A stretch of 64,000 bases of DNA, taken from Bacteroidota bacterium. GTDB taxonomy: Bacteria > Bacteroidota > Ignavibacteria > Kapaibacteriales > UBA2268. This document shows positions 1 to 64,000 of this stretch, piece after piece. The first letter of the stretch is position 1; every line of letters begins with the position of its first letter. A program made the position numbers and the translations under genes. The notes beneath the pieces were generated by a model. It ran no database searches and was not told the origin of the DNA. It saw only the letters and a list, made by a program, of their open reading frames with translations. The stretch is taken from positions 1 through 64,000 of the forward strand of contig SCSM01000029.1 in NCBI GenBank assembly GCA_004322215.1, written 5' to 3'.

Positions 1-163
1 TATAAATTCAAACATCCTAATAAGTAGAATTGAAATATTTTCCATTCTTGGTAATAAAGTAATTGAAACCGAATACAAAGACAAGATAGATGTCAGCCGG
101 CTGAGTGCAGGTGTGTATTTTTTGAAAGCAGGAGCTCAGGTATATAAGTTTGTGAAGATGTAG
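1..163 (+). CDS. C-terminal end of a T9SS-exported protein (5' truncated)
   Basis: The first gene is cut by the window edge; only about 53 codons remain, ending in TAG at 161-163. The fragment is a type A T9SS sorting tail with the local signature EIFSILGNKV, YKDKIDVSRLSAGVYF and the end VYKFVKM. This tail directs an exported protein through the type IX system and is removed or anchored at the outer membrane. It is nearly identical in DNA to the ends of the next six genes. What the missing N-terminal part does cannot be said. Confidence 0.85.
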   Translation, partial: INSNILISRIEIFSILGNKVIETEYKDKIDVSRLSAGVYFLKAGAQVYKFVKM

Positions 164-208
164 GAAATTATAAACTATACATAAATTAAATATTTGAAAG
201 GAACAACA

Positions 209-2572
209 ATGAAAACTTTCATCAGGATATTCGTTATTATCTTACTTACTAACATTGCTCTATCAGAGTGGGAGCTAAGGTACAATGCCGATAATGTGAG
301 GCAATTTGCCAGCGACGGTAATAAAATGTATATCGGCAGAAACAACGGAATGACCATTTATGATTTAAACACAAAAGACAGTGTTAATAAAAATACTCTC
401 AATTCCGAACTGCCGGGTAATTACATCAACACACTAATGCCAATGCCTGACAATACAATTCTTGTCAGCACAAACGGTGGCTTAGCTGTAATCGAGAATG
501 GAACAATCACAAGAGACAAACCTATTTGCACAAACTACCCGGATAATGATGCAAGAGACCTTTACAAAGACTCAAGCGGCGACATCTGGACATTCTCATC
601 ACACAAAGTACATAAATACAGCAATGGAGTATGGAATACTTATGATTTGAGCGACACTGTTAGTTACAAATTCGATTTGTTAAAATTATTTATACACAAA
701 GACAAATGTTGGGCATTATTTAATGATAATACAAAATTTGAAACGGTATATTATTATTCTGAATGGAACCGTGAGCAAATTAGTATCGCTATAATTTCAG
801 ATACGGGAATTACTAAAATATTTGAAAAATACGATTATCCATATTATGAAGGGGGTAGATTAGATTTAATTAACTATAATAACAGCATCATACTGAAAAA
901 TATGAATGGTGTTTATATATTTAATGACACAAATTGGACTAAAACAAATATGTTGGATATTAACGATACATTAATAGCATCCTGGATGACGGCAATGAAA
1001 TCAGATAATAAAGGAAATATTTGGTATGCTATAACTAATAGTAATAATTCAGTTACACATCCTGTAAGTTTTAATATTAATACCGGATTGAAAAAGGAAC
1101 ACTTAATAAATGAAGAAGATAAAACAATTTCCAATATTTCAGTACTTGACGATAGTACTGTTGCTGTTACCAATGGCAAATATTTTTATTTCTATAATGA
1201 CACCGGTTGGACAAGAATAATCTCAAGCGATTATGGAATACCCGATGATGTAAATTTTTCAAATGTAAGAATTCTTAATGGTCATAGATATATCATTATT
1301 TATAATGATACAAAATTATATAAACGAAGCACTCTTTATTGCCTCGATGATAGAAGTACAATACCTCCTATAAAAACCGGCTTCCCCTATTCAACAATTT
1401 TACAATTTGGAATTGATAAAATTGGAAAAGGAATATTTGAAGGAAGAAATAGTCAATATGAACAGCTGAAATTTGAATCTGATACTGGCTTTGTAATTCC
1501 GGGAATATACCAGACAAGAATAATAAAACCTTCAATTAATGGAAAAGTCTATTATTCTCCTGTTGCAAAAAACGGTTCTTATTTATTAACATGGGAAGGA
1601 AATAAAATAGATACATTAGATTTGGGATTTATGAATGAAATATCATCATTTATCTATGATTTTGATGTTTATGAGGATAAATTGATTGCTCTGGGTTATT
1701 ATGAATATGATACTGATTCTTTAAACACTTTTCTTTCTATTTACAATACTTCTACCGGGGAACTACTTAAATATGATAAGACCAATTCACAACTACCTGA
1801 TTTTTATTACAGAACCGAATGGATAATGAAATATTCGATGGACACTGTTCCGATTTGTCTTACTGTTGGTAATGGTATGAATATATGGATTACAACAACC
1901 GAATCTCTTATTGAGTTCAATAATGGGAACATGACATTTTATGAACTCCCCAAAAAGGATACTTTTGACCCAATTGTGTTTAGTAAAATATATTTCGATT
2001 CTGCATCAAATGAAATTTTTGCTTCTTCCTATTATGACTCATTCTACTTCTTCGACCTCGCAACCGAAAAATGGGACAGCATTCCAAAATCCGATTGTGG
2101 TATTATCGGCTGGTACATAAGCCATAAAAAACTTCTCGATGGCAGAATTTGGGCTTGTGACTACACTGGATATATGTATAGGTATATTGGTAAAGGAAAA
2201 TTCGAACCATACAATTTACAAATAAACGGAAGAGAGTATCTTAATTTCCAAATAAACGACTTCTCAATTGATGCAAACAATTACCTTCACCTTGGAACAG
2301 ACATCGGCTTGCTGACAAACAAAACCATATTAACAGGTATTGAAGATAATACTTTTATAGATACTGAACAAATATTCCTGATGCCAAATCCCGCTACAGA
2401 TTATTTGTATATAAAATCAAACATCCTAAGAAGTAGTATTGAAATATATTCCATTCTCGGAAATAAAGTATTAGAATCAGAATACAAAGACAGAATTGAT
2501 GTCAGTGGGCTGAGTGCAGGTGTGTATTTTTTGAAAGCAGGAGATAAGGTCTATAAATTTGTGAAGATATAG
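209..2572 (+). CDS. T9SS-exported beta-propeller protein
   Basis: The product is about 787 residues. I place the start at ATG 209 rather than the in-frame TTG at 194, because an AAAGGA ribosome site lies 7 nt upstream and a signal peptide (MKTFIRIFVIILLTNIALS) follows. The body has repeated short blades with patterns such as GNIWYAITNSN and MNIWITTTESLIEF, which resemble two-component-regulator-type propeller repeats. The last 80 residues are a T9SS sorting domain beginning LMPNPATDYLYI and ending VYKFVKI. It is probably a surface or secreted sensor or adhesin-like propeller, but the ligand is unknown. The central part is more AT-rich than the ends. It shares its 3' tail with its neighbours. 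Confidence 0.8.
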   Translation: MKTFIRIFVIILLTNIALSEWELRYNADNVRQFASDGNKMYIGRNNGMTIYDLNTKDSVNKNTLNSELPGNYINTLMPMPDNTILVSTNGGLAVIENGTITRDKPICTNYPDNDARDLYKDSSGDIWTFSSHKVHKYSNGVWNTYDLSDTVSYKFDLLKLFIHKDKCWALFNDNTKFETVYYYSEWNREQISIAIISDTGITKIFEKYDYPYYEGGRLDLINYNNSIILKNMNGVYIFNDTNWTKTNMLDINDTLIASWMTAMKSDNKGNIWYAITNSNNSVTHPVSFNINTGLKKEHLINEEDKTISNISVLDDSTVAVTNGKYFYFYNDTGWTRIISSDYGIPDDVNFSNVRILNGHRYIIIYNDTKLYKRSTLYCLDDRSTIPPIKTGFPYSTILQFGIDKIGKGIFEGRNSQYEQLKFESDTGFVIPGIYQTRIIKPSINGKVYYSPVAKNGSYLLTWEGNKIDTLDLGFMNEISSFIYDFDVYEDKLIALGYYEYDTDSLNTFLSIYNTSTGELLKYDKTNSQLPDFYYRTEWIMKYSMDTVPICLTVGNGMNIWITTTESLIEFNNGNMTFYELPKKDTFDPIVFSKIYFDSASNEIFASSYYDSFYFFDLATEKWDSIPKSDCGIIGWYISHKKLLDGRIWACDYTGYMYRYIGKGKFEPYNLQINGREYLNFQINDFSIDANNYLHLGTDIGLLTNKTILTGIEDNTFIDTEQIFLMPNPATDYLYIKSNILRSSIEIYSILGNKVLESEYKDRIDVSGLSAGVYFLKAGDKVYKFVKI

Positions 2573-2611
2573 GAAAATAAAAATTCATTAATAAAATCCC
2601 GGAGATTAAAA

Positions 2612-4081
2612 ATGAAAATATTTAAACTTCTTTTAATTTTTATCTTTTTAGCTATAATTTCGACAATGTTATACTCACAAGAGCTCTTATGGCAAAAAAG
2701 ATATTACCCTGATGAAGGAGAAAGACTATATTTACCCTTAATTACCGAAATTGATGGAGATATTCTATTAGTAAGTTTCATCAGATTGTATGATGGTACT
2801 GATATCTTTGGTAATAACAAGATTTTGATTTCCCGTATAACAAAACATGGAGATACTGTTTGGAATAAAAAAATTATTTTGAGCCGTAATATTAAAGCTA
2901 TAAAAATAATAAAAAATTTTAATGATAATTATAATATATATGGACTATGGAATAATAATTTACTATATTATATAACAATTAATAAATCAGGAGAATTAAT
3001 ATCTGAACATTTTATGGAATCAGATTTAATCGGCATTGGTTCATTTTGGTCATTTTTATTAAGTGATGATAATAATATCATTACGACATATTTTGACCAG
3101 GCAAATGCTCAAGGATTAATTGTAAAATATGATTCAAATTTTGTAATTACTGATTCATCAAGGATTAATTTTATAAACGAAGATACATCAATTGCTCATC
3201 CTGCTTATTATTTAGTAGTTCAGAATAATATTAATGATAGTTGTTATTTGTTTTCTTATTATCAAATATATCCTTTTGATTTTTTTTATTTTTTTATAAC
3301 AGATAAAAATCTAAATATACAACAAATCCGGAAATATGATTCAAAGTTATTGGGCAATGAATGGGAAAAATTTTTTATAAGATATATTAGTCAAAATGAG
3401 GATGATTCATTTGTTGGGATACTTAACAATTCAAATCCGCAAGGTGATTCTACAATAGCTACTATACAGTTTGATAGCTCGGGGAATATTATAACCATTA
3501 ATTTTTTTGGAGACCAGGTAATATATGATTTAGATAAGCCAAATCCAGGAATATCAAATATGAGTGTTACTAATATAGTTAAATGCAATGATAAAGGATA
3601 TTTATTGGGCTGTTCCTATAGATATCCTGCATTAATTAAAATCGGTCAATATGGAAATCGTGAATGGAGTAAAATATTAGATCTTCTTGATACAAATATG
3701 AAAACTTCAATAAATAGTATTATTCAATTATCTGATAGTAATTATTATGTTGCAGAATCAGAAAGCCAATTACAAGATACCTCTAAAGATATATGGAAAC
3801 CTCTCAATAATATTTTAGTTAAAATGTCAAATCAACCGACAAATGTTCTTGATTATTATGAAAAAGATAATATTATTCAAATAATTCCAAATCCTGCATA
3901 CGATTTCATTCAATTGCATTTTACAGATGATATAAAATTATTTGATGTTGAAATATATAATGTACTCGGCATTAAAATGCTCGAAACCGAATACAAAGAC
4001 AGGATTGATGTCAGCCGACTGTGTGCAGGTGTGTATTTCCTGAAAGCAGGAGCTCAGGTATATAAGTTTGTGAAGATGTGA
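2612..4081 (+). CDS. T9SS-exported protein, propeller-like, function unknown
   Basis: A 489-residue protein begins with a clear signal peptide (MKIFKLLLIFIFLAIISTMLYS) after a CCCGGAG-type ribosome site at about 2598-2604. The middle, roughly residues 25-410, has repeated strand-rich segments of the type seen in secreted delta-60/kelch-like propellers, for example GYLLGCSYRYPALIKI. No catalytic motif is seen. The last 80 residues are the local T9SS tail (IIPNPAYDFIQLHF to VYKFVKM). It lies 39 nt after the previous gene. The name is limited to what the tail and signal peptide support; a more specific function is not visible. Confidence 0.75.
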   Translation: MKIFKLLLIFIFLAIISTMLYSQELLWQKRYYPDEGERLYLPLITEIDGDILLVSFIRLYDGTDIFGNNKILISRITKHGDTVWNKKIILSRNIKAIKIIKNFNDNYNIYGLWNNNLLYYITINKSGELISEHFMESDLIGIGSFWSFLLSDDNNIITTYFDQANAQGLIVKYDSNFVITDSSRINFINEDTSIAHPAYYLVVQNNINDSCYLFSYYQIYPFDFFYFFITDKNLNIQQIRKYDSKLLGNEWEKFFIRYISQNEDDSFVGILNNSNPQGDSTIATIQFDSSGNIITINFFGDQVIYDLDKPNPGISNMSVTNIVKCNDKGYLLGCSYRYPALIKIGQYGNREWSKILDLLDTNMKTSINSIIQLSDSNYYVAESESQLQDTSKDIWKPLNNILVKMSNQPTNVLDYYEKDNIIQIIPNPAYDFIQLHFTDDIKLFDVEIYNVLGIKMLETEYKDRIDVSRLCAGVYFLKAGAQVYKFVKM

Positions 4082-4107
4082 AAATTATAATGAAACAAAT
4101 TTGAATA

Positions 4108-4141
4108 TTTTGGATTACTTATATTATATGTTAATCCAAAA
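4108..4141 (+). repeat. Intergenic hairpin, copy 1 (TTTTGGATTA stem)
   Basis: A perfect 10-bp inverted repeat, TTTTGGATTA and TAATCCAAAA, encloses a 14-nt AT loop in the spacer before the next gene. It is preceded by AATGAAACAAATTTGAA. The same arrangement recurs at 10125-10161 and in altered form at 6150-6182. On the + strand it lacks a T-run, so it could be a leader structure, a terminator reading the other way, or both. Confidence 0.6.
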
Positions 4142-4159
4142 AAAAATTACAGGTGTTAT

Positions 4160-6121
4160 ATGAAAAAAATATTTCTCCTTGTCATACTCATTTTATTTCC
4201 TTATTTATTATTACATGGTCAATTAATAAGAGAATGGAAAACAGTTGCCGAAGGTCACTTTACAGGTACAGACTATAGACGAAATCTCTCAATAGCAAAT
4301 GGGAAATATCTTGCTGCTGTTGGCTATCGCCCTCTTGCTAACGATACATCTATTGTACTGCTATCACAGGATAGCGGAGTAACATGGCAAAATGTATTGA
4401 AAGAAAAAGCGATAAACTATGATTCATTACCTGGGGAGTGGAGTACAAGATTTTTTCAAACAGTTGAAATGCCATCAAAAAACCTTATCATTATAATTGG
4501 AATTGAACAAATGAAGCATGATGTAAATAAATCAATGTATCCTTTTATATATAGGTCAACCGATTTTGGTAAAAATTGGGAAAGGATTGAGATTTCGTCC
4601 GAGCATGTAGTATTCAATTTTAGCTGCATTTCTATGCTCGACGATAATTTTGGTATTATGATATCAGGTAGAAATCCTACTACCGAAGATTCAAGCACTG
4701 CTGCTTTATACAAAACGACTGATGGAGGATTAACTTGGTCAGCCAAGCCATTCCCTTCGCAATATCCCGGAATGCTCAAATGTTTTTCTGTCAATGATTA
4801 TGTTGTTGGCTATGACAATAAACTCTTTGAAACGAATGATGGAGGGTTAACCTGGATTAAACTCACTAATCCGGAAGGACCATTGGGACTTTGTTCTTAT
4901 ATTAATCGCAATTTATGGATTGTGTCAGCCAGAGGTTATAAACCCGGACATGGTGATACGCTTTTTTGTTTTATCTATAAGACAACTGACGGGGGACATA
5001 GCTGGATTACCTTATCCGATACTATGAAATCAAATTTATCATTCAGAACTGATTTTTTTGATGAAAATAACGGCTTAGCTTCCGGTGTTTCTTATAGCAA
5101 TTTTTTCAGGACTACAGATGGAGCCAAAACATGGGAAACTGAAATCTCACCTCATGAATCTTATATGGACGCTCCTGTCCAAATCAGGTTTTTCGACGAA
5201 GAAAAAGCTTTGGTTCTCTGCTCAAAAAGAATCTTACTTTATTCAGGCAATTATAATCTAAAGCCGCCGAAAGTACAATATACAAAAGATAGCGGTAGTC
5301 TTCTCGATTACAGATTATATTGGAACAGAATTCAAGGCGGGAATAAATTCAAACTGCAAATATCGGAATCTAAACCAATGCAATTTCCTGAATATACAAT
5401 CCCCGATTATGATAAGAAATTAATCTTAAACCACGAGAATCTCACAGATACGAGCTTCAGTCTCACAGGAAAAATAAAATTTAATAAAGAATATCGCATT
5501 CGGGTAAATACTTATAACGACAAAATGGAAAGCGATTGGTCTAAGATGCTCTTTTTTAAAACACCTCATGACACTGCTAAAAGTGCTTATCTCGATACTT
5601 GTAAACAGCTCAAACCTAACCTAAATGAAATATGCAGTTATGACAGCATAACTTTCATCTGGAGTAAAGTAAAAGACGCATCATACTATACACTGAATGT
5701 CACTACACCCGATGGATTTGCATTTGGATTATATGATTTTATTATTGAAAATCTAACAGATACAATATATACATTGACTAAGTTCAAAAGTGACCAACAA
5801 TATATCTGGTGGGTAGTCGCAGGTGCTGATGATAAAGAAAATTCACCTTATACTTATTGGATATTCTTTACAGAAAAAGTTAATAATGTTTTTAATAATA
5901 ATCTTATTAACAACTATGGGATTTCCCCCAATCCGGCTGAATCAATAATCTTTATCAATGATGATAATGATTCACTAATAAAAAAAGTAGAAATATATTC
6001 CATTCTTGGTAATAAAGTAATTGAAACCGAATACAAAGACAGAATTGATGTCAGCGAATTGAGTGCAGGAGTGTATTTTGTGAAAGCAGGAGACATGATA
6101 TATAAATTTGTGAAAATGTGA
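4160..6121 (+). CDS. T9SS-exported YCF48/BNR propeller with fibronectin-like region
   Basis: This 653-residue exported protein has a signal peptide of about 20 residues. Six BNR/YCF48-type Asp-box blades follow between residues about 65 and 330, seen as DSGVTW, DFGKNW, DGGLTW twice, DGGHSW and DGAKTW. These sialidase-type Asp boxes mark a beta-propeller; they are not catalytic alone. Residues about 370-600 look like two fibronectin-type/beta-sandwich domains with tryptophan-rich strands (LYWNRIQGG, ITFIWSKV). The end is the local T9SS tail. The likely role is a surface adhesin or binding protein. The spacer before it carries the hairpin repeat. Confidence 0.8.
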   Translation: MKKIFLLVILILFPYLLLHGQLIREWKTVAEGHFTGTDYRRNLSIANGKYLAAVGYRPLANDTSIVLLSQDSGVTWQNVLKEKAINYDSLPGEWSTRFFQTVEMPSKNLIIIIGIEQMKHDVNKSMYPFIYRSTDFGKNWERIEISSEHVVFNFSCISMLDDNFGIMISGRNPTTEDSSTAALYKTTDGGLTWSAKPFPSQYPGMLKCFSVNDYVVGYDNKLFETNDGGLTWIKLTNPEGPLGLCSYINRNLWIVSARGYKPGHGDTLFCFIYKTTDGGHSWITLSDTMKSNLSFRTDFFDENNGLASGVSYSNFFRTTDGAKTWETEISPHESYMDAPVQIRFFDEEKALVLCSKRILLYSGNYNLKPPKVQYTKDSGSLLDYRLYWNRIQGGNKFKLQISESKPMQFPEYTIPDYDKKLILNHENLTDTSFSLTGKIKFNKEYRIRVNTYNDKMESDWSKMLFFKTPHDTAKSAYLDTCKQLKPNLNEICSYDSITFIWSKVKDASYYTLNVTTPDGFAFGLYDFIIENLTDTIYTLTKFKSDQQYIWWVVAGADDKENSPYTYWIFFTEKVNNVFNNNLINNYGISPNPAESIIFINDDNDSLIKKVEIYSILGNKVIETEYKDRIDVSELSAGVYFVKAGDMIYKFVKM

Positions 6122-6149
6122 GAAAATAATTATGAAACAAATATAAATT

Positions 6150-6182
6150 TTGGAGATTATTTAATATATATTTTTTCTCCAA
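6150..6182 (+). repeat. Intergenic hairpin, diverged copy (TTGGAGA stem)
   Basis: A 7-bp inverted repeat TTGGAGA / TCTCCAA with a 19-nt AT loop occupies the same position relative to the next gene as the hairpins at 4108 and 10125. It is preceded by the same ATGAAACAAAT motif. The stem sequence has changed on both sides while pairing is kept, which suggests the structure matters. Confidence 0.5.
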
Positions 6183-6201
6183 TATTTAATAGGTAGTAAT
6201 T

Positions 6202-7500
6202 ATGAATTATTTAAAACTTATTATTGTCTTTTTCTGCATTGTATTCTTCATAAACGAACTCCAATCACAATCAGATTGGAAATTATACAAATCAACTTAC
6301 GGCGATTTGCAAATGAATGATACACTTTTTAATATAAGAAAAATTATTACTGCGAAAAATCAGGTTTATGTTGCTACTGCTTATGGTTTAGCAATCATTA
6401 AAAATGATGTTATTGGGTGGTTCAATTGGAATAATACAGGTCTGACAAATAAAAATACATGGAATATTTTAGACATGTGTATTGATAAAGATGATAATAT
6501 ATGGTGTGCCACAAATTATGGATTACTTAAATATGATGGAAGTCAATTCACACTTTTTACTAATTCTAACAGTGGACTAAAAACTAACAGCTTAACAGGT
6601 ATCACATGCAATAATAATAATTCAATATGGTGTACTGATATGGGCAAATTCATTTACAAAATAAAGGACACTACTATTCAGGTATATGACCTAATTGAAT
6701 TAAACATCCCCTTACCGTATATTCAAGGAAGTTTTATACAAGCTGATAATCAGGGCAATATTTGGTACAGTTCAGGAAAGTTATTAGTGCATTATAATGG
6801 AATTCAATGGATTGTTTCCGATTCAAATTTTGTTCCTTTAGAACCAACAGGCGAAGTAATTGGAAAACTTTATATAACAAAAGATAGTTCTTTAGTTATC
6901 ATTACAAGTAAGGAAAAAGTTTTAAAGTATATGAGTAGTATATGGTATGAATATAGTCATGAAAAAATAACCGGATTGCCTGAATATGAACCCGGAAAAA
7001 AATATATTTTTTCTATATCAGAAGATAAAATTGGTAATTTATTAATCGGTGTAGCAGGAGTATATCAAAAAGAAAAACCGAAAATTTTAGTCCTTAATAA
7101 AAATATAAATATTAATAATCTGTGGAGTAATATTGATTTACCCCCGATCGGAACAACCGACTCATCTGACCCCAATATATACGCTCCTTCTGCAATAGCT
7201 ATAGATGATGATAATAAATTATGGGTTGGCACAAATGTCGAGGGTGTGTTGCTTTTTTATAATTATCCGACATCTGTCGTAGAAAATGAATCAAACGAAA
7301 CTCCATCAATGTTTCCAAATCCGGTTGTTGATTATATACAAATCAATAGGAATGATAAATGCAGTATTCAAATCTTCTCTGTTCTCGGCATAAAAGTAAT
7401 CGAAACAAAATACAAAGATAGAATAGATGTCAGCGGATTGGATGCAGGAGTGTATTTCTTGTTCGTGAATAATAAAATATATAAGTTTGTTAAAATTTGA
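6202..7500 (+). CDS. T9SS-exported two-component-regulator-type propeller
   Basis: A 432-residue protein has a signal peptide (MNYLKLIIVFFCIVFFINEL, cut near SQS). Blades follow with the pattern of two-component regulator propeller repeats: NIWCATNYGLLKYDG, NIWYSSGKLLVHYNG and KLWVGTNVEGVLLF. Such repeats form the periplasmic sensor of hybrid kinases, but here they end in a T9SS tail instead of a membrane helix and kinase, so this is an exported propeller rather than a signalling protein. The tail is a somewhat diverged form (YKDRIDVSGLDAGVYFLFVN, ending KFVKI). The stop codon is followed by a palindromic repeat before the next gene. Confidence 0.8.
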   Translation: MNYLKLIIVFFCIVFFINELQSQSDWKLYKSTYGDLQMNDTLFNIRKIITAKNQVYVATAYGLAIIKNDVIGWFNWNNTGLTNKNTWNILDMCIDKDDNIWCATNYGLLKYDGSQFTLFTNSNSGLKTNSLTGITCNNNNSIWCTDMGKFIYKIKDTTIQVYDLIELNIPLPYIQGSFIQADNQGNIWYSSGKLLVHYNGIQWIVSDSNFVPLEPTGEVIGKLYITKDSSLVIITSKEKVLKYMSSIWYEYSHEKITGLPEYEPGKKYIFSISEDKIGNLLIGVAGVYQKEKPKILVLNKNININNLWSNIDLPPIGTTDSSDPNIYAPSAIAIDDDNKLWVGTNVEGVLLFYNYPTSVVENESNETPSMFPNPVVDYIQINRNDKCSIQIFSVLGIKVIETKYKDRIDVSGLDAGVYFLFVNNKIYKFVKI

Positions 7501-7520
7501 TATTGAAAATATTTTGTAGG

Positions 7521-7539
7521 GACAGAACATTGTTCTGTC
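7521..7539. repeat. REP/MITE-like palindrome GACAGAACA-T-TGTTCTGTC
   Basis: A perfect 9-bp inverted repeat with a single-base centre lies in the 56-nt spacer between two exported-protein genes, within the context GTAGGGACAG...CTGTCTC. Dispersed palindromes starting TAGGGAC or similar are widespread small repeats in many bacterial genomes. Only one copy was seen in this window, so membership in such a family is inference. It could also act as an intergenic mRNA hairpin. Confidence 0.45.
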
Positions 7540-7556
7540 TCATAAAAAGGAATTAT

Positions 7557-10097
7557 ATGAATCGTATTAATTATATTCTTGTTAATTTATTTTTATTATC
7601 TGTATTTTCTGTTGCATCCTATTGTCAGACAGACACCGAATTCTGGTTCGTGGCTCCCGAAGTATCTCAGAATGGTTCTCAGGATTTGGACAGACCCATT
7701 TTCCTGCGAATGTCATCTTTCGACCATCCGTCGGTGGTTACTATCTCGCAGTCGGCAAATCCTGCATTTGCACCAATCACTGTAACCATAGCCGCAAACA
7801 GCTCTCAGACCGTTGACCTGACTCCTTTCATAGATATTATCGAAAACAAACCTCCTGACAACGTTCTCAATTATGGTTTATACATTAAAGCCACAAAACC
7901 GATTCAGGCATACTACGAAGTGGCATCCCTCGAAACAAATTACAATCCCGAGCTTTTTGCTTTGAAAGGAAAAAATGCGCTCGGTACACATTTTATAATA
8001 CCAGGTCAGGTACAGTTTTATAATGATAACAATTACACACCAAGACCTTATTCATCATTTGATATAGTCGCAACGAGGGACAGCACAACTGTTACAATAA
8101 ATCCTAAAAACAACATAGCAGGACATAATGAAAATATTCCTTTTAATATAATTTTAAACAAAGGTCAAACATATTCAGCGGCTGGATTAGGGGATGACCC
8201 GATTTACCATCTGGTTGGAACTGAAGTGTGGTCTGATAAACCGATTGCTATAACAATAAAAGACGACATGCTGAATGGAATTATAGGATGCGCCGATTTG
8301 ATTGGAGACCAAATTGTCCCTGTAAACATTATAGGAACTGTTTATAATGCTGTCGCAGGATTTCTTGGTACCGGGGAAAAAGAAACCGTTACCATAACAG
8401 GAACTGAAGATAATACAAATTTCACTGTATGGAATTCAGGATTTAAATCCGGTGTTGTTAACAAGGGAGGTATTTACGAATTTATAATAACAGGAAATTC
8501 CTGTCAAATCGAAACAGATAAACCCGTATATGTTTACCAGGTCTCCGGCATTGGTTGTGAGCTTGGTTCTGCTTTGCTTCCTCATGTTGAATGCACCGGC
8601 TCTCGCCAGGTAGCTTTTACACGTACAACAAAACAACAGCTATCTATGATGATTTTTACAACAGAGGATGCAATTGACGGATTCACGTTGAACGATAATC
8701 CAGGCATCATAAAGTCATCAGATTTTTCACTTATACCCGGGAAATATAATAATTGGTATTTTGCAAGGTTATCTTTCGACACAAAGACAATTCCGGTTGA
8801 CCAAACCTGCATCATACAGAACAACAAAAACTTTTTTCATCTTGGCGTTCTTGAGGGCGATATTCGCACCGGATGCTCTTATGGATTCTTTTCTGATTAC
8901 AATAGTTTAAACCTTGGTTCAGATATATCAATCTGCCCCGGTGATTCTGCTGAACTCGATGCAGGGTACGGTAAGGAACCGTACAGATGGAGCAACGGTT
9001 CAACCGGGAGGTCTATCTTAGTCAGAGATTCAGGTACTTACTGGGTCATAGCACGTCTCGGCAATTGCGAAGTGAGGGATACAATTCATGTTTCTTTCGT
9101 AACACCAAATGTTCTTTCACTTGGTCCCGACAAGTATATTTGCGGTTCGGGAAGTGCCCGCCTTTATGCAGGTGAAGGTTTCATAAGTTATAAATGGAAT
9201 ACCGGCTCAACAAACAAGGAAATCATTGTTAATACTCCCGGCATATATAGTGTGGAAACTGTTTCTCCGGAAGGTTGCATTCAGCATGATTCTGTGAAAG
9301 TGATATTGATTGATACTAATATCAGAATCACAATTTCGGGTAATCCATGCGAAGGCGATAGTGCAATACTTACAACCGACTCAAGATTCGATGAGTTCTG
9401 GTGGTACGATTCGACAGGATTAATGTCTTTGACAAATAATAATAAAATTAGAATATTTAAAAGCGGGACTTACCATGTGCGTGCTGGCACCTGGACCGGT
9501 TGCTGGGCTAACTCTGATACAATCGAAGTTAAATTCAGTACCAATAAGTTCGAAATTTTCTCAAATCCTCCCTCGGACAGTGGAAAACTTGACTTCGGAG
9601 AAGTCAATATACTTGATGATAAATGTTTGACTATTACAATTTCCAATAAAAGCGATGAATCATATACTCTGAGTGATGTGTTTTTAAAAAACAACACAGT
9701 CTTTTCAATTCCTCAAAGTCAATTTGCAATGGATTTTGCACCGGGTGAATCAAGGCAGCTAATAATATGCTTTTCTCCCGTTAAATTAGGCGAACAGAGC
9801 GACACTCTTTTTATTTCCGATACATGCGTTAATCTGAGTCTGATTTTGCATGGTGTAGCAATTGGAAATGAGTACATGGGATTATCTAAATGTAACATAC
9901 AGGTAATATTGGTTACTGAAGACACATATTTGCACGAAGCTATTATAAATCCAAATGATAAAATTGAAGTGTATAACATTCTTGGTATAAAAGTCCTCGA
10001 AGCAGAACACAAAGACAAGATAGATGTCAGCGGACTTAGTGCAGGTGTTTATTTCTTAAGAATAGCTGACAAAGTGGTTCAGATTTTGAAGTTGTAA
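7557..10097 (+). CDS. T9SS-exported IgGFc-binding-domain protein with PKD-like and ASH-like modules
   Basis: I choose ATG 7557, giving 846 residues, because an AAAAGG site precedes it and a signal peptide follows (MNRINYILVNLFLLSVFSVA). An upstream in-frame ATG at 7497 would run through the palindrome and lacks these features. Residues about 25-430 match the IgGFc-binding family pattern (TDTEFWFVAPEVS, TVTIAANSSQTVDL, PIQAYYEVAS). Two gliding-motility/PKD-like repeats follow (ISICPGDSAELDAG with YRWSNGSTG, then YICGSGSARLYAG with YKWNTGST). An ASH/HYDIN-like sandwich comes next (LDFGEVNILDDKCLTITISN). The terminal tail is degenerate: it lacks the NPN-type motif and ends VVQILKL, so sorting efficiency may differ. 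Codon usage is more GC-rich than its neighbours. Confidence 0.85.
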   Translation: MNRINYILVNLFLLSVFSVASYCQTDTEFWFVAPEVSQNGSQDLDRPIFLRMSSFDHPSVVTISQSANPAFAPITVTIAANSSQTVDLTPFIDIIENKPPDNVLNYGLYIKATKPIQAYYEVASLETNYNPELFALKGKNALGTHFIIPGQVQFYNDNNYTPRPYSSFDIVATRDSTTVTINPKNNIAGHNENIPFNIILNKGQTYSAAGLGDDPIYHLVGTEVWSDKPIAITIKDDMLNGIIGCADLIGDQIVPVNIIGTVYNAVAGFLGTGEKETVTITGTEDNTNFTVWNSGFKSGVVNKGGIYEFIITGNSCQIETDKPVYVYQVSGIGCELGSALLPHVECTGSRQVAFTRTTKQQLSMMIFTTEDAIDGFTLNDNPGIIKSSDFSLIPGKYNNWYFARLSFDTKTIPVDQTCIIQNNKNFFHLGVLEGDIRTGCSYGFFSDYNSLNLGSDISICPGDSAELDAGYGKEPYRWSNGSTGRSILVRDSGTYWVIARLGNCEVRDTIHVSFVTPNVLSLGPDKYICGSGSARLYAGEGFISYKWNTGSTNKEIIVNTPGIYSVETVSPEGCIQHDSVKVILIDTNIRITISGNPCEGDSAILTTDSRFDEFWWYDSTGLMSLTNNNKIRIFKSGTYHVRAGTWTGCWANSDTIEVKFSTNKFEIFSNPPSDSGKLDFGEVNILDDKCLTITISNKSDESYTLSDVFLKNNTVFSIPQSQFAMDFAPGESRQLIICFSPVKLGEQSDTLFISDTCVNLSLILHGVAIGNEYMGLSKCNIQVILVTEDTYLHEAIINPNDKIEVYNILGIKVLEAEHKDKIDVSGLSAGVYFLRIADKVVQILKL

Positions 10098-10124
10098 GTA
10101 AAAAATAATGAAACAAATTTGAAC

Positions 10125-10161
10125 TTTTTGGATTATTTATTATTATATGTTAATCCAAAAA
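10125..10161 (+). repeat. Intergenic hairpin, copy 2 (TTTTTGGATTA stem)
   Basis: An 11-bp perfect inverted repeat TTTTTGGATTA / TAATCCAAAAA has a 15-nt loop. The flanking AATGAAACAAATTTGAA and the loop text TATTATATG match the spacer at 4089-4141 almost base for base, so this is a duplicated spacer and not a chance hairpin. Confidence 0.6.
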
Positions 10162-10176
10162 TTTTGATGTTTATTT

Positions 10177-11484
10177 ATGAAAAAGCTCAATTTATATCTC
10201 ATTGTTATAACATTATATTTATTTCCATGTGCTATATATTGCACCGAATGGGTTGTAAGTAATCAATTAGATTCCAACAATAATGGTAATGATTGGAATC
10301 TTATAGCAAGTTATGATAGTTTAAATTGTATTATAGTTGGTTCGGATTTCAATGGAATACCAAGAGTTATCATAAGCGAAGATGCTGGTAAAACATGGAA
10401 GTATATATTGAATGTTGCAATCTCAGAATATATGAAAGATACTAGCCTAAAGTTTACACGACCAAATGCTGTTTATTATGATGAGGATAAAATATTTATT
10501 TGGTCCTGGGATAATAATGATAAGCAGGCTTATTTCTTAACATCATTCAACAAAGGTGAAAGCTGGGAGTTGAAGAAAACAGATATTGTTTGTGGTGGAA
10601 TTAAATTTGAAAAGAATGAAGGTGTTTTATTCGGTTTTGATAAAATATATTATTCTAGCGATAACGGTACTTCATGGGAAGTGCACGATATAACCATTCC
10701 TGAAGCCTACGGAGTAGCTGAAATGGTAAGATTTAATTCAATAGATGAATTTAGCATTTTAATGGTTAGTCAAACAAATAAAAAAGCTTGGTTATGTAAA
10801 ACAATAAATAGGGGTAAAGACTGGGAAATTAATACTATTCCTTATTACTGCCGTTATATGTCCTTCAAATTTTTTGATGATAATATTGGATGGGTCATAG
10901 GACGCTATCCAAATGGTATAGGAGATCAAAGCAATGATGTAATATTAAAAACAATAGATGGCGGGAAGTCCTGGCAAAAGGTAGCTGATTCAGCTTTTAA
11001 AAATGAGATAGTTATCCCAGCTGGAGTTTATGATGTGGATGTAATAAGTAAAGATGAAGCAATAGTTGTTGGTTCAACAACAAAAGCATTATATACTAAA
11101 GATGGTGGTAATACTTGGGAAATACTATCTAAAGGAGTAAATGTTTATGGTAAACTTCTGTTTAAAGTAGTAAAGTTTATAGCTCCCAAAACTATTATTG
11201 CCGGAGGATGGGACAATTTCGTTGCAAGATATGAATTGGATGATAATGTTTCCGTAGAAGATTATGAAAAAGTTAATGAAGAGGTAATAATTTACGCAAA
11301 TCCAACAAATGATTTTTTGCAATTAAAATCTAACAATACATTAGATAAAATCGAAATCTTCTCTGCTCTCGGAATTAAAATCCTCGAAACTGAATACAAA
11401 GACAAGATAGATGTCGGCCGGCTTAGTGCAGGTGTGTATTTCCTGAAAACAGGAGATACGGTTTATAAGTTTGTGAAGATGTAA
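10177..11484 (+). CDS. T9SS-exported YCF48/BNR propeller
   Basis: A 435-residue protein has a signal peptide of about 22 residues (MKKLNLYLIVITLYLFPCAI). It contains six Asp-box propeller blades: DAGKTW, KGESW, DNGTSW, RGKDW, DGGKSW and DGGNTW, spread over residues 60-320. The shape is that of the YCF48/sortilin-type propeller families. The last 80 residues are the local T9SS tail (IYANPTNDFLQLKS, YKDKIDVGRLSAGVYFLK, KFVKM). It is probably a surface binding protein and a paralogue of the gene at 4160. It is the last member of the tandem array; a tRNA-like fragment and an integrase follow. Confidence 0.82.
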   Translation: MKKLNLYLIVITLYLFPCAIYCTEWVVSNQLDSNNNGNDWNLIASYDSLNCIIVGSDFNGIPRVIISEDAGKTWKYILNVAISEYMKDTSLKFTRPNAVYYDEDKIFIWSWDNNDKQAYFLTSFNKGESWELKKTDIVCGGIKFEKNEGVLFGFDKIYYSSDNGTSWEVHDITIPEAYGVAEMVRFNSIDEFSILMVSQTNKKAWLCKTINRGKDWEINTIPYYCRYMSFKFFDDNIGWVIGRYPNGIGDQSNDVILKTIDGGKSWQKVADSAFKNEIVIPAGVYDVDVISKDEAIVVGSTTKALYTKDGGNTWEILSKGVNVYGKLLFKVVKFIAPKTIIAGGWDNFVARYELDDNVSVEDYEKVNEEVIIYANPTNDFLQLKSNNTLDKIEIFSALGIKILETEYKDKIDVGRLSAGVYFLKTGDTVYKFVKM

Positions 11485-11515
11485 AAATAATACAAAAGAA
11501 TTTTTTAATTATCAA

Positions 11516-11540
11516 TGTCGGCGTGGGCAGATTCGAACTT
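11516..11540 (-). other. tRNA 3'-end fragment, candidate integrase attachment site
   Basis: Read on the - strand, this stretch is AAGTTCGAATCTGCCCACGC followed by CGACA. It contains the T-loop TTCGAAT, the 3' half of a T-stem (CTGCC) and a 7-nt acceptor strand (CACGCCG) with a purine discriminator. The rest of a tRNA is absent: the flanks are AT-rich and contain no matching CGGCGTG. A lone tRNA 3' end about 185 nt before a tyrosine recombinase is typical of an attachment-site half. The other half was not found in the window. Confidence 0.55.
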
Positions 11541-11724
11541 GATTTATCTTATTTAATTTTATTATTCATAAATTATTGTAAATTATTACAATTATTATAT
11601 ATTATAATAATTATTGATTAATTAATATAAAGGAAAATAAACCTGAATTAAGATAAATTTGTTAAGTATTCTGTTAAGTGTTAATTTTGAATTATTATAA
11701 TTATTCACTCTGTTTTATTAAAAT

Positions 11725-12975
11725 ATGAATAAAATTAATGTCAAATTTAACCTGCTTAACAAGAATAATAAAAAATCTCTTGTTATAATCTCTGCAACAT
11801 GGGAAGGTAATCGAATTCAGATGTCTGCAGGACTAAGTGTAAATACATCTCATTTCGACTTTAATAAAGGAGGATTGAAAAGAAGTGTAGCAAATGCTTT
11901 CGAGATTAATCAGTATCTAGAAAATATAGCCGTAGAACTAAAAAATTATTATACAACCCTGAAAGCAAGCCATGAGATTGTTACAAAAGAAATGGTTCAA
12001 AACAAATTGAAAGCCATTATTAAACCCGAAAATCCATCTAATTCTGAAACAACAACCTCTTTCTTTATACATTATAACAACTTCATTGAAGAAAGAAATA
12101 ATAATCCAAAGTTTAATTTTAGAACCATACAAAGTTATGAAACAACAAAAAGACACTTAGAAAATTTTTGTAAAGATTCCGGTTATCAAGTAACTTTCGA
12201 TAACCTTAATGAAGAATTTGCAGATAAATTTATTCTATATTTAACTCAAGTTGTCGGAAGAGTAAATAATTCAGCTGATAGTATTTTGAAAACACTAAAA
12301 ATATTCCTGAATTATGCAGTTGAAAAAGGTTTGACAAATAATATTCGTTTTAAAAAGGTATTCGGTGAATCTTCACGTTCATTTAAGTTGAAAACCGAAT
12401 CACAAAGTGTGGCTCTGACAATAGAAGAAATCAATAAACTTGAGAAAGTAAAATTACCGACAAAAAGATATAATCACATTCGAGACCTGTTTCTTATTCA
12501 AATTTATACGTGCATGAGATACTCAGACCTTGTAAATTTAAAACCGGAAAATATTATGATGGATGATAGGATGATTAAGATTTATCAAATCAAAACAGCA
12601 GATCCGACAATAATTCCAATTTCAAAAAAGCTGAAAAGAGTTCTTGAAAAATACGATGGATATAAACTTCCTCAATATTCAAATCAAAAATTCAATTATT
12701 ACATCAAAGAGGTTTGCAAGTTAGCTGGGATTAACACTAAAGTTGAAATCACTAAATATTATGGTAAGAAAAGAGTAAATGAAACTTATGAGAAGTGGCA
12801 GCTTATCTCAAGTCATACGGCAAGACGGACAAATATCACTGTCTCTTTAAAGAAAAATGTATTACCAGAAATGGTAATGCAAATCTCTGGTCACAAGAGC
12901 CGTTCAGCTTTCCAAAAGTATGTAAAAATAGCACAAACAGAAGCATTAGATGCTATGAGAAAGGTGTGGGATTAA
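11725..12975 (+). CDS. Tyrosine recombinase (phage-type integrase, Bacteroidetes-type)
   Basis: This 416-residue enzyme catalyses site-specific DNA strand exchange at attachment sites. The N-terminal part (about 1-95) looks like an arm-binding domain and about 105-210 like a SAM-like core-binding domain. The catalytic domain shows the expected residues: Arg265 in TCMRYSDL, His364 and Arg367 in HTARR, His390 in ISGHKSR and nucleophile Tyr399 in FQKYVKIA. It is full length, so probably active. It stands alone, 240 nt after the previous gene and next to a tRNA 3' fragment. No excisionase is visible nearby. A decayed copy of its last 31 codons lies at 20657-20752. Confidence 0.93.
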   Translation: MNKINVKFNLLNKNNKKSLVIISATWEGNRIQMSAGLSVNTSHFDFNKGGLKRSVANAFEINQYLENIAVELKNYYTTLKASHEIVTKEMVQNKLKAIIKPENPSNSETTTSFFIHYNNFIEERNNNPKFNFRTIQSYETTKRHLENFCKDSGYQVTFDNLNEEFADKFILYLTQVVGRVNNSADSILKTLKIFLNYAVEKGLTNNIRFKKVFGESSRSFKLKTESQSVALTIEEINKLEKVKLPTKRYNHIRDLFLIQIYTCMRYSDLVNLKPENIMMDDRMIKIYQIKTADPTIIPISKKLKRVLEKYDGYKLPQYSNQKFNYYIKEVCKLAGINTKVEITKYYGKKRVNETYEKWQLISSHTARRTNITVSLKKNVLPEMVMQISGHKSRSAFQKYVKIAQTEALDAMRKVWD

Positions 12976-13135
12976 TAAAATATTTTTTTTCTCGACAATG
13001 ATTTTTCATCAAACCTTATTTATCATATAATTAAGCACTCCCATTGCTTGTCTTCAATATTAATTCGCTGTCTTCAACATCACATTCTACAATTATAAGT
13101 AATTTCAACGTTTCAACAGTTGAATAAATAAAATA

Positions 13136-15358
13136 TTATTTGATAATACATATTCGCTCATAATCACCAAAACTTCCTTTCAAACCTATATAATATACAC
13201 CTTGAGGCAAATAGGAAATATCAATATTATATAAATTATCACTCAATTTATTAATATTTAAGGGTAAATATCTATTCCCCAAATAATCAAAAATTTCAAT
13301 ATCGGATTTTTGTATTTTGCCAATAGAAATATTAAATTTCCCATCATTTGGATTAGGATAAATTATATTCTTATCATTTAATTCAACATCATCTATCACA
13401 AGTTTAATTACCTCTTTAACTGCATCCCAGGCATTGACTTTGCCCCAACCCCAAATGTTTGAACCTTCGGAAGAAATAGTTCCGGTTAAACTATCTTTTA
13501 TAGCAGTAGTTTTTAATATATCTTTTATTTGACTTGGTGTTAAATCGTTTTTTACCTGAAGAAGAAGTGCTACAATACCTACTACACAAGGTGTTGCCAT
13601 AGATGTACCTTCAAATGCAGCGTAAGGCCAAAATTTATTATCCTTGTTGAATCTGTCGGTTATATATTTCCAACCATCGTTTGTAGGGGAAAAAATAATA
13701 TCATTTGAATTAATTGCAGAAATAACCGCACTTCCTGGAGCAGTAATGTCAGGCTTTGTTCTTCTATCTATTGTAGGACCCATACTCGAAAATTTAGCTA
13801 TATCAGAATAATCAGCATTGGTAGTTTTCATTTCATTATCATAATTATACCATGTATTTTTAGATGTATAAGCACCAACTGTGATTATGTTCTTTCCTGT
13901 ACCACCTATTTCTCCCATAGTGCAATTATTATCACCATCAGAATAACCTGGAACTTCATAAGAGTCAAACCACATATCTCCTGTATTCCACATATTAATT
14001 TTACCGTAATTGCTTTTTATTATTAGGGCTATATCGGTTGTAAAAGACAAATTTAGAAAATTAAAAGAAATACGTGGTTTATTATTAAATTCAGAAGGAC
14101 TTAAATAATAAAAAATTGAACATTCTTCATTATTTGTACCATGAAGCAATGTGGTATCAAATGATACTTCAGAACTGCAAAAAAAGGTTGTACTATCAAT
14201 ATATTCCAAAGAATTGTGGTCGAAGAGTTTTATTTGAAAACAGAAATTTTTACCTTCCTCTCCCCAAATATCAACACCACCGAAGTAAAAACCTGCAAAG
14301 GTTTTTACAATTGTATCATTTGAATTAAATTCATAACCAATATGAATATTTGAATTTCCCTCATTACCTGCAGCTCCGATTAAAATTTTTCCTGGACCAA
14401 CTAAGGCATCACAAGCCAGATCGAATAATGAAGTACCGTCATGTGGTCCAATATGATATCCAAGGCTTAAATTGACAACAGCGGGTTTTCCAACAGATTC
14501 GGCGTAATTAAAAACATAACTTATTCCATCAATAAGTTGACTTTGTCCTGTGGTAAATGCTGATGAATCGCTATCACTATCTTTTCTTGACACAAAAACA
14601 AATTCACATTCAGGTGCCATACCAACATATTTCCCGTCAGACAATTCTCCGCTTCCACCAGCTATAGCTGCAACATGTGTACCATGACTTTCTATTTCCG
14701 AATCCGTTCTGAAATTTTCCAAGTCGGATTGAGAAGAAAATTCATTACCATAACTGAAATCTTTAGGTGGAATTCCTTTTGCATTTTGCTCCCAAACTCT
14801 TTTTATTCTTGTATTCCCGGAGGTATCATAAAATACAGGATTAGTATAATCAAAACCGCCATCTACAACTCCGACAATCACACCCTTCCCTTTTAATGAT
14901 TGGGGTAATCCCATTCCTTGATGAACTTTATTGACTTGTGTTGTTTTGATTGCACTATCAAGTTTTATTTTGATAGGCTCATCTATTTGGATATAATCAA
15001 TCCCATTAATTTTTGTTAAAGATTCGACATTTTCGAGAGGTACATTTATTGACCAGATGTTTCCTGCTTTTGTACCGATTTTTACATCTAAAGAATTCAA
15101 CTCATCAGGATTAATTTTATCATTAATTTTTAGTAAACCACCTGCATATATTTTATTTTGAATTGATTTCAGAAAGTAAACAGGCTTAATATTCATAATA
15201 AATGCTTTGTCTTTACTTAAACTTCCATTATTTAAGTCATGAATTAATTTCCAAGTTAGAGGTGAAAGTTTTGCTCTACTTAATGGTGCAGAAGATAAGT
15301 CAAAAACTAAGGCTAATGAAAAAATCACAGAAACAAAAATAATTCTTTGAAAGTTCAA
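13136..15358 (-). CDS. T9SS-exported subtilisin-like serine protease (S8 family)
   Basis: A 740-residue secreted peptidase has a signal peptide (MNFQRIIFVSVIFSLALVFD) and a propeptide-like region to about residue 150. The S8 catalytic triad is complete: Asp166 in GVVDGGFDY, His225 in ESHGTHVAAIAGG and Ser586 in GTSMATPCVVG. A long insertion of about 350 residues separates His and Ser, as in subtilases with an inserted beta-sandwich/PA-like domain. The oxyanion Asn is probably the one in GAAGNEGNS. A T9SS tail begins at about residue 665 (IIYPNPNDGKFNIS). It is the last gene of the - strand group led by the ECF sigma factor and lies downstream of an M28 peptidase. Confidence 0.92.
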   Translation of the reverse strand: MNFQRIIFVSVIFSLALVFDLSSAPLSRAKLSPLTWKLIHDLNNGSLSKDKAFIMNIKPVYFLKSIQNKIYAGGLLKINDKINPDELNSLDVKIGTKAGNIWSINVPLENVESLTKINGIDYIQIDEPIKIKLDSAIKTTQVNKVHQGMGLPQSLKGKGVIVGVVDGGFDYTNPVFYDTSGNTRIKRVWEQNAKGIPPKDFSYGNEFSSQSDLENFRTDSEIESHGTHVAAIAGGSGELSDGKYVGMAPECEFVFVSRKDSDSDSSAFTTGQSQLIDGISYVFNYAESVGKPAVVNLSLGYHIGPHDGTSLFDLACDALVGPGKILIGAAGNEGNSNIHIGYEFNSNDTIVKTFAGFYFGGVDIWGEEGKNFCFQIKLFDHNSLEYIDSTTFFCSSEVSFDTTLLHGTNNEECSIFYYLSPSEFNNKPRISFNFLNLSFTTDIALIIKSNYGKINMWNTGDMWFDSYEVPGYSDGDNNCTMGEIGGTGKNIITVGAYTSKNTWYNYDNEMKTTNADYSDIAKFSSMGPTIDRRTKPDITAPGSAVISAINSNDIIFSPTNDGWKYITDRFNKDNKFWPYAAFEGTSMATPCVVGIVALLLQVKNDLTPSQIKDILKTTAIKDSLTGTISSEGSNIWGWGKVNAWDAVKEVIKLVIDDVELNDKNIIYPNPNDGKFNISIGKIQKSDIEIFDYLGNRYLPLNINKLSDNLYNIDISYLPQGVYYIGLKGSFGDYERICIIK

Positions 15359-15459
15359 AATTGTCCTCTTAATTTATTGTACCTTTTCATCATTTTGAAT
15401 GTAATCTATACCTGAAAAATTAGCTACATCTTCAAATACTCAAATGTTGAATGTTTTTC

Positions 15460-16629
15460 TTATATCTTTATAAACTTTCCAATTCTTTTTCCTATTTTTA
15501 TAAAATATAATCCGGAAGTCAGACTATTTACATCAATTTTATCCTTATAATCAGTTACGAGTACATTATATCCTTCAATAGAATAAATTTTGACTTCCCC
15601 ATATTTTTCAGAATTTAATAATCCTAATTCTATTTTACTGGAAGCTGGATTAGGGTATATGTTAAGACATGATGTATCATTAAACCAGTTTTGATTATTA
15701 TTCACAAAATTAGTAGTTTCAAGTTCAACTATTGAAGCCAATAAAGCTATTTCTAATTTTGCATTGTTGAATAGATAATTTCGGTTAATTTTTGAAAGTT
15801 TATCTTCCTCTGTATGATAATAAGGATTAAAATCTTCACTATCTTCATTGAATCCGATTATCGGGTACATATTTAAAAGGGTGTCGGTACATCCGATATT
15901 TTTAATTATTGGTTTAACTTCAAAATCGTAAGTATCTGCTAATTCAATTATCTTGTTTTTAAGTTTGATAGCACCGTCATGATCTGTAGGCCGAACTAAT
16001 AAAACATTGTCGTTATTGCTATCCCACCCAACCATATCAATCTCGATTACTCCCAGAATGCCTTCAGTTAATATACCGGAATTAAAAGCAAAATATTTTT
16101 CTCCAACATAACCTTGCTCTTCCTCATCAAAAAATCCATAAATAATCGTATACTTTGATTTCCATTGAGAAATAATTCTGGCAGCTTCTAATACAATTGC
16201 ACAACCACTTGCATTATCATCTGCTCCCGGTGCATCCCCAACTTTTGGCATGTCATCATAATGAGCAGACATATAATATTTTTTATCGGGATCATCAGTG
16301 CCTGTTTGAAATGCATAAATATTTGTACCGGTTAAGCTATAATTTTGAAAATATGTTTCCAAGCCATATGATAAAAGTTTCTGTCTAAGGTATTCTGCAG
16401 CTTTAATATTTCCATCACTCAACTTATATCTTGATTTTATGAAATATGCAAGATTATCAACATATATCTGGGATTCACCGTACAAGTCCCCGATAAATGA
16501 GATTATTGAATCCGAATTTATATTATCCAACACTTTCATTACATTTTCATCTTTACTAAAACAAAATCTTGGTATTATTAATAAATTCAGAAATAAGCAT
16601 GACCATAGAAATATTATTGAATGTCTCAT
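15460..16629 (-). CDS. T9SS-exported M28-family metallopeptidase (aminopeptidase-like)
   Basis: The product is 389 residues with a signal peptide. The M28 zinc site is intact: His in SAHYDDMP, Asp in PGADDNASG, the catalytic Glu-Glu in FFDEEEQG, Asp in EIDMVGWDSN and the last His in PYYHTEEDK. Enzymes of this family release N-terminal residues from peptides using two zinc ions. The C-terminal 75 residues are a T9SS tail (IYPNPASSKIELGL, YKDKIDVNSLTSGLYF) whose wording resembles the array at 1-11 kb. It sits between a YCF48-like lipoprotein gene and the S8 protease and may work with the latter in extracellular protein digestion. Confidence 0.92.
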   Translation of the reverse strand: MRHSIIFLWSCLFLNLLIIPRFCFSKDENVMKVLDNINSDSIISFIGDLYGESQIYVDNLAYFIKSRYKLSDGNIKAAEYLRQKLLSYGLETYFQNYSLTGTNIYAFQTGTDDPDKKYYMSAHYDDMPKVGDAPGADDNASGCAIVLEAARIISQWKSKYTIIYGFFDEEEQGYVGEKYFAFNSGILTEGILGVIEIDMVGWDSNNDNVLLVRPTDHDGAIKLKNKIIELADTYDFEVKPIIKNIGCTDTLLNMYPIIGFNEDSEDFNPYYHTEEDKLSKINRNYLFNNAKLEIALLASIVELETTNFVNNNQNWFNDTSCLNIYPNPASSKIELGLLNSEKYGEVKIYSIEGYNVLVTDYKDKIDVNSLTSGLYFIKIGKRIGKFIKI

Positions 16630-16772
16630 TCTACTACCTATTTAAAAGTTAATAATTCTTTGATTTTTTAGTTATTTAACTATCTCTTTACATCAATATT
16701 ATATCACCTGAGTCAAATTTATTTGTACAGTCCTTGATTTTCAAACTCTATCAAATTTATGATTACTCTTTT

Positions 16773-17846
16773 TTAATTATAATAATAAACACCACTATTG
16801 GTTGTTTTCAAAATAATTCCACCGTCTCCGACAAGCCACCCCGTTTTTGTGGTTTTATAATATCCTGAATTTATTTTACCATAGAACCCAGTTTGATATG
16901 GTTGCCAATAATTGCCTCCATCAGAACTCCTTGAGATATACCCAACATATTTATCAGTATATGTCCTGTCGTTTCCCGTTAGTACAAGATTCAAGCTGTC
17001 AATTAAAATCAGTTTGCTTTGATGTCCGATATAATAACCATTATCGTGGTAAGTACTCTGTATATTTTCGTTAGGTTGATACCATTTATTACCTCCATCA
17101 GTTGTTTTATATATTTCATTCCATTCACTAACCAAAAATCCTAATTCAGGAGTTAAAAACATCATTTGCTTAAATCGTTTGACATTTAAATCTTTACCTT
17201 CCTTTATTATTTGCCAATTTTTTCCTCCATCATCGGTTTTTATCACTATATCTTTCCATATAAAGTTAGATGTATCTATAGCATAGCCTGCAGCATAACC
17301 ATAATTATTATTTATAAAATATACAGACAAAAAAACTTGTAATAATGTATCAATTTGAGGAGATATAATATTCCATGTTAATCCTCCGTCTTTTGTCGCA
17401 TATATATGCCAACTGCAAATCCATCCATTATCTTCATCAATGAATTGCATATCATCAATGTCGCTATCTTCAGTTTTTGTAAATATTGACTTCCATGTAT
17501 TACCCCTGTCAGTTGTTTTGAATACTATATTTTCTCCAAGAATAAATCCTTTATCTGAATCAATAAATTTTATTTTCTTTAAATTCATTTCTGAAGGGAA
17601 AAATTCAGAATCCCAATTTTCACCTCTATCTGTTGTTCGCAATAATATGCCCTTATTTCCACAAATCCAGCCGGTCAAAGAATCACTGAATGTTATATCA
17701 TTTAAGTTCTGTAAAGTGCTTGATTGCTGCTTTTCCCAATCATATTTATAGTATTGTGGCTCAGTTTCAGTTTGACAAGAAATTATTATAACAATTATTA
17801 CACTTATTGTAACCATGAAAAATAGTTTTGATTTCATTTTTTTCAC
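16773..17846 (-). CDS. YCF48/BNR propeller lipoprotein
   Basis: A 357-residue protein has a lipoprotein signal ending in IISC, so it should be lipid-anchored rather than sorted by T9SS; no sorting tail is present. Seven or so Asp-box blades occur (DRGENW, DRGNTW, DGGLTW, DGGKNW, DGGNKW, DGGNYW, with the final blade GDGGIILKTT), covering almost the whole mature length like YCF48-family propellers. YCF48 itself is a photosystem assembly factor in cyanobacteria, but in this lineage the fold is used widely for secreted proteins and the role here is unknown. It lies in the - strand group after the outer-membrane protein. Confidence 0.85.
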   Translation of the reverse strand: MKKMKSKLFFMVTISVIIVIIISCQTETEPQYYKYDWEKQQSSTLQNLNDITFSDSLTGWICGNKGILLRTTDRGENWDSEFFPSEMNLKKIKFIDSDKGFILGENIVFKTTDRGNTWKSIFTKTEDSDIDDMQFIDEDNGWICSWHIYATKDGGLTWNIISPQIDTLLQVFLSVYFINNNYGYAAGYAIDTSNFIWKDIVIKTDDGGKNWQIIKEGKDLNVKRFKQMMFLTPELGFLVSEWNEIYKTTDGGNKWYQPNENIQSTYHDNGYYIGHQSKLILIDSLNLVLTGNDRTYTDKYVGYISRSSDGGNYWQPYQTGFYGKINSGYYKTTKTGWLVGDGGIILKTTNSGVYYYN

Positions 17847-17903
17847 CTAAATTAATGTTAGCATATTTCTATAATTCTTTAATAACAGAAAATTATTTTA
17901 TAT

Positions 17904-18656
17904 TTAAAGCCAAAGCCGGAATCCTAGCTTTAATGAAATAATATCTATTGTTTTTGACTTGAAATTTTCACCCTCACCATCGTTCAAATTTCTCTCATTC
18001 AATAGCTGAGGGGGAACTCTATCCGGATTCGTGTAATCCTTAAGCAATAAATTTGCATTAGTATAATTAGACATTAATTCAACAGAAACCGGAATACCTG
18101 GTATATTAAACCTTCCACCTGCCTCGATTTCAAACCCGACTCTTAATGAATAATTTATATCGATTTTCCTGCTTAAATAATAAACACTGCCACCAATATT
18201 AGAAAAGCATAGACCAAATCTACCAAATACGTTCCACAAATCTTCATATTCTCCGAAACAATATTCAATACCTGGAGTAAATGAGCCGACTAACAATACA
18301 ACTCTTTCTGTTCCTTTAAAAAATGAATATTTTGGTGTATGGAAATATGTGCCTGTCAGGTTGAAATATAAGCTTAACGGAGATTCAGGAAAACGATAAG
18401 CAAGCTGTCCTCCGAAATTCGAGCTATAAACATCACCCTCGGCGAAGGGATATTTTGAGTTTTCATAATTAGTCTCAAATTCCTTATAAAACTCATCCAA
18501 AGTTCCCTGCATTGAAGTTGAAATTCCATAATTCATCACGAAATTCCCGCTCAACATAAAACTCCATTGACCTGGGAAATAAGATTTTGCAATACTAATG
18601 TCAATACCAAAAATCATTAGTAAAAAAAACAATAATAGCAACTTTTTTATATTCAT
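17904..18656 (-). CDS. Outer-membrane beta-barrel protein
   Basis: This 250-residue protein has a signal peptide (MNIKKLLLLFFLLMIFGIDI) and alternating aromatic/hydrophobic strands typical of small outer-membrane barrels: LAYRFPESPLSLYFNLTGTY, FGRFGLCFSNIGGSVYYLSR. It ends in aromatic-rich LKLGFRLWL, which matches the C-terminal aromatic signal recognised by the BAM machinery. It lies 49 nt downstream of the anti-sigma-like gene, so it may be part of the same operon and under ECF control. The ligand is unknown. Confidence 0.75.
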   Translation of the reverse strand: MNIKKLLLLFFLLMIFGIDISIAKSYFPGQWSFMLSGNFVMNYGISTSMQGTLDEFYKEFETNYENSKYPFAEGDVYSSNFGGQLAYRFPESPLSLYFNLTGTYFHTPKYSFFKGTERVVLLVGSFTPGIEYCFGEYEDLWNVFGRFGLCFSNIGGSVYYLSRKIDINYSLRVGFEIEAGGRFNIPGIPVSVELMSNYTNANLLLKDYTNPDRVPPQLLNERNLNDGEGENFKSKTIDIISLKLGFRLWL

Positions 18657-18705
18657 AGTAATACCTTTAATTTTTTAACTATAAAATTTTGTTTAAACAT
18701 TAATT

Positions 18706-19914
18706 TTAAAATTGATAATATATACCATACACCAAATTCAATTTCTGTGAATTAGCTTTTTTACCATCTACTGCCGTATAGAAAAGGTTATTATATTCAA
18801 CTCCCGCTTCCAAAAAGAAATTATGATTGAACTGATACATCAATCCGCTCATAACTCGTAAAACCAAACCAGATGGATTATAGCCGAATGTTAGTTTTCC
18901 ATTAGGTTGCAAAACCTCATTTTCCTTTGATGTAATCATAAGAGTTATTGAGGGAGTAAGAAAATCTTTCTGAACATCACTGATAATCTTATCATTATTA
19001 TTAGTATAATCAATTGTATCGGGAAGAAAAATTCTTTGAACAAATATTTCTTTTCGTATTTCCGCTCCGATAGATAAATATTTTGAGAATTTATAATATA
19101 TAGAAACTGAACCGTTATTTAAAAATTTAGGGTTATCGTTTGAAGGAGGACTGGAAGGGAAAAACAAGCTTTGAGAACCTGATATACCAATAATCAAATT
19201 TAGTGGTAGTTTTATGTAATCAGAATTTGAGTAGCTTTGTTTTATATGAGATAGATTATTATCTATTATTGAAGTATTTGAAATACTATTTAAATTTATA
19301 GATACTGGTTGCAGTAGGCAATAATGTAAATCAACTGGTTTTAGCAAATCATTGTTTGTGGGATAACTTTTATTATTCTTAATAGATTGCACACTTGAAA
19401 GTATTGAAGATTCAGTATCAATATTATTTGAAATTTGGTTATTGTAGTATTTATCATTTCTGTTATAATTGGCAGATGTTTTTAGTTTATTAGATGGTTG
19501 TTTTATTTCAACATTGGTAATAATAGGTTTAGTATTTTCAATTTTAGTATAATGACTTGCAAAACCTTTGTTATAACCAGGTTTAAGAACTAAGAAATAT
19601 ACAAGGGATAAAATTAATCCAGTACATAATACTCCCAATGAGAAGTAACCAATATTTTTCTTCTTATCTTTTGAAATATCATCCTTTTTCTTAGGAAAAA
19701 TTGTATTTGAGACTGTCTTATAAATATTGTCTCTCAAATGCTGTGGAGGTTCAAAATTTGATGCATTTTCATTTAAAGTAGTTCTAACCATAAGGTAGTA
19801 TCTTATATCATTCCTCATTGCTTCATTTGAAGCAAGCTCAAGGAAAAATTCTTCTTCATTTTCACTTGGTAATGTACCATTAATATAATCCAAAATTCTA
19901 TAATCATTATTCAT
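18706..19914 (-). CDS. Membrane anti-sigma-like protein with C-terminal barrel-like domain
   Basis: A 402-residue protein encoded just after the ECF sigma gene. Residues 1-75 are a charged helical domain (ILDYINGTLPSENEEEFFLE) with the DYINGTLP-type opening common in anti-sigma factors, but it lacks the HxxxCxxC zinc motif. One transmembrane helix follows at about 101-123 (LGVLCTGLILSLVYFLV). Then comes an Asn/Ser-rich linker of about 110 residues. From about 240 the chain has amphipathic strands like porin-family proteins (VSIYYKFSKYLSIGAEIRKE) and ends in LVYGIYYQF. Joining an inner-membrane anti-sigma head to a barrel-like tail is unusual. The neighbour context supports regulation of the sigma factor. 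Confidence 0.7.
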   Translation of the reverse strand: MNNDYRILDYINGTLPSENEEEFFLELASNEAMRNDIRYYLMVRTTLNENASNFEPPQHLRDNIYKTVSNTIFPKKKDDISKDKKKNIGYFSLGVLCTGLILSLVYFLVLKPGYNKGFASHYTKIENTKPIITNVEIKQPSNKLKTSANYNRNDKYYNNQISNNIDTESSILSSVQSIKNNKSYPTNNDLLKPVDLHYCLLQPVSINLNSISNTSIIDNNLSHIKQSYSNSDYIKLPLNLIIGISGSQSLFFPSSPPSNDNPKFLNNGSVSIYYKFSKYLSIGAEIRKEIFVQRIFLPDTIDYTNNNDKIISDVQKDFLTPSITLMITSKENEVLQPNGKLTFGYNPSGLVLRVMSGLMYQFNHNFFLEAGVEYNNLFYTAVDGKKANSQKLNLVYGIYYQF

Positions 19915-19936
19915 ACTATTTACCTATTTTTGATTA

Positions 19937-20515
19937 TTATTCTTTAATTTTCTTTTCAGGTTCCAAATCGTTTATATAAGGTTCGAGTATTTCCCTCAAA
20001 GCATTATGAGCCCTGAAAAGCCTTGTTCTAACACCTTCCTGTGTTATATTGCAAATCTTAGATATTTCTTCAAAAGATAATCCATCAAATTCTCTCAGTA
20101 TAAATACTTCTTTATACTTTAAATCGAGTAAGGATAATGCTTTTTGAATTAATTCAAAAAGATTGTTTTTCTCAGCTTGATTTCTTTCATCAACAATAAG
20201 ATAATTTTTATCTATTGGAATATTTATTTTACGGTCTCTGATTTGTTTCAGACATAGATTACGGGCAATTGAAATGAGAAATGCGGGGATACTTTCTATA
20301 TCTGATTCATTTCTAACCTTGGAAAAAAATCCTATGAATACTTCCTGGAACACATCTTCTGCTATAAATCTATTTTTCAATATTCCCTGACAATAGGAAT
20401 AAACAAGTTTTGAATATCTTGAATAAATCTCATCAAATGCAAAACGAAATGATTTCTCATCTTCAGTTATGAGCTTTAATAATTCATTGTCAGTATAATT
20501 ACTTCCTTTGTTCAT
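19937..20515 (-). CDS. ECF-family RNA polymerase sigma factor
   Basis: A 192-residue sigma-70 family protein of ECF size. Region 2 is visible at about residues 25-95 (YSKLVYSYCQGILKNRFIAE, then DVFQEVFIGFF). Region 4 with its helix-turn-helix is at about 130-180 (YKEVFILREFDGLSFEEIS, then CNITQEGVRTRLFRAHNAL). There is no region 3, as expected for ECF factors. It directs polymerase to a specific promoter set. The anti-sigma-like gene begins 22 nt after it on the same strand, the usual pairing, and the following - strand genes are the likely targets or co-transcribed genes. Confidence 0.92.
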   Translation of the reverse strand: MNKGSNYTDNELLKLITEDEKSFRFAFDEIYSRYSKLVYSYCQGILKNRFIAEDVFQEVFIGFFSKVRNESDIESIPAFLISIARNLCLKQIRDRKINIPIDKNYLIVDERNQAEKNNLFELIQKALSLLDLKYKEVFILREFDGLSFEEISKICNITQEGVRTRLFRAHNALREILEPYINDLEPEKKIKE

Positions 20516-20656
20516 ATCCCAATTTAAAAAGTTTTATTAGGATAATGTACCATAAATCGAAATTTTGTTTCAGAATTTTAGAAATCTTTTATAACTGATT
20601 GTTTAAAATAAATAAAACCCAGTTCAAATTTTAGATTATTAGATATTATCGTTTAA

Positions 20657-20752
20657 CAAATCTCCGGACACTAAAGCAGAGCTGCTTTCCAAAAGTATGT
20701 CAATATAGCCCAAACAGAAGTATTAGATGCTATTAGAAAAATGTGTGATTAA
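20657..20752 (+). pseudogene. Relic of tyrosine recombinase C-terminus
   Basis: This 96-nt stretch aligns without gaps to the last 31 codons plus stop of the integrase at 11725-12975. It reads QISGH, a stop (TAA for the Lys codon), then SRAAFQKYVNIAQTEVLDAI and RKMCD. The box-III His and nucleophile Tyr are kept, but the stop and the missing upstream portion make it non-functional. Similarity begins abruptly at CAAATCTC and stops soon after the TAA. It lies on the same strand as the intact integrase. Together they bracket the - strand protease group. Confidence 0.85.
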
Positions 20753-20830
20753 ATTAATATTTGGAATTATTCAACATTTTTCGTAAATAAAAAAGTGAAT
20801 TGTTTCTTTTTATTTACAAGTAAAGAGGAT

Positions 20831-20866
20831 ATTTACATATATGTAAATATCCTGTTAAGGAATATA
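20831..20866 (+). promoter_or_regulatory. Palindromic element copy A (ATTTACATATATGTAAAT-N10-GGAATATA)
   Basis: A perfect 18-bp palindrome at 20831-20848 is followed after 10 nt by GGAATATA at 20859-20866. It lies 69 nt before the degraded ORF at 20935 and upstream of the histidine kinase gene. The same composite element occurs at five further places with identical spacing. It is a likely operator or promoter. Confidence 0.65.
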
Positions 20867-20934
20867 GTTATTTTTTATTTAAGAAATATGAATTCATTTT
20901 ACCGAAAAAATAATGATTTTACTATGGTGAAAAA

Positions 20935-21300
20935 TTGAAATTAAATTGGGAATTTTTTATTAGAATTGCATTTGGCTTTAAGGAAAATAAAGGAAGGGAA
21001 ATCAGCATGGGTGGCGATCCGGCAGGGATGGCAAACAATGAATATTTCAACAACAGACATTTTTATGATATTGCTGTTACAACAGGATATGCAATGCAAA
21101 TTCTAAACCAGGATGTAAAAACAGGAAAGTTGCAGTGTCAAACGACACTATTACTTTGCTTGACAGTTCCATTTTTCAAATATTAAATTTAATAACAGTC
21201 AGGGACATCGAGAATATAATTGACTCTTACAAGACATAAGTTTTTGAGAGATTTTTCAAGTATGATGGAACAGTTTTATCAAGGAAATGAATTAGAATAA
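20935..21300 (+). pseudogene. Small decayed ORF with two apparent frameshifts, family unknown
   Basis: The first reading frame (20935 to about 21128) reads as ordinary protein, including ISMGGDPAGMANNEYFNNRH. It then degrades into QCQTTLLLC. The sense-like reading continues in another frame (about 21129-21225, VAVSNDTITLLDSSIFQILN) and returns to the first frame at about 21226 (LTRHKFLRDFSSMMEQFYQG, then stop at 21298-21300). Two compensating indels would restore a protein of about 121 residues. I do not recognise the family. It could be a true pseudogene, a sequencing error pair, or a remnant of a sensor domain upstream of the kinase. Confidence 0.45.
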
Positions 21301-21351
21301 TTATTTAATTATCAATGATGTTTTTTTATTATTGTTTTTCCAATTAAAGTT

Positions 21352-23799
21352 ATGTCAAAAAAAGAACAAAACAATACATCAACCGACTATCAATACAAAG
21401 CACTATTCGATAACTCAACTATCGGACTATACAGGACTACGCCTGATGGGAAAATCATCCTCGCAAATCATGCAATGGTCAAAATGCTTGGATATAATTC
21501 ATTTTATGAACTTGCTCAGCGTGATTTGGAAAAGAACGGATTCGAACCTTCTTATCCGAGAGAGCATTTCAAAAAAACCATTTCAGAGTACGGAGAGGTA
21601 AAAGGGCTTGAATCAGCATGGAAACGTAAAGATGGTTCTGTTTTGTTTGTCAGAGAAAGTGCAAAATCCGTAAAGAATAAACAAGATGAAATCTTATACT
21701 ATGAGGGTTCGGTAGAGGATATTACCGATAAAAAAATAATAGAAAATCAAATTCAGGAAAGTGAAGAAAAATATCACCAGCTTTACTCATCAATGAATCA
21801 GGGATTGGCTCTCCACGAGATAATATTTGATAATGATGGTAAACCTGTTGATTATGTTTTCCTCGATATTAATGACTCATTCACAGAATTGACCGGGCTT
21901 TCAAGAGAAATGGTTATTGGTAAAACAGTCAAAGAAGTAATCCCTGAAATAGAAGAATTCTGGATACAAAGATATGCAGATGTCGTTCTTACAGGTAATC
22001 CTACACAATTCGAGGATTTTTCTAAACCTTTAGACAGACATTTCTATGTTTCTGCATACAGGACAAAACCAAAACAATTTGCAGTACTAATAGAAAATAT
22101 AACGGAAAGAAAAAAGACTGAGATTTATATAAAAAATCTTAACCGTGTTTTGATGGCAATTCGTAGTATAAATCAATTAATTGTTAAAGAAACTGAAAAA
22201 CGATTATTAATTAAGAAGGCATGCGAGATGCTTGTTCAGTCAGGCGGTTATAGGTATGCTTTCATCATTTTGGTCGACAGTTCAAAACAATTGGAATTAT
22301 TCGCAGAATGTAATCTCGATAGTCAATTTGCTCAATTAATAGCTGAAATTAAAAGTGGGAAATTTCCGAATTGTTATGTTGAATTATGGAACAGTTCTGA
22401 TAAAATCAGTGTGTATAATCCCAAGACACATTGTAATGATTGTGCCATTGCAGGATTCCCGAATGAAGATATTGTAAAATTTTTAGTAGGCAAATTAGAA
22501 AATGATGATAAAATTTATGGATTCATTAATCTCGCAGTCAAGCCGGACTTTATCGAGCCGGAAGAGAATTATAAAGTATTTGAAGAAGTAGTAGGTGATA
22601 TTTCCTTTGCACTTCATGCCATTGAACTAAGGCAAAAACGTGATAAAGCAGAAAGAGATTTGATAGAAGCAAAAGAAAAGGCAGAGGAAATGAATAAATT
22701 GAAATCAAATTTCCTCGCAAACATGAGCCACGAACTGAGAACACCGATGGGAGGAATAATTGGATTTACAAGAATAATCAAGGATAATTATAAAGATGAC
22801 GACCTGCAGGAACTTGCTGCTTTAATACTTCAGAGCGGTTCGAGGTTAATGGAAACACTTAATCTGATACTCGATATATCTAGAATCGAAGCAGGCAAAT
22901 TGTATGAGGAATACAGTGAATTTGATATAATAAACACTACAAAAGATGTTATTGAAAGATACAGAGAAGAGGCAAATGAAAAGAATTTATTCATTAATAC
23001 TAAATTTAAAACCGGTTCAATAAGATTTGTTAACGATGAGAGATTATTGTACCAGTCAGTAAATAACTTAATCAGTAATGCTATTAAATTCACTAACACA
23101 GGTGGTATAACTATTGAAATTTTCGAGGAAAAAGAGCAAGACAAAGAATTTGCAATTATCAAAGTAAATGACACGGGTATAGGCATACCCGAATCCAAAT
23201 TGAATTTGATATGGGAAGAATTCCGCCAGGCAAGTGAAGGATTAAACCGTTCTTACGAAGGTACAGGTTTGGGATTGACAGTAACAAAAATGTTCGTTGA
23301 AAAAATGAGCGGAGAAATAACAGTCGAAAGTATTGTTGACAAAGGTTCGACATTTACAATCAAAATACCGATTCAGGAACAAACAGCAATCATTCAAAAA
23401 CAAATACCTGAAGCAGAACAAATAGCGAAACCATATATATTATCAGTCGAAGATGATTTTGGAAGCAGAAATTTAGTTAAAAGAATTTTGAGAGATATTT
23501 TCAATGTTGATTTGGCAACGAATGGACCCGATGCACTGGACTTAATAACTCAAAAGCATTATGATGCAATCTTAATGGATATTAATCTGGGAAGAGGAAT
23601 GAGCGGATTGGATGTGGCACAGGAAATAAAGAAACTACCGGAATACAACAAAACACCAATAATTGCACTTACAGCTTATGCTATGGCAGGCGACAAGGAA
23701 AGATTCCTAGCTAACGGATGTACACATTATATATCGAAACCATTTAAAACAGAAGAATTGGTTGTTTTGTTGAGGAGTATGGTTGATGGAAACAAATAG
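21352..23799 (+). CDS. Hybrid sensor histidine kinase (PAS-PAS-GAF-HisKA-HATPase-REC)
   Basis: An 815-residue cytosolic hybrid kinase; no transmembrane segment is seen. Domains in order: PAS at about 20-130 (YKALFDNSTIGLYRTTPDGK), PAS at about 140-255 and a GAF-like domain at about 280-425 (CEMLVQSGGYRYAFIILVDS). HisKA follows with phospho-acceptor His460 (NMSHELRTPMGG), then HATPase with N box NLISNAIKFT and G boxes NDTGIGIP and GTGLGLTV. The chain ends in a receiver domain with Asp743 (AILMDINLG) and a conserved Lys in SKPFKTEE. It senses an internal signal and passes phosphate to its own receiver; the next partner is not encoded adjacent. It lies downstream of element copy A. Confidence 0.95.
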   Translation: MSKKEQNNTSTDYQYKALFDNSTIGLYRTTPDGKIILANHAMVKMLGYNSFYELAQRDLEKNGFEPSYPREHFKKTISEYGEVKGLESAWKRKDGSVLFVRESAKSVKNKQDEILYYEGSVEDITDKKIIENQIQESEEKYHQLYSSMNQGLALHEIIFDNDGKPVDYVFLDINDSFTELTGLSREMVIGKTVKEVIPEIEEFWIQRYADVVLTGNPTQFEDFSKPLDRHFYVSAYRTKPKQFAVLIENITERKKTEIYIKNLNRVLMAIRSINQLIVKETEKRLLIKKACEMLVQSGGYRYAFIILVDSSKQLELFAECNLDSQFAQLIAEIKSGKFPNCYVELWNSSDKISVYNPKTHCNDCAIAGFPNEDIVKFLVGKLENDDKIYGFINLAVKPDFIEPEENYKVFEEVVGDISFALHAIELRQKRDKAERDLIEAKEKAEEMNKLKSNFLANMSHELRTPMGGIIGFTRIIKDNYKDDDLQELAALILQSGSRLMETLNLILDISRIEAGKLYEEYSEFDIINTTKDVIERYREEANEKNLFINTKFKTGSIRFVNDERLLYQSVNNLISNAIKFTNTGGITIEIFEEKEQDKEFAIIKVNDTGIGIPESKLNLIWEEFRQASEGLNRSYEGTGLGLTVTKMFVEKMSGEITVESIVDKGSTFTIKIPIQEQTAIIQKQIPEAEQIAKPYILSVEDDFGSRNLVKRILRDIFNVDLATNGPDALDLITQKHYDAILMDINLGRGMSGLDVAQEIKKLPEYNKTPIIALTAYAMAGDKERFLANGCTHYISKPFKTEELVVLLRSMVDGNK

Positions 23800-23892
23800 C
23801 AAAATATTAAATGAATATAATTTTGTTATAATTAAATTATTTAGTATGTTTTCACTTAGTAACGAATCGTTGTTAAAGATACAATTTCGGAC

Positions 23893-23928
23893 ATTTACAT
23901 ATATGTAAATGTCCTATTAAGGAATATA
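23893..23928 (+). promoter_or_regulatory. Palindromic element copy B, upstream of the helix-turn-helix gene
   Basis: ATTTACATATATGTAAAT at 23893-23910, 10 nt, then GGAATATA at 23921-23928. The downstream ATG at 23959 is only 31 nt away, the closest of all copies, which fits autoregulation of the DNA-binding protein encoded there. Confidence 0.7.
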
Positions 23929-23958
23929 GATTGTTATTAGAAAATATTTTGGTATAAA

Positions 23959-24498
23959 ATGAATATTGGGATAAGAATTAAACTCTTTATTCAGACTTGT
24001 TATCAGTCTCAATTATTTTTTGCTAAGCTCGTTAATTTAGACCCTACTTATTTGAATAGAATAATAAATAACCGACTAAATCCTGGTGTGGATATATTAT
24101 CTAGATTCAACAGTGCAGGTGTTTCTCTTGATTGGTTATTGAATGGGAGTGGTTCTATGTATTCGACTAATTCCCTAGGAGAGAAGTTAAAGAATATGGT
24201 TTCTGATTCCAGTAATATTACTCAAAATACAACAAATAAAAGAGTGATAAGTTGGATTAGTGAAAATTATGATAATCTTGAAAATTTCTGTAATATTTTT
24301 AAAATTGATTTACAAAAAAGTCATAGTATAATTTATGAATCAGCGATGCCTGATTCAGAATATCTTGAGATACTTAATGAGGCAGGATGTAATATTAAAT
24401 GGCTGCATACAGGTCAGGGTTCACGTTTTGAAAATAATCCTGCCGGAACAATACTAAAAATGAAGAATAAAAATTTTCAGTCTACAATTAAATCTTAA
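23959..24498 (+). CDS. CI-like helix-turn-helix protein with internal duplication
   Basis: A 179-residue small DNA-binding protein. Residues about 5-70 match the phage CI repressor/XRE-type pattern: helix QSQLFFAKLVNLDPTYLNRI followed by GVSLDWLLNGSGSMY. The second half (about 95-170) repeats this layout in weaker form and ends GCNIKWLHTGQGSRF, so the gene looks like a fused tandem duplication. There is no peptidase or dimerisation tail like that of lambda CI. Its leader carries a perfect palindromic element, so it is a plausible regulator of those elements; this is inference from position only. It is followed 51 nt later by the TPR gene. Confidence 0.75.
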   Translation: MNIGIRIKLFIQTCYQSQLFFAKLVNLDPTYLNRIINNRLNPGVDILSRFNSAGVSLDWLLNGSGSMYSTNSLGEKLKNMVSDSSNITQNTTNKRVISWISENYDNLENFCNIFKIDLQKSHSIIYESAMPDSEYLEILNEAGCNIKWLHTGQGSRFENNPAGTILKMKNKNFQSTIKS

Positions 24499-24549
24499 TG
24501 TGTAATAATAAAAATGAAAAAATATACTACTCCAAAAGGAGATAAAAGA

Positions 24550-26148
24550 ATGAAAACAATATATATAATAATAATTTTTGCAATTTTTAATTATCTGTTG
24601 TTACCTGCTGAAGATAATGAACAGGAATTAATCAATATTCTACCTCAAAAGCAAGGAATAGAAAGAATAGAATGTCTTAATAAAATATCCAAAATCATAA
24701 GGGAAGATAAGCCACAAGAAGCAAGAAAATATATTTATGAATCTTTAAAATTAAGTAAGGGAATCGGGTACTTTCAAGGTGAAGGGCAAGCATTATTAAA
24801 TCTTGGAGTAACTGAATCAGTTTTAGGAGATAACAAAAAAGCTGAAGTAACTTTTAATCAAGCATTAAAAATTTATAAAAATCATTCTGATAAATTAGGA
24901 ATAATAAAATCAAAAATTGATTTAGGACATGTTCAAACTTTATCCGGAAATTATAAAGATGCACTATTTAACCTGATACAATCCTATAATATGAGTAAAG
25001 AATTTAATTATAATAATGAACTTGCATCTGCCAGTCTTGGTTTGGGGTATATTTATGATGATATGTGTGATTATAACAAGGCTTTAGATTATCTAAATAT
25101 TTCAGTAAATATTCAGAAAAAAATAGGTAATAGAAAGGATTTAATTAAAACATTAAATATAATTGGTGTTATATATTATAATATAAAATATTACGAGAAA
25201 TCACTTTCATCATACAAAGAAGCTCTTAATTACATTGATACAAATAACAATATTAGTTTACTTGAAAAAATTTATAATAATATTGGATTGATCTATTCTG
25301 AACAAGGTAATCATCTAACAGCTATACAATATTATATTAAAAGTAAAACATTATTGGAACAAATTCAGGATTCAATTGGAATAGCGGTTTGTAACATAAA
25401 TATTGGAAATGAATACTCTCAAATGGGTGATAATAATAAAGCAGTAGAACTATTAAATATGTCAATCGAATTATTGAAAAGAAAAGATTCGCCTTGTGAT
25501 TTAGTTTCTGCATATTTGTTAAGATGTAATATTTTTATAAGAAATAAGTATCCTGAAAAGTCAAGACCGGATTTGTTAAAAGCACTTTGTATTTCCCAAA
25601 AACTTGATTTGACTAATGAACAGAGAAATGCTTATTATTTACTGACTGAATCATACATTTTATTAAACAAAAAATCCTTAGCATCTCAAACTTTCCAAAA
25701 ATATAAAAATGTAAATGACTCATTATTGATTGTCGAAAAATCAAAATCCTTAAATATAACAAATGCTAAAATTGCTGCAATCACAAAAATAGAAAAATTA
25801 AATTCAGACTTGAAGATTGAAAGAGAAAAATTTGCTAAATTAATACTTATTATATTCTCAATATTAATTTTGTCTATAATCACAGTTTTATTCTACATAA
25901 TTAGAAAAAGAATAGTTTCTAAATTGTATCAAAAGGAACAACAATTGGACTATATAAAAGTTACACATAAAAACCTACATGAATCCTTTTCTTCTGAAGT
26001 AAAAGATAAAATGTATGTACTTGGTAATTTCATTCTTGAATCAAAAGAAAATAATAATTATAGACAACTTAAATCTTCTTATGATGATGTATCGCACATA
26101 ATAACGGAAACATTGGTTAAATATAATGTAGATTTTAATTCAAATTAA
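24550..26148 (+). CDS. TPR-repeat membrane protein, kinase-sensor-like
   Basis: I start at ATG 24550 (532 residues) because AAAAGGAG lies 8 nt upstream and a signal peptide (MKTIYIIIIFAIFNYLLLPA) follows; an upstream ATG at 24514 is in frame. Residues about 40-380 are tetratricopeptide repeats (ALLNLGVTESVLGDNKKAEV, NNIGLIYSEQGNHLTAIQYY). A transmembrane helix follows at about 430-455 (LILIIFSILILSIITVLFY), then about 80 cytosolic residues of coiled helix. The architecture is that of Bacteroidetes TPR sensor kinases, but no HATPase domain follows, so it is either a truncated sensor or a membrane scaffold. It sits in a unit with the helix-turn-helix gene. Confidence 0.8.
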   Translation: MKTIYIIIIFAIFNYLLLPAEDNEQELINILPQKQGIERIECLNKISKIIREDKPQEARKYIYESLKLSKGIGYFQGEGQALLNLGVTESVLGDNKKAEVTFNQALKIYKNHSDKLGIIKSKIDLGHVQTLSGNYKDALFNLIQSYNMSKEFNYNNELASASLGLGYIYDDMCDYNKALDYLNISVNIQKKIGNRKDLIKTLNIIGVIYYNIKYYEKSLSSYKEALNYIDTNNNISLLEKIYNNIGLIYSEQGNHLTAIQYYIKSKTLLEQIQDSIGIAVCNINIGNEYSQMGDNNKAVELLNMSIELLKRKDSPCDLVSAYLLRCNIFIRNKYPEKSRPDLLKALCISQKLDLTNEQRNAYYLLTESYILLNKKSLASQTFQKYKNVNDSLLIVEKSKSLNITNAKIAAITKIEKLNSDLKIEREKFAKLILIIFSILILSIITVLFYIIRKRIVSKLYQKEQQLDYIKVTHKNLHESFSSEVKDKMYVLGNFILESKENNNYRQLKSSYDDVSHIITETLVKYNVDFNSN

Positions 26149-26163
26149 TGAAAGGATTTTTTT

Positions 26164-26433
26164 ATGGCAGAGTACCCCTCAAATTATCGTTATCAAGCAT
26201 CAAACAGAACCCTGCATTGGGATGCCGTAGATGGTGCCGAGGAATATCAGATTGAATTTACAACCGATCCTCAGATGAGTGGCTGGCAATTAGCATATTC
26301 AGGGGGTATTGATACTGTTTGTTCTTTTATGCAGTCTCCTGGGATATATTCATTACATGGTAGAGTTAGAAAAGGTGGTCCTTGGGATATTTACGGTCCA
26401 ATAGAATTTGTTGAAGTATTAATTGAACCTTGA
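26164..26433 (+). CDS. Small stand-alone fibronectin-type beta-sandwich protein
   Basis: An 89-residue protein preceded by AAAGGA at 26151-26156. The pattern NRTLHWDAVDGAEEYQIEFT, the later LHGRVRKGGPWDIYGP and the end FVEVLIEP are those of a single fibronectin type III-like domain. There is no signal peptide, transmembrane segment or sorting tail, so it would remain in the cytosol unless exported otherwise. It lies 15 nt after the TPR gene, so it is probably co-transcribed with it. Partner unknown. Confidence 0.7.
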   Translation: MAEYPSNYRYQASNRTLHWDAVDGAEEYQIEFTTDPQMSGWQLAYSGGIDTVCSFMQSPGIYSLHGRVRKGGPWDIYGPIEFVEVLIEP

Positions 26434-26452
26434 TTGCACAATTCTTTTTATT

Positions 26453-26485
26453 AAGCCGGTTTGAAATTAAAAAGAAACTGGCTTT
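26453..26485 (+). terminator. Hairpin after the small fibronectin-like gene
   Basis: AAGCCGGTTT pairs with AAACTGGCTT across a 12-nt loop, with one G-U pair. It lies 19 nt after the stop codon. No long T-run follows, so termination strength is uncertain, but the position fits the end of the unit 23959-26433. Confidence 0.5.
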
Positions 26486-26585
26486 GGCTCAATGTTTTCA
26501 ATTCAATGTAGATAAGATATTGTTTCCCTAATCTTGTCTTCATTTATATTTTATTAAGCAAGAGGAAAAAATTACTTAAAATTCC

Positions 26586-26621
26586 ATTTACATATATGTA
26601 AATATTCCAAGTAGGAATATA
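26586..26621 (+). promoter_or_regulatory. Palindromic element copy C
   Basis: ATTTACATATATGTAAAT at 26586-26603, 10 nt, GGAATATA at 26614-26621. It lies 311 nt before copy D and forms with it a module that recurs at 60.5-60.8 kb. Confidence 0.65.
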
Positions 26622-26896
26622 TATTAAAATTTGAATGCTAAAATTCCTCAGTATATTGTCTGTTAATAAAAACTTCTTATTATTTGTTAAAGTGATAAAA
26701 AATCTCTTTTCCCAAATTATTTATTAATATCACCGTGAACATAGTCCTGCTCACAATAACCGAGGCACAATCACCTAAACTTGAAATACAAAAAAAAATA
26801 TATATTACATTTTGGAAAAAAAACATTTGGATATATTATTCTTTTTCAGTAACTAATAATCAGTATTGTTCCTTTGCATTATATTATTAAATAGGC

Positions 26897-26932
26897 ATTT
26901 ACATATATGTAAATGTCCCAAATAGGAATATA
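26897..26932 (+). promoter_or_regulatory. Palindromic element copy D, upstream of a large secreted protein
   Basis: ATTTACATATATGTAAAT at 26897-26914, 10 nt, GGAATATA at 26925-26932; the next start codon is 108 nt further on at 27040. The flank TGTCC after the palindrome is shared with copies B and the one at 60796. Confidence 0.65.
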
Positions 26933-27039
26933 GTTGTGAAATTGATAGGATAAATTAGGTTTTTATTATTATTAATTTATCCCAAATACCAAATAAAGAA
27001 ACAATTAATAGTCAACATAAATAACAATATAGGTGTAAC

Positions 27040-30000
27040 ATGGCAAAGCACATAACATTATTGGTTTCTTGTCTTTTAATTTGTCTGGCAAACCAGAATC
27101 TTTTTTCTCAACCAACTATCAGCATTGAATTTCCTTCTCAGGGAGCAACAAATATTTCATTGCTTCCGCAAATTAAAATAATGGTTAATTCTCCTTATAA
27201 AATTGATGAGTCCTGTTTGAACTTATCAGATACAATCCCTTATAATAATTGGGATAGTGTTAATAACAGGCATTACATTTCTGAAATGACAGTATTTCCT
27301 TCAAGTTATTATGAGGGTAATGATTCCACTCTTCAAATGGCTCTATGGTTTGGAACAAGAACAAAAAATATTTTAATAAATGATTCAACATTTCAAATTT
27401 TACTTTTTGGGCGATTAGGATATGAAACTGAATATGGAATATACATAGATGATATAAGAGTATATGACCCGCAGACAAGCGACACACTCACTTTTGATAC
27501 ATTGCTTGTACCACAATTTACAACGACAAAGCCGATGTACAGGGTGGAAAATATTTCATCGAATGGGAATGTTATAAGAACCGGTGACACTGTTTTTATA
27601 TATTTTAACCGGGATTTGGATTCAGCAAATACACCATTAGGTCCAATTGCCACAATTTATAAATCTGATACAACGACTATTGACGATACTTTAAGATACA
27701 TTTTTAATGAGGTATCTTCCACATCATTTTTAGGGGATACTTCAACTACAATTTGTATTAAACCCGATACAAATTACACTCTGGGCAATGAATACTTTTT
27801 GAAGGTTGATTTATTTGGTTTAACCGGAGATAGCTCCAACAATATTTTTACAACGATACCTCTCAAAGAAAAGGCAATGGTAAACACTTTGGTAAAAAGT
27901 TTAAATGCGCTCGATACATTGCCAATAGAATTCAGTCCCAAGATGAATACAAAAACATATTTCCTCGAACCGAATGAAAATTTAGCATTCGATGTATCGA
28001 AATATGACAGCAATTATTTCTTCGTTGGATGGGAATGCCCGGATAATATTAGTATAAATGGATATACTGAAACATCACATACTGTTAGCTTTGAACCGGA
28101 ACAATTACAGGATTTGGATATAACGGCAGTCTATGCAAAAATTCATCAGGATACTGTAAAATTGAGCAGTGTAGCAAATGGAAGTTATTCTGCCTTTACA
28201 CCCGGTGTTGCTGTAAATGATAGCGTTTACACTTTGCCTCGCAAAGAAGGAGATAAAATGTTAATAATTGCAATTCCTAATCCTGAATACAAATTTTCTT
28301 ATTGGGAAAGCGACGATACATTATTAGATGGCAATACAGAGCCATATCTGGAAATCAATGCGTATCCGAATGTTAATGTTCTAAGTACCAGTGGTACCTG
28401 GAGTGATATACCTGACATAGTTACGAATATATACCCGGTCTTTGAATCTGATACAAGTAGCTGTCAGATGGCAGAAATATGTGTTACTGTATCTTTGGAA
28501 GACGGCAGTGAAATATTTACAGGTACCAGTTCAAATGAAGATAGTACAGATGTGAAAGATTTAATCGAATATGTTAAAGTTGACACTGATGAACTTGATT
28601 TAACAGGTGATGGTCTGACTGCCAAGGGATGTAAGCCGATTTATAATCCTAATCTACCTTTAAGCAAAACAATATCTGTAAAATTAAATATGCTTTCTGA
28701 ATCAAAATATGAGATTGCATATTATTATGACATCGGAAATAAATTTAACATACAACAAGGTAGAAAATTTCCCGATTATCAAAACGGAGATACTGTGCTT
28801 GGCAGATTAGCAGACCCTTATGGCGATTCAGTAGGAACTGAATTTTCTCAATTTGTTACTTTAGATGACCCCGACAGGTGTTATATTGATTTGAAAGTTG
28901 TAATATACAGAAGAAGATGTCATCTCTCGACAGAATTAATGATGGAGGATACTTCATATTTACCTTATGACAATGTAATAAATATATTCTTCAATAGAAC
29001 TCGCACCGGCAGTATAGCAAAAACAGAACTTGGAAATAACCGCAGAAACGAACAGGAATGGATTGAGTATGATACTAATTTTTTACAAACTACTTATTTT
29101 AAGAAGGTAACCTGGTATAAAATTATTCCTTATGGTGACACTGTTTACCTGAAGGGCGAATTATTATTAAACGATAGAGGATATGATAGTGCATACTGGT
29201 ATGGGGAAGATGGATATGTAAATTCTCCAATTATAGATGCTTCATTAGTATTAATAATGACTGATAATGAAAAAACAAAGTATATTCTTGATAATGATTT
29301 TAAACTTGAAGCAATTTATATTTATCCAGATTGGACTACAGAAAAAATATTTGATATTTCAAAGGGATATCCTACCATACCACCATTGCATATTATTCGA
29401 AAACCAGGAGAAGCCACTAAACGTAATTTTTTAGAGAATAATATTAAATGTGGTATGAGAGAATATACTGGTAAAAGTGTTACACAAGGAAACAATCCAT
29501 ATCCAAATCCAACTCTACATGATAATGGTCATTCAGAAGAGTCTAACTATTTATTCAGAACTGCAAAGATAAAATTTAGATTTTCACGTGATGTCATGGA
29601 AAATACTTTGGTAGATCCTAATTTTCCAATCCGTGAGACGTATCGACCTGATTATGGAGATGATAAAAATGAAGGTCTGCATGGATGGGACTGGTATCCT
29701 AAATTTGGTTATGATATTGATGAACTTTATCCATGGGATTATTTAATTGGTCGTAGATATGATGCACAAATATTTAAGAATTATTATTATAATTCAGCAA
29801 CATGTACAACTATCGGCAATTATGTAACAATGAAATTTATTTCTCCTAATGGATTTGGATTACCTCACATGAGTTATTTTAATATTCATGTAGGAAATTA
29901 CATAAAATCTACATCTGGCAAAACACTAACAAATAAAGGTACCGCACAATTTGGTACTGAATATCCAAATATACAAATTAAATTATTGAAATATATTTCT

Positions 30001-30684
30001 AAGAATTATAGTGTACATTATGGTTCAGGAAACAGTTTTTTCGTAAATTTAGCTGATTATAAACACGCTATTATTTTATGTATGGGTGTTTTATTAAAAC
30101 AATATGATTATGTAATTACTCAAAAGTATACTTTTGAGGATCCAACTATCCAACATGCTGTATTTCCCCCAACAGGTTGTTATAATAATATTAGTCCAGA
30201 TAATCTAATTATTCCTGAAATACCTGAAAATTATATTTTAAATTGCAAACTTTATGAAGATGGACAGTATACTATAGTATTACCTATATTAGCTGATATA
30301 AATTCTTTTGAATTAGAATATATTGATTTTTTTTGGAATGGTTTAATAGATAATTTATTTAATTATAAGGCATCAATATTAGACTTTGCTAAAAATCCTA
30401 CAAGTTATTTATTAGACAGATTTTTGTTAAGTATATTTAGTAACTATAATTTACCCTTTATGAATTATTACCAATTAGTTAATTTTCAGATAGAAAAATA
30501 TGCGTTTGATGGTAATTGGGGTATTTGGGCTTTTCCAGGAAATCGAAACGATGAAAATTTATATTTAAAAGATTATAATTGTTACGATAAATATAGGTAT
30601 TTATATCTTTGGAGAACTTATTATACTTCTTTAAATGGATATAGAGCTAACTACGGGATTGAGTATAAGATAATTTTAAAATGA
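27040..30684 (+). CDS. Large exported protein with Ig-like and bacterial-repeat domains
   Basis: This 1214-residue protein has a signal peptide (MAKHITLLVSCLLICLANQN). Residues about 25-280 contain two Ig-like domains of the SbsA/Big_5 type (ISIEFPSQGATNISLLPQIK, SNGNVIRTGDTVFIYFNRDL). About 290-470 contain InlB-B/bacterial-repeat-like units with the GW or YW core (YFFVGWECPD, YKFSYWESDD). The remaining 700 residues are unfamiliar; another Big_5-like strand appears near residue 845 (IKFRFSRDVMENTL). No T9SS tail is present: the chain ends GIEYKIILK. DNA beyond about 29.3 kb is noticeably more AT-rich, so the C-terminal part may have a different origin. Two palindromic elements precede it. Confidence 0.75.
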   Translation: MAKHITLLVSCLLICLANQNLFSQPTISIEFPSQGATNISLLPQIKIMVNSPYKIDESCLNLSDTIPYNNWDSVNNRHYISEMTVFPSSYYEGNDSTLQMALWFGTRTKNILINDSTFQILLFGRLGYETEYGIYIDDIRVYDPQTSDTLTFDTLLVPQFTTTKPMYRVENISSNGNVIRTGDTVFIYFNRDLDSANTPLGPIATIYKSDTTTIDDTLRYIFNEVSSTSFLGDTSTTICIKPDTNYTLGNEYFLKVDLFGLTGDSSNNIFTTIPLKEKAMVNTLVKSLNALDTLPIEFSPKMNTKTYFLEPNENLAFDVSKYDSNYFFVGWECPDNISINGYTETSHTVSFEPEQLQDLDITAVYAKIHQDTVKLSSVANGSYSAFTPGVAVNDSVYTLPRKEGDKMLIIAIPNPEYKFSYWESDDTLLDGNTEPYLEINAYPNVNVLSTSGTWSDIPDIVTNIYPVFESDTSSCQMAEICVTVSLEDGSEIFTGTSSNEDSTDVKDLIEYVKVDTDELDLTGDGLTAKGCKPIYNPNLPLSKTISVKLNMLSESKYEIAYYYDIGNKFNIQQGRKFPDYQNGDTVLGRLADPYGDSVGTEFSQFVTLDDPDRCYIDLKVVIYRRRCHLSTELMMEDTSYLPYDNVINIFFNRTRTGSIAKTELGNNRRNEQEWIEYDTNFLQTTYFKKVTWYKIIPYGDTVYLKGELLLNDRGYDSAYWYGEDGYVNSPIIDASLVLIMTDNEKTKYILDNDFKLEAIYIYPDWTTEKIFDISKGYPTIPPLHIIRKPGEATKRNFLENNIKCGMREYTGKSVTQGNNPYPNPTLHDNGHSEESNYLFRTAKIKFRFSRDVMENTLVDPNFPIRETYRPDYGDDKNEGLHGWDWYPKFGYDIDELYPWDYLIGRRYDAQIFKNYYYNSATCTTIGNYVTMKFISPNGFGLPHMSYFNIHVGNYIKSTSGKTLTNKGTAQFGTEYPNIQIKLLKYISKNYSVHYGSGNSFFVNLADYKHAIILCMGVLLKQYDYVITQKYTFEDPTIQHAVFPPTGCYNNISPDNLIIPEIPENYILNCKLYEDGQYTIVLPILADINSFELEYIDFFWNGLIDNLFNYKASILDFAKNPTSYLLDRFLLSIFSNYNLPFMNYYQLVNFQIEKYAFDGNWGIWAFPGNRNDENLYLKDYNCYDKYRYLYLWRTYYTSLNGYRANYGIEYKIILK

Positions 30685-30784
30685 TAACAAAATATTAACG
30701 TGTAAATATTATTAATAATATTTGCTATGATATTATATATTTTATGTAATAATATTAAAAATATAAAAAATTAAAGGAATTTAG

Positions 30785-32089
30785 ATGATAAAAAAGTATT
30801 TAATGGTATTAATGAAAAAAGAATTATATTATTTCTTTTATTTATATATTAAATTATTTATTTCGTTATTATTATTATTATATATAAATAATACAATTCT
30901 AAATGCTCAATGGGTACGATGTAAAAATGGTATTGAAAGTAATTTAATATATTGCTTCAATGTAATTAGTGAAAATACTTATGTAGGTGTAGATGGTGGT
31001 ATATATATGACAACAAACAATGGAAACAATTGGATTACTAAAAATTCTGGTTTGGAATTAGAATTTTATCCTATACAAGTTACAACTATAGCAACTAATG
31101 ACAAAAATATTTATGCCGGTACATGGGATGATGGAATATATCTTTCCATAGATAAAGGTGAAAATTGGGTACGAAAGAGTAATGGATTACCCTTCTGGTT
31201 TTGGGGTTTAGATACAGTTTTTAATGTGAAAGTAAATATAATAATAACAAATGGTAATTATATTTTTGCAGGTACTGATAATGGGATTTATATATCCACT
31301 AATAAAGGTGATTATTGGTTTCCAAAGAATAATGGTTTACCACATTTAGATACATTTAATATGCCTATTTATTCAATGGCAATAAGTGATAATTATTTAT
31401 ACGCCGGTACTGATTCTGGAGTTTATATGACAACAAACAATGGAGATAATTGGTATGAAAAAAATAATGGGATTGAAAATTTGCGTATTCACTCATTAGC
31501 AATAAAGGGTAGTAATATTTATTCCGGTTCAGAATATGGTGGAATGTTTATATCAACGATTGATGGAGACAATTGGAAATTTATTGGTTTTAAAAACACT
31601 ATTGTTAATGTTTTATTAATAAGTGGAAATAATATATTTGCCAGTGGTAGTAATCTTTATTTGTCAACTGACAATGGAATTAGCTGGATAGAAAAAAATT
31701 CAGGATTGCCAAATTTAGGTGTTACATCATTAGTAATTAATAATGAATATATTTTTGCTGGTATATGGGATGATGGAGTTTACAGAGCAAAACTAAGCGA
31801 CCTTGGTATTACGGATGTAAAAGAGCCAGAGCAAACAAATGGAATTAAAATATATCCCAATCCTGCTTCGGATGAATTTAGATTGAGATTTTATGCTCCC
31901 ACAGAAACGACAGTGCAGCTAAGCGTTTTCGATTTGCTTGGCAACAAGGTTTTGAGTAGAACAGAACAAGCTTACGAAGGTACAAACGAAAAAAATATAA
32001 ATTGCGAACAACTGCCGCATGGCTATTATTATGTTAAAATAAATATAAATGAAATTGTAGAAACAATTCCACTGGTGATAATTAAGTAA
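30785..32089 (+). CDS. T9SS-exported Asp-box propeller
   Basis: A 434-residue protein; the start at 30785 follows AAAGGA. The N-terminus is long before its hydrophobic core (LFISLLLLLYINNTILNA), which still looks like a signal peptide. Seven repeats with Asp-box-like cores fill residues 50-340: NNGNNW, DKGENW, NKGDYW, NNGDNW, DGDNW, DNGISW and the partial IWDDGVYRA. Each blade has YAGT or FAGT strands (IYAGTWDDGIYLS, YIFAGTDNGIYIS). The T9SS tail is of the generic type (IYPNPASDEFRLRF to IPLVIIK), unlike the VYKFVKM tails at 1-11 kb. Probably a surface propeller; ligand unknown. Confidence 0.83.
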   Translation: MIKKYLMVLMKKELYYFFYLYIKLFISLLLLLYINNTILNAQWVRCKNGIESNLIYCFNVISENTYVGVDGGIYMTTNNGNNWITKNSGLELEFYPIQVTTIATNDKNIYAGTWDDGIYLSIDKGENWVRKSNGLPFWFWGLDTVFNVKVNIIITNGNYIFAGTDNGIYISTNKGDYWFPKNNGLPHLDTFNMPIYSMAISDNYLYAGTDSGVYMTTNNGDNWYEKNNGIENLRIHSLAIKGSNIYSGSEYGGMFISTIDGDNWKFIGFKNTIVNVLLISGNNIFASGSNLYLSTDNGISWIEKNSGLPNLGVTSLVINNEYIFAGIWDDGVYRAKLSDLGITDVKEPEQTNGIKIYPNPASDEFRLRFYAPTETTVQLSVFDLLGNKVLSRTEQAYEGTNEKNINCEQLPHGYYYVKININEIVETIPLVIIK

Positions 32090-32279
32090 ATTAGAAATTA
32101 GGAATGAGGAATTAGGAATTGGAAAAGTCGGAAGCTGGAAGCCGGAAGACCGAAGTTATTAGTCGCTAGTCGTTAGGGTGATTGGGTGAGCTAACAGACT
32201 AACAGTCTAAACAGTTAAGAGACTAAATTGAAAATTGTAAAATTGAAAATTGAAAATTTAATTATATTGTGAGGTCAAA
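32090..32279. repeat. Low-complexity intergenic tract of degenerate short repeats
   Basis: Three different simple patterns follow each other: AATTAGGAAT/GAGGAATTAGG near 32094-32120, GGAAGCTGGAAGCCGGAAG near 32130-32148, and CTAACAGACTAACAGTCTAAA followed by repeated ATTGAAAATT units to about 32258. No coding frame is supported. This looks like slippage-generated sequence between two secreted-protein genes. Confidence 0.6.
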
Positions 32280-32942
32280 ATGAAAAATTCAATTGCAAAA
32301 CTACTCGTTATTTTTTCCTTCTCATTTTTAATGACAGGACTATTATATGCAGAGTTCAATCCCAACGGAGGTGAGAACGGCGAGTTCTGGCAACAGAACA
32401 CAACCAGGACAATTAAATGGGACACGAGCTATTTCCATAATACTGTTAATTTATATTTATGGAATATGACTTCTGCTACTTTCACCACAATTGATACAAG
32501 TGTGCAGGCATCACTCGGAGAATACGACTGGGTAATACCTGATGACCATCCAACCGGTTTCAATTTCAGGGTAAAGATTGAACAAACCGATAGTGCTTTA
32601 GAACAATTCTCAGAAACATTTTTCCCGATTTATGAGGGTGGTTCGCCTCATAGTGAGGTTGCAGAGAAGCCGAACGGGAAAGAAATATTCTTTATTTATC
32701 CTAATCCCACAACAGGTACTACAACTATAAAATATTATGTCTCAAGACCAACTCAAGTTAGTATTATGCTTTGCAATACAATAGGTAATTATCAACGAAG
32801 TATTATAAACGAATATAAACATACAGGTGAATACCAATTTGAACTTAATTCAAGTAATATATCTTCCGGTGTATATTTTATAATATATAAACAAGAATCA
32901 GGTGGAATAATTGAGACACGAAAAATGCAATTGATAAGATAG
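32280..32942 (+). CDS. Small T9SS-exported protein with one Ser/Thr-rich-type sandwich domain
   Basis: A 220-residue protein has a signal peptide (MKNSIAKLLVIFSFSFLMTG) and one domain at about 26-120 of the type annotated in this group as a Ser-Thr-rich glycosyl-phosphatidylinositol-anchored domain. The cues are FNPNGGENGEFWQQNTTRTI, then KWDTSY and later YDWVIPDDHPTGFNFRVKIE. A T9SS tail follows (FIYPNPTTGTTTIKYYVSRP, SSGVYFIIYK). Similar domains occur inside the larger proteins at 36774 and 60919. No enzymatic motif is present, so it is likely a minimal binding module displayed at the surface. Confidence 0.8.
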   Translation: MKNSIAKLLVIFSFSFLMTGLLYAEFNPNGGENGEFWQQNTTRTIKWDTSYFHNTVNLYLWNMTSATFTTIDTSVQASLGEYDWVIPDDHPTGFNFRVKIEQTDSALEQFSETFFPIYEGGSPHSEVAEKPNGKEIFFIYPNPTTGTTTIKYYVSRPTQVSIMLCNTIGNYQRSIINEYKHTGEYQFELNSSNISSGVYFIIYKQESGGIIETRKMQLIR

Positions 32943-32959
32943 TATGATTTGTTAATTAA

Positions 32960-32994
32960 AAAAGGGTATGTGATTTTACATTGCATGCCCTTTT
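32960..32994 (+). terminator. Rho-independent terminator
   Basis: AAAAGGGTATG pairs with CATGCCCTTTT (one G-U pair) across a 13-nt loop. The T-run belongs to the 3' arm. It lies 17 nt after the stop codon of the small exported protein and closes that unit. Confidence 0.7.
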
Positions 32995-33439
32995 ATAAAA
33001 TAACTAAAATATTTATTTGAGGATAGAATGAATTAAGAAAAGTTATTGTGTACAAGGGGCATTGATAATCAAAAATAAAATTATAAAGTATATGGATTAT
33101 TTTTCCGGAAATAACTTTGTGATTATAGTTGAGCATAAAACTTGTCAATTCATTTCTTGGATGACAAAAATTAGTTTTGAGATAAATTAAATTATAAACA
33201 TGATAAACCTTTCTGTTCAAGAATGAGTGCAATATAGAGTTTTATAATCGAGAAGTGATTTTCAGTAATAAGAAATTGTTAATAATAATGCTGTATCAAC
33301 TTTAAACAGATTTGAGAATTAATTCTTTAATTGATTAGTGAAGGGAATTTCTCAGATGTTTTTTCCCATCTTTAGAAGTTTATAGAAATATTTAATAATT
33401 AGCGAAATAATTACTTAATAATTTTAGAAAGGAATTAAA
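32995..33439. other. Intergenic stretch without recognised genes
   Basis: About 445 nt of AT-rich DNA follow the terminator. Short - strand frames exist but show no ribosome site or protein-like composition. An AAAGGA ribosome site at 33429-33434 serves the next gene. I see no repeat, palindromic element or RNA gene here; promoters must be present but none is clear. Confidence 0.5.
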
Positions 33440-33967
33440 ATGAATGAAAATATTAAAGAATTAGAAATTTATGCCTCTCTTGAAAAGTATGTAAATGAAT
33501 TGCATTCAGATTATGAAGTATGGTATGCGAAATCAGTCAGGAAAATTTATTGGATTTGGTATATAATGCAAATATTAACGGCAGCGACTGGTTTTGTTTT
33601 TGCAATAGTTAGTAGTATAGCTGTAGCACTAGGGAATGAAGTAATAAAAAATTATCATTTGACGATTTATTTAGTTATTCTACCAGCATTTTCTTCTGCT
33701 TCAGCAAATATTATTATTCGATTTAGAATATATGATCTCTGGATGATTAGGGAACAGGGACGTATTGAATTTCAGAATTTACATAACGAAGGGAAAGCAT
33801 TAATGTTATCAGCAAAATCAGAAACTGAATTACAAAATGTTTATCAGCAACTTGTTAAGAGAACAAAAGAAATAGAAGATGATCAACAAGTAAGATTCTT
33901 TTCTATTTCTAAAGTTGACTTAAAGCAATTAAATTCAAATGTCGATTCTGCTAAATCTAGTGTATAG
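33440..33967 (+). CDS. SLATT/DUF4231-like two-helix membrane protein
   Basis: A 175-residue protein with the SLATT/DUF4231 layout. An N-terminal helix carries a WYAKSVRKIYWIWY motif. Two close transmembrane helices follow at about 48-70 (ILTAATGFVFAIVSSIAVAL) and 75-97 (LTIYLVILPAFSSASANIII). Then comes a cytosolic helix with LWMIREQGRIEFQNLHNEGK. SLATT proteins are known as predicted pore-forming effectors in nucleotide-signal conflict systems. No nucleotide cyclase or STAND partner is seen next to it, so the system type is open. It starts a + strand run of small genes to 36.7 kb. Confidence 0.7.
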   Translation: MNENIKELEIYASLEKYVNELHSDYEVWYAKSVRKIYWIWYIMQILTAATGFVFAIVSSIAVALGNEVIKNYHLTIYLVILPAFSSASANIIIRFRIYDLWMIREQGRIEFQNLHNEGKALMLSAKSETELQNVYQQLVKRTKEIEDDQQVRFFSISKVDLKQLNSNVDSAKSSV

Positions 33968-34067
33968 GAATTATCACTATTATTTAATATAGAGATTATT
34001 TATAAGTATTGTTGATAAAATATGATAAAATTACAATTATATGTTTCAATAATTATGGAGAAATAAC

Positions 34068-34682
34068 ATGGTACGAGAATTTGATATTTTACTCAAAAGT
34101 GTTAAGGTAATTGAAAATGGTACATTTGATGAAAAAGGAATAAATACAATTAAATTCACTTTACATTATCCTGAATCTGGGATTAAACAAGTATCAACAA
34201 TTGTCAATATGGATCTAGAGGATAATAAAGAAACAGAATTTGATAAAGAATGGCAGGAAAAAATGCTTTTTAGGCAGGTAATTTCTGGGGCTTGTATACT
34301 GTCAATTGAAATTTCTAATGCAATTAAGATAAGTAATTTGGAAAAATTACTTTTAAGAGCTTTTAAAACATTATCAATTACTGGGATTGAATCTATACCT
34401 GTTGTTGGACAGGTAGTGAACAATGTATTAAAAGATAGTATTGAAAATTATTTTGATGAATTAGCAAAAGACAAAATACTGAAAATAGCTGAAGGTAATT
34501 TAAGTATAAATTTGGAATTGGATGATGGCATAGTCCCAGTAAATCTCGATTGTCCTAATGAAGTCATAATTCAAAAAGATAAATTCGATTCAAAAGGAAA
34601 TAGAGTCACAACATCAAAACAAATACCTAAAGGATATTGTAATGCACAGGTGTACTTAATTATTGAAACGAGAAATTTATAA
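34068..34682 (+). CDS. Unknown protein between SLATT-like and MBL-fold genes
   Basis: A 204-residue protein after AATTATGGAG. I do not recognise it. Residues 1-60 and 150-204 are strand-rich (NTIKFTLHYPESGIKQVSTI at the start, AQVYLIIETRNL at the end). The centre, about 70-150, is helical with a hydrophobic hairpin-like piece (ITGIESIPVVGQVVNNVLKD) that could insert into a membrane or bury in a complex. There is no signal peptide. Its position directly after a SLATT-like gene suggests a joint function, but this is inference. Confidence 0.6.
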   Translation: MVREFDILLKSVKVIENGTFDEKGINTIKFTLHYPESGIKQVSTIVNMDLEDNKETEFDKEWQEKMLFRQVISGACILSIEISNAIKISNLEKLLLRAFKTLSITGIESIPVVGQVVNNVLKDSIENYFDELAKDKILKIAEGNLSINLELDDGIVPVNLDCPNEVIIQKDKFDSKGNRVTTSKQIPKGYCNAQVYLIIETRNL

Positions 34683-34736
34683 GAATTGATAATTTTATAT
34701 TAGTAATTTTAATATAATACTAACTACAGGCATCTT

Positions 34737-35891
34737 ATGAAAACAAAAACTTCTTTCCTCATCATAATTGGTTTACTTATTCTAAACCTATTCTCCTATG
34801 CTAAAGACTCACTATATGTAAAAGTTCTGGATTGCGGACAGGCATTATGTTGCTTGATACGATGTCCGGATGGTAAAATTATCATTTATGATGCAGGTGA
34901 TTACAAGAAAGAATCGAGAGATGAAGTTCAGGATGAAATACCGAAGTTTCTTGGAAATAAAACGACAGTTGACCTGCTAATCCTCAGCCATACTGATGCA
35001 GACCATATTGGTTCTGCTGCATGGCTTGTTAAAGAGTATAATATTCAAAAAGCAATCCATACCGGGTATCACAAAGGGCTTGCCGGTGATGAGAACGGTC
35101 CTACTCAATCATACCTAAATTTCGTTCATGCTTGTGAAAACGAAAATGTCAATGTTATAAATATTAATAATCGTACAAGTAAATTCTTTGACACAACAAT
35201 GAATTTCGGTGGTGCAATAGTTGATATTCTTTGTGGATTTGGCAAACCGAAATCCTCATGGGATCTGACCGAGAAGTCAAAGAAAATAAATTCAGTTAGC
35301 ATTGTAATGAAAGTTGAATATTCAAATAAATCGGTTATATTTTGTGGTGATGCAGTCGGAAAGCCAAGCAACAGTGATGACGCTGAGCCAATTGCTACTG
35401 AAAAATATTTATATGATAACAAGAAGAGTAAGCTGAAATCGAATGTTATCATAGCTCCGCATCATGGTGCTGACAATGCCAGTTCAAAGAAGTTTATTCA
35501 GACTGTAAATCCTGAGTATGTGATATTTTCTGCAGGTTCAGATAAAACATATCAGCATCCAAGAAAAAGGACAGTTGAAAGATACAGCAATTATTGTCAA
35601 ATTTCAATTGACAAAATATTTAGAACGGACAAAGGAGAAGGCAATCCTGACTGTGATAATGAAGAAGAATGGGATGGTTTTGCCGAAGGAGGAAATTGTA
35701 CTGACCCAGTTGGCGATGATGCCATTGACATCAAAATTTATAATGATGGTCAATTGAAAGTAAATTATGAAAATAGTAACCCAGAGATATTGGCTCAATC
35801 AACACAGTGCAAGGGAATAACAAAAAAAGGTACTCAATGTAAAAACAAAACTACTGACCAAAGCGGGTATTGCTGGTGGCATAGGAAGTAA
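34737..35891 (+). CDS. Exported ComEC-type metallo-beta-lactamase-fold protein with C-terminal Cys/His cluster
   Basis: A 384-residue protein has a signal peptide (MKTKTSFLIIIGLLILNLFS). It has a metallo-beta-lactamase fold of the ComEC/Rec2 type with metal motif His85-x-Asp87-x-Asp89-His90 (SHTDADHIG). Further motifs follow: FCGDAVG, then IIAPHHGADN and a late YQHPRKRT. This fold hydrolyses nucleic acids or phosphodiesters in relatives. The last 28 residues form a small Cys/His module, CKGITKKGTQCKN then YCWWH, resembling DUF5763-type zinc knuckles. An exported MBL enzyme with an intracellular-style zinc module is unusual. Next to membrane proteins at 33440 and 35933. Confidence 0.82.
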   Translation: MKTKTSFLIIIGLLILNLFSYAKDSLYVKVLDCGQALCCLIRCPDGKIIIYDAGDYKKESRDEVQDEIPKFLGNKTTVDLLILSHTDADHIGSAAWLVKEYNIQKAIHTGYHKGLAGDENGPTQSYLNFVHACENENVNVININNRTSKFFDTTMNFGGAIVDILCGFGKPKSSWDLTEKSKKINSVSIVMKVEYSNKSVIFCGDAVGKPSNSDDAEPIATEKYLYDNKKSKLKSNVIIAPHHGADNASSKKFIQTVNPEYVIFSAGSDKTYQHPRKRTVERYSNYCQISIDKIFRTDKGEGNPDCDNEEEWDGFAEGGNCTDPVGDDAIDIKIYNDGQLKVNYENSNPEILAQSTQCKGITKKGTQCKNKTTDQSGYCWWHRK

Positions 35892-35932
35892 TTATTATTC
35901 ATAAATTTTAATGATTGAAGGGAGAACTAATC

Positions 35933-36403
35933 ATGAGTACTGAAAATAATGAAAATATTCCATTCAAATTGACTTGGAAAATTAATACTATAGGAATTTG
36001 GCTAATACTAATCATGATAATTCAAATTGTGATTGCATATTTTACATATCGTAACTTTATTGAAGATGGGCTTAAAAATATAATATTAATCAGTCTATCA
36101 GGTGGATTAGGTGGAACAATCTACTGTCTTAGGGGATTTTACCAACAAATTGGCAAGAAGGAATTCAATACATATTGGTTCTGGTGGTATATTATCCGTC
36201 CTATTGCAAGCATTGTTATGGGTGCTTTTTCATATTTTTTAGTAGCAGGTGGCTTATTAATAATATCAACCAGTCCGGACCTCTCACAAGATAAAGGTTT
36301 AATGTTTTTTTGCTCTTTAGCTTTTATTGTAGGGATTTCATTTACTCGCTTTATGGATAAAATTTACCAGGTAGCCGAGGTAATGTTTTCTCCTAAAAAT
36401 TAG
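35933..36403 (+). CDS. Four-helix membrane protein, unknown
   Basis: I use ATG 35933 (156 residues) with AAGGGAG 8 nt upstream; a TTG at 35915 is in frame but overlaps that ribosome site. Hydrophobic segments are at about 20-40 (IWLILIMIIQIVIAYFTY), 54-72, 90-118 (IIRPIASIVMGAFSYFLVAG) and 127-143. The segment GGLGGTIYCLRGFYQQIGKK is loop-like. There is no catalytic motif. The gene begins 41 nt after the MBL-fold gene and is probably in the same transcript. The role is unknown; a membrane partner of the exported enzyme or of the SLATT-like protein is possible. Confidence 0.7.
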   Translation: MSTENNENIPFKLTWKINTIGIWLILIMIIQIVIAYFTYRNFIEDGLKNIILISLSGGLGGTIYCLRGFYQQIGKKEFNTYWFWWYIIRPIASIVMGAFSYFLVAGGLLIISTSPDLSQDKGLMFFCSLAFIVGISFTRFMDKIYQVAEVMFSPKN

Positions 36404-36481
36404 GATATAAGATTATATCAAATTTTATTGATGTTTTTATGTGATGAAAAATATGGGTGTAAATGATATACGGAGGATAAA

Positions 36482-36691
36482 ATGAGACGAAATAATGGCA
36501 ATATGAAAGACGAACGCTATTGTGGAAATACTCACAAGATGGAGGTTAACGATTTGGATAATGAAAAGACTTCATGTCAAATTGATGAGATTATTAATGC
36601 AGGACATGATAAACCTTTTCATAGTCTTTTGATTGCTCAAATACAAGGATATGACAAATGTAATTGGTGCATTGGGGATTCAAAAAGGTGA
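36482..36691 (+). CDS. Small Cys-containing protein, unknown
   Basis: A 69-residue protein with a strong ribosome site, CGGAGG, 5 nt before the ATG, which argues that it is real. It contains a CNWCIG motif (CxxC) near the end and two further Cys (YCGN and SCQI), so metal binding or redox use is possible. It has no signal peptide or membrane helix. It is the last small gene before the giant secreted protein at 36774. I know no family for it. Confidence 0.5.
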   Translation: MRRNNGNMKDERYCGNTHKMEVNDLDNEKTSCQIDEIINAGHDKPFHSLLIAQIQGYDKCNWCIGDSKR

Positions 36692-36773
36692 GTAATGGAA
36701 AATTAAAGATACAAATAGGAATTGTTGCGACATAATCAGTAAATTATTTATTACTATTTTTTTAAGAGTTGTT

Positions 36774-39700
36774 ATGAAAAAGTTTTTAAATTTTTATTTA
36801 ATCTTTGTCTTACTAAGTTCAATTTTACTTTGCCAATCTAATAATTGTATGGAATTAGAATCCAAAATTCGTCTTCATTTTGGAAATGTGAATGCTCTAC
36901 AAATCGCTAACAATGGAAATTATGTCTATGTATTAGCGATGAATGGTCTCTATAAATTTCAAATCAATGAAACTAAAATTTCCTTCGTTGGAAGTAATCT
37001 TGAGAGAAGTTATACTTCAGCCAGATTAGCAATCTCTTCAGATGGAAGATATGCCTACATAGGTGATGATTCTTTATTCATATATGATATTACGAGTAAC
37101 GACCCAAAATTAAAAGTTAGAACTTTGTTGCATGAAGGAAGAATAAAAGATTTAAAAATAAATGATACAATTCTAATTGTTGGCAGCCCTGATGTACCCA
37201 GAGCAACAAATTTACCTGCAAGTTGGCCTGGTGGAATAAATATCTATAATATTAAATCTCCTGAAAATCCAGTTTTTATTAGCTATGGGAATAACACATT
37301 AAATGATAAGTTTACAGGATACTACAGAATAAACTACCAAAATAATTATGTTTTTGGATTTTATTATGAAGGAGGTAACCCTAGACTATTTATTTGGGAT
37401 ATTTCTAATATTAATGCTCCACAATGTATTGGAATTACATCAGATAATTCGACTAACAGTAAACCGGTAGAAATAATTACTAAAGAAAAATGGCTATTCC
37501 TGTTGCAAGAAGATGGAGATTTAACTGTTTGTAACATACAAGATAAAAGAAATCCTGTTTGGGGTAAGTATAGTACTACTAGAGGCATACCAAAGTCAAT
37601 GGTTATATTTGACAATACCATTTTTGCAGTTCATATGGATGGTATTGATGCTTTTGATATTAGTAATCCTTCAAATTTTACCAGATTATCTGATCTAAAG
37701 TATAATGCTGGTAGTGTTGGATATTCCGCTATAGCTTTGAATGGAAATAACATTATTGTTGGTCAACCAAATATTATTAATACTTTTAATACAAATTTGG
37801 TGAAAGTTGATAGTTTTGAAGTTTTTAAAGGCACTGCTTTAAAAGTATTAGTAAATGGGGACTATGCTTATATTCTAGATGATGAAGGGGGTATTAAAGT
37901 TATTGACATTAGCGATTCAGCAAATCCAATTCTATTTAGCCCATCAAACCTTTCTGCATCTGCAATTTGTTATTATATCTTTAATAATAAGATTTTTATT
38001 GGGGAAAAAAATTATGCTATATCAATTTACGATTTAAATTCAAATGCTATTAATCCAACTAAAATTGCTACAATAAATCTTAATTTTCCTGAAGTCAGCA
38101 CTGGGGGTAGTCCATCAGTCGCTTATTCTATTGTTGTAAAAGATAATATTTTATATGTATGGTTAAGAACCCCATGCTGTGAAACAATTTTTCAAAACGG
38201 TAAACAAGGAATTGCGACATTCAATATAACAAATATAAATCAACCACAATTTATCTCATTATACAGCACTCCCGGCGTATTAAAAACAAATGGTGATAGA
38301 CCCTATGGTTTACCAACCTTGCCATCCCTGTTATCAATAAATAGCAATAATATTGTATTTTCTCCTGAATGCAACTACTTTTTTGATCCTTTACAAGGAG
38401 ATGGAGCATACGGCACTAAGCACTGTGAAATAATTAATTCAAGTAATGGTATACTTTCAAAAATATCATCATTAACAACGCAACTTGATACAAATAGACC
38501 TTATATGATTTTAGCTAAGGATAACACTCTTTTTATCTTGACTCAATCTATCAGTTCTACTGGTTATATTATTCCTGGGAATAACGGTTTTTATTGTTTT
38601 GATGTAAGTAATCCACAAACTCCAGAAAGAAAATATTTTTATTCATTAAATTCGATGCCTTATGATGGTATTATCATTGGTGATACTCTAACTATTGCAA
38701 GTGGTGATAGTGTGTTTAAGTTCAATATTCATGACCTAAATCAGGCACAATTAATATGCAAATTCAAATCATTTGATTTTGCATATAGTATTGCCAACTA
38801 CAAAGATAAATTAGTTGTCGCAGATAGAAATTTCTTTACAATTCTTAAGCCTAATGAATTTCAGGATTCATCAATTCACATAACAAGTCCATCTGGAGGT
38901 GAATTATGGCAATTAGGAACAACTCAGAATATTTATTGGACTTCTTCAAATGTCAGAGAAATAAAAATTGAATATTCAACAAATAATGGTGCTAGTTGGT
39001 TTACAGAAAAAGATTCAATTCCTGCTGATAATGGTATATACCCTTGGTTAATTCCTTCTAAACCTTCTAATCAATGTAAAATAAAAATTAGTGCTGTTGA
39101 AAACCATAATATAAAAGATATAAGTAATATTTTTACTATTGTTAAAAATTATGGTATTCCTGAAGATCCTTGCTCAAAAGATGATTTGATAAAACAATAC
39201 TTGCAAAATGGAGATAATGACCATCAAAACCAAATGGGTGTCTGCCCTACATCTGTAATAGTGGGCAATGGTCAGATGACAGTGGGTTTCAATAAAAATG
39301 GAAAAATTGTTTCTTTATTTTATCCTTCCCCCGGTTATTATGATCATATTCCGTATCAAACAGAACCATCCACTTCAGATTCAATGGATTTTCATTTTTT
39401 AGATAATTACGGAGCTCCACATTGGTTAGGCTCTTTTGCAGGTATTCAGATCGATGATTACTATTCTTGGTTATCAAATGGTGAGTACCAAATGAATGAA
39501 GACTATAATTGGATAGTGACACAAGAATATGAATATGATTCGAATAATAATCCATCGCCCATTCTGATAATAAAATATTATCACAAAATATATCCTTGGA
39601 AAGTAATAGAAAAAGCATTTGTTCCGCCGGGAGGTTCAGTTCTCGTTAGAAATTTTAAATTTATAGGTACATCTAATAAATATAATCAACCTATTACAAA

Positions 39701-42452
39701 TTTAAAATTTTATTATTACACAAATATCAATCCTAATGGTTCAAATCAACTACCTAATATAAAAAATCCGGATGTTCCAAAAAATTCAAAATTATATTCA
39801 TACACAATATTTTCTGATTTCTTTACTGGTTGGAAATTTATTTATAATTCTACTAAAATGTGGCCTAATAAAAATGATTATATTCCTAATATTTCTGTAA
39901 TTGGGGGGGATAATTTTAATTCTAATAAAACCTTTTCTTTTAATATTTCATCATCAAATAAAATTGAAAATATAAAAGTATCGAACATTACTGCTTCTGA
40001 TAAGTGGTTAATTAATTCAGATAATAAAATATATGATGATACTATAAAGAATATTGATTTTACAGAGAACGGTGGTATGTGGTTTCCACTTCCAAGTCAA
40101 GAAACAAGTGGAATAATAGAAACAAATTTTTCAAGCAATAATGATGTAACAATATATATTACTGCTGGTTTTAATGAAAATGGCAGTAAAACTGTTCTTC
40201 AAAATGCTTTTAGTGATGGATTTGATAAATTGTATCAAGAAACCACAAATTATTGGACAGATCCAACCAAACAACTTTATTTAAATAAGATAAATAATTT
40301 ACAATTTAGCCAACAAAAAATCAATATTTTACCTGATTCACTTAAAATGATAATGAAATTGTGGGCAATGACGATGTCCTTAATGTATGATATTAATGGA
40401 GGAATAATTGCAAGCCCTAATTTAATTCCATTATATTATCCGATGTGGCCAAGAGATGCTATGTGGCAAATGCTAGCTTGGGAATTAATAGGTGATAAAC
40501 AAAAAATTAAAAGTACTATTAGTAAATTATTTAGTTCTAATTTTATAGACACGATGAATATAACTAATGGAAATCCAAATTCAAATCATTTATCTTCTTA
40601 TTGGAGACAGAATTATTCTTTGGATGGTAATTACACTGGGTTACCTGATCAAATTTATGGAATACCATTTATGAATTATATACAACCAAAAAATCAAGAT
40701 TTCAAAGGTCTTGTTGAATTTGACCAGATGTCATTATTGCTTTGGTTTATTTGGAATCTTTATGAAAACCATTATGTAAATCATAAATCTGATTATGGAA
40801 ATAATGTTGACAATTTTTTGTGGGATTATTGCGGAATTATACAAACAGATATAATTCGATTATCAGATTTCATTTTGAATAATATTATCATTGATAAATC
40901 TCATAAAAAAAATGAACTTGATAGAGATTTTCTTATGACTTCAAGTTGGGACAACCCAGAATGGGGTACATTTTATAAAAATTTATCTGCTGATTTAAAT
41001 GGGGAGAACAGATTCTTTTCATCTTGGCAAAACACTTATTGTAATTCATTATCTGTTGGTGGACTATATTCAGCTTTTAAAATAACTGGAGATAGTGTTT
41101 ATTTTAGAAATGCTTTAAAACTTAAAAAAGGTATAGTAGATAATCTTATAGGCTTCGATAAAAACAATAATTCAATTTTAAAATGGGGTTTAGTCCAAGA
41201 ATTTGATAGAAATGATGGGAAACAGCAACTTAATGGTTTAATTAGTAATGATAAGTTTTCTAATACATCTTTTATTTTCCCCGTAAATATTTTTGACTTA
41301 AATAATGAAGAATACGCAATAAATTACTATCAAAAATCTTATGATTATCTTTTTAATACCCAAGATACTCTATTTATTGGAGATATGTACTATACTATAT
41401 TAAATGAATTGAATAAACAAGATACTCTAGGAAAATTTAAAATTGGTAATATTGTTAATTATATTAGAAAAAGAGATGCATATAATAACATAGGATATAT
41501 TCCTGAAAGATTACCTGCAAATATAACAGCAAATGATTGTGGATGTTTTAGAAAAGGTGCTTCTCCTTTAGGTTGGGGACAAGCTATTGGTCTGCTTCTT
41601 GGCTTTTACAGTTCAGATAATTTTACGATCCCTATAACACCAATAGATGTTTCAGAATTAGAAGTTACAAATGTATTTAATGTCATTCGTGATGTTTCTG
41701 AAGAGATACAAACTACAAAGTCTAACTTATTACAGGATTCTACATACAAAATACTTTATGATTTCGCAACAGTTAATTCACCAATTTATTTACTGGCAAT
41801 TAATAAAATAGACACTTTGAAATTTGGTATTGAAAGTAATAAAGAAGTTTTCAAAGATTTTAGCGGTATTTTAGTGTTTGACACTTTAAACAAACCAATG
41901 GCTATATTTAATCCTCAGGATACTAAGTATAGTTATCAAATCTATGCATATAATAGTGGACCATTTATTCTGGATATTTGGAAGTCATTTTTTGATTGCT
42001 ATTTGCAACTGCACTTTGAAGATACACTTAAAGCTGGTACAACTGGAACTATGACACTTGATATTTATAGTTTAAACCAAAGTAATTTTAAATTTATTAC
42101 AAGTGATCCTAATAAATTTGAAATAAGACCTAAATACATAAAACTTTGTAATCAAATAGTGTCTGATATTGGTGATAATACAGAAAAATCAAATTCAATA
42201 ATAAATATCTTACCCAATCCATCAAACGATTACATTAATATTATTTATAATCAAGGTAAGCCATATCCAGTTAGTATATCAATCATTAATAATTTAGGAT
42301 TAAAAATCAAGAATATAATCTTTGATGATTTAACTCATAAGGGAGAGCAAAAAATAACAATTGATCTGGATGGAATCCCATCAGGAGTATATTACTGCAA
42401 TTTAGACTATGGAAAAGAAAGTATAACCGTAAAATTTATTGTTATAAAATAA
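36774..42452 (+). CDS. Giant T9SS-exported LVIVD propeller with GH15-like (glucoamylase-type) domain
   Basis: An 1892-residue protein with a signal peptide. Residues about 30-690 contain LVIVD-type propeller repeats (DYAYILDDEGGIKVIDISDS, NNGFYCFDVSNPQTPERKYF). About 700-790 hold a Ser/Thr-rich-type sandwich (ITSPSGGELWQLGTTQNIYW). From about 800 the chain resembles GH15: an N-terminal sandwich with VGNGQMTVGFNKNGKIVSLF, the (alpha/alpha)6 part with WPRDAMWQ (Arg1227) and the typical late segment GASPLGWGQAIGLLLGFY. Such enzymes release glucose from starch-like glucans. I could not place the two catalytic Glu with certainty. A T9SS tail ends in KFIVIK. Likely a surface glucan hydrolase. Confidence 0.75.
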   Translation: MKKFLNFYLIFVLLSSILLCQSNNCMELESKIRLHFGNVNALQIANNGNYVYVLAMNGLYKFQINETKISFVGSNLERSYTSARLAISSDGRYAYIGDDSLFIYDITSNDPKLKVRTLLHEGRIKDLKINDTILIVGSPDVPRATNLPASWPGGINIYNIKSPENPVFISYGNNTLNDKFTGYYRINYQNNYVFGFYYEGGNPRLFIWDISNINAPQCIGITSDNSTNSKPVEIITKEKWLFLLQEDGDLTVCNIQDKRNPVWGKYSTTRGIPKSMVIFDNTIFAVHMDGIDAFDISNPSNFTRLSDLKYNAGSVGYSAIALNGNNIIVGQPNIINTFNTNLVKVDSFEVFKGTALKVLVNGDYAYILDDEGGIKVIDISDSANPILFSPSNLSASAICYYIFNNKIFIGEKNYAISIYDLNSNAINPTKIATINLNFPEVSTGGSPSVAYSIVVKDNILYVWLRTPCCETIFQNGKQGIATFNITNINQPQFISLYSTPGVLKTNGDRPYGLPTLPSLLSINSNNIVFSPECNYFFDPLQGDGAYGTKHCEIINSSNGILSKISSLTTQLDTNRPYMILAKDNTLFILTQSISSTGYIIPGNNGFYCFDVSNPQTPERKYFYSLNSMPYDGIIIGDTLTIASGDSVFKFNIHDLNQAQLICKFKSFDFAYSIANYKDKLVVADRNFFTILKPNEFQDSSIHITSPSGGELWQLGTTQNIYWTSSNVREIKIEYSTNNGASWFTEKDSIPADNGIYPWLIPSKPSNQCKIKISAVENHNIKDISNIFTIVKNYGIPEDPCSKDDLIKQYLQNGDNDHQNQMGVCPTSVIVGNGQMTVGFNKNGKIVSLFYPSPGYYDHIPYQTEPSTSDSMDFHFLDNYGAPHWLGSFAGIQIDDYYSWLSNGEYQMNEDYNWIVTQEYEYDSNNNPSPILIIKYYHKIYPWKVIEKAFVPPGGSVLVRNFKFIGTSNKYNQPITNLKFYYYTNINPNGSNQLPNIKNPDVPKNSKLYSYTIFSDFFTGWKFIYNSTKMWPNKNDYIPNISVIGGDNFNSNKTFSFNISSSNKIENIKVSNITASDKWLINSDNKIYDDTIKNIDFTENGGMWFPLPSQETSGIIETNFSSNNDVTIYITAGFNENGSKTVLQNAFSDGFDKLYQETTNYWTDPTKQLYLNKINNLQFSQQKINILPDSLKMIMKLWAMTMSLMYDINGGIIASPNLIPLYYPMWPRDAMWQMLAWELIGDKQKIKSTISKLFSSNFIDTMNITNGNPNSNHLSSYWRQNYSLDGNYTGLPDQIYGIPFMNYIQPKNQDFKGLVEFDQMSLLLWFIWNLYENHYVNHKSDYGNNVDNFLWDYCGIIQTDIIRLSDFILNNIIIDKSHKKNELDRDFLMTSSWDNPEWGTFYKNLSADLNGENRFFSSWQNTYCNSLSVGGLYSAFKITGDSVYFRNALKLKKGIVDNLIGFDKNNNSILKWGLVQEFDRNDGKQQLNGLISNDKFSNTSFIFPVNIFDLNNEEYAINYYQKSYDYLFNTQDTLFIGDMYYTILNELNKQDTLGKFKIGNIVNYIRKRDAYNNIGYIPERLPANITANDCGCFRKGASPLGWGQAIGLLLGFYSSDNFTIPITPIDVSELEVTNVFNVIRDVSEEIQTTKSNLLQDSTYKILYDFATVNSPIYLLAINKIDTLKFGIESNKEVFKDFSGILVFDTLNKPMAIFNPQDTKYSYQIYAYNSGPFILDIWKSFFDCYLQLHFEDTLKAGTTGTMTLDIYSLNQSNFKFITSDPNKFEIRPKYIKLCNQIVSDIGDNTEKSNSIINILPNPSNDYINIIYNQGKPYPVSISIINNLGLKIKNIIFDDLTHKGEQKITIDLDGIPSGVYYCNLDYGKESITVKFIVIK

Positions 42453-42625
42453 GAGGATTAGTATGAATACTATTCTCATTGTAATGCTTCAATTGAAAAT
42501 GGAATTTTGAAAAGATAAAATGAAAGGTTCAAATATAAGCCAAGAGAATTAAATAAAGCTCAGTATTACCAGAACAAGCTGGTGAAGCCGAAATAAATAT
42601 TATATAAAAAATATAAGGAGTACTT

Positions 42626-44311
42626 ATGTGCTTAGTAAGTGGTACAATTGTAAATGTATCAAAATGGAATTGGGATGGTGACCATATAGTACATGATTGC
42701 ACTGTCCCTTCTGCTAGAAATGTTATTGGCTCAAGAAAAAAATATCCTTTGGATATAAGAGAATTCCTTGTTTCCGAAAAGAATTCAGTAATGAGTAATA
42801 CACTCAGGGAAGACTTTCCCAAATTTCTAAAACGTTATTATTCTGATAGAAGCGGAAAGAAATATAGCTTTTTTGAATCGAAACAAGAAGGCTCATTTGA
42901 TTTTAAAGTTAAGGTTATAACAAATTTTGTATCCCAGAATATTGCATACCTGCCTGCTAATGGCACTGACCCATGGCTGTTCCCTGATGAGACATTGTGC
43001 ATCAAAGAAGGGGACTGCGAGGACAGAGCATTTCTGATTGCATCCTTGATGCTTGCTTCAGGAATTAGTTCTTTTAATGTCAGAGTTGCATTAGGTAAAG
43101 TAAAAACAGTTCTTGGTAATCATGAGGAAAAAACATTCGACCACGTGTGGGTAATGTATAAGAATGAAATCGGAAGATGGAGAGTTATTGACCCTCTCAA
43201 GACCAAAAATTACAATAAAATATCTCAGAAAGTTACAGAAAGTGCCGACAACTCACAAAATCAAATATTAAAGACAGAATATATCCCCTATTACATATTC
43301 AATGATTATCATTTATGGTCTGTTAATTCGAGTGATATTGAATTGAAAAGATTCCATGAGTATTTATCAAAGAAATTTGATTTCAACCGGTTTCATCCCA
43401 CATTTGCCGGTGAAGTTCATAAAAGCATCCTGGAAATTGCATTAAAAGGTGCGGAACAAAAAATATTAGATTGGATTGATTCACGATTTTGGATGGGCAT
43501 CATTGATGTTCAGGATATGCCGAATATTTACCATCCTTTTGACCATTTCGATAATTCCTATATCAAAGAAGGCTGGGAGCAGGTTTTCAATAATTTAAGA
43601 ACATTTGAAAAAGATAATGAAAAATATCTTGACAATTTCGGTAAAGCTGCCCACGCAATTGCAGATTTTTATGCTCATACAACTTATGCACACTTTGCAA
43701 ATAGAACAATGTATTCCTTCAATGGTACAAATACTAATACTGAAATATTAGATATAACCGAGTTATTGAATCAATTCGACCCGGATAATTTATCAATCAA
43801 GAATAGAATTCACTATGATATGCAAAGTAATGATTTACAGAACAGGATTCTGAAATTTAACTTAAATGATACACTCTTTTCATATAATAAATCTTATTGC
43901 GACAAGGGAGACAAACAGAAATTCAGTGGAATAATAAAAAACTTAAATGGAAAGGTCATTTCGGGGCGTTATGCTCAACCGGGTGGTTCGATATTTTCAA
44001 ATGACAGCCAGGATACAATTGAACTGTTGATAGATTTTCCTGATGACCTTACAGAAACAGACCAGCAAAAAAGAGATTTTGTGTATAGAGCTGCTGCACC
44101 TCATCATAACGAGATTGGAGTAGATAAACACAGCAAGAGTTCAGAACACCAGCTTTACAGAAACGAGACTGATTACAATATTCAATATAAACTTCGCAGG
44201 AGAGCAGCGATTCTACATATTAGAGATGCTTTTAAGAAACATTATAATGGAAATAATCCAATAAATACCGAATTAAGTGATATAGATTTAATAAATGGTG
44301 AATTAGGTTAA
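42626..44311 (+). CDS. Transglutaminase-like plus HET-C/phospholipase-C-like fusion protein
   Basis: A 561-residue protein without a signal peptide. Residues about 85-195 form a transglutaminase-like cysteine hydrolase with the triad Cys131 (EGDCEDRA), His173 (DHVWVMY) and Asp189 (VIDPL). Residues about 255-365 match a HET-C/zinc-dependent phospholipase-C-like pattern: IYHPFDHFDN, then GKAAHAIADFYAHTTYAHF, in which the repeated His and Asp would bind metal. The terminal 200 residues carry PHHNEIGVDKHS and no recognised fold. I know of no standard enzyme with this pair of domains. It lies 49 nt before an SGNH hydrolase gene, which suggests a shared pathway, perhaps on lipids or cell wall. Confidence 0.72.
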   Translation: MCLVSGTIVNVSKWNWDGDHIVHDCTVPSARNVIGSRKKYPLDIREFLVSEKNSVMSNTLREDFPKFLKRYYSDRSGKKYSFFESKQEGSFDFKVKVITNFVSQNIAYLPANGTDPWLFPDETLCIKEGDCEDRAFLIASLMLASGISSFNVRVALGKVKTVLGNHEEKTFDHVWVMYKNEIGRWRVIDPLKTKNYNKISQKVTESADNSQNQILKTEYIPYYIFNDYHLWSVNSSDIELKRFHEYLSKKFDFNRFHPTFAGEVHKSILEIALKGAEQKILDWIDSRFWMGIIDVQDMPNIYHPFDHFDNSYIKEGWEQVFNNLRTFEKDNEKYLDNFGKAAHAIADFYAHTTYAHFANRTMYSFNGTNTNTEILDITELLNQFDPDNLSIKNRIHYDMQSNDLQNRILKFNLNDTLFSYNKSYCDKGDKQKFSGIIKNLNGKVISGRYAQPGGSIFSNDSQDTIELLIDFPDDLTETDQQKRDFVYRAAAPHHNEIGVDKHSKSSEHQLYRNETDYNIQYKLRRRAAILHIRDAFKKHYNGNNPINTELSDIDLINGELG

Positions 44312-44359
44312 ATATTTTAAAATGATTGATGAAAAACCATTAATAATGGAGCAAATTAT

Positions 44360-45502
44360 ATGCAAATAGATTCTGAAATATCAAAAGAGCAATTAATTGA
44401 TAAAATGCTTAGAAACGAGATTTCACCTGATGAGTTGAGCAAACTCCTCTCAAGTATAGATAAAACCGATTTCAGAAAAATTATAAAAAGGATTTTCGAT
44501 ATAAATGAAAGTGATGTTGTTAATAAATCCGGTTCTGAACAGGGTTTGTTAGGATTTCTTAATGGAATTGATAGAAACAGGAAGAACAAGAAGTTCATAA
44601 AAGCAAAAAAGAAAAAAGATTGGAGAAAAAATAGAAAGGTCATTATAGCAGAAGGTGATTCCTGGTTTGAATATCCGATTATTATAAAAGATATTCTTGA
44701 TTGGTTAATTAAAATGAAGGATAATAAAAGCAGGGATTACTTATATAATGTTTGCACAGTTGCAAGTGGTGGTGACTGGATTGCAAATATATTATATGAA
44801 GAACAGTACATCGAGGAGATTTCACTTTATGAACCTGAAGCTTTTTTAATAAGTGGTGGTGGAAATGACCTTGTCGGTGAAAGCCGCATATCAAAATTAG
44901 TCAAAAAGAGGGCTGAGGTTGATACAAGTTTAACGATTGCTGACAGAGATATAGTTAATGAAATTATTGTAAGTGGTTTTACTCATAAACAAGCAGAAAG
45001 AATACAAATAGGTAGGAAATTTCTAAATAAAGAATTTTATTCATTATTGAATTTATTCAGAATACAATACTCACTTGTTTTCAAAAGCATCGAACTATCC
45101 GGTAAATTCTCAAATATGAAAATAATAACACAAGGTTACGATTTTGCTATTCCCTCGAACAATCGAAATATTTTCATAAATCCTCTTAGATGGTTAATGC
45201 ACAATGGTCAGTGGCTATACTATCCTTTATTGAATAAGGGTATATCAGATAGTGAAGAGCAAAGATGTGTGATTGCGGCAATGATTCATGAACATAATGA
45301 ATTATTAATTGATATAGGCAAACCTTTAAATAATGTATATCATATTGATTCAAGAGGAGCATTGAAAGACGAGGACTGGGCAGATGAACTCCACGCATAT
45401 TCAAAAGGTTTTAAAAGGATAGCGGAAGTTTATTCTAAATGTATTAATTCAATTGCAACGAGTGATAAAGTAATAAAGGTAGGACAAATGTTCCCAAATT
45501 AA
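44360..45502 (+). CDS. SGNH/GDSL-fold hydrolase, cytosolic
   Basis: A 380-residue protein. After an N-terminal helical part (1-90, very Lys-rich near 70-95) an SGNH esterase fold begins with Ser101 in AEGDSWFEYP. The oxyanion Gly is in VASGGDWI, Asn169 in ISGGGNDLVG, and the Asp342/His345 pair in WADELHAYSKGF. All four SGNH blocks are present, so it should be an active esterase or acyl hydrolase. There is no signal peptide. Its neighbours are the transglutaminase/HET-C fusion and a small membrane protein. The substrate is not deducible. Confidence 0.82.
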   Translation: MQIDSEISKEQLIDKMLRNEISPDELSKLLSSIDKTDFRKIIKRIFDINESDVVNKSGSEQGLLGFLNGIDRNRKNKKFIKAKKKKDWRKNRKVIIAEGDSWFEYPIIIKDILDWLIKMKDNKSRDYLYNVCTVASGGDWIANILYEEQYIEEISLYEPEAFLISGGGNDLVGESRISKLVKKRAEVDTSLTIADRDIVNEIIVSGFTHKQAERIQIGRKFLNKEFYSLLNLFRIQYSLVFKSIELSGKFSNMKIITQGYDFAIPSNNRNIFINPLRWLMHNGQWLYYPLLNKGISDSEEQRCVIAAMIHEHNELLIDIGKPLNNVYHIDSRGALKDEDWADELHAYSKGFKRIAEVYSKCINSIATSDKVIKVGQMFPN

Positions 45503-45568
45503 TTTGATATAAGAATATTTTATTTGAAATCACATAATATAATATAATTAATCAATGGAGAAACAGTA

Positions 45569-46012
45569 ATGGGAAATAATGATATAAACTTTGAGCCGTT
45601 AAAACTGGAATTCAATCAATTGAATGATTACGCCAGGCATGGTTTTCAATTATTGGTTAGTTGGTACACCTTATTTATTGCTGCTAATGTTGTGGCTGCA
45701 GGATGGTTCGTTTCAATAGGCGATATTAATAAAATCCCAACATTATTTGGAACAGTAGTATCTATTATTTTTATAATAGGTAACTTCTTTGGTATTATGG
45801 TTACACGGTTTGGAAAAAAATATTATCACAAAACATATTTAAGAACCACAGCTATTGCAAAAAATTTGAACTATAATTTAAAATTGGAGAATTTTGAAAT
45901 GAAATCTCCAATTCCTGAAAAAGTATATTCAGGTGTAATTACAATCATACAAATAATATGTATTGCAATAGCATGTTGTTGGCTAATATTTATTTTATTT
46001 ATGAAATTTTGA
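45569..46012 (+). CDS. Small three-helix membrane protein, unknown
   Basis: A 147-residue protein preceded by ATGGAG. Hydrophobic helices lie at about 22-45 (QLLVSWYTLFIAANVVAAGW), 56-78 (LFGTVVSIIFIIGNFFGIMV) and 118-145 (ITIIQIICIAIACCWLIFIL). Between the last two is a basic amphipathic stretch. No conserved catalytic residue is visible. The overall shape resembles the small membrane partners at 33440 and 35933. It follows the SGNH gene by 66 nt. Confidence 0.65.
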   Translation: MGNNDINFEPLKLEFNQLNDYARHGFQLLVSWYTLFIAANVVAAGWFVSIGDINKIPTLFGTVVSIIFIIGNFFGIMVTRFGKKYYHKTYLRTTAIAKNLNYNLKLENFEMKSPIPEKVYSGVITIIQIICIAIACCWLIFILFMKF

Positions 46013-46075
46013 AAATAGGATGTTGAAGTAAGATACATAGTTAAAAAATTAATTAAAATTCATTGGTAATAAGCT

Positions 46076-48706
46076 ATGAAAATCAAGTATTTAACAATAG
46101 TCTTTTTATATTCATTTGTATCGTATCATGGTATATTCTCTAAAGTACCTTCTTCAGTTGATAGTGCTTATAAGCATTTAAAGGAACAATTTGACCAGTA
46201 TCATATTGTATCGTATGTTTACTCTGATGATAATGCAGGTGGTAATATTTTTATACCTTCTAACTGGCTTGGAGTAATTGAAGACATAAGAATGGATCAT
46301 GCTTGTTGTCTTTCTCCTAAAACAGGTCGTTCATGCACTGAAATGAAATTTGTTTCAAGTTCATCAACAAGTTTTTCTGCAATAAAGTATGTTTATCCAG
46401 AAATGAATTGGGGCAAAGCTAAAGGATATGATTTATCAGGTACTACTGAAATAACATTTTGGGCTAAAGGAAATGGCACTATTGAAGCCTTAATTGGAGG
46501 TGTAAACAGACCTCCATTTCACAGTGATACTTTCCAGTTTGAAGATGGGATTGACATCCGTAGCAGTGGTTTTATAAAATTGAATGATGAGTGGAAAAAA
46601 TATTCAATTAGTTTAAGCGAAACTTTTTGGGTTTACTTGGATTCAACTGCCGGATTAAATAACAAATACCCTGTCTATCAGTTTATGCCTGACACCAGTA
46701 AAGTGCCTTATAATATTCAAGACTATCTTAAATTCTTTTATGGTGCTGATGATGGAGAAGGTAATAATTGTATTAAAATGATGTGGAATGGATGCGGTAA
46801 TATTCATGGAGGAATTTTTTTCTTTCCTCCAGAGGGTAATTGGGAAAGTACTCAAGGTTACGATTTGACTGGAATAAAATCTGTAAGATATAAAGCAAAA
46901 ATTTCAAAACCCGGCAGAGTGAAATTTTTAATAGGAAAAAAAGGAGATTCTTGTGGCCAATTATCAAGAAATGATGATTCTCTAACAACAGAATGGAAAT
47001 GGTATTCCTGGGAATTACCTGATACGAATTATAGAGGTGTAATTGGCGGTTTCGGTGTATATTTGGCTAACAATTTAGGAACACCAGACAGTTCGATAAT
47101 TTATATTGATTCGGTTTTTTATGAAGGTGTAAAACTTAAAAGTGATTTTTCAAATGTAATCTGTGGATTTTCAATTACTGCTGATAAACGTTTAAATTAT
47201 CCTGATACGGTAGTTGTTTACATTGATGAAATTAAATATAACAAAGACAGAACAAACCAACCACGATTTTGTCAAAGCTATGTGTCTAGCTGCGATACTA
47301 TAGATATAACAATGAAAAACAGAGCAGATACTTATGATAATGCTCTTAAATTAATTGTTGACCTTACAATGTTCTGCGAAACAAAAGACTCAAACTATTA
47401 TTTTGATGCAAAACTTGTCGGTGATGCCTTTGTCTTTGCAATATTCAATGACCGTAAATTCAAAGATGGAAGATTAAGAAATTCTTATATGTGTGGAGAT
47501 TTGAAACACTGGGATTCTGCATCAACAATACGAATTCCTGGATGGTGGGATACTCTTCACGGAAAATGGTTTGAGGATGTTGGAGCAATATCAACATCAA
47601 CTGGTAATGTTGCTTGGGGAGGAATTGCTTTAACTTCTTTATATCAAATATCACACGATACAGTATATTTAGAAGTTGCCAAAGTCTTAGCTGATTGGTG
47701 CATTAATAATGTACAAACTGTAAATGGTTTTACCGGAGGTTTTACAGGCTTTGATGACAGTTTGAAAAAAGAAACATGGAAAAGCACGGAACATAACATT
47801 GACCTTTATGCCCTGTTTTCGAGATTGGATAGTCTGACAAATATCCAGGATTATGATGATGCTGCCAAGAATACCAGCAATTTCGTTCATTCAATGTGGG
47901 ATTCAGCATCTAATCATTTCTGGACTGGAACTAATAATGATGGAACAACTATAAATTACAGTAATATCCCGCTTGATATACATCCCTGGTATGTTTTGGC
48001 ATTTAAAGATTTTCAGTCAAAGTATATGAAGTGGGTAAATGATAGTTGTTATCTTGAAAAATTCAATAGCCCTAATTATCAAGAACAACTGAGCGGATAT
48101 GATTATAACAACGATAAAGATGGTATCTGGTTTGAAGGTACTGCCCAAGCATCCTTAGCCAATAAATTGATTGGAAATCCTGATTTAGCAGAATCTGCCT
48201 TATCAACAATTGAATATGTGCAATCAAATCATTTATATCTGGATTTCTACAATAATAACAATAAGGGTATAGTATCTGCCGATCATAACCATGTTTCAAC
48301 CGGATTCAATTGGGAATATCATAACAGGCTTCACATTGGAGCTACATGTTGGTATATTTTAGCAAAATTGGGAATCAATCCTTTTTATTTTTCATTTAGC
48401 GATACATCATACACATTCGAAGAAACATTACATATCAAAGATATTAATATTTACCCGAATCCATTTAATAAGCAAACAAATATATCATTTTATCTTGAAC
48501 ACCCGAATAATGTTGAAATCTCAATTTATAATCTATATGGAAAGTTAATTAAAAATCTTATTAATAAGTATTTCGATTTTGGTAACCATACTGTTACCTG
48601 GGATGGATTCGACAACTCAAATTCTTTAATGCTTTCAGGAATTTATTTTTGTAAAATAACAACATCTGAAAGAAATGATTTTAAGAAAATAGTAATAGTA
48701 AGATAA
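46076..48706 (+). CDS. Large exported protein with carbohydrate-binding-like and (alpha/alpha)6-like regions
   Basis: This 876-residue protein has a signal peptide of about 22 residues. Residues about 40-370 are two sandwich domains resembling CBM-type modules with YDLSGTTEITFWAKG and YDLTGIKSVRYKAKI in register, so they are an internal duplication. About 440-760 look like an (alpha/alpha) barrel (WGGIALTSLYQISHDTVYLE, NIDLYALFSRLDSL, GIWFEGTAQASLANKL), as in several polysaccharide-active families, but I cannot assign one. The end is a FlgD/T9SS-type tail (IYPNPFNKQTNISFYLEH to FKKIVIVR). It is probably a surface glycan-active protein. It follows the accessory cluster. Confidence 0.75.
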   Translation: MKIKYLTIVFLYSFVSYHGIFSKVPSSVDSAYKHLKEQFDQYHIVSYVYSDDNAGGNIFIPSNWLGVIEDIRMDHACCLSPKTGRSCTEMKFVSSSSTSFSAIKYVYPEMNWGKAKGYDLSGTTEITFWAKGNGTIEALIGGVNRPPFHSDTFQFEDGIDIRSSGFIKLNDEWKKYSISLSETFWVYLDSTAGLNNKYPVYQFMPDTSKVPYNIQDYLKFFYGADDGEGNNCIKMMWNGCGNIHGGIFFFPPEGNWESTQGYDLTGIKSVRYKAKISKPGRVKFLIGKKGDSCGQLSRNDDSLTTEWKWYSWELPDTNYRGVIGGFGVYLANNLGTPDSSIIYIDSVFYEGVKLKSDFSNVICGFSITADKRLNYPDTVVVYIDEIKYNKDRTNQPRFCQSYVSSCDTIDITMKNRADTYDNALKLIVDLTMFCETKDSNYYFDAKLVGDAFVFAIFNDRKFKDGRLRNSYMCGDLKHWDSASTIRIPGWWDTLHGKWFEDVGAISTSTGNVAWGGIALTSLYQISHDTVYLEVAKVLADWCINNVQTVNGFTGGFTGFDDSLKKETWKSTEHNIDLYALFSRLDSLTNIQDYDDAAKNTSNFVHSMWDSASNHFWTGTNNDGTTINYSNIPLDIHPWYVLAFKDFQSKYMKWVNDSCYLEKFNSPNYQEQLSGYDYNNDKDGIWFEGTAQASLANKLIGNPDLAESALSTIEYVQSNHLYLDFYNNNNKGIVSADHNHVSTGFNWEYHNRLHIGATCWYILAKLGINPFYFSFSDTSYTFEETLHIKDINIYPNPFNKQTNISFYLEHPNNVEISIYNLYGKLIKNLINKYFDFGNHTVTWDGFDNSNSLMLSGIYFCKITTSERNDFKKIVIVR

Positions 48707-48728
48707 TAGTAATTATAAAGAGGTTATT

Positions 48729-49217
48729 ATGAATATACAAGAATTAAATAGATTAATTGAAAAATTTAAAGAAGAACAAATCTGTTGTGACAAAATAATT
48801 GATTATATAAAAAAACAAAAAGACTTAAAAAAAGTAATTGAGTTAGCCGCATTAGCAAGGGATGAAAATGGTATTAAACACAACCATCAGAGACTAATTC
48901 CTGATTTTATTTTAAACAAATTCAAAAAAAGCATACTGAAAGATAACATAATTGAAGAAATCAAGAATGCTAAACATTTTGATAAAATCTATACTATAAT
49001 CGAAGAACATAGAATAAAAGGAATCAGAGAGTTAACGATATATGATATTGCACATAGAATTGGAATATATATAAATAAATTTCCTGATAAGATTTATTTG
49101 CATCGTGGAGCTAGAGTAGGAGCTGAAAAGTTATTAGGAAGAAAAATCAAAGATAAATATATCTTAAGAGAAATTCTTCCTGAATCATTAAAATCAGGTG
49201 ATTTGACTTGTGCTTAA
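48729..49217 (+). CDS. Conserved-looking protein of unknown function
   Basis: A 162-residue, Lys-rich, all-helical protein beginning 22 nt after the previous gene, with AGAGG before the ATG. The segment at about 95-140 (ELTIYDIAHRIGIYINKFPD followed by KIYLHRGARVGAEKLLG) strongly recalls a small bacterial family with the pattern YD-x2-RIG and YLH-x-GARxGA, which I remember only as unnamed. This part has a helix-hairpin-helix-like GARVGAEKLLG, so nucleic-acid binding is possible. The exact function is unknown. Confidence 0.6.
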   Translation: MNIQELNRLIEKFKEEQICCDKIIDYIKKQKDLKKVIELAALARDENGIKHNHQRLIPDFILNKFKKSILKDNIIEEIKNAKHFDKIYTIIEEHRIKGIRELTIYDIAHRIGIYINKFPDKIYLHRGARVGAEKLLGRKIKDKYILREILPESLKSGDLTCA

Positions 49218-49369
49218 ATAGAAGATTTTCTTTGTTGTATAAGAAAGGATTTAAGCTTGTAGCAGAATATTATTTGAAAAATATATCTAATTCGATGGAT
49301 ATAAACGAATATTGGTTCAAGGGAAGAATTACAAAAAGAAGTCAAATAAGTAATAAATATATAAAATAA
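49208..49369 (+). CDS. Possible small ORF or gene remnant after 48729
   Basis: In the 157-nt spacer a frame opened by TTG 49208 reads protein-like: GFKLVAEYYLKNISNSMDIN, then EYWFKGRITKRSQ, ending at TAA 49367-49369. It overlaps the end of the previous gene by 10 nt. There is no ATG with a ribosome site near the beginning. It could be the real C-terminal half of a partner gene or the leftover of one. Weak evidence. Confidence 0.3.
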   Translation: MCLNRRFSLLYKKGFKLVAEYYLKNISNSMDINEYWFKGRITKRSQISNKYIK

Positions 49370-49380
49370 ATAAATTGAGA

Positions 49381-50979
49381 ATGATTGTAGTTAAATTAAT
49401 AGCAAGTCCTATACCAGGATTATGTATCGCAGGTGAAAATAAATTCCTTGGTACCGTACGTCCTAATATGCATAAGGCATCTTTAACAGCACTGTCTGCT
49501 GGCTTGGTCGAAAGATTGGATGAATCAGGAGTTCATTGTGAATTAGAGATAGTCGATATGCAAATCGGAGATGTACAATTTACTAAATATGGGATTTTAG
49601 ATTATGAAAATCTAGTTATTGAAAAACATAGGGTAGGAATACCTTTTGAAAATATAAAATTGAAAATTGTAGAAAGCGATATTATTGGATTAAGTGCTAA
49701 TTTTACACATTCTCGAAAAATAATAACTGACTTAGCAAGTTATTGCAAAGTCATAAAAAAGAATATTATTTTAATAATCGGTGGTGCCGATGCAACTTCA
49801 AATCCGTTGTATTATCTTAAATATGGTGCAGATATAATTGTAAAAGGAGAAGGCGAAATAACATTTCAATTATTAATAGAAAGGATACATTTTAAAAAGG
49901 ACTTTGAAAGTGTTCCCAACATCGTTTATAAATCTAAATCAGGAAAAATAAAAGTCAATCGGATTAATTATCTCAAACAACAATTTAATATCGAGAAAAT
50001 GAATCCTCCTAATCTTGATATTGTGGATTTATCTAAATATACTGATACTGGTGAAGGCAAACCTCCAATTAGTATTACTCCCCCGTTTATAAGTGTAGAA
50101 ACTTCAAGAGGATGTTTTCATTCTTGTTCATTCTGTACTACACCACAAATGAAAGGGCGATATCGATACATGAAAGAAAATAATATAAATAAACATTTTG
50201 AATATTTTAAATCAAAAGGTATAAATACTATTTTGTTTCAAGAAGATAATATACTTTCACGAATATGGAGAAAAAAAAATTCTGATTATTTCTTTAATAA
50301 TGGAAGGAAAGAATTAATCGATATTTTCAAAATTGCTAGAAACATGGAATTTAATTGGGAATTTACGAATGGATTAGAATTAGGTTTATTCGAGAATAAT
50401 GGTATTATCGATGATGAATTAATTCATTATATGTTTTGGAATAAAAAAGATAACAGGAATATCAAAGGTTGTTATAGGGCTTCAATTCCACTAGAAAATC
50501 TTACAAAAAGCAATATATTATTATTTAGAAAACTAAAACCTTTTGATTCTATGAAAACCATTATCAAAATATTATCAGAGCTAAATTTAGAAATGCTTTC
50601 ATTTAATTTAATCATTGGAAGACCTCAAGATGATGAAATAACTCTGAGAAAAACTTTTTTAAAATGTTTAGAAATAAAAGAATTATTTGCTCATTATGGA
50701 AACAATACTCAAATCTATTTTAATATTTATAATTTGGCACTAATTCCTGGAACTATTGATAGTATCAAATTCCAAAATTTACTAGCATTTGATTTAGAGA
50801 AAGATCCCGAAGTTATTACTTTTTATTTAGGTTGTTTAAGAACTGGAAACTTCAGCCCTCTGGAAATAACTCAAGCAAGAGGAACCTTAGTTCAAAAATT
50901 GAATGACAATTCCTTGATAAAAGATTATGATAATACATTTAACTTAACTCATAAAAGATTTTATAATTTATTTAAATAA
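49381..50979 (+). CDS. Radical SAM protein with N-terminal B12-binding-like domain
   Basis: The product is 533 residues from ATG 49381. The N-terminal part, about 1-185, has the Rossmann-like layout of the B12-binding domain common in such enzymes (IIGLSANFTHSRKIITDLAS, IILIIGGADATSNPLYYLKY and GADIIVKGEGEITF). The radical SAM centre is Cys245-x3-Cys249-x2-Cys252 in SRGCFHSCSFCTTP, which would hold a 4Fe-4S cluster. The class includes methyltransferases and other modifying enzymes; the substrate is unknown. It begins the run that continues 5 nt later with an unknown gene and then the liv operon. Confidence 0.88.
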   Translation: MIVVKLIASPIPGLCIAGENKFLGTVRPNMHKASLTALSAGLVERLDESGVHCELEIVDMQIGDVQFTKYGILDYENLVIEKHRVGIPFENIKLKIVESDIIGLSANFTHSRKIITDLASYCKVIKKNIILIIGGADATSNPLYYLKYGADIIVKGEGEITFQLLIERIHFKKDFESVPNIVYKSKSGKIKVNRINYLKQQFNIEKMNPPNLDIVDLSKYTDTGEGKPPISITPPFISVETSRGCFHSCSFCTTPQMKGRYRYMKENNINKHFEYFKSKGINTILFQEDNILSRIWRKKNSDYFFNNGRKELIDIFKIARNMEFNWEFTNGLELGLFENNGIIDDELIHYMFWNKKDNRNIKGCYRASIPLENLTKSNILLFRKLKPFDSMKTIIKILSELNLEMLSFNLIIGRPQDDEITLRKTFLKCLEIKELFAHYGNNTQIYFNIYNLALIPGTIDSIKFQNLLAFDLEKDPEVITFYLGCLRTGNFSPLEITQARGTLVQKLNDNSLIKDYDNTFNLTHKRFYNLFK

Positions 50980-50984
50980 ATAAA

Positions 50985-51806
50985 ATGATAAGAGTTCTTA
51001 TATATCGGTTAATTACTTTTATATTTTCATTTATTGGAAATATTGCTTTCAAAAATTATATAAGGAAAAAAATTATGTGGATTCCTTTTGTTAGAAATTT
51101 TTATTTAGAAAGTATCATTGATAAATGTTTTTGTGAGTCACTTTTTAAGTTGCATAAATGTGCAGTTATTCTAATACCATACGATAAGTATATTGATTTA
51201 TCAATTAGTTTAGCAAATTATACTACAACATATTTAATATGGACAAAACTTGGTTCACCTTTAGATGTAAAAGCAGAAAAATTTATTGAGGATGAATTAA
51301 CAAAAGAAGATATTTGTTTTAGAGACTTAAAGAAGATAACGAAAATAAGAGTTGTAATTTTTAAGAATAAAGAGGAAGTTACTAGTTTCAATGTTAATGA
51401 AACTCATAGAAAAATAAACTTCATTAATTTACATAGGGAAGGAATATTATTGTTTACAACTGTTGATAAAATATGCCATTTATTAGGCATTAACAACTAT
51501 AATCAAATTGATTTTGAATTTGGGTATGTTTTATCAGATCCAACAAAAGATTTAATAAATGGATATATATTCAAAACTGGTTTTAGCACCAATAACAATA
51601 TTTATGATCAACATGTTATTTTTGTACCATATAATTTCCAAATTGATTATAACCGAGTCAAAATAAGTAAGGAATTAAATTATATTTTATATAAAGATAT
51701 TAATTATCAAAAAGAAATAATTAGTGGATTAATAGAACGCCTATCACAACTTAAAGAAAACAATATATTTGTTGATGAAAATAATTTATTAAATCTAATC
51801 ATTTAA
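50985..51806 (+). CDS. Unknown protein with N-terminal membrane segment
   Basis: A 273-residue protein beginning 5 nt after the radical SAM stop. A hydrophobic helix at about 5-22 (VLIYRLITFIFSFIGNIAF) is followed by basic residues, so it is probably membrane-anchored. The rest is mixed alpha/beta (AVILIPYDKYIDLSISLANY, INGYIFKTGFSTNNNIYDQH). No motif is recognised. The close spacing implies co-translation with the radical SAM enzyme, of which it may be a partner or substrate. Very AT-rich compared with livH and livM. Confidence 0.6.
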   Translation: MIRVLIYRLITFIFSFIGNIAFKNYIRKKIMWIPFVRNFYLESIIDKCFCESLFKLHKCAVILIPYDKYIDLSISLANYTTTYLIWTKLGSPLDVKAEKFIEDELTKEDICFRDLKKITKIRVVIFKNKEEVTSFNVNETHRKINFINLHREGILLFTTVDKICHLLGINNYNQIDFEFGYVLSDPTKDLINGYIFKTGFSTNNNIYDQHVIFVPYNFQIDYNRVKISKELNYILYKDINYQKEIISGLIERLSQLKENNIFVDENNLLNLII

Positions 51807-51824
51807 AATAATTAGGAGTATTTA

Positions 51825-52967
51825 ATGAGATATTTAAATTATTTTATCCGCACTGTTTTTGTAATAATTTCAATAATTCTTTTATCATGTACTAAAAGTG
51901 ATGAATTAGAAAAGACAAAAACAATTAAAATTGGTGTAATTCTCCCATTAACAGGAGATATTGCATCGTGGGGCAAAAAAGGTCAAAATGCTATTGAATT
52001 AGCAATCGAAAAAATCAACTCTAACGGGGGTATCAATGGAGTAAGAATTGAAGCTTTATATGAGGATGATAAAGGATCACCACAAGTAGCAGTTAATGCA
52101 GTTAGTAAATTAATTTATACTAATAAAGTTCCAGCAATAGTTGGGGGAATAATTAGCGCAGTTACATTATCTGTAGCTCCTATTGCAGAAAAAAACAAAG
52201 TTATTTTAATCGCTACTACTTCGTCAGCTCCCGCAATTACTTTTGCAGGAGATTATATTTATCGAGTTTGGCCTAGTGATTTATTAGAAGGATCTGCATT
52301 AGGCAAATTTGCTAAGGAAAAAGGTTTTAAAAGAGCTGTTCTATTGCATTTAAATAATGATTATGGAATATCAATTGCAAAAATTTTTAAAAAAAATTTT
52401 GAATCTATTGATTCTAAAATTCTTGCTGATGAAGGTTATCAGGAAACCAATACAGATTACAGGTCTATCTTAACAAAAGCGAAATTACTTAATCCAGATG
52501 TCATTTATACTGCTGGTTATTATGAGGATTGTGCAAGATTAATTAAACAAGCTAGGGAGTTAGGTATCGAAAGCCAATTTTTAGGTGTTACAGCAATAGA
52601 AGATGATAAATATATTCAAATAGCAGGTAGTTCAGCAGAAGGTGTAATATATCCATTAGCAACAGGATTTGATTTAAATTCAAAGGATACAATTATTCAA
52701 AAATTCATTCAAAACTTTAGGAAAAAATATAATTATGATCCCGGTTGGGTTGAATCTCACTGTTATGATGCTTTTATGCTTGTTTATAAGGCATTATGTA
52801 ATTCAAAATATGAAATAACTGGTACAAAGATAAAGAATTATTTAGATAACATGGGGATATACCATGGAGTTACTGGAATTATTAAATTTGATAAAAATGG
52901 TGATGTTATTAAACCTGTAAAATTTAAAACAATACAAAACGGTAAGTTTGAGAATCTTGAAAAATGA
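51825..52967 (+). CDS. livJ: Branched-chain amino acid ABC transporter, substrate-binding lipoprotein (LivJ/LivK-type)
   Basis: A 380-residue periplasmic-binding-protein type I lipoprotein with AGGAG 7 nt before the start. The lipobox ILLSC puts the mature N-terminal Cys near residue 22. The Peripla_BP_6 pattern is clear: KIGVILPLTGDIASWGKKGQ, then IKINSNGGINGVRIEALYED, VPAIVGGIISAVTLSVAPIA and VIYTAGYYEDCARLIKQARE. It captures a ligand, usually branched-chain amino acids but sometimes urea, amides or aromatic acids. Its last codons overlap the livH start by 4 nt (ATGA), the standard coupling. First transport gene of the interrupted operon. Confidence 0.93.
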   Translation: MRYLNYFIRTVFVIISIILLSCTKSDELEKTKTIKIGVILPLTGDIASWGKKGQNAIELAIEKINSNGGINGVRIEALYEDDKGSPQVAVNAVSKLIYTNKVPAIVGGIISAVTLSVAPIAEKNKVILIATTSSAPAITFAGDYIYRVWPSDLLEGSALGKFAKEKGFKRAVLLHLNNDYGISIAKIFKKNFESIDSKILADEGYQETNTDYRSILTKAKLLNPDVIYTAGYYEDCARLIKQARELGIESQFLGVTAIEDDKYIQIAGSSAEGVIYPLATGFDLNSKDTIIQKFIQNFRKKYNYDPGWVESHCYDAFMLVYKALCNSKYEITGTKIKNYLDNMGIYHGVTGIIKFDKNGDVIKPVKFKTIQNGKFENLEK

Positions 52968-53839
52968 TACAATTATTAGTAAATAGCGTTATTACCTTTG
53001 GTTTAATTATTATTGTAACCATATCATTCTCTTTTATCTACAAGGTAACGAAGTTTTTCCATTTTGCCCATGCAGTCGTATTCACAAGCGGGGCGTATTT
53101 CACTTTTCTGTTTAAAGTCTGGTTGGGTTTTCCTTTATTTATTGCTATTCCATTAGCTGTAGCTTGCAGTACGATTCTTGGCTGTGCTATGGATTTAACG
53201 GTTTACAGGACATTGAGAAAAAGGAAAGCTACATCACTTGTACTTCTTTTAGCATCTCTTGGTTTAAATGTCGTAATACAAAATGTAATTTCAATGGTGT
53301 TAGGCGATGATACAAAATCAATTAGAACAGGTGATGTTCAAGTAGGTATAGAGATATTCGGAGCATATATAACACCAACACAAATCGGAATCATTATAAC
53401 AAGTATCGTATTGGTTATATTAACTGCAATATTTCTCAAATATGCAAAATTCGGCAAAGCAATGAGAGCAGTATCTAACAACCCGGAGCTTGCTTTAATC
53501 TCAGGTATAGACAGCGAGAGAACTATACTTTATACTTTTGCTCTTGGTTCTGCATTAGCTGGGATTGCCGGAATCCTTGTAGCTCTCGATGTGGATATGA
53601 CCCCAACAATGGGAATGAATGCTTTAATGATGGGTGTAGTGGCAATGATTATCGGAGGTGTGAATAGTATTACTGGAATTGTTTTTGGTTCGCTTTTGCT
53701 TGCACTTGCACAAAATTTTGGAGTATGGAAAATTAGCTCGCAGTGGCAAGATGCAATAGCATTTATCATTTTGTTCTTATTTTTATTAATTAAACCTGAA
53801 GGTTTCTTAGGTAAGAAAATAAAAAAGGTATCAGTCTAA
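52964..53839 (+). CDS. livH: Branched-chain amino acid ABC transporter permease LivH
   Basis: A 291-residue inner-membrane permease of usual family length with about eight hydrophobic helices. It shows the LivH signatures FFHFAHAVVFTSGAYFTF near residue 32, GKAMRAVSNNPELALISGID near 168 and GMNALMMGVVAMIIGGVNSI near 220. With LivM it forms the translocation channel. Overlap of 4 nt with livJ shows coupled translation. In typical operons livM follows directly, but here a membrane protein gene of another kind intervenes. Its DNA is clearly richer in G+C than the inserted genes. Confidence 0.94.
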   Translation: MIQLLVNSVITFGLIIIVTISFSFIYKVTKFFHFAHAVVFTSGAYFTFLFKVWLGFPLFIAIPLAVACSTILGCAMDLTVYRTLRKRKATSLVLLLASLGLNVVIQNVISMVLGDDTKSIRTGDVQVGIEIFGAYITPTQIGIIITSIVLVILTAIFLKYAKFGKAMRAVSNNPELALISGIDSERTILYTFALGSALAGIAGILVALDVDMTPTMGMNALMMGVVAMIIGGVNSITGIVFGSLLLALAQNFGVWKISSQWQDAIAFIILFLFLLIKPEGFLGKKIKKVSV

Positions 53840-53880
53840 AAATATTTGGATTCTTTTAAAACAAATCATTAAGGATTTTT

Positions 53881-54459
53881 ATGTCTTGGGAAATGATAGC
53901 AGCACTAGCAAATTTAATTATCGCAATATTAGCAATTTTAAGTTATATACGAACTCGTAAAGAAAAAATTATTCTTGAAATTAAAATAGGAAAATTTGAA
54001 TCTATTATAAAAGAATTTATCTTATCTGGAAAGGTTAATAGCACAGATATTAATGAAGAATTAATGACAAAAGATATAAAAAAATTATTTGAAAATGAAA
54101 ATATTAAAATATCTGTAATAGATTTTTTATCAGATCATTATATTAAAGGTATCGTAGAAGGATTACTCGAAAAGGAATTAAAAAAATATAAAATTGTTGT
54201 TTATGTTTTAACTAATAAGTGGTATATTCATCCTGAAGCTGTTAACACTGAAGGTTTTGGTTATGCAAATATTAGGATAGATGGAACTTGGAAAATAAAA
54301 ACTAAATGGAGAACTTTTCAAGCATATAAGGTAGCATTTTGTTTAGTTAAAAAAAGTTTTATTCCACCAGCAACTGTTGAAGGGGACAGCGATTATGAAT
54401 TGATACAAAGAATCAATCCAATTAGTTACACAATTAATATTGCTCCGGAAGGCATTTAA
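53881..54459 (+). CDS. Unknown membrane-anchored protein inserted between livH and livM
   Basis: A 192-residue protein. Residues 5-22 form one transmembrane helix (MIAALANLIIAILAILSYI), followed by a charged cytosolic-type part. About 100-190 form a compact mixed domain with KIVVYVLTNKWYIHPEAVNT and GYANIRIDGTWKIKTKWRTF. I do not know the family. It sits 41 nt after livH and 8 nt before livM, so it must be transcribed with them. Nothing in it suggests transport, and it is much richer in A+T than its two neighbours. Probably an acquired gene. Confidence 0.65.
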   Translation: MSWEMIAALANLIIAILAILSYIRTRKEKIILEIKIGKFESIIKEFILSGKVNSTDINEELMTKDIKKLFENENIKISVIDFLSDHYIKGIVEGLLEKELKKYKIVVYVLTNKWYIHPEAVNTEGFGYANIRIDGTWKIKTKWRTFQAYKVAFCLVKKSFIPPATVEGDSDYELIQRINPISYTINIAPEGI

Positions 54460-54467
54460 ATCATTTT

Positions 54468-55340
54468 ATGGAATACATACTTCACATATTAATTCTTATA
54501 GGTATATACATCATTTTAACGATGTCATTAAATCTTCTTGCAGGTTACACCGGCATTCTTTCGATTGCTCATGCAGCTTTTTACGGATTAGGTGCCTATG
54601 TTGCGGCTCTGATGGCTTTGCAAGTCCATACTCCATTTTTGGTGAATCTGGTATTGGCAATAGTTGCTGCTACGGTTTTGGGTGCTTTTATAGGAATTCC
54701 AACGTTGCGAATTAAAGACGATTATTTCGTTATTGCTACTTTTGCTTTCCAGGTTATTACTTTCAGCGTTTTAAATAACTGGGTATCATTTACAGGTGGT
54801 CCAATGGGACTTCCGGGAATACCACAACCTAATATCCTTGGTTTGTCAATAACTGAGCATTACCAATTCCTAATTTTAGTGGTTGTTCTTTGTGCAGTAA
54901 CATTTTTTATATGTGTAAGGGTTGTGAAATCGCCTTTTGGCAGAGTGCTGAAAGCTATACGAGAAGATGAAATCCTTGCACAATCTTTAGGAAAAAATGT
55001 TTCATTGTTCAAAGTAAAAGTATTTATGCTCTCTGCAGGACTTGCTTCTATATCAGGTGTTCTTTATGCAACATTTATAACATATATTGACCCGACAAGC
55101 TTTACTGTTATGGAGTCAATATTTATCATTTCAATTGTTATAATCGGAGGAACAGGTAATTTGTGGGGTTCAGTCTTAGGTGCGGTAGTGTTGGTTTCGT
55201 TACCTGAGTTATTAAGATTTGTTGGATTGCCAAGCTCCATTGCAGCTAATATTAGGCAGATACTTTATGGAGTAATGCTCGTTATTTTTATGATTTGGAG
55301 ACCCCAAGGATTTATCGGTGAATTTTCATTTAGAAAATAA
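54468..55340 (+). CDS. livM: Branched-chain amino acid ABC transporter permease LivM
   Basis: A 290-residue inner-membrane permease with eight or so hydrophobic helices. The LivM family signs are NLLAGYTGILSIAHAAFYGL near residue 22, TLRIKDDYFVIATFAFQVIT near 79, PFGRVLKAIREDEILAQSLG near 155 and IIIGGTGNLWGSVLGAVVLV near 224. It ends RPQGFIGEFSFRK as expected. It pairs with LivH to form the channel. The start lies 8 nt after the inserted unknown gene. It is shorter than the E. coli protein, which has a longer N-terminus, but is normal for the shorter family members. Confidence 0.94.
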   Translation: MEYILHILILIGIYIILTMSLNLLAGYTGILSIAHAAFYGLGAYVAALMALQVHTPFLVNLVLAIVAATVLGAFIGIPTLRIKDDYFVIATFAFQVITFSVLNNWVSFTGGPMGLPGIPQPNILGLSITEHYQFLILVVVLCAVTFFICVRVVKSPFGRVLKAIREDEILAQSLGKNVSLFKVKVFMLSAGLASISGVLYATFITYIDPTSFTVMESIFIISIVIIGGTGNLWGSVLGAVVLVSLPELLRFVGLPSSIAANIRQILYGVMLVIFMIWRPQGFIGEFSFRK

Positions 55341-55360
55341 TAATAATTGGAGGTTTAATT

Positions 55361-55945
55361 ATGGATTTTAATCAATATTTAACAATTGGAGCAACGATAA
55401 TCGCTATTCTAATAGGAATTATTGATTTATTAATCAAATGGAAACAAGGTAAGACTATATTAGGTGAAAAAAGGATAATTGTATATTCTATAATATTTCT
55501 AATAATTGGATTTTGTTCAGGTTATTTTTACGGAAGAAATCAAGAGTATAAAATTAAACAACCTTATGTAGAGAAAAATAACCACTTATATACTTACATT
55601 AACCACTTACGTTCTTATATTGACAACATACATTCTTACATTAAATTATTTAATAATGAAATAGGTGAAGTTATTATTCAAAGAAAATTTCATAATTATG
55701 CTGTTGTATATACTGAAACTAATTTTGAAGGTAACAGACTTATTCTTTTCCCTAAAGAGAGTTATTCTAATCTTCATCAATATGGCTTCGGTGATAAAAT
55801 TCAAAGTATTAAAATCATTGGGAATGTAAAATTGTACTTTTACCAAGATGCTGACTTCCAAAAGTATCTTAATACAATAAGTACAAGCGTTTCAGATTTA
55901 CGAAAATCATCAAATAAAATTTCTTCAATAAAATTTGATAATTAA
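55361..55945 (+). CDS. Membrane-anchored beta-gamma-crystallin-like protein between livM and livG
   Basis: A 194-residue protein preceded by TTGGAGG. Two transmembrane helices lie at about 5-22 and 42-64 (IIVYSIIFLIIGFCSGYFYG). The C-terminal half shows two Greek-key motifs of the beta-gamma-crystallin type: AVVYTETNFEGNRLILFP to GFGDKIQSIKI, and KLYFYQDADFQ to SSNKISSIKF. Such domains often bind calcium through an N/D-N/D-x-x-S/T-S motif; here the second copy (SNKISS) is close to it. It ends in TAATG overlapping the livG start by one nucleotide, so its translation is coupled to the transporter ATPase. Function within the operon unknown. Confidence 0.75.
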   Translation: MDFNQYLTIGATIIAILIGIIDLLIKWKQGKTILGEKRIIVYSIIFLIIGFCSGYFYGRNQEYKIKQPYVEKNNHLYTYINHLRSYIDNIHSYIKLFNNEIGEVIIQRKFHNYAVVYTETNFEGNRLILFPKESYSNLHQYGFGDKIQSIKIIGNVKLYFYQDADFQKYLNTISTSVSDLRKSSNKISSIKFDN

Positions 55946-56709
55946 TGCAAGGAAATAAAAATATATTATTAGTAAATAATCTAAAGAAAAGGTTTGATGG
56001 AATTATTGCTCTCGATAATTTTTCCTGTAATGTCAACCAATCTGAAATATTAGGATTAATTGGTCCCAATGGTGCTGGTAAGACTACGCTGTTTAATGCT
56101 ATCACTGGATTTGCTAATACTGAAACAGGAACTATATATTTTAAAACAAAGAAACTCACAAAAAGAATACCGTATAATATCTTTGCTCTTGGAATAGCAA
56201 GAACATTTCAAGACTTAAGATTAATCAGACAAATGACTGTGCTGGACAATGTTTTACTATCCTTTAAGAGACAAGCAGGTGAAAGTTTGTGGAATATATT
56301 TTTTAGAAATTCTAAAACGAAAAGAGTTGAGGCAAAGAATATCAAAAAAGCAGTGTTGTTATTAGAGTATGCTGGTCTTACCGATAAAAAAGATGATTTG
56401 GCTAATGACCTGTCTTATGGACAACAGAAACTTCTAAGCATTATTTGTTGTCTTGCATCAGATGCCGAACTACTGCTGTTGGACGAGCCTGTAGCCGGAA
56501 TTAATCCTGAGAAGATTAAGAAAATTCTTTCAATCATTCTTGAACAAAAGAAAAAAGGAAAAACAATAGTATTAATTGAACACAACATGGATGTAGTTAT
56601 GGATATATGTGATAGAGTAGTTTTTATGGATGCTGGTCAAAAGATTTGTGAGGGCAGTCCTGAGACTGTGAGAAATAATCCGGAAGTTATACAGGCGTAT
56701 TTGGAATAA
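55945..56709 (+). CDS. livG: Branched-chain amino acid ABC transporter ATPase LivG
   Basis: A 254-residue cytosolic ATPase. Walker A is GPNGAGKTT at about residues 38-46, the Q loop is in FANTETG/ARTFQDLRL, the signature is LSYGQQKLL and Walker B is LLLLDEPVAGINP; the switch His is in VLIEHNMDVVM. The C-terminal extension MDAGQKICEGSPETVRNNPE is the LivG type that helps contact the permease. It drives uptake by LivH/LivM together with LivF. LivF normally follows directly, but two non-transport genes intervene here. Confidence 0.95.
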   Translation: MQGNKNILLVNNLKKRFDGIIALDNFSCNVNQSEILGLIGPNGAGKTTLFNAITGFANTETGTIYFKTKKLTKRIPYNIFALGIARTFQDLRLIRQMTVLDNVLLSFKRQAGESLWNIFFRNSKTKRVEAKNIKKAVLLLEYAGLTDKKDDLANDLSYGQQKLLSIICCLASDAELLLLDEPVAGINPEKIKKILSIILEQKKKGKTIVLIEHNMDVVMDICDRVVFMDAGQKICEGSPETVRNNPEVIQAYLE

Positions 56710-56743
56710 TTTAAAGTATGACGAATAAAATATAGGTTAAGTA

Positions 56744-57952
56744 ATGAATAGAACTGCATCAGACTCATTAAAAGGATATTTATATCAGTTTAATAAAACA
56801 CTTATATCAGTACTTGAAAGTACTCATAATGCTGAAATTATATGTGAAGGAATTATAGAAGACATTGATATTATGGAAATTAATAAAACTACAGCAATTC
56901 AGTGTAAATATTATGAATCTCAAAAAGTTTTTCACTTATCATTATTTAATAAGGCTATATTACTCATGTTACTTCATCACTTACACAATGCTTCACAAAA
57001 TATCAAATATATTTTATTCTCATTTTTCCCAAATGAAGAAAATGATTCTGTTAGAAAAATAACACAGATTGAAATAGTAGAAATATTAAAATCTAAAAAT
57101 AAAGAAATCAAAGATTTGATAGAAAAAATAAAAAAATATAAAAATGGGTATAAAAATTTTATCAATAATTTTCACATCGAGTTTGGTGATTCTCTAGATA
57201 ATTTAATTGGGAGTGTAAAAAGAAAATTAATAGAAAATGGACTGAACAAGAATGACATTGAAGAACTGTCCTATCCCAATGCAATTCAAATAATAGCTAA
57301 TAAAAGTTCAAAAAAGAGCATTAATGATAGAAAAATTACAAAGTTTCAATTATTAGAAGACTTAAAGAGAATCAGAAGCACTGCTATATCGAAATGGACA
57401 AAAGAGTTAAAAAATTATCATTCATTATTGAAAGCTAGAAAAAAACAATTAAACGCAAATTTACGACTTAACCGCAGGCTGAGATGTTTTATTATTGATG
57501 AGATAACAATAGAAAACTTTATTGATGAAATTATTGTTTTTATAAAAGATTACGTTTATAAATATAATTCAAAACCTTATTTGCAACTACCATCAATTTT
57601 TTGTCTTGATTGTTCACAACAAAATTTTGATGATATTAGAATTAGATTATCAAAATTAAATATAAAATTTTGCGATGGATTAATCACTGACAATTACTTC
57701 GATGAACAAGTATTTTTTAAAGACCCAATTGTTGCTGGTACGAAACATAATCCGATGGTTGAATTCACTATAAGAGTAATGCAAATTCGTAATTCAAATT
57801 TTATAAATTCACATAAACCCGATGATTTATTTATTATAAGTGAAAAAGAGTATTCTGAAATTGAAAAGAAAGATATTAACTCAGAAATGATTGATACAAA
57901 CAAGATAAATGAAATAAAATATTTATTAAATCTAAGGGACACATATGAATAA
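56744..57952 (+). CDS. DUF4297/Cap4-like nuclease-type protein, partner of the HerA ATPase
   Basis: A 402-residue protein whose N-terminal part has the DUF4297-type pattern: GYLYQFNKTLISVLE near residue 11, then Glu35, EDIDI at 39-43 and the Q-x-K core (AIQCKYY, Gln53 and Lys55). Together these fit a PD-(D/E)xK restriction-like nuclease fold. The remainder is helical and very Lys-rich. DUF4297 nucleases paired with HerA ATPases are known anti-phage systems. Its end overlaps the HerA-like gene by 8 nt, as expected for a pair acting in one complex. I read the family by eye; the catalytic residue set is not proven. Inserted between livG and livF. Confidence 0.65.
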   Translation: MNRTASDSLKGYLYQFNKTLISVLESTHNAEIICEGIIEDIDIMEINKTTAIQCKYYESQKVFHLSLFNKAILLMLLHHLHNASQNIKYILFSFFPNEENDSVRKITQIEIVEILKSKNKEIKDLIEKIKKYKNGYKNFINNFHIEFGDSLDNLIGSVKRKLIENGLNKNDIEELSYPNAIQIIANKSSKKSINDRKITKFQLLEDLKRIRSTAISKWTKELKNYHSLLKARKKQLNANLRLNRRLRCFIIDEITIENFIDEIIVFIKDYVYKYNSKPYLQLPSIFCLDCSQQNFDDIRIRLSKLNIKFCDGLITDNYFDEQVFFKDPIVAGTKHNPMVEFTIRVMQIRNSNFINSHKPDDLFIISEKEYSEIEKKDINSEMIDTNKINEIKYLLNLRDTYE

Positions 57953-59720
57953 TCAACCTAATAAAATTGGCATTGTCATTGACAGTTCTCCGAATAACAT
58001 TATTGTCGAAATAAATTCTCAAGAAATATTTGAGGAGAACAAAAATGATTTACAAATTGGAAAATATTTAAAAATAGCTTGTGGAAATTTGGATTTTATT
58101 ATTACAAGTATTAAAAATTTAAGAGCTACTGAAATAATAAATAATGAAAACAAGCCATTATTTAAATTTATTATTAATTCCTTTCCTATTGGTTCATTAA
58201 TCGAGGGTAAAAAATTTGATAAAGGTAATATTTCATTACCGGTACCAACAGAACCTGTATTTATCATTGATAGTGAATCGTTGAAAATAATTTTTTCTTC
58301 ATCTGAGGGTTTTAATTTTCCGATGGGGCACTTAGTCCAAAATAAAAGTCAAGAGTTAAAAATCGCTGGTAATAATTTCTTTAGCAAACATATTGCAGTT
58401 GTAGGAACAACAGGTTCAGGAAAATCTTGCACTGTCGCTAAAATTATTCAAGAAGCTGTTGGAATAAATAATGGCATAAACACTAATAAAGCATTCCAAA
58501 AAAATTCTCATATTATAATTTTAGATTTGCACTCAGAGTATAAATCAGCATTTAGCTTAGATCAAAAACAAGAATTTTCACTTAATGTCCTTGAGGTAGG
58601 TAATCTTAAACTCCCATATTGGTTAATGAATGCTGAAGAATTGGAAACGATGTTTATTGAAAGCAATGAAAGCAATTCACATAATCAAATATCTCAATTT
58701 CGAAGAGCAGTAATTCTAAATAAGGGGTATCATAACGAAGAGATAAGGGATAAAGTAACTTATGATACTCCAATATATTTTAGCATAAAAGAAGTTTTTA
58801 GATATATATATAATCTAAACATTTCAACAAAAGATGCTAAGACAGGAGAGCTTAAAATTAAAATTAAGGACAGTAATTTTCCTGATATAATCGAATATCA
58901 GCTTTTTGGTGATATTGAATTTGAAGAAAAGCAAACTGCAAAAATTAATAATGGTCAATTTGCAGGTGAGTTTGATAGATTTGTATTAAGATTTGATACT
59001 AAGATTAATGATAAAAGATTGAGTTTTATTTTAGATCCACAAAAACAAGATGGTTCATATTATAAAACAGATGATTTTGAAAAAATCATGAAACAGTTTA
59101 TTGGATATTTGAATAAAGCTAATATTTCAATTATTGATTTAAGCGGAGTTCCACATGAAGTATTGAATATCACCGTCAGTTTAATATCACGATTAATATT
59201 TGATTTTTGCTTTCATTATTCAAGGATAAGAAATAAAAATTATGATTTAAATGACATTCCATTTATGATTGTTTGTGAAGAAGCCCATAATTATATACCA
59301 AGAAGCCAGGAATCAAAGTATAAATCTTCTAAAGAAGCAGTAGAAAGAATCGCAAAAGAAGGTAGAAAATATGGGCTCAGTTTGATGATTGTAAGTCAAA
59401 GACCATCTGAAGTATCTGAAACTATTTTTTCACAATGCAATAACTTTATAACATTGAGATTGTCTAATAGTAATGATCAATCTTATGTTAAAAGTTTAAT
59501 CCCAGAAACAACAAGTGGAATAATAGATAACTTGCCTAATCTTTCCCTTGGTGAATTTATTATTATGGGAGATGCATCATTGTTCCCTTGTATTGTTTAT
59601 TTAGAAAAACCAAATCCTGAACCATCATCTCAAAGTGTAAAAGTATATGATGAGTGGAAAGAAGATTGGAAAACACCTGCTTTTGATGAAATAATAAAAC
59701 ATTGGAAAAAAGAAATTTAA
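57945..59720 (+). CDS. HerA/DUF87-type hexameric ATPase
   Basis: A 591-residue protein. An N-terminal HAS-barrel-like part (1-130) precedes Walker A at residues 154-161 (GTTGSGKS, in HIAVVGTTGSGKSCTVAKII). A strand ends in IILDLHSEYKSAF. The Walker B-type segment is FMIVCEEAHNYIP with Glu445/Glu446. The sensor region QRPSEVSETIFSQCNNFITL and SNSNDQSYVKS is typical of HerA. HerA-type rings move along DNA. Genes of this type are known both in DNA repair (with NurA) and in anti-phage systems (with DUF4297 or SIR2 proteins). The upstream overlapping nuclease favours the second use. livF follows 15 nt later. Confidence 0.85.
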   Translation: MNNQPNKIGIVIDSSPNNIIVEINSQEIFEENKNDLQIGKYLKIACGNLDFIITSIKNLRATEIINNENKPLFKFIINSFPIGSLIEGKKFDKGNISLPVPTEPVFIIDSESLKIIFSSSEGFNFPMGHLVQNKSQELKIAGNNFFSKHIAVVGTTGSGKSCTVAKIIQEAVGINNGINTNKAFQKNSHIIILDLHSEYKSAFSLDQKQEFSLNVLEVGNLKLPYWLMNAEELETMFIESNESNSHNQISQFRRAVILNKGYHNEEIRDKVTYDTPIYFSIKEVFRYIYNLNISTKDAKTGELKIKIKDSNFPDIIEYQLFGDIEFEEKQTAKINNGQFAGEFDRFVLRFDTKINDKRLSFILDPQKQDGSYYKTDDFEKIMKQFIGYLNKANISIIDLSGVPHEVLNITVSLISRLIFDFCFHYSRIRNKNYDLNDIPFMIVCEEAHNYIPRSQESKYKSSKEAVERIAKEGRKYGLSLMIVSQRPSEVSETIFSQCNNFITLRLSNSNDQSYVKSLIPETTSGIIDNLPNLSLGEFIIMGDASLFPCIVYLEKPNPEPSSQSVKVYDEWKEDWKTPAFDEIIKHWKKEI

Positions 59721-59735
59721 CATACAGGTTTTTTT

Positions 59736-60437
59736 ATGCTCATACTCAAATCCATCTCTACCGGTTACGCTAAAAAGCAGGTTCTGTATGAACTGAGTTT
59801 GGATGTTGGTAAAGGTGAAATTGTTGCTTTGATTGGTCCTAATGGTTCCGGGAAATCAACGATTTTGAAATCTATTATCGGGTTGCTGAAAGTTTGGGAT
59901 GGTGATATTGTTTTCAATAAACGTTCAATAAAGAATAATTCTACACATAAAAATATCGGTTTGGGTATTAGCTATTGCCCGCAGGGTAAACAAATTTTCG
60001 ATGAATTGAGCGTAAAAGAAAATTTGGAAATTAGTGGATTCACTATGCCAAAACAACAATTCAAAAGCAAGCTGGACGAGATTTATCATTTCTTTCCAAC
60101 CTTACAAATAAGAAATAACAAATTAGCAGGACAATTGAGCGGAGGAGAGCAGCAGATGCTTGCATTAGCTCGTGCATTAATTCCTAATCCGAAATTACTT
60201 TTATTGGATGAGCCATCACTTGGGCTGGCTCCAAATTTGGTGAGTATGGTTTTTGAAAAAATCTTACAAATAAGGAATGAATCAAAGATGACAATTTTGA
60301 TAGTCGAACAAAAGGTCAAAGAGGTACTCAAATTATGTGATAAAGTGTATGGTATAAAAATGGGAAGTGTGTTTTTTGAGGATGCACCACAAAATCTCGT
60401 TAATGATAAGGAGAGATTGAAGGGTTTGTTCTTGTAG
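59736..60437 (+). CDS. livF: Branched-chain amino acid ABC transporter ATPase LivF
   Basis: A 233-residue cytosolic ATPase, full family length. Walker A is GPNGSGKS near residue 35, the signature LSGGEQQMLALARAL near 135 and Walker B LLLLDEPSLGLAPNL near 158; the switch region is ILIVEQKVKEVLKLC. It joins LivG in powering the uptake system. The gene follows the HerA-like gene by 15 nt and therefore lies at the end of the same transcript. Its base composition returns to that of the transporter genes. Confidence 0.95.
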   Translation: MLILKSISTGYAKKQVLYELSLDVGKGEIVALIGPNGSGKSTILKSIIGLLKVWDGDIVFNKRSIKNNSTHKNIGLGISYCPQGKQIFDELSVKENLEISGFTMPKQQFKSKLDEIYHFFPTLQIRNNKLAGQLSGGEQQMLALARALIPNPKLLLLDEPSLGLAPNLVSMVFEKILQIRNESKMTILIVEQKVKEVLKLCDKVYGIKMGSVFFEDAPQNLVNDKERLKGLFL

Positions 60438-60486
60438 AAAATACTGTTTAAAAATACTAAGAATTTGACATTATTAAAATAATTCG

Positions 60487-60522
60487 ATTTACATTTATGT
60501 AAATGTGCTTTACAGGAATATA
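60487..60522 (+). promoter_or_regulatory. Palindromic element copy E (one centre mismatch)
   Basis: ATTTACATTTATGTAAAT at 60487-60504 deviates from the perfect palindrome only in the centre; 10 nt later GGAATATA stands at 60515-60522. It lies 50 nt after livF and starts the second copy of the intergenic module. Confidence 0.6.
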
Positions 60523-60795
60523 ATCTAAAAAATTGATAGAATTATAAAATAAAAATTTAATACCTAATATAGAGGTATTATAAAAACAGTTTGAACAAGA
60601 AATAAATTGTTTATTATTAGAATATTGAAATCCCTGGAACAAAGACCTAATCACAATAGTCGAAGTTATACCTCAATCAGAAGGAAAATAGATTTAAAAA
60701 ATATTTTCAATTTTGAAAATTACATTTGGAAATATTCCCCTTTTTTTGTAATTATAAATTAGTAATATTTCTTTGTATTGTAATATAAAATTGAC

Positions 60796-60831
60796 GTTTA
60801 CACATATGTAAATGTCCTCAATAGAAATATT
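60796..60831 (+). promoter_or_regulatory. Palindromic element copy F
   Basis: GTTTACACATATGTAAAT at 60796-60813, then 10 nt, then GAAATATT at 60824-60831, a diverged form. The gene at 60919 starts 87 nt later, a distance similar to that for copy D and the gene at 27040. Confidence 0.55.
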
Positions 60832-60918
60832 AAAGGTAAATTTTGGAAATTGAATTTTTTGATAAAGGAATATAATTTATTTCTATATATTTATAAAGAA
60901 AATTTCTAGGAGGATATT

Positions 60919-62697
60919 ATGAAAAAAATTCTCTTAATCAGTTTTTCATTCCTTTTTATTATTACAGTATTTCGCAAAACATTTTCACAAGAAATCATTT
61001 TTAATAATGCTGGTATTCATGAACCATCATCAATAAAGGTAACTTCTGACGATTATTTCATTTTTTGTGGATTTAGTAAATACTATTCAATAGGTAAACA
61101 AGTTGGGTGGATTGTCAAATTAAAAAACAATGTGAAGGATACTATTTTTAATAGAAATTATGAAAGTTATTCAAAATGTACTCTGAATTATATAATTGAG
61201 ACTAAGGACGGCAACTATCTTGCGGTAGGTGCAGATTCAGCAAAAGGCGGATTTATTATTAAAATTAAGAAGGACGGAGATACTGTTTTCAGTAAATATT
61301 ATGATTGGAGTGGTAGTGAATTAAAATATATTTATGAGACAAAAGAGGGTAATTTTATTGCTGCCGGTATCAAATATAATCCAAATGGGAATCGAGGATG
61401 GATTTTGAAATTGAATTCATCATTTGATACTATATTAATTGATACTTCTTATTCAGATACCTACTCATTTATTTATGTTCGAGAACTAAATGATACTGGT
61501 GATTCAATTATAGCTATTGGCACTGTTAATGGTAGTGGTCAGGATATAGGTATAAAAACAATAGATAAAAATGGGAATGTTCTTTTTAAGAAAGCTTATG
61601 GAGATAATTTAGCACAAATAGCAAATTCTGCTGTTTTTACTTCCGATAGTAATTATATAATAACTGGTCGAACTGAAAGGGATACCTTAATAAATAATAA
61701 TACAAGAAGGAAAAATTTTGTACTATTATTAAAATTGAATAACAACTATAATTCAATTTGGCAAAAATATTATGGCTATGCGGCAAAGGAAAATGATAAT
61801 TTATATGCACAAGGTTATACACAAGGAAATTGCATCATTGAAACCTCAGATAGAAATTATTTAATTGCCGGACAATTGATGATGAATTTTGATGGACACA
61901 ATGGTTTCTATATGGATGCTGTGCTTTTAAAGATTGATACATCTGGAAATGTAAAAAAACAAATTAATTGGCTTGGTCCCGGTTCTCTTCATGAACTTGG
62001 AAAATGTGTAGCAGAAAATCAATGTTATTATGTTGTTGCTTCCTTTATTAACGAAACTATGTGGTGGGATCAACGACAACAAGGAAGAACTTGGATATTC
62101 TCTGTTGGGAAAGATAGTTTAGACCAAATAAAACTTTCAGTAATTTCACCAAATGGAAGTGAAAAATGGAAAGCCGGTGAATCGGTCCTAATTAAATGGG
62201 ACACAGGGAATACTATTGATATTAAATGTTTAAAAATTCAATTTTCTTCAAATTCCGGCAAGGATTGGATTACTATCAAAGATATTATTTCTCCTACAGA
62301 TTCATCATTTGAATGGATAGTTCAGGAGATTAATAGTGATAGTTGTTTAGTTCGTATATCTGAATGTAATAATTGTGTTTCTGATATAAGTGACTCTATA
62401 TTCACAACTCCGGTTATTGATGAAATACAAAAAAAAGAGAACAATATTACTATTACTCCAAATCCATTGAACAATACATCAGAAATTAAATATACAATAG
62501 AAAGGTCATCAAGAGTTACTCTTTCCATTTCAGATAATCTTGGAATTGAAGTAAAACGACTAATTGATAATTTTTATTTTGAGCAAGGTACTAGTAATAT
62601 TTCGTTTGATGCAAGTGATTTATCTTCTGGAGTTTATTTCTGTACATTAAAAGCAGATGATTACATTAAAACTATCAAATTTGTTGTAATTAAATAA
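60919..62697 (+). CDS. T9SS-exported delta-60/propeller-like protein with Ser/Thr-rich-type domain
   Basis: A 592-residue protein preceded by TAGGAGG. It has a signal peptide (MKKILLISFSFLFIITVFRK) and five or six repeats with patterns such as GNYLAVGADSAKGGFIIKIK, GNFIAAGIKYNPNGNRGWIL and NYLIAGQLMMNFDG, typical of delta-60-like propellers. About 415-495 form a sandwich domain (VISPNGSEKWKAGESVLIKW, then SSNSGKDW) as in the proteins at 32280 and 36774. A T9SS tail begins ITPNPLNNTSEIKYTI and ends KFVVIK. It is preceded by the duplicated module, so its expression may be linked with that of 27040. Confidence 0.82.
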   Translation: MKKILLISFSFLFIITVFRKTFSQEIIFNNAGIHEPSSIKVTSDDYFIFCGFSKYYSIGKQVGWIVKLKNNVKDTIFNRNYESYSKCTLNYIIETKDGNYLAVGADSAKGGFIIKIKKDGDTVFSKYYDWSGSELKYIYETKEGNFIAAGIKYNPNGNRGWILKLNSSFDTILIDTSYSDTYSFIYVRELNDTGDSIIAIGTVNGSGQDIGIKTIDKNGNVLFKKAYGDNLAQIANSAVFTSDSNYIITGRTERDTLINNNTRRKNFVLLLKLNNNYNSIWQKYYGYAAKENDNLYAQGYTQGNCIIETSDRNYLIAGQLMMNFDGHNGFYMDAVLLKIDTSGNVKKQINWLGPGSLHELGKCVAENQCYYVVASFINETMWWDQRQQGRTWIFSVGKDSLDQIKLSVISPNGSEKWKAGESVLIKWDTGNTIDIKCLKIQFSSNSGKDWITIKDIISPTDSSFEWIVQEINSDSCLVRISECNNCVSDISDSIFTTPVIDEIQKKENNITITPNPLNNTSEIKYTIERSSRVTLSISDNLGIEVKRLIDNFYFEQGTSNISFDASDLSSGVYFCTLKADDYIKTIKFVVIK

Positions 62698-62765
62698 AAT
62701 CATTTGATAAAATAATTAAGATAAAGGAACACAAAGCAATAATAAACGAAAATATTCAAATATTC

Positions 62766-62798
62766 CTTTACATACATCAAATTAGATAATGGAATATT
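62766..62798 (+). promoter_or_regulatory. Degenerate palindromic element
   Basis: CTTTACATACATCAAATT is followed by GGAATATT at 62791-62798. The left half-site TTTACATA and the GGAATAT box are kept, but the right half-site is lost and the spacing is shorter by 3 nt. It lies 124 nt before the small gene at 62922. Weak candidate. Confidence 0.3.
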
Positions 62799-62921
62799 TC
62801 TTTTGGATAAGGAAATCAATAATAAAAAAACAACGTGGCGGAATACAAAGCCCGCTATCGAATATTGTGGTGGTGCATATAAAATTTACTAATTAATATA
62901 AATTTTTTAGGAGTTTATAAA

Positions 62922-63311
62922 ATGGCTGATGTAAAAATTTTTTCAACAACTAAAATTATAAAAGTAAAAATTATTCCGTCAGGAATATTTAATGCCGGTT
63001 ATACAATAACTTTATGGCCAAACAGACCATCTCTTGAACCGATTTTCAAGTTTACCGGGAATATTTTTGACGATATTCCTGATGAATGTAATTTGCCCAC
63101 TCCTTTTTCTAATTATAATGGACTATCATTAGTTGTAAAGGTAATTTATAATAAAAAAGGGAGTACTCTTGATCCAAAATGTAAAATTACACTCCAAGTA
63201 TTTCAAGATGATAATCCCCCGTTCGAGGATTTCCGAGAATTAACCAGGATTTCAGAGGAAGATAATGAAATTAATTTTGTGATTGATTTTACGAATGAGG
63301 TTGCTATATGA
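62922..63311 (+). CDS. Small strand-rich protein, unknown
   Basis: A 129-residue protein preceded by TTAGGAG. It is predicted mostly beta from its alternating pattern (IFNAGYTITLWPNRPSLEPI, LSLVVKVIYNKKG, CKITLQVFQDD). It has no signal peptide, membrane helix or sorting tail, although the next gene encodes an exported protein and overlaps its stop codon by 4 nt. A cytosolic or co-exported partner is possible. It recalls the small domain protein at 26164 in size and placement near secreted proteins, but I see no clear sequence match between them. Confidence 0.6.
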   Translation: MADVKIFSTTKIIKVKIIPSGIFNAGYTITLWPNRPSLEPIFKFTGNIFDDIPDECNLPTPFSNYNGLSLVVKVIYNKKGSTLDPKCKITLQVFQDDNPPFEDFRELTRISEEDNEINFVIDFTNEVAI

Positions 63312-64000
63312 AAAAATTGATTATAGTATTAATCATGTTCTTTTCAACAGAGTTTCTTTATTGTGAAGACTCTCAAAATGGAATTGATTCGCTGCTAAAA
63401 CTTGATTTTAGTGTTCCGGATATACCAGCTTTAAAAGCATTAGGTAATGAAAATTCAACTATTTTAAGACCAACAACTTCCGGAGAGTTAGGAGTTCAGC
63501 TTTCAAAATTTTTTGATGGTTCAAGTTTATCTTTACCTTCAGCATTTGCTATTGAAGTCGCACCATTTCTTTTAGGAAATCAACCAGATTCAATAAATGG
63601 GTTCATAGATAGAGGAAAATTATGTGATCAATTCAAGAATAATTTCAGAGTGTCTATTGGATCCTTAAAGGATACAATTGATAATTCTACAAATATTGCA
63701 ATTGGTTTTAGGTGGACTTTTGATATTAATTTGCGAGATAAACTTAAGAAAGAGAATGAAAGGTTAGAGATTACTTCAGATTTAAATACTCAATATGAAA
63801 ATGAATATGCATATTCAATTGGACATACTTATTCTGAAGTTTTAAAAAATGACACTCTTTATAAATTAGCTAAAAAGTATGCAAGAAAGAGATTGAAAGC
63901 AATAGCTTTTAATAAACTCATTGATACAATTTGGAATACTGATAAATTAGATATTGCATTTGCAGGTGTTTTTAATTCCAAAGATTCTACTGGTATAGAA
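63308..64000 (+). CDS. Exported protein, 3' truncated by the window
   Basis: The frame begins at ATG 63308, overlapping the previous stop (ATGA), and stays open to the window end, 231 codons. It has a signal peptide (MKKLIIVLIMFFSTEFLYC). The mature part contains strands and long charged helices (GVQLSKFFDGSSLSLPSAFA, then IEVAPFLLGN near residue 90, and KKENERLEITSDLNTQYENE). The piece NIAIGFRWTFDINLRDKLKK could be a barrel strand plus periplasmic turn, so an outer-membrane protein is possible. Not enough is present to name it. Confidence 0.65.
   Translation, partial: MKKLIIVLIMFFSTEFLYCEDSQNGIDSLLKLDFSVPDIPALKALGNENSTILRPTTSGELGVQLSKFFDGSSLSLPSAFAIEVAPFLLGNQPDSINGFIDRGKLCDQFKNNFRVSIGSLKDTIDNSTNIAIGFRWTFDINLRDKLKKENERLEITSDLNTQYENEYAYSIGHTYSEVLKNDTLYKLAKKYARKRLKAIAFNKLIDTIWNTDKLDIAFAGVFNSKDSTGIE

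Follow-up and report, generated by a model that had tools for sequence, protein, structure and literature searches.

A DUF4297–HerA pair as a likely defence passenger in a hypervariable LIV-type transporter operon from Ignavibacteria

Introduction

DUF4297–HerA systems pair a nuclease with a HerA ATPase. In two reports (PMC11291478; PMC12198126), homologues of the pair studied here are described as dsDNA nucleases that are activated by assembly and give protection from phage; the first of these describes protection of E. coli by a homologous pair expressed heterologously, as well as experimental mutation of residues D40, Q53 and K55 of a DUF4297 homologue. The pair that we consider lies in a 64,000-nucleotide stretch of contig SCSM01000029.1 (hereafter the window, meaning the whole of the DNA that was analysed), where it sits inside an operon for a transporter of the LIV type. 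It resembles described DUF4297–HerA systems in gene order, overlap, near full-length matches, catalytic residues and an intact Walker A motif, and differs from them in being embedded in a LIV transporter operon and in having diverged in sequence. What is new is the setting of the pair, not the defence system itself.

Two other kinds of locus are useful for comparison. The comQXPA pherotypes of Bacillus are cassette-exchanged receptor/enzyme loci, and defence islands and operon-inserted toxin–antitoxin (TA) genes are examples of the build-up of defence and TA genes within a mobile region. Among the titles and abstract openings returned by searches of the open-access PMC literature, we found no description of the operon family treated below or of its inserts.

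Results

The window operon is a run of genes on the + strand that contains livK, livH, livM, livG and livF, all five present and intact, as in LIV/HAAT-type operons (livKHMGF) for branched-chain amino acid ABC transporters. The run opens with a B12-binding/radical SAM (rSAM) protein (49375..50979; GC3 0.176; best NCBIfam match TIGR04013, 3e-20, below cut-off), which probably belongs to the livK specificity cassette. This gene is followed by x273 (50985..51806; GC3 0.150), a protein with no Pfam match whose relatives likewise adjoin livK in loci L047 (27% identity) and L098, and by the substrate-binding protein livK (51825..52967; Peripla_BP_6 7.5e-65; GC3 0.144), which aligns to LIV-type binding proteins of the PDB; S111 is kept in 55 of 57 livK proteins of the family that were compared. 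The backbone comprises the permeases livH (52964..53839; BPD_transp_2 4.7e-38; GC3 0.281) and livM (54468..55340; BPD_transp_2 1.6e-49; GC3 0.271) and the ABC ATPases livG (55945..56709; LivG model 1.2e-70, below the curated cut-off; GC3 0.255) and livF, the last gene of the run (59736..60437; NCBIfam UrtE 1.8e-63 and LivF 1.1e-62, both below curated cut-offs; GC3 0.350).

Unlike an ordinary LIV operon, the window operon is accompanied by rSAM and other genes and is interrupted at three core junctions (livH–orfA–livM, livM–orfB–livG and livG–DUF4297–HerA–livF). The product of orfA (53881..54459, +; 192 aa; GC3 0.135) has a single N-terminal hydrophobic stretch, judged by eye, and a homologue in genome G003 (44% over 128 residues), while that of orfB (55361..55945, +; 194 aa; GC3 0.164) has hydrophobic stretches, also judged by eye, and a weak beta/gamma-crystallin match (Crystall 2e-4, below cut-off). 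Neither has a reliable family in Pfam, PADLOC or NCBIfam, and each matched one other genome of 60, the match of orfB covering 29 residues only (8.5e-4). These two inserts, together with rSAM and x273 at the start of the run, were absent from an earlier sequence-only reading of the locus. The 876-aa gene upstream was found in one of four genomes of the window's genus, namely its own. No flanking inverted or direct repeats of at least 11 nt were found at the window inserts; imperfect AT-rich repeats are many and look like chance.

The pair itself consists of two open reading frames on the + strand between livG and livF, a DUF4297 PD-(D/E)XK nuclease (56744..57952; 402 aa; GC3 0.176) and a HerA ATPase/translocase (57945..59720; 591 aa; GC3 0.174), overlapping by 8 nt. 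PADLOC matched them as a pair, and the matches of both proteins lie well outside what chance would give. The nuclease, which is Cap4-like and retains its C-terminal domain, matches the PADLOC DUF4297 model (PDLC02187) at 1.9e-34 over residues 1–394, the DUF4297–HerA complexes of the PDB at 2.1e-68 (9c1m) and 3.3e-61 over residues 1–401 (8ziq), and NCBIfam NF042945 over nearly its full length, with 154 bits against a curated cut-off of 300. Its residues E35, E39-D40 and Q53-C54-K55 are invariant across seven aligned DUF4297 proteins; D40, Q53 and K55, the residues mutated in PMC11291478, stand at identical positions in the window nuclease. HerA matches the PADLOC HerA model (PDLC02188) at 9.4e-164, chain M of the DUF4297–HerA complex 9c1m at 8.2e-208 over residues 7–590, and the anti-phage model NF042944 at 1.8e-181 over positions 3–576 of 576 (605 bits against a cut-off of 850), and its Walker A motif (G154, G157–S161) and EEAH motif (E445–H448) are invariant in eight aligned sequences. 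Solved homologues cover both proteins, and the three closest plasmid copies align with 38–42% identity for the nuclease and 54–59% for HerA. Judged on these matches and residues, the pair is an intact DUF4297–HerA anti-phage system, a further representative of a kind of defence already described. The sequence-only reading had given the two overlapping frames, an E...ED...QxK nuclease core, a HerA motif set and membership in an established anti-phage system type, all of which hold. It had also proposed a profile search against DUF4297/Cap4 models. The PADLOC DUF4297 model matches, whereas no Pfam nuclease model matched above threshold (Mrr_cat_2 at E 0.48, beside an unrelated model at E 0.13).

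The gaps between the window operon genes are short and no + strand terminator-like site was found within 49000–61000, so co-transcription of the pair with the liv genes is plausible. Promoter-like sites showed no excess (76, versus 79.6 in shuffles), and a promoter of the pair's own can be neither claimed nor excluded.

We compared 89 family loci, the window among them; L077 and L111, which duplicate L039 and L042, were excluded, as was L048, which lacks liv genes. Related operons occur in 19 named phyla, the labels being submitters' titles of metagenome bins that may hold stray contigs. LivM proteins up to 78% identical to that of the window occur in other phyla, and, as far as such comparisons indicate, the operon seems to have crossed phylum boundaries and to belong to a horizontally spread family. 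A signature of the backbone LivM is YIDPTSFT near SIVIIGG. Vertical inheritance was considered and rejected: of 60 relatives, one alone, the window's own genome, matched livG at 1e-60 or better. G012, from the same taxonomic family as the window genome, carries a diverged member of the operon family (LivM 52%), so the operon family is not wholly foreign to the lineage; LivM matches at 1e-30, ordinary LIV transporters included, occur in 41 of 247 genomes of the phylum. No near-identical operon without the pair was found, the nearest having a LivM of 78% identity, and the insertion event of the pair was therefore not observed.

Interruption of the backbone is a recurrent property of the family. 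Pooled over the livH–M, M–G and G–F junctions, inserts occupy 36 of 183 family junctions versus 1 of 94 in ordinary LIV operons (Fisher 1.3e-6), and 28 of 77 loci, the window included, carry a core-junction insert versus 1 of 42 (p 8e-6); relatedness is taken into account neither in these tests nor in those of correlation and permutation. The controls were 39 loci, 37 with a testable core junction, that are partly close relatives of each other, and the six family loci of canonical order (of 89) were included in the junction counts. Open reading frames of at least 60 aa were called by a simple script, and some short inserts may therefore be spurious and some liv genes broken or missed. Taken singly, the same-strand counts are 24/69 (H–M), 5/49 (M–G) and 7/65 (G–F) in the family and 1/32, 0/31 and 0/31 in the controls, and neither the excess at G–F, the site of the pair (p 0.058), nor that at M–G (p 0.079) is significant. 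Core junctions lack an insert in 49 of 77 non-canonical loci. Filled and empty junctions are both seen in the sister loci L059/L067 and L096/L102, and insert GC3 lies below backbone GC3 in 28 of the 28 loci tested.

The inserts are rich in TA and defence-type genes. We scanned 57 proteins, comprising 55 of the 61 junction and H–H insert frames (six short ones excluded) and two AbiE proteins of L040, which lie in the K–H slot. At least 33 of them are TA, defence, IVP or PDDEXK_3 genes, a sum over Pfam members plus the window's DUF4297 (from PADLOC) that takes each protein to enter once; the tally falls to 24 when IVP and PDDEXK_3, of unclear role, are set aside. The families are AbiEi/AbiEii (AbiEii 5, AbiEi_2 3), 23S IVP (5), PDDEXK_3 (4), HicA/HicB (HicA 3, HicB-like 3), ParE (2), MNT (nucleotidyltransferase, 2), and HEPN, HigB, RhuM and YhcG (1 each), with one further match to DUF87. 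Whereas defence islands hold such genes side by side, the inserts are found alone or a few at a time, separated by the genes of a single conserved operon. DUF4297–HerA occurs in this setting once among the 89 loci.

The pair also occurs away from annotated liv genes. DUF4297 matches were found in 15 of 72,556 plasmid records, and in none of the five plasmid regions examined does an annotated liv gene lie beside the pair; in four of the five it adjoins DNA methylase, exonuclease, helicase or AbiE genes. The neighbours of the pair in the fifth region (Pantoea) are unremarkable. In G075 a pair and a liv operon of the family lie on separate contigs. Within the phylum the pair is sporadic: 3 of 247 genomes have a DUF4297 match, including the window's own and one at only 8.9e-4. 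A viral origin was considered and set aside, as a scan of IMG/VR with the nuclease returned 26 pattern stretches and no relative, and nothing matched among 50,697 phage records.

A second kind of variability affects the binding protein, which, unlike that of ordinary LIV operons, is uncoupled from the permease in evolution. Identities of livK and livM correlate with r = 0.13 in the family versus 0.98 in the control LIV operons, a control value raised by relatedness itself since those loci are partly close relatives. Permeases can be up to 99% identical while livK and its neighbours are swapped wholesale. In L082 and L083 the flanks are 94–95% identical as DNA, no DNA match extends over livK and two genes, and the livK proteins share 33% identity: a receptor block has been swapped between near-identical flanks, in these relatives and not at the window locus itself. 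On this comparative evidence, the unit of exchange in the family is a cassette made up of livK and the enzymes beside it. L051 and L064 share an AbiE, and L082 and L083 share an H–M gene, yet their livK cassettes differ.

The livK-side set (117 proteins: 115 of 128 livK-side frames plus two window genes, leaving out the two AbiE of L040 and eleven frames of 61–179 aa) includes GGDEF, sigma-54 AAA, ThsB-like TIR and caspase domains. Viperin was rejected as the identity of the cassette rSAM proteins: 12 of the 117 match pVip models at 1e-6 or better, and we read these matches as superfamily cross-matching because 7 to 14 match MoaA, PqqE, NirJ, W-cofactor maturase or other rSAM families alike. 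Six of the 117 match polyprenyl_synt, which we take to be the Pfam family that includes ComQ. The operon family resembles comQXPA in having conserved flanks around a wholesale-swapped block of receptor and enzymes; it differs in having a LIV-type binding protein as receptor, an importer as the conserved part, and no known signal molecule.

Discussion

We consider it likely that the pair is an autonomous defence system carried as a passenger by a LIV-type transporter operon that is hypervariable and has spread horizontally. The family would have three layers: a conserved backbone of livH, M, G and F, an exchangeable cassette of livK and adjoining enzymes, and TA/defence-type passengers docked at the backbone junctions. 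Passengers probably settle there since co-directional insertion would give free expression and leave the operon undestroyed, and since these operons move between hosts. The pair would most likely be expressed from the operon transcript; by analogy with its homologues, HerA and DUF4297 would join in one large complex, assembly would turn on a dsDNA nuclease that does not single out phage DNA, and the cell would die as its DNA is degraded. The TA/defence nature of the inserts could instead reflect recruitment rather than hitch-hiking, a point that we count against regarding the pair as a passenger. On the same side we count the non-significant excess at G–F and M–G taken singly, the lack of a near-identical operon without the pair and of flanking repeats at the window inserts, the single occurrence among the 89 loci, and the NCBIfam scores of both proteins, which fall short of the curated cut-offs. 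Independently of this question, the pair adds one divergent, intact DUF4297–HerA from what is in all likelihood a genome of the Ignavibacteria. If the family is as we describe it, the inserts of one operon family offer a genomic route to new defence and TA genes. The family would then also allow a test of whether importers change their ligand specificity through the exchange of cassettes, and it would be a candidate private-signal or private-nutrient system, testable by pairing binding proteins with cassette products.

A bolder proposal, which we advance tentatively and regard as rather doubtful, is that the operon represents a class of exchangeable import or signalling system that spans phyla and is so far undescribed, in which a LIV backbone carries swappable private cassettes and the junctions recruit and co-express TA and defence systems. 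The cassettes would combine the binding protein with rSAM, methyltransferase, prenyl-synthase-like, GGDEF, TIR or caspase proteins, and a private ligand/receptor system and immunity would travel together.

Transporter and pair might also cooperate directly, with assembly of DUF4297–HerA triggered by the uptake of ligand or by a failure of transport (such as phage-induced membrane damage might cause), and with AbiE, HicAB and HEPN as interchangeable effectors elsewhere. The abundance of TA/defence-type families at the junctions, the signal- and immunity-like domains on the livK side and the tight spacing of genes are all consistent with such an arrangement, but we judge it improbable: the pair occurs without an annotated liv neighbour, passengers and livK cassettes assort independently (L051/L064, L082/L083), most non-canonical loci (49 of 77) have no core-junction insert, and a homologous pair expressed in E. 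coli protected that host (PMC11291478). The sequence-only reading had held that placement between livG and livF would couple defence to nutrient uptake; that claim is disfavoured by the occurrences elsewhere, by the many unrelated inserts at the junctions of related operons and by the GC3 of the pair, which is unlike that of the permease and ATPase genes.

The pair might instead be an addiction or stabilisation module that punishes loss of a mobile operon, phage defence being secondary. Several junction inserts do belong to TA families, and the operon has apparently moved across phyla; for DUF4297–HerA, however, we know of no antitoxin, nor is any mechanism known for toxicity upon its loss. 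Since PMC11291478 and PMC12198126 describe homologues as assembly-activated and anti-phage, this account is distinctly improbable. Even less room is left for a role in DNA end resection and repair of the HerA–NurA type. The HerA core is common to repair HerA proteins (NF040937 1e-36; NF040819 2.2e-33), but the anti-phage model scores far above these, the best PDB matches of HerA are DUF4297–HerA complexes, the partner is DUF4297 with no NurA match in Pfam, PADLOC or NCBIfam, and the pair is sporadic in the phylum, all of which makes such a role highly improbable. Finally, although the window comes from a draft assembly in 47 contigs, it is scarcely credible that misassembly joined the pair to the liv operon, given intact reading frames with tight spacing on both sides, comparable inserts in 28 of 77 separate loci (window included) and three occupied core junctions within one operon.

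A known defence system between livG and livF

A sequence-only reading of the window had placed, between livG and livF, two genes overlapping by 8 nt that encode a DUF4297-like nuclease with an E...ED...QxK-type core and a HerA protein. The open reading frames confirm this layout: gene 1 (P0001, 402 aa) lies at 56744-57952 and gene 2 (591 aa) at 57945-59720, both on the + strand and separated from livG by 34 nt and from livF by 15 nt. Profile searches also bore the reading out: in PADLOC, gene 1 matches the DUF4297 model PDLC02187 at 1.9e-34 over residues 1-394, and gene 2 matches PDLC02188, the adjacent accession and a HerA model, at 9.4e-164. NCBIfam matches (DUF4297_antiphage, 5.3e-45; HerA_antiphage_2, 1.8e-181) are nearly full length and below the curated cut-offs; gene 1 would be missed if Pfam were the sole search. 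For both proteins, the closest solved structures are DUF4297-HerA complexes (9c1m, 8ziq, 8xav), with 9c1m matching the nuclease at 2.1e-68 and HerA at 8.2e-208. PMC11291478 describes assays of the mutants D40A/Q53A/K55A (DUF4297) and K157A (HerA); D40, Q53 and K55, in that numbering, are present in P0001 and invariant across seven aligned homologues, and the window HerA has intact Walker A and EEAH motifs. The pair is another member of the already known DUF4297-HerA system, whose octadecameric, assembly-activated complex is reviewed in PMC12198126.

The surrounding co-directional run extends from 49375 to 60437 in the order radical SAM, x273 (an uncharacterised gene), livK, livH, orfA, livM, orfB, livG, DUF4297, HerA, livF. 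Gaps between neighbours range from -8 to 41 nt, and within 49000-61000 the + strand has no terminator-like site. Since orfA, orfB and the pair all stand among liv genes, the operon is broken at three core junctions (livH-livM, livM-livG and livG-livF; below H-M, M-G and G-F), not one. The H-M insert orfA (53881-54459) encodes a protein with one hydrophobic stretch; it has one relative (44% over 128 residues), in G003, a genome of the same genus that lacks livG at 1e-60. The M-G insert orfB (55361-55945) encodes a protein with hydrophobic stretches at its N terminus and a beta/gamma-crystallin match that is weak and below cut-off (2e-4).

An operon family that collects inserts

Window LivM shares up to 78% identity with proteins of bins named Aminicenantes, Cloacimonadota, Desulfobacterales, Planctomycetota and others (the best 80 of 295 loci retained). 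In the LivM tree, labels of 19 named phyla change 30 times (least possible 18, shuffled mean 44.6); the family is grouped by phylum, yet its moves exceed what vertical descent needs, bin errors aside. None of 59 other relatives searched has livG at 1e-60 or better; G012, from the window's taxonomic family, carries a diverged operon of this operon family.

We compared gene order by script in 89 loci (the window, 10 of 12 further stretches and 78 of the 80 retained LivM loci), with 39 ordinary LIV loci from the same genomes or phylum as controls. Same-strand inserts occur at 40/51 livK-livH (K-H), 24/69 H-M, 5/49 M-G and 7/65 G-F junctions, against 4/22, 1/32, 0/31 and 0/31 in controls. Pooled core junctions differ strongly (36/183 vs 1/94, Fisher 1.3e-6), as do loci (28/77 non-canonical vs 1/37 controls and 0/5 canonical-order, 8e-6), and single junctions give 2.4e-4 for H-M, 0.079 for M-G and 0.058 for G-F, all of these ignoring relatedness; taken by itself, G-F, where the pair sits, therefore shows no significant excess.

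Pfam scanning of 57 insert proteins (55 from junctions, two from the K-H slot of locus L040) found AbiEii and 23S rRNA IVP (five each), PDDEXK_3 (four), HicA, HicB-like and AbiEi_2 (three each), ParE and nucleotidyltransferase (two each), and HEPN, HigB, RhuM, YhcG and DUF87, the window HerA (one each). Read individually, ten insert ORFs from M-G and G-F proved to be PDDEXK_3 (L052, L113), MNT with HEPN (L059), HigB with an HTH partner (L063), HicB-like with HicA (L098), an aspartyl protease (L125) and, in L064, a protein without an assigned family. Ten ORFs picked mostly from unassigned H-M inserts yielded five of TA or defence type (AbiEi_2 with AbiEii in L051, RhuM in L100, YhcG in L113 and a nucleotidyltransferase in L058), an ordinary methyltransferase (L069), three ORFs without a match and one with only a doubtful match. 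Because inserts are rich in TA and defence-type genes, DUF4297-HerA at G-F fits a general pattern; orfA and orfB stay unexplained.

Sister loci show filled and empty sites, with MNT-HEPN in L059 and none in L067, and PDDEXK_3 in L096 and none in L102. The L059 insert opens with a short tandem repeat (7537-7600, AAGGACACAAAGGACACAAAG) right after the livM stop. Inverted repeats of at least 11 nt flank 7 of 38 filled core junctions (L096 4390-4890, the L058 H-M junction, L039, L052, L053, L112, L113) versus 1.6% of shuffled pairings (binomial 2.5e-6), and 0 of 48 livK-side sites (about one expected); they measure 36 nt in L058 and 18 nt in L096, where one arm overlaps the livH end. A distinct insertion mechanism possibly operates at core junctions.

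Wholesale exchange of the livK cassette

In controls, livK and livM identities are tightly correlated (r = 0.98, 496 pairs), with median livK identity of 88% in 56 pairs with livM at 80% or more. In the window's operon family r is 0.13 (1,378 pairs; 0.10 without canonical loci), and 41 such pairs have a livK median of 29% and maximum of 45%. The link is weak because the livK block differs between near-identical flanks: L082 and L083 have flanks of 94-95% identical DNA, while livK and the next two genes lack a DNA match. L051 and L064 show the same swap while sharing an AbiE passenger. These pairs (L082/L083 from K to H) and L046/L047/L049, all with LivM 89-99% identical, identify a cassette-exchange locus, in which livK and adjoining genes are replaced wholesale. 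Loci with a common livK-side gene family gain 5 points of livK residual identity, reached in 0 of 5,000 permutations.

Window livK is closest to those of L098 (57%) and L047 (55%), whose livM are only 51% and 49% identical to the window's and which both carry an x273 relative; the window radical SAM gene and x273 therefore probably act as cassette members. Among 117 livK-side proteins, radical SAM (26), B12-binding (8), Methyltransf_25 (7) and polyprenyl_synt (6) recur, and ten read singly gave GGDEF, sigma-54 AAA, SDR, ThsB-like TIR and caspase (one each) and five without a match. The TIR and caspase-domain proteins lie directly upstream of livK in L040 (284-1634). Six related proteins of 320-361 aa recur in K-H slots (L054, L060, L068, L085, L090, L092) and are probably the six polyprenyl_synt matches, reminiscent of ComQ-type prenylation of signals.

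Base composition agrees with this division. Window GC3 is 0.26-0.35 in livH, M, G and F (the backbone) and 0.14-0.18 in the radical SAM gene, x273, livK, orfA, orfB, DUF4297 and HerA. GC3 is below backbone in 28/28 loci for junction inserts at least 90 aa long, in 45/47 for livK-side genes and in 55/58 for livK itself (controls 23/33; median shift -0.112 vs -0.023, p 4e-8).

The pair apart from the transporter

The sequence shows a DUF4297-HerA pair that is intact, catalytic residues included, within a family of operons in which genes of this kind accumulate. For homologues, PMC11291478 and PMC12198126 describe assembly-activated dsDNA cleavage and phage protection, and cell death is also reported. 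The pair may have arrived by insertion, would be expressed from the operon and is predicted to act autonomously from transport. The alternative that transport and immunity are coupled, akin to the sequence-only reading's proposal that placement would tie defence to nutrient uptake expression, is improbable and has no direct support; against it, passengers and livK cassettes assort independently, and the pair occurs elsewhere without annotated liv genes. What looks new is the setting, a transporter operon with an exchanged binding-protein cassette and with defence and TA genes interspersed among its own; we found no description of it in the open-access literature, the scope of our search, which makes this weak evidence of absence.

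DUF4297 matches 15 of 72,556 plasmid records. In all five regions examined, its gene is followed by one for an ATP-binding protein (overlaps of 8-14 nt in four), with no annotated liv gene nearby in an incomplete gene table; four have N-6 DNA methylase, DNA repair exonucleases, helicases or an AbiE pair nearby, and the neighbours on a Pantoea plasmid record are unremarkable. G075, from the same phylum, carries the pair (L048) on one contig and a liv operon of the window's family (L045) on another. The pair therefore has no fixed link to the transporter. Within the own-phylum sample, DUF4297 matches 3 of 247 genomes (the window's own, G075 at 2.1e-23 and, doubtfully, G103 at 8.9e-4); HerA matches 5 of 60 relatives, own included, and among the other four aligns near full length only in G013.
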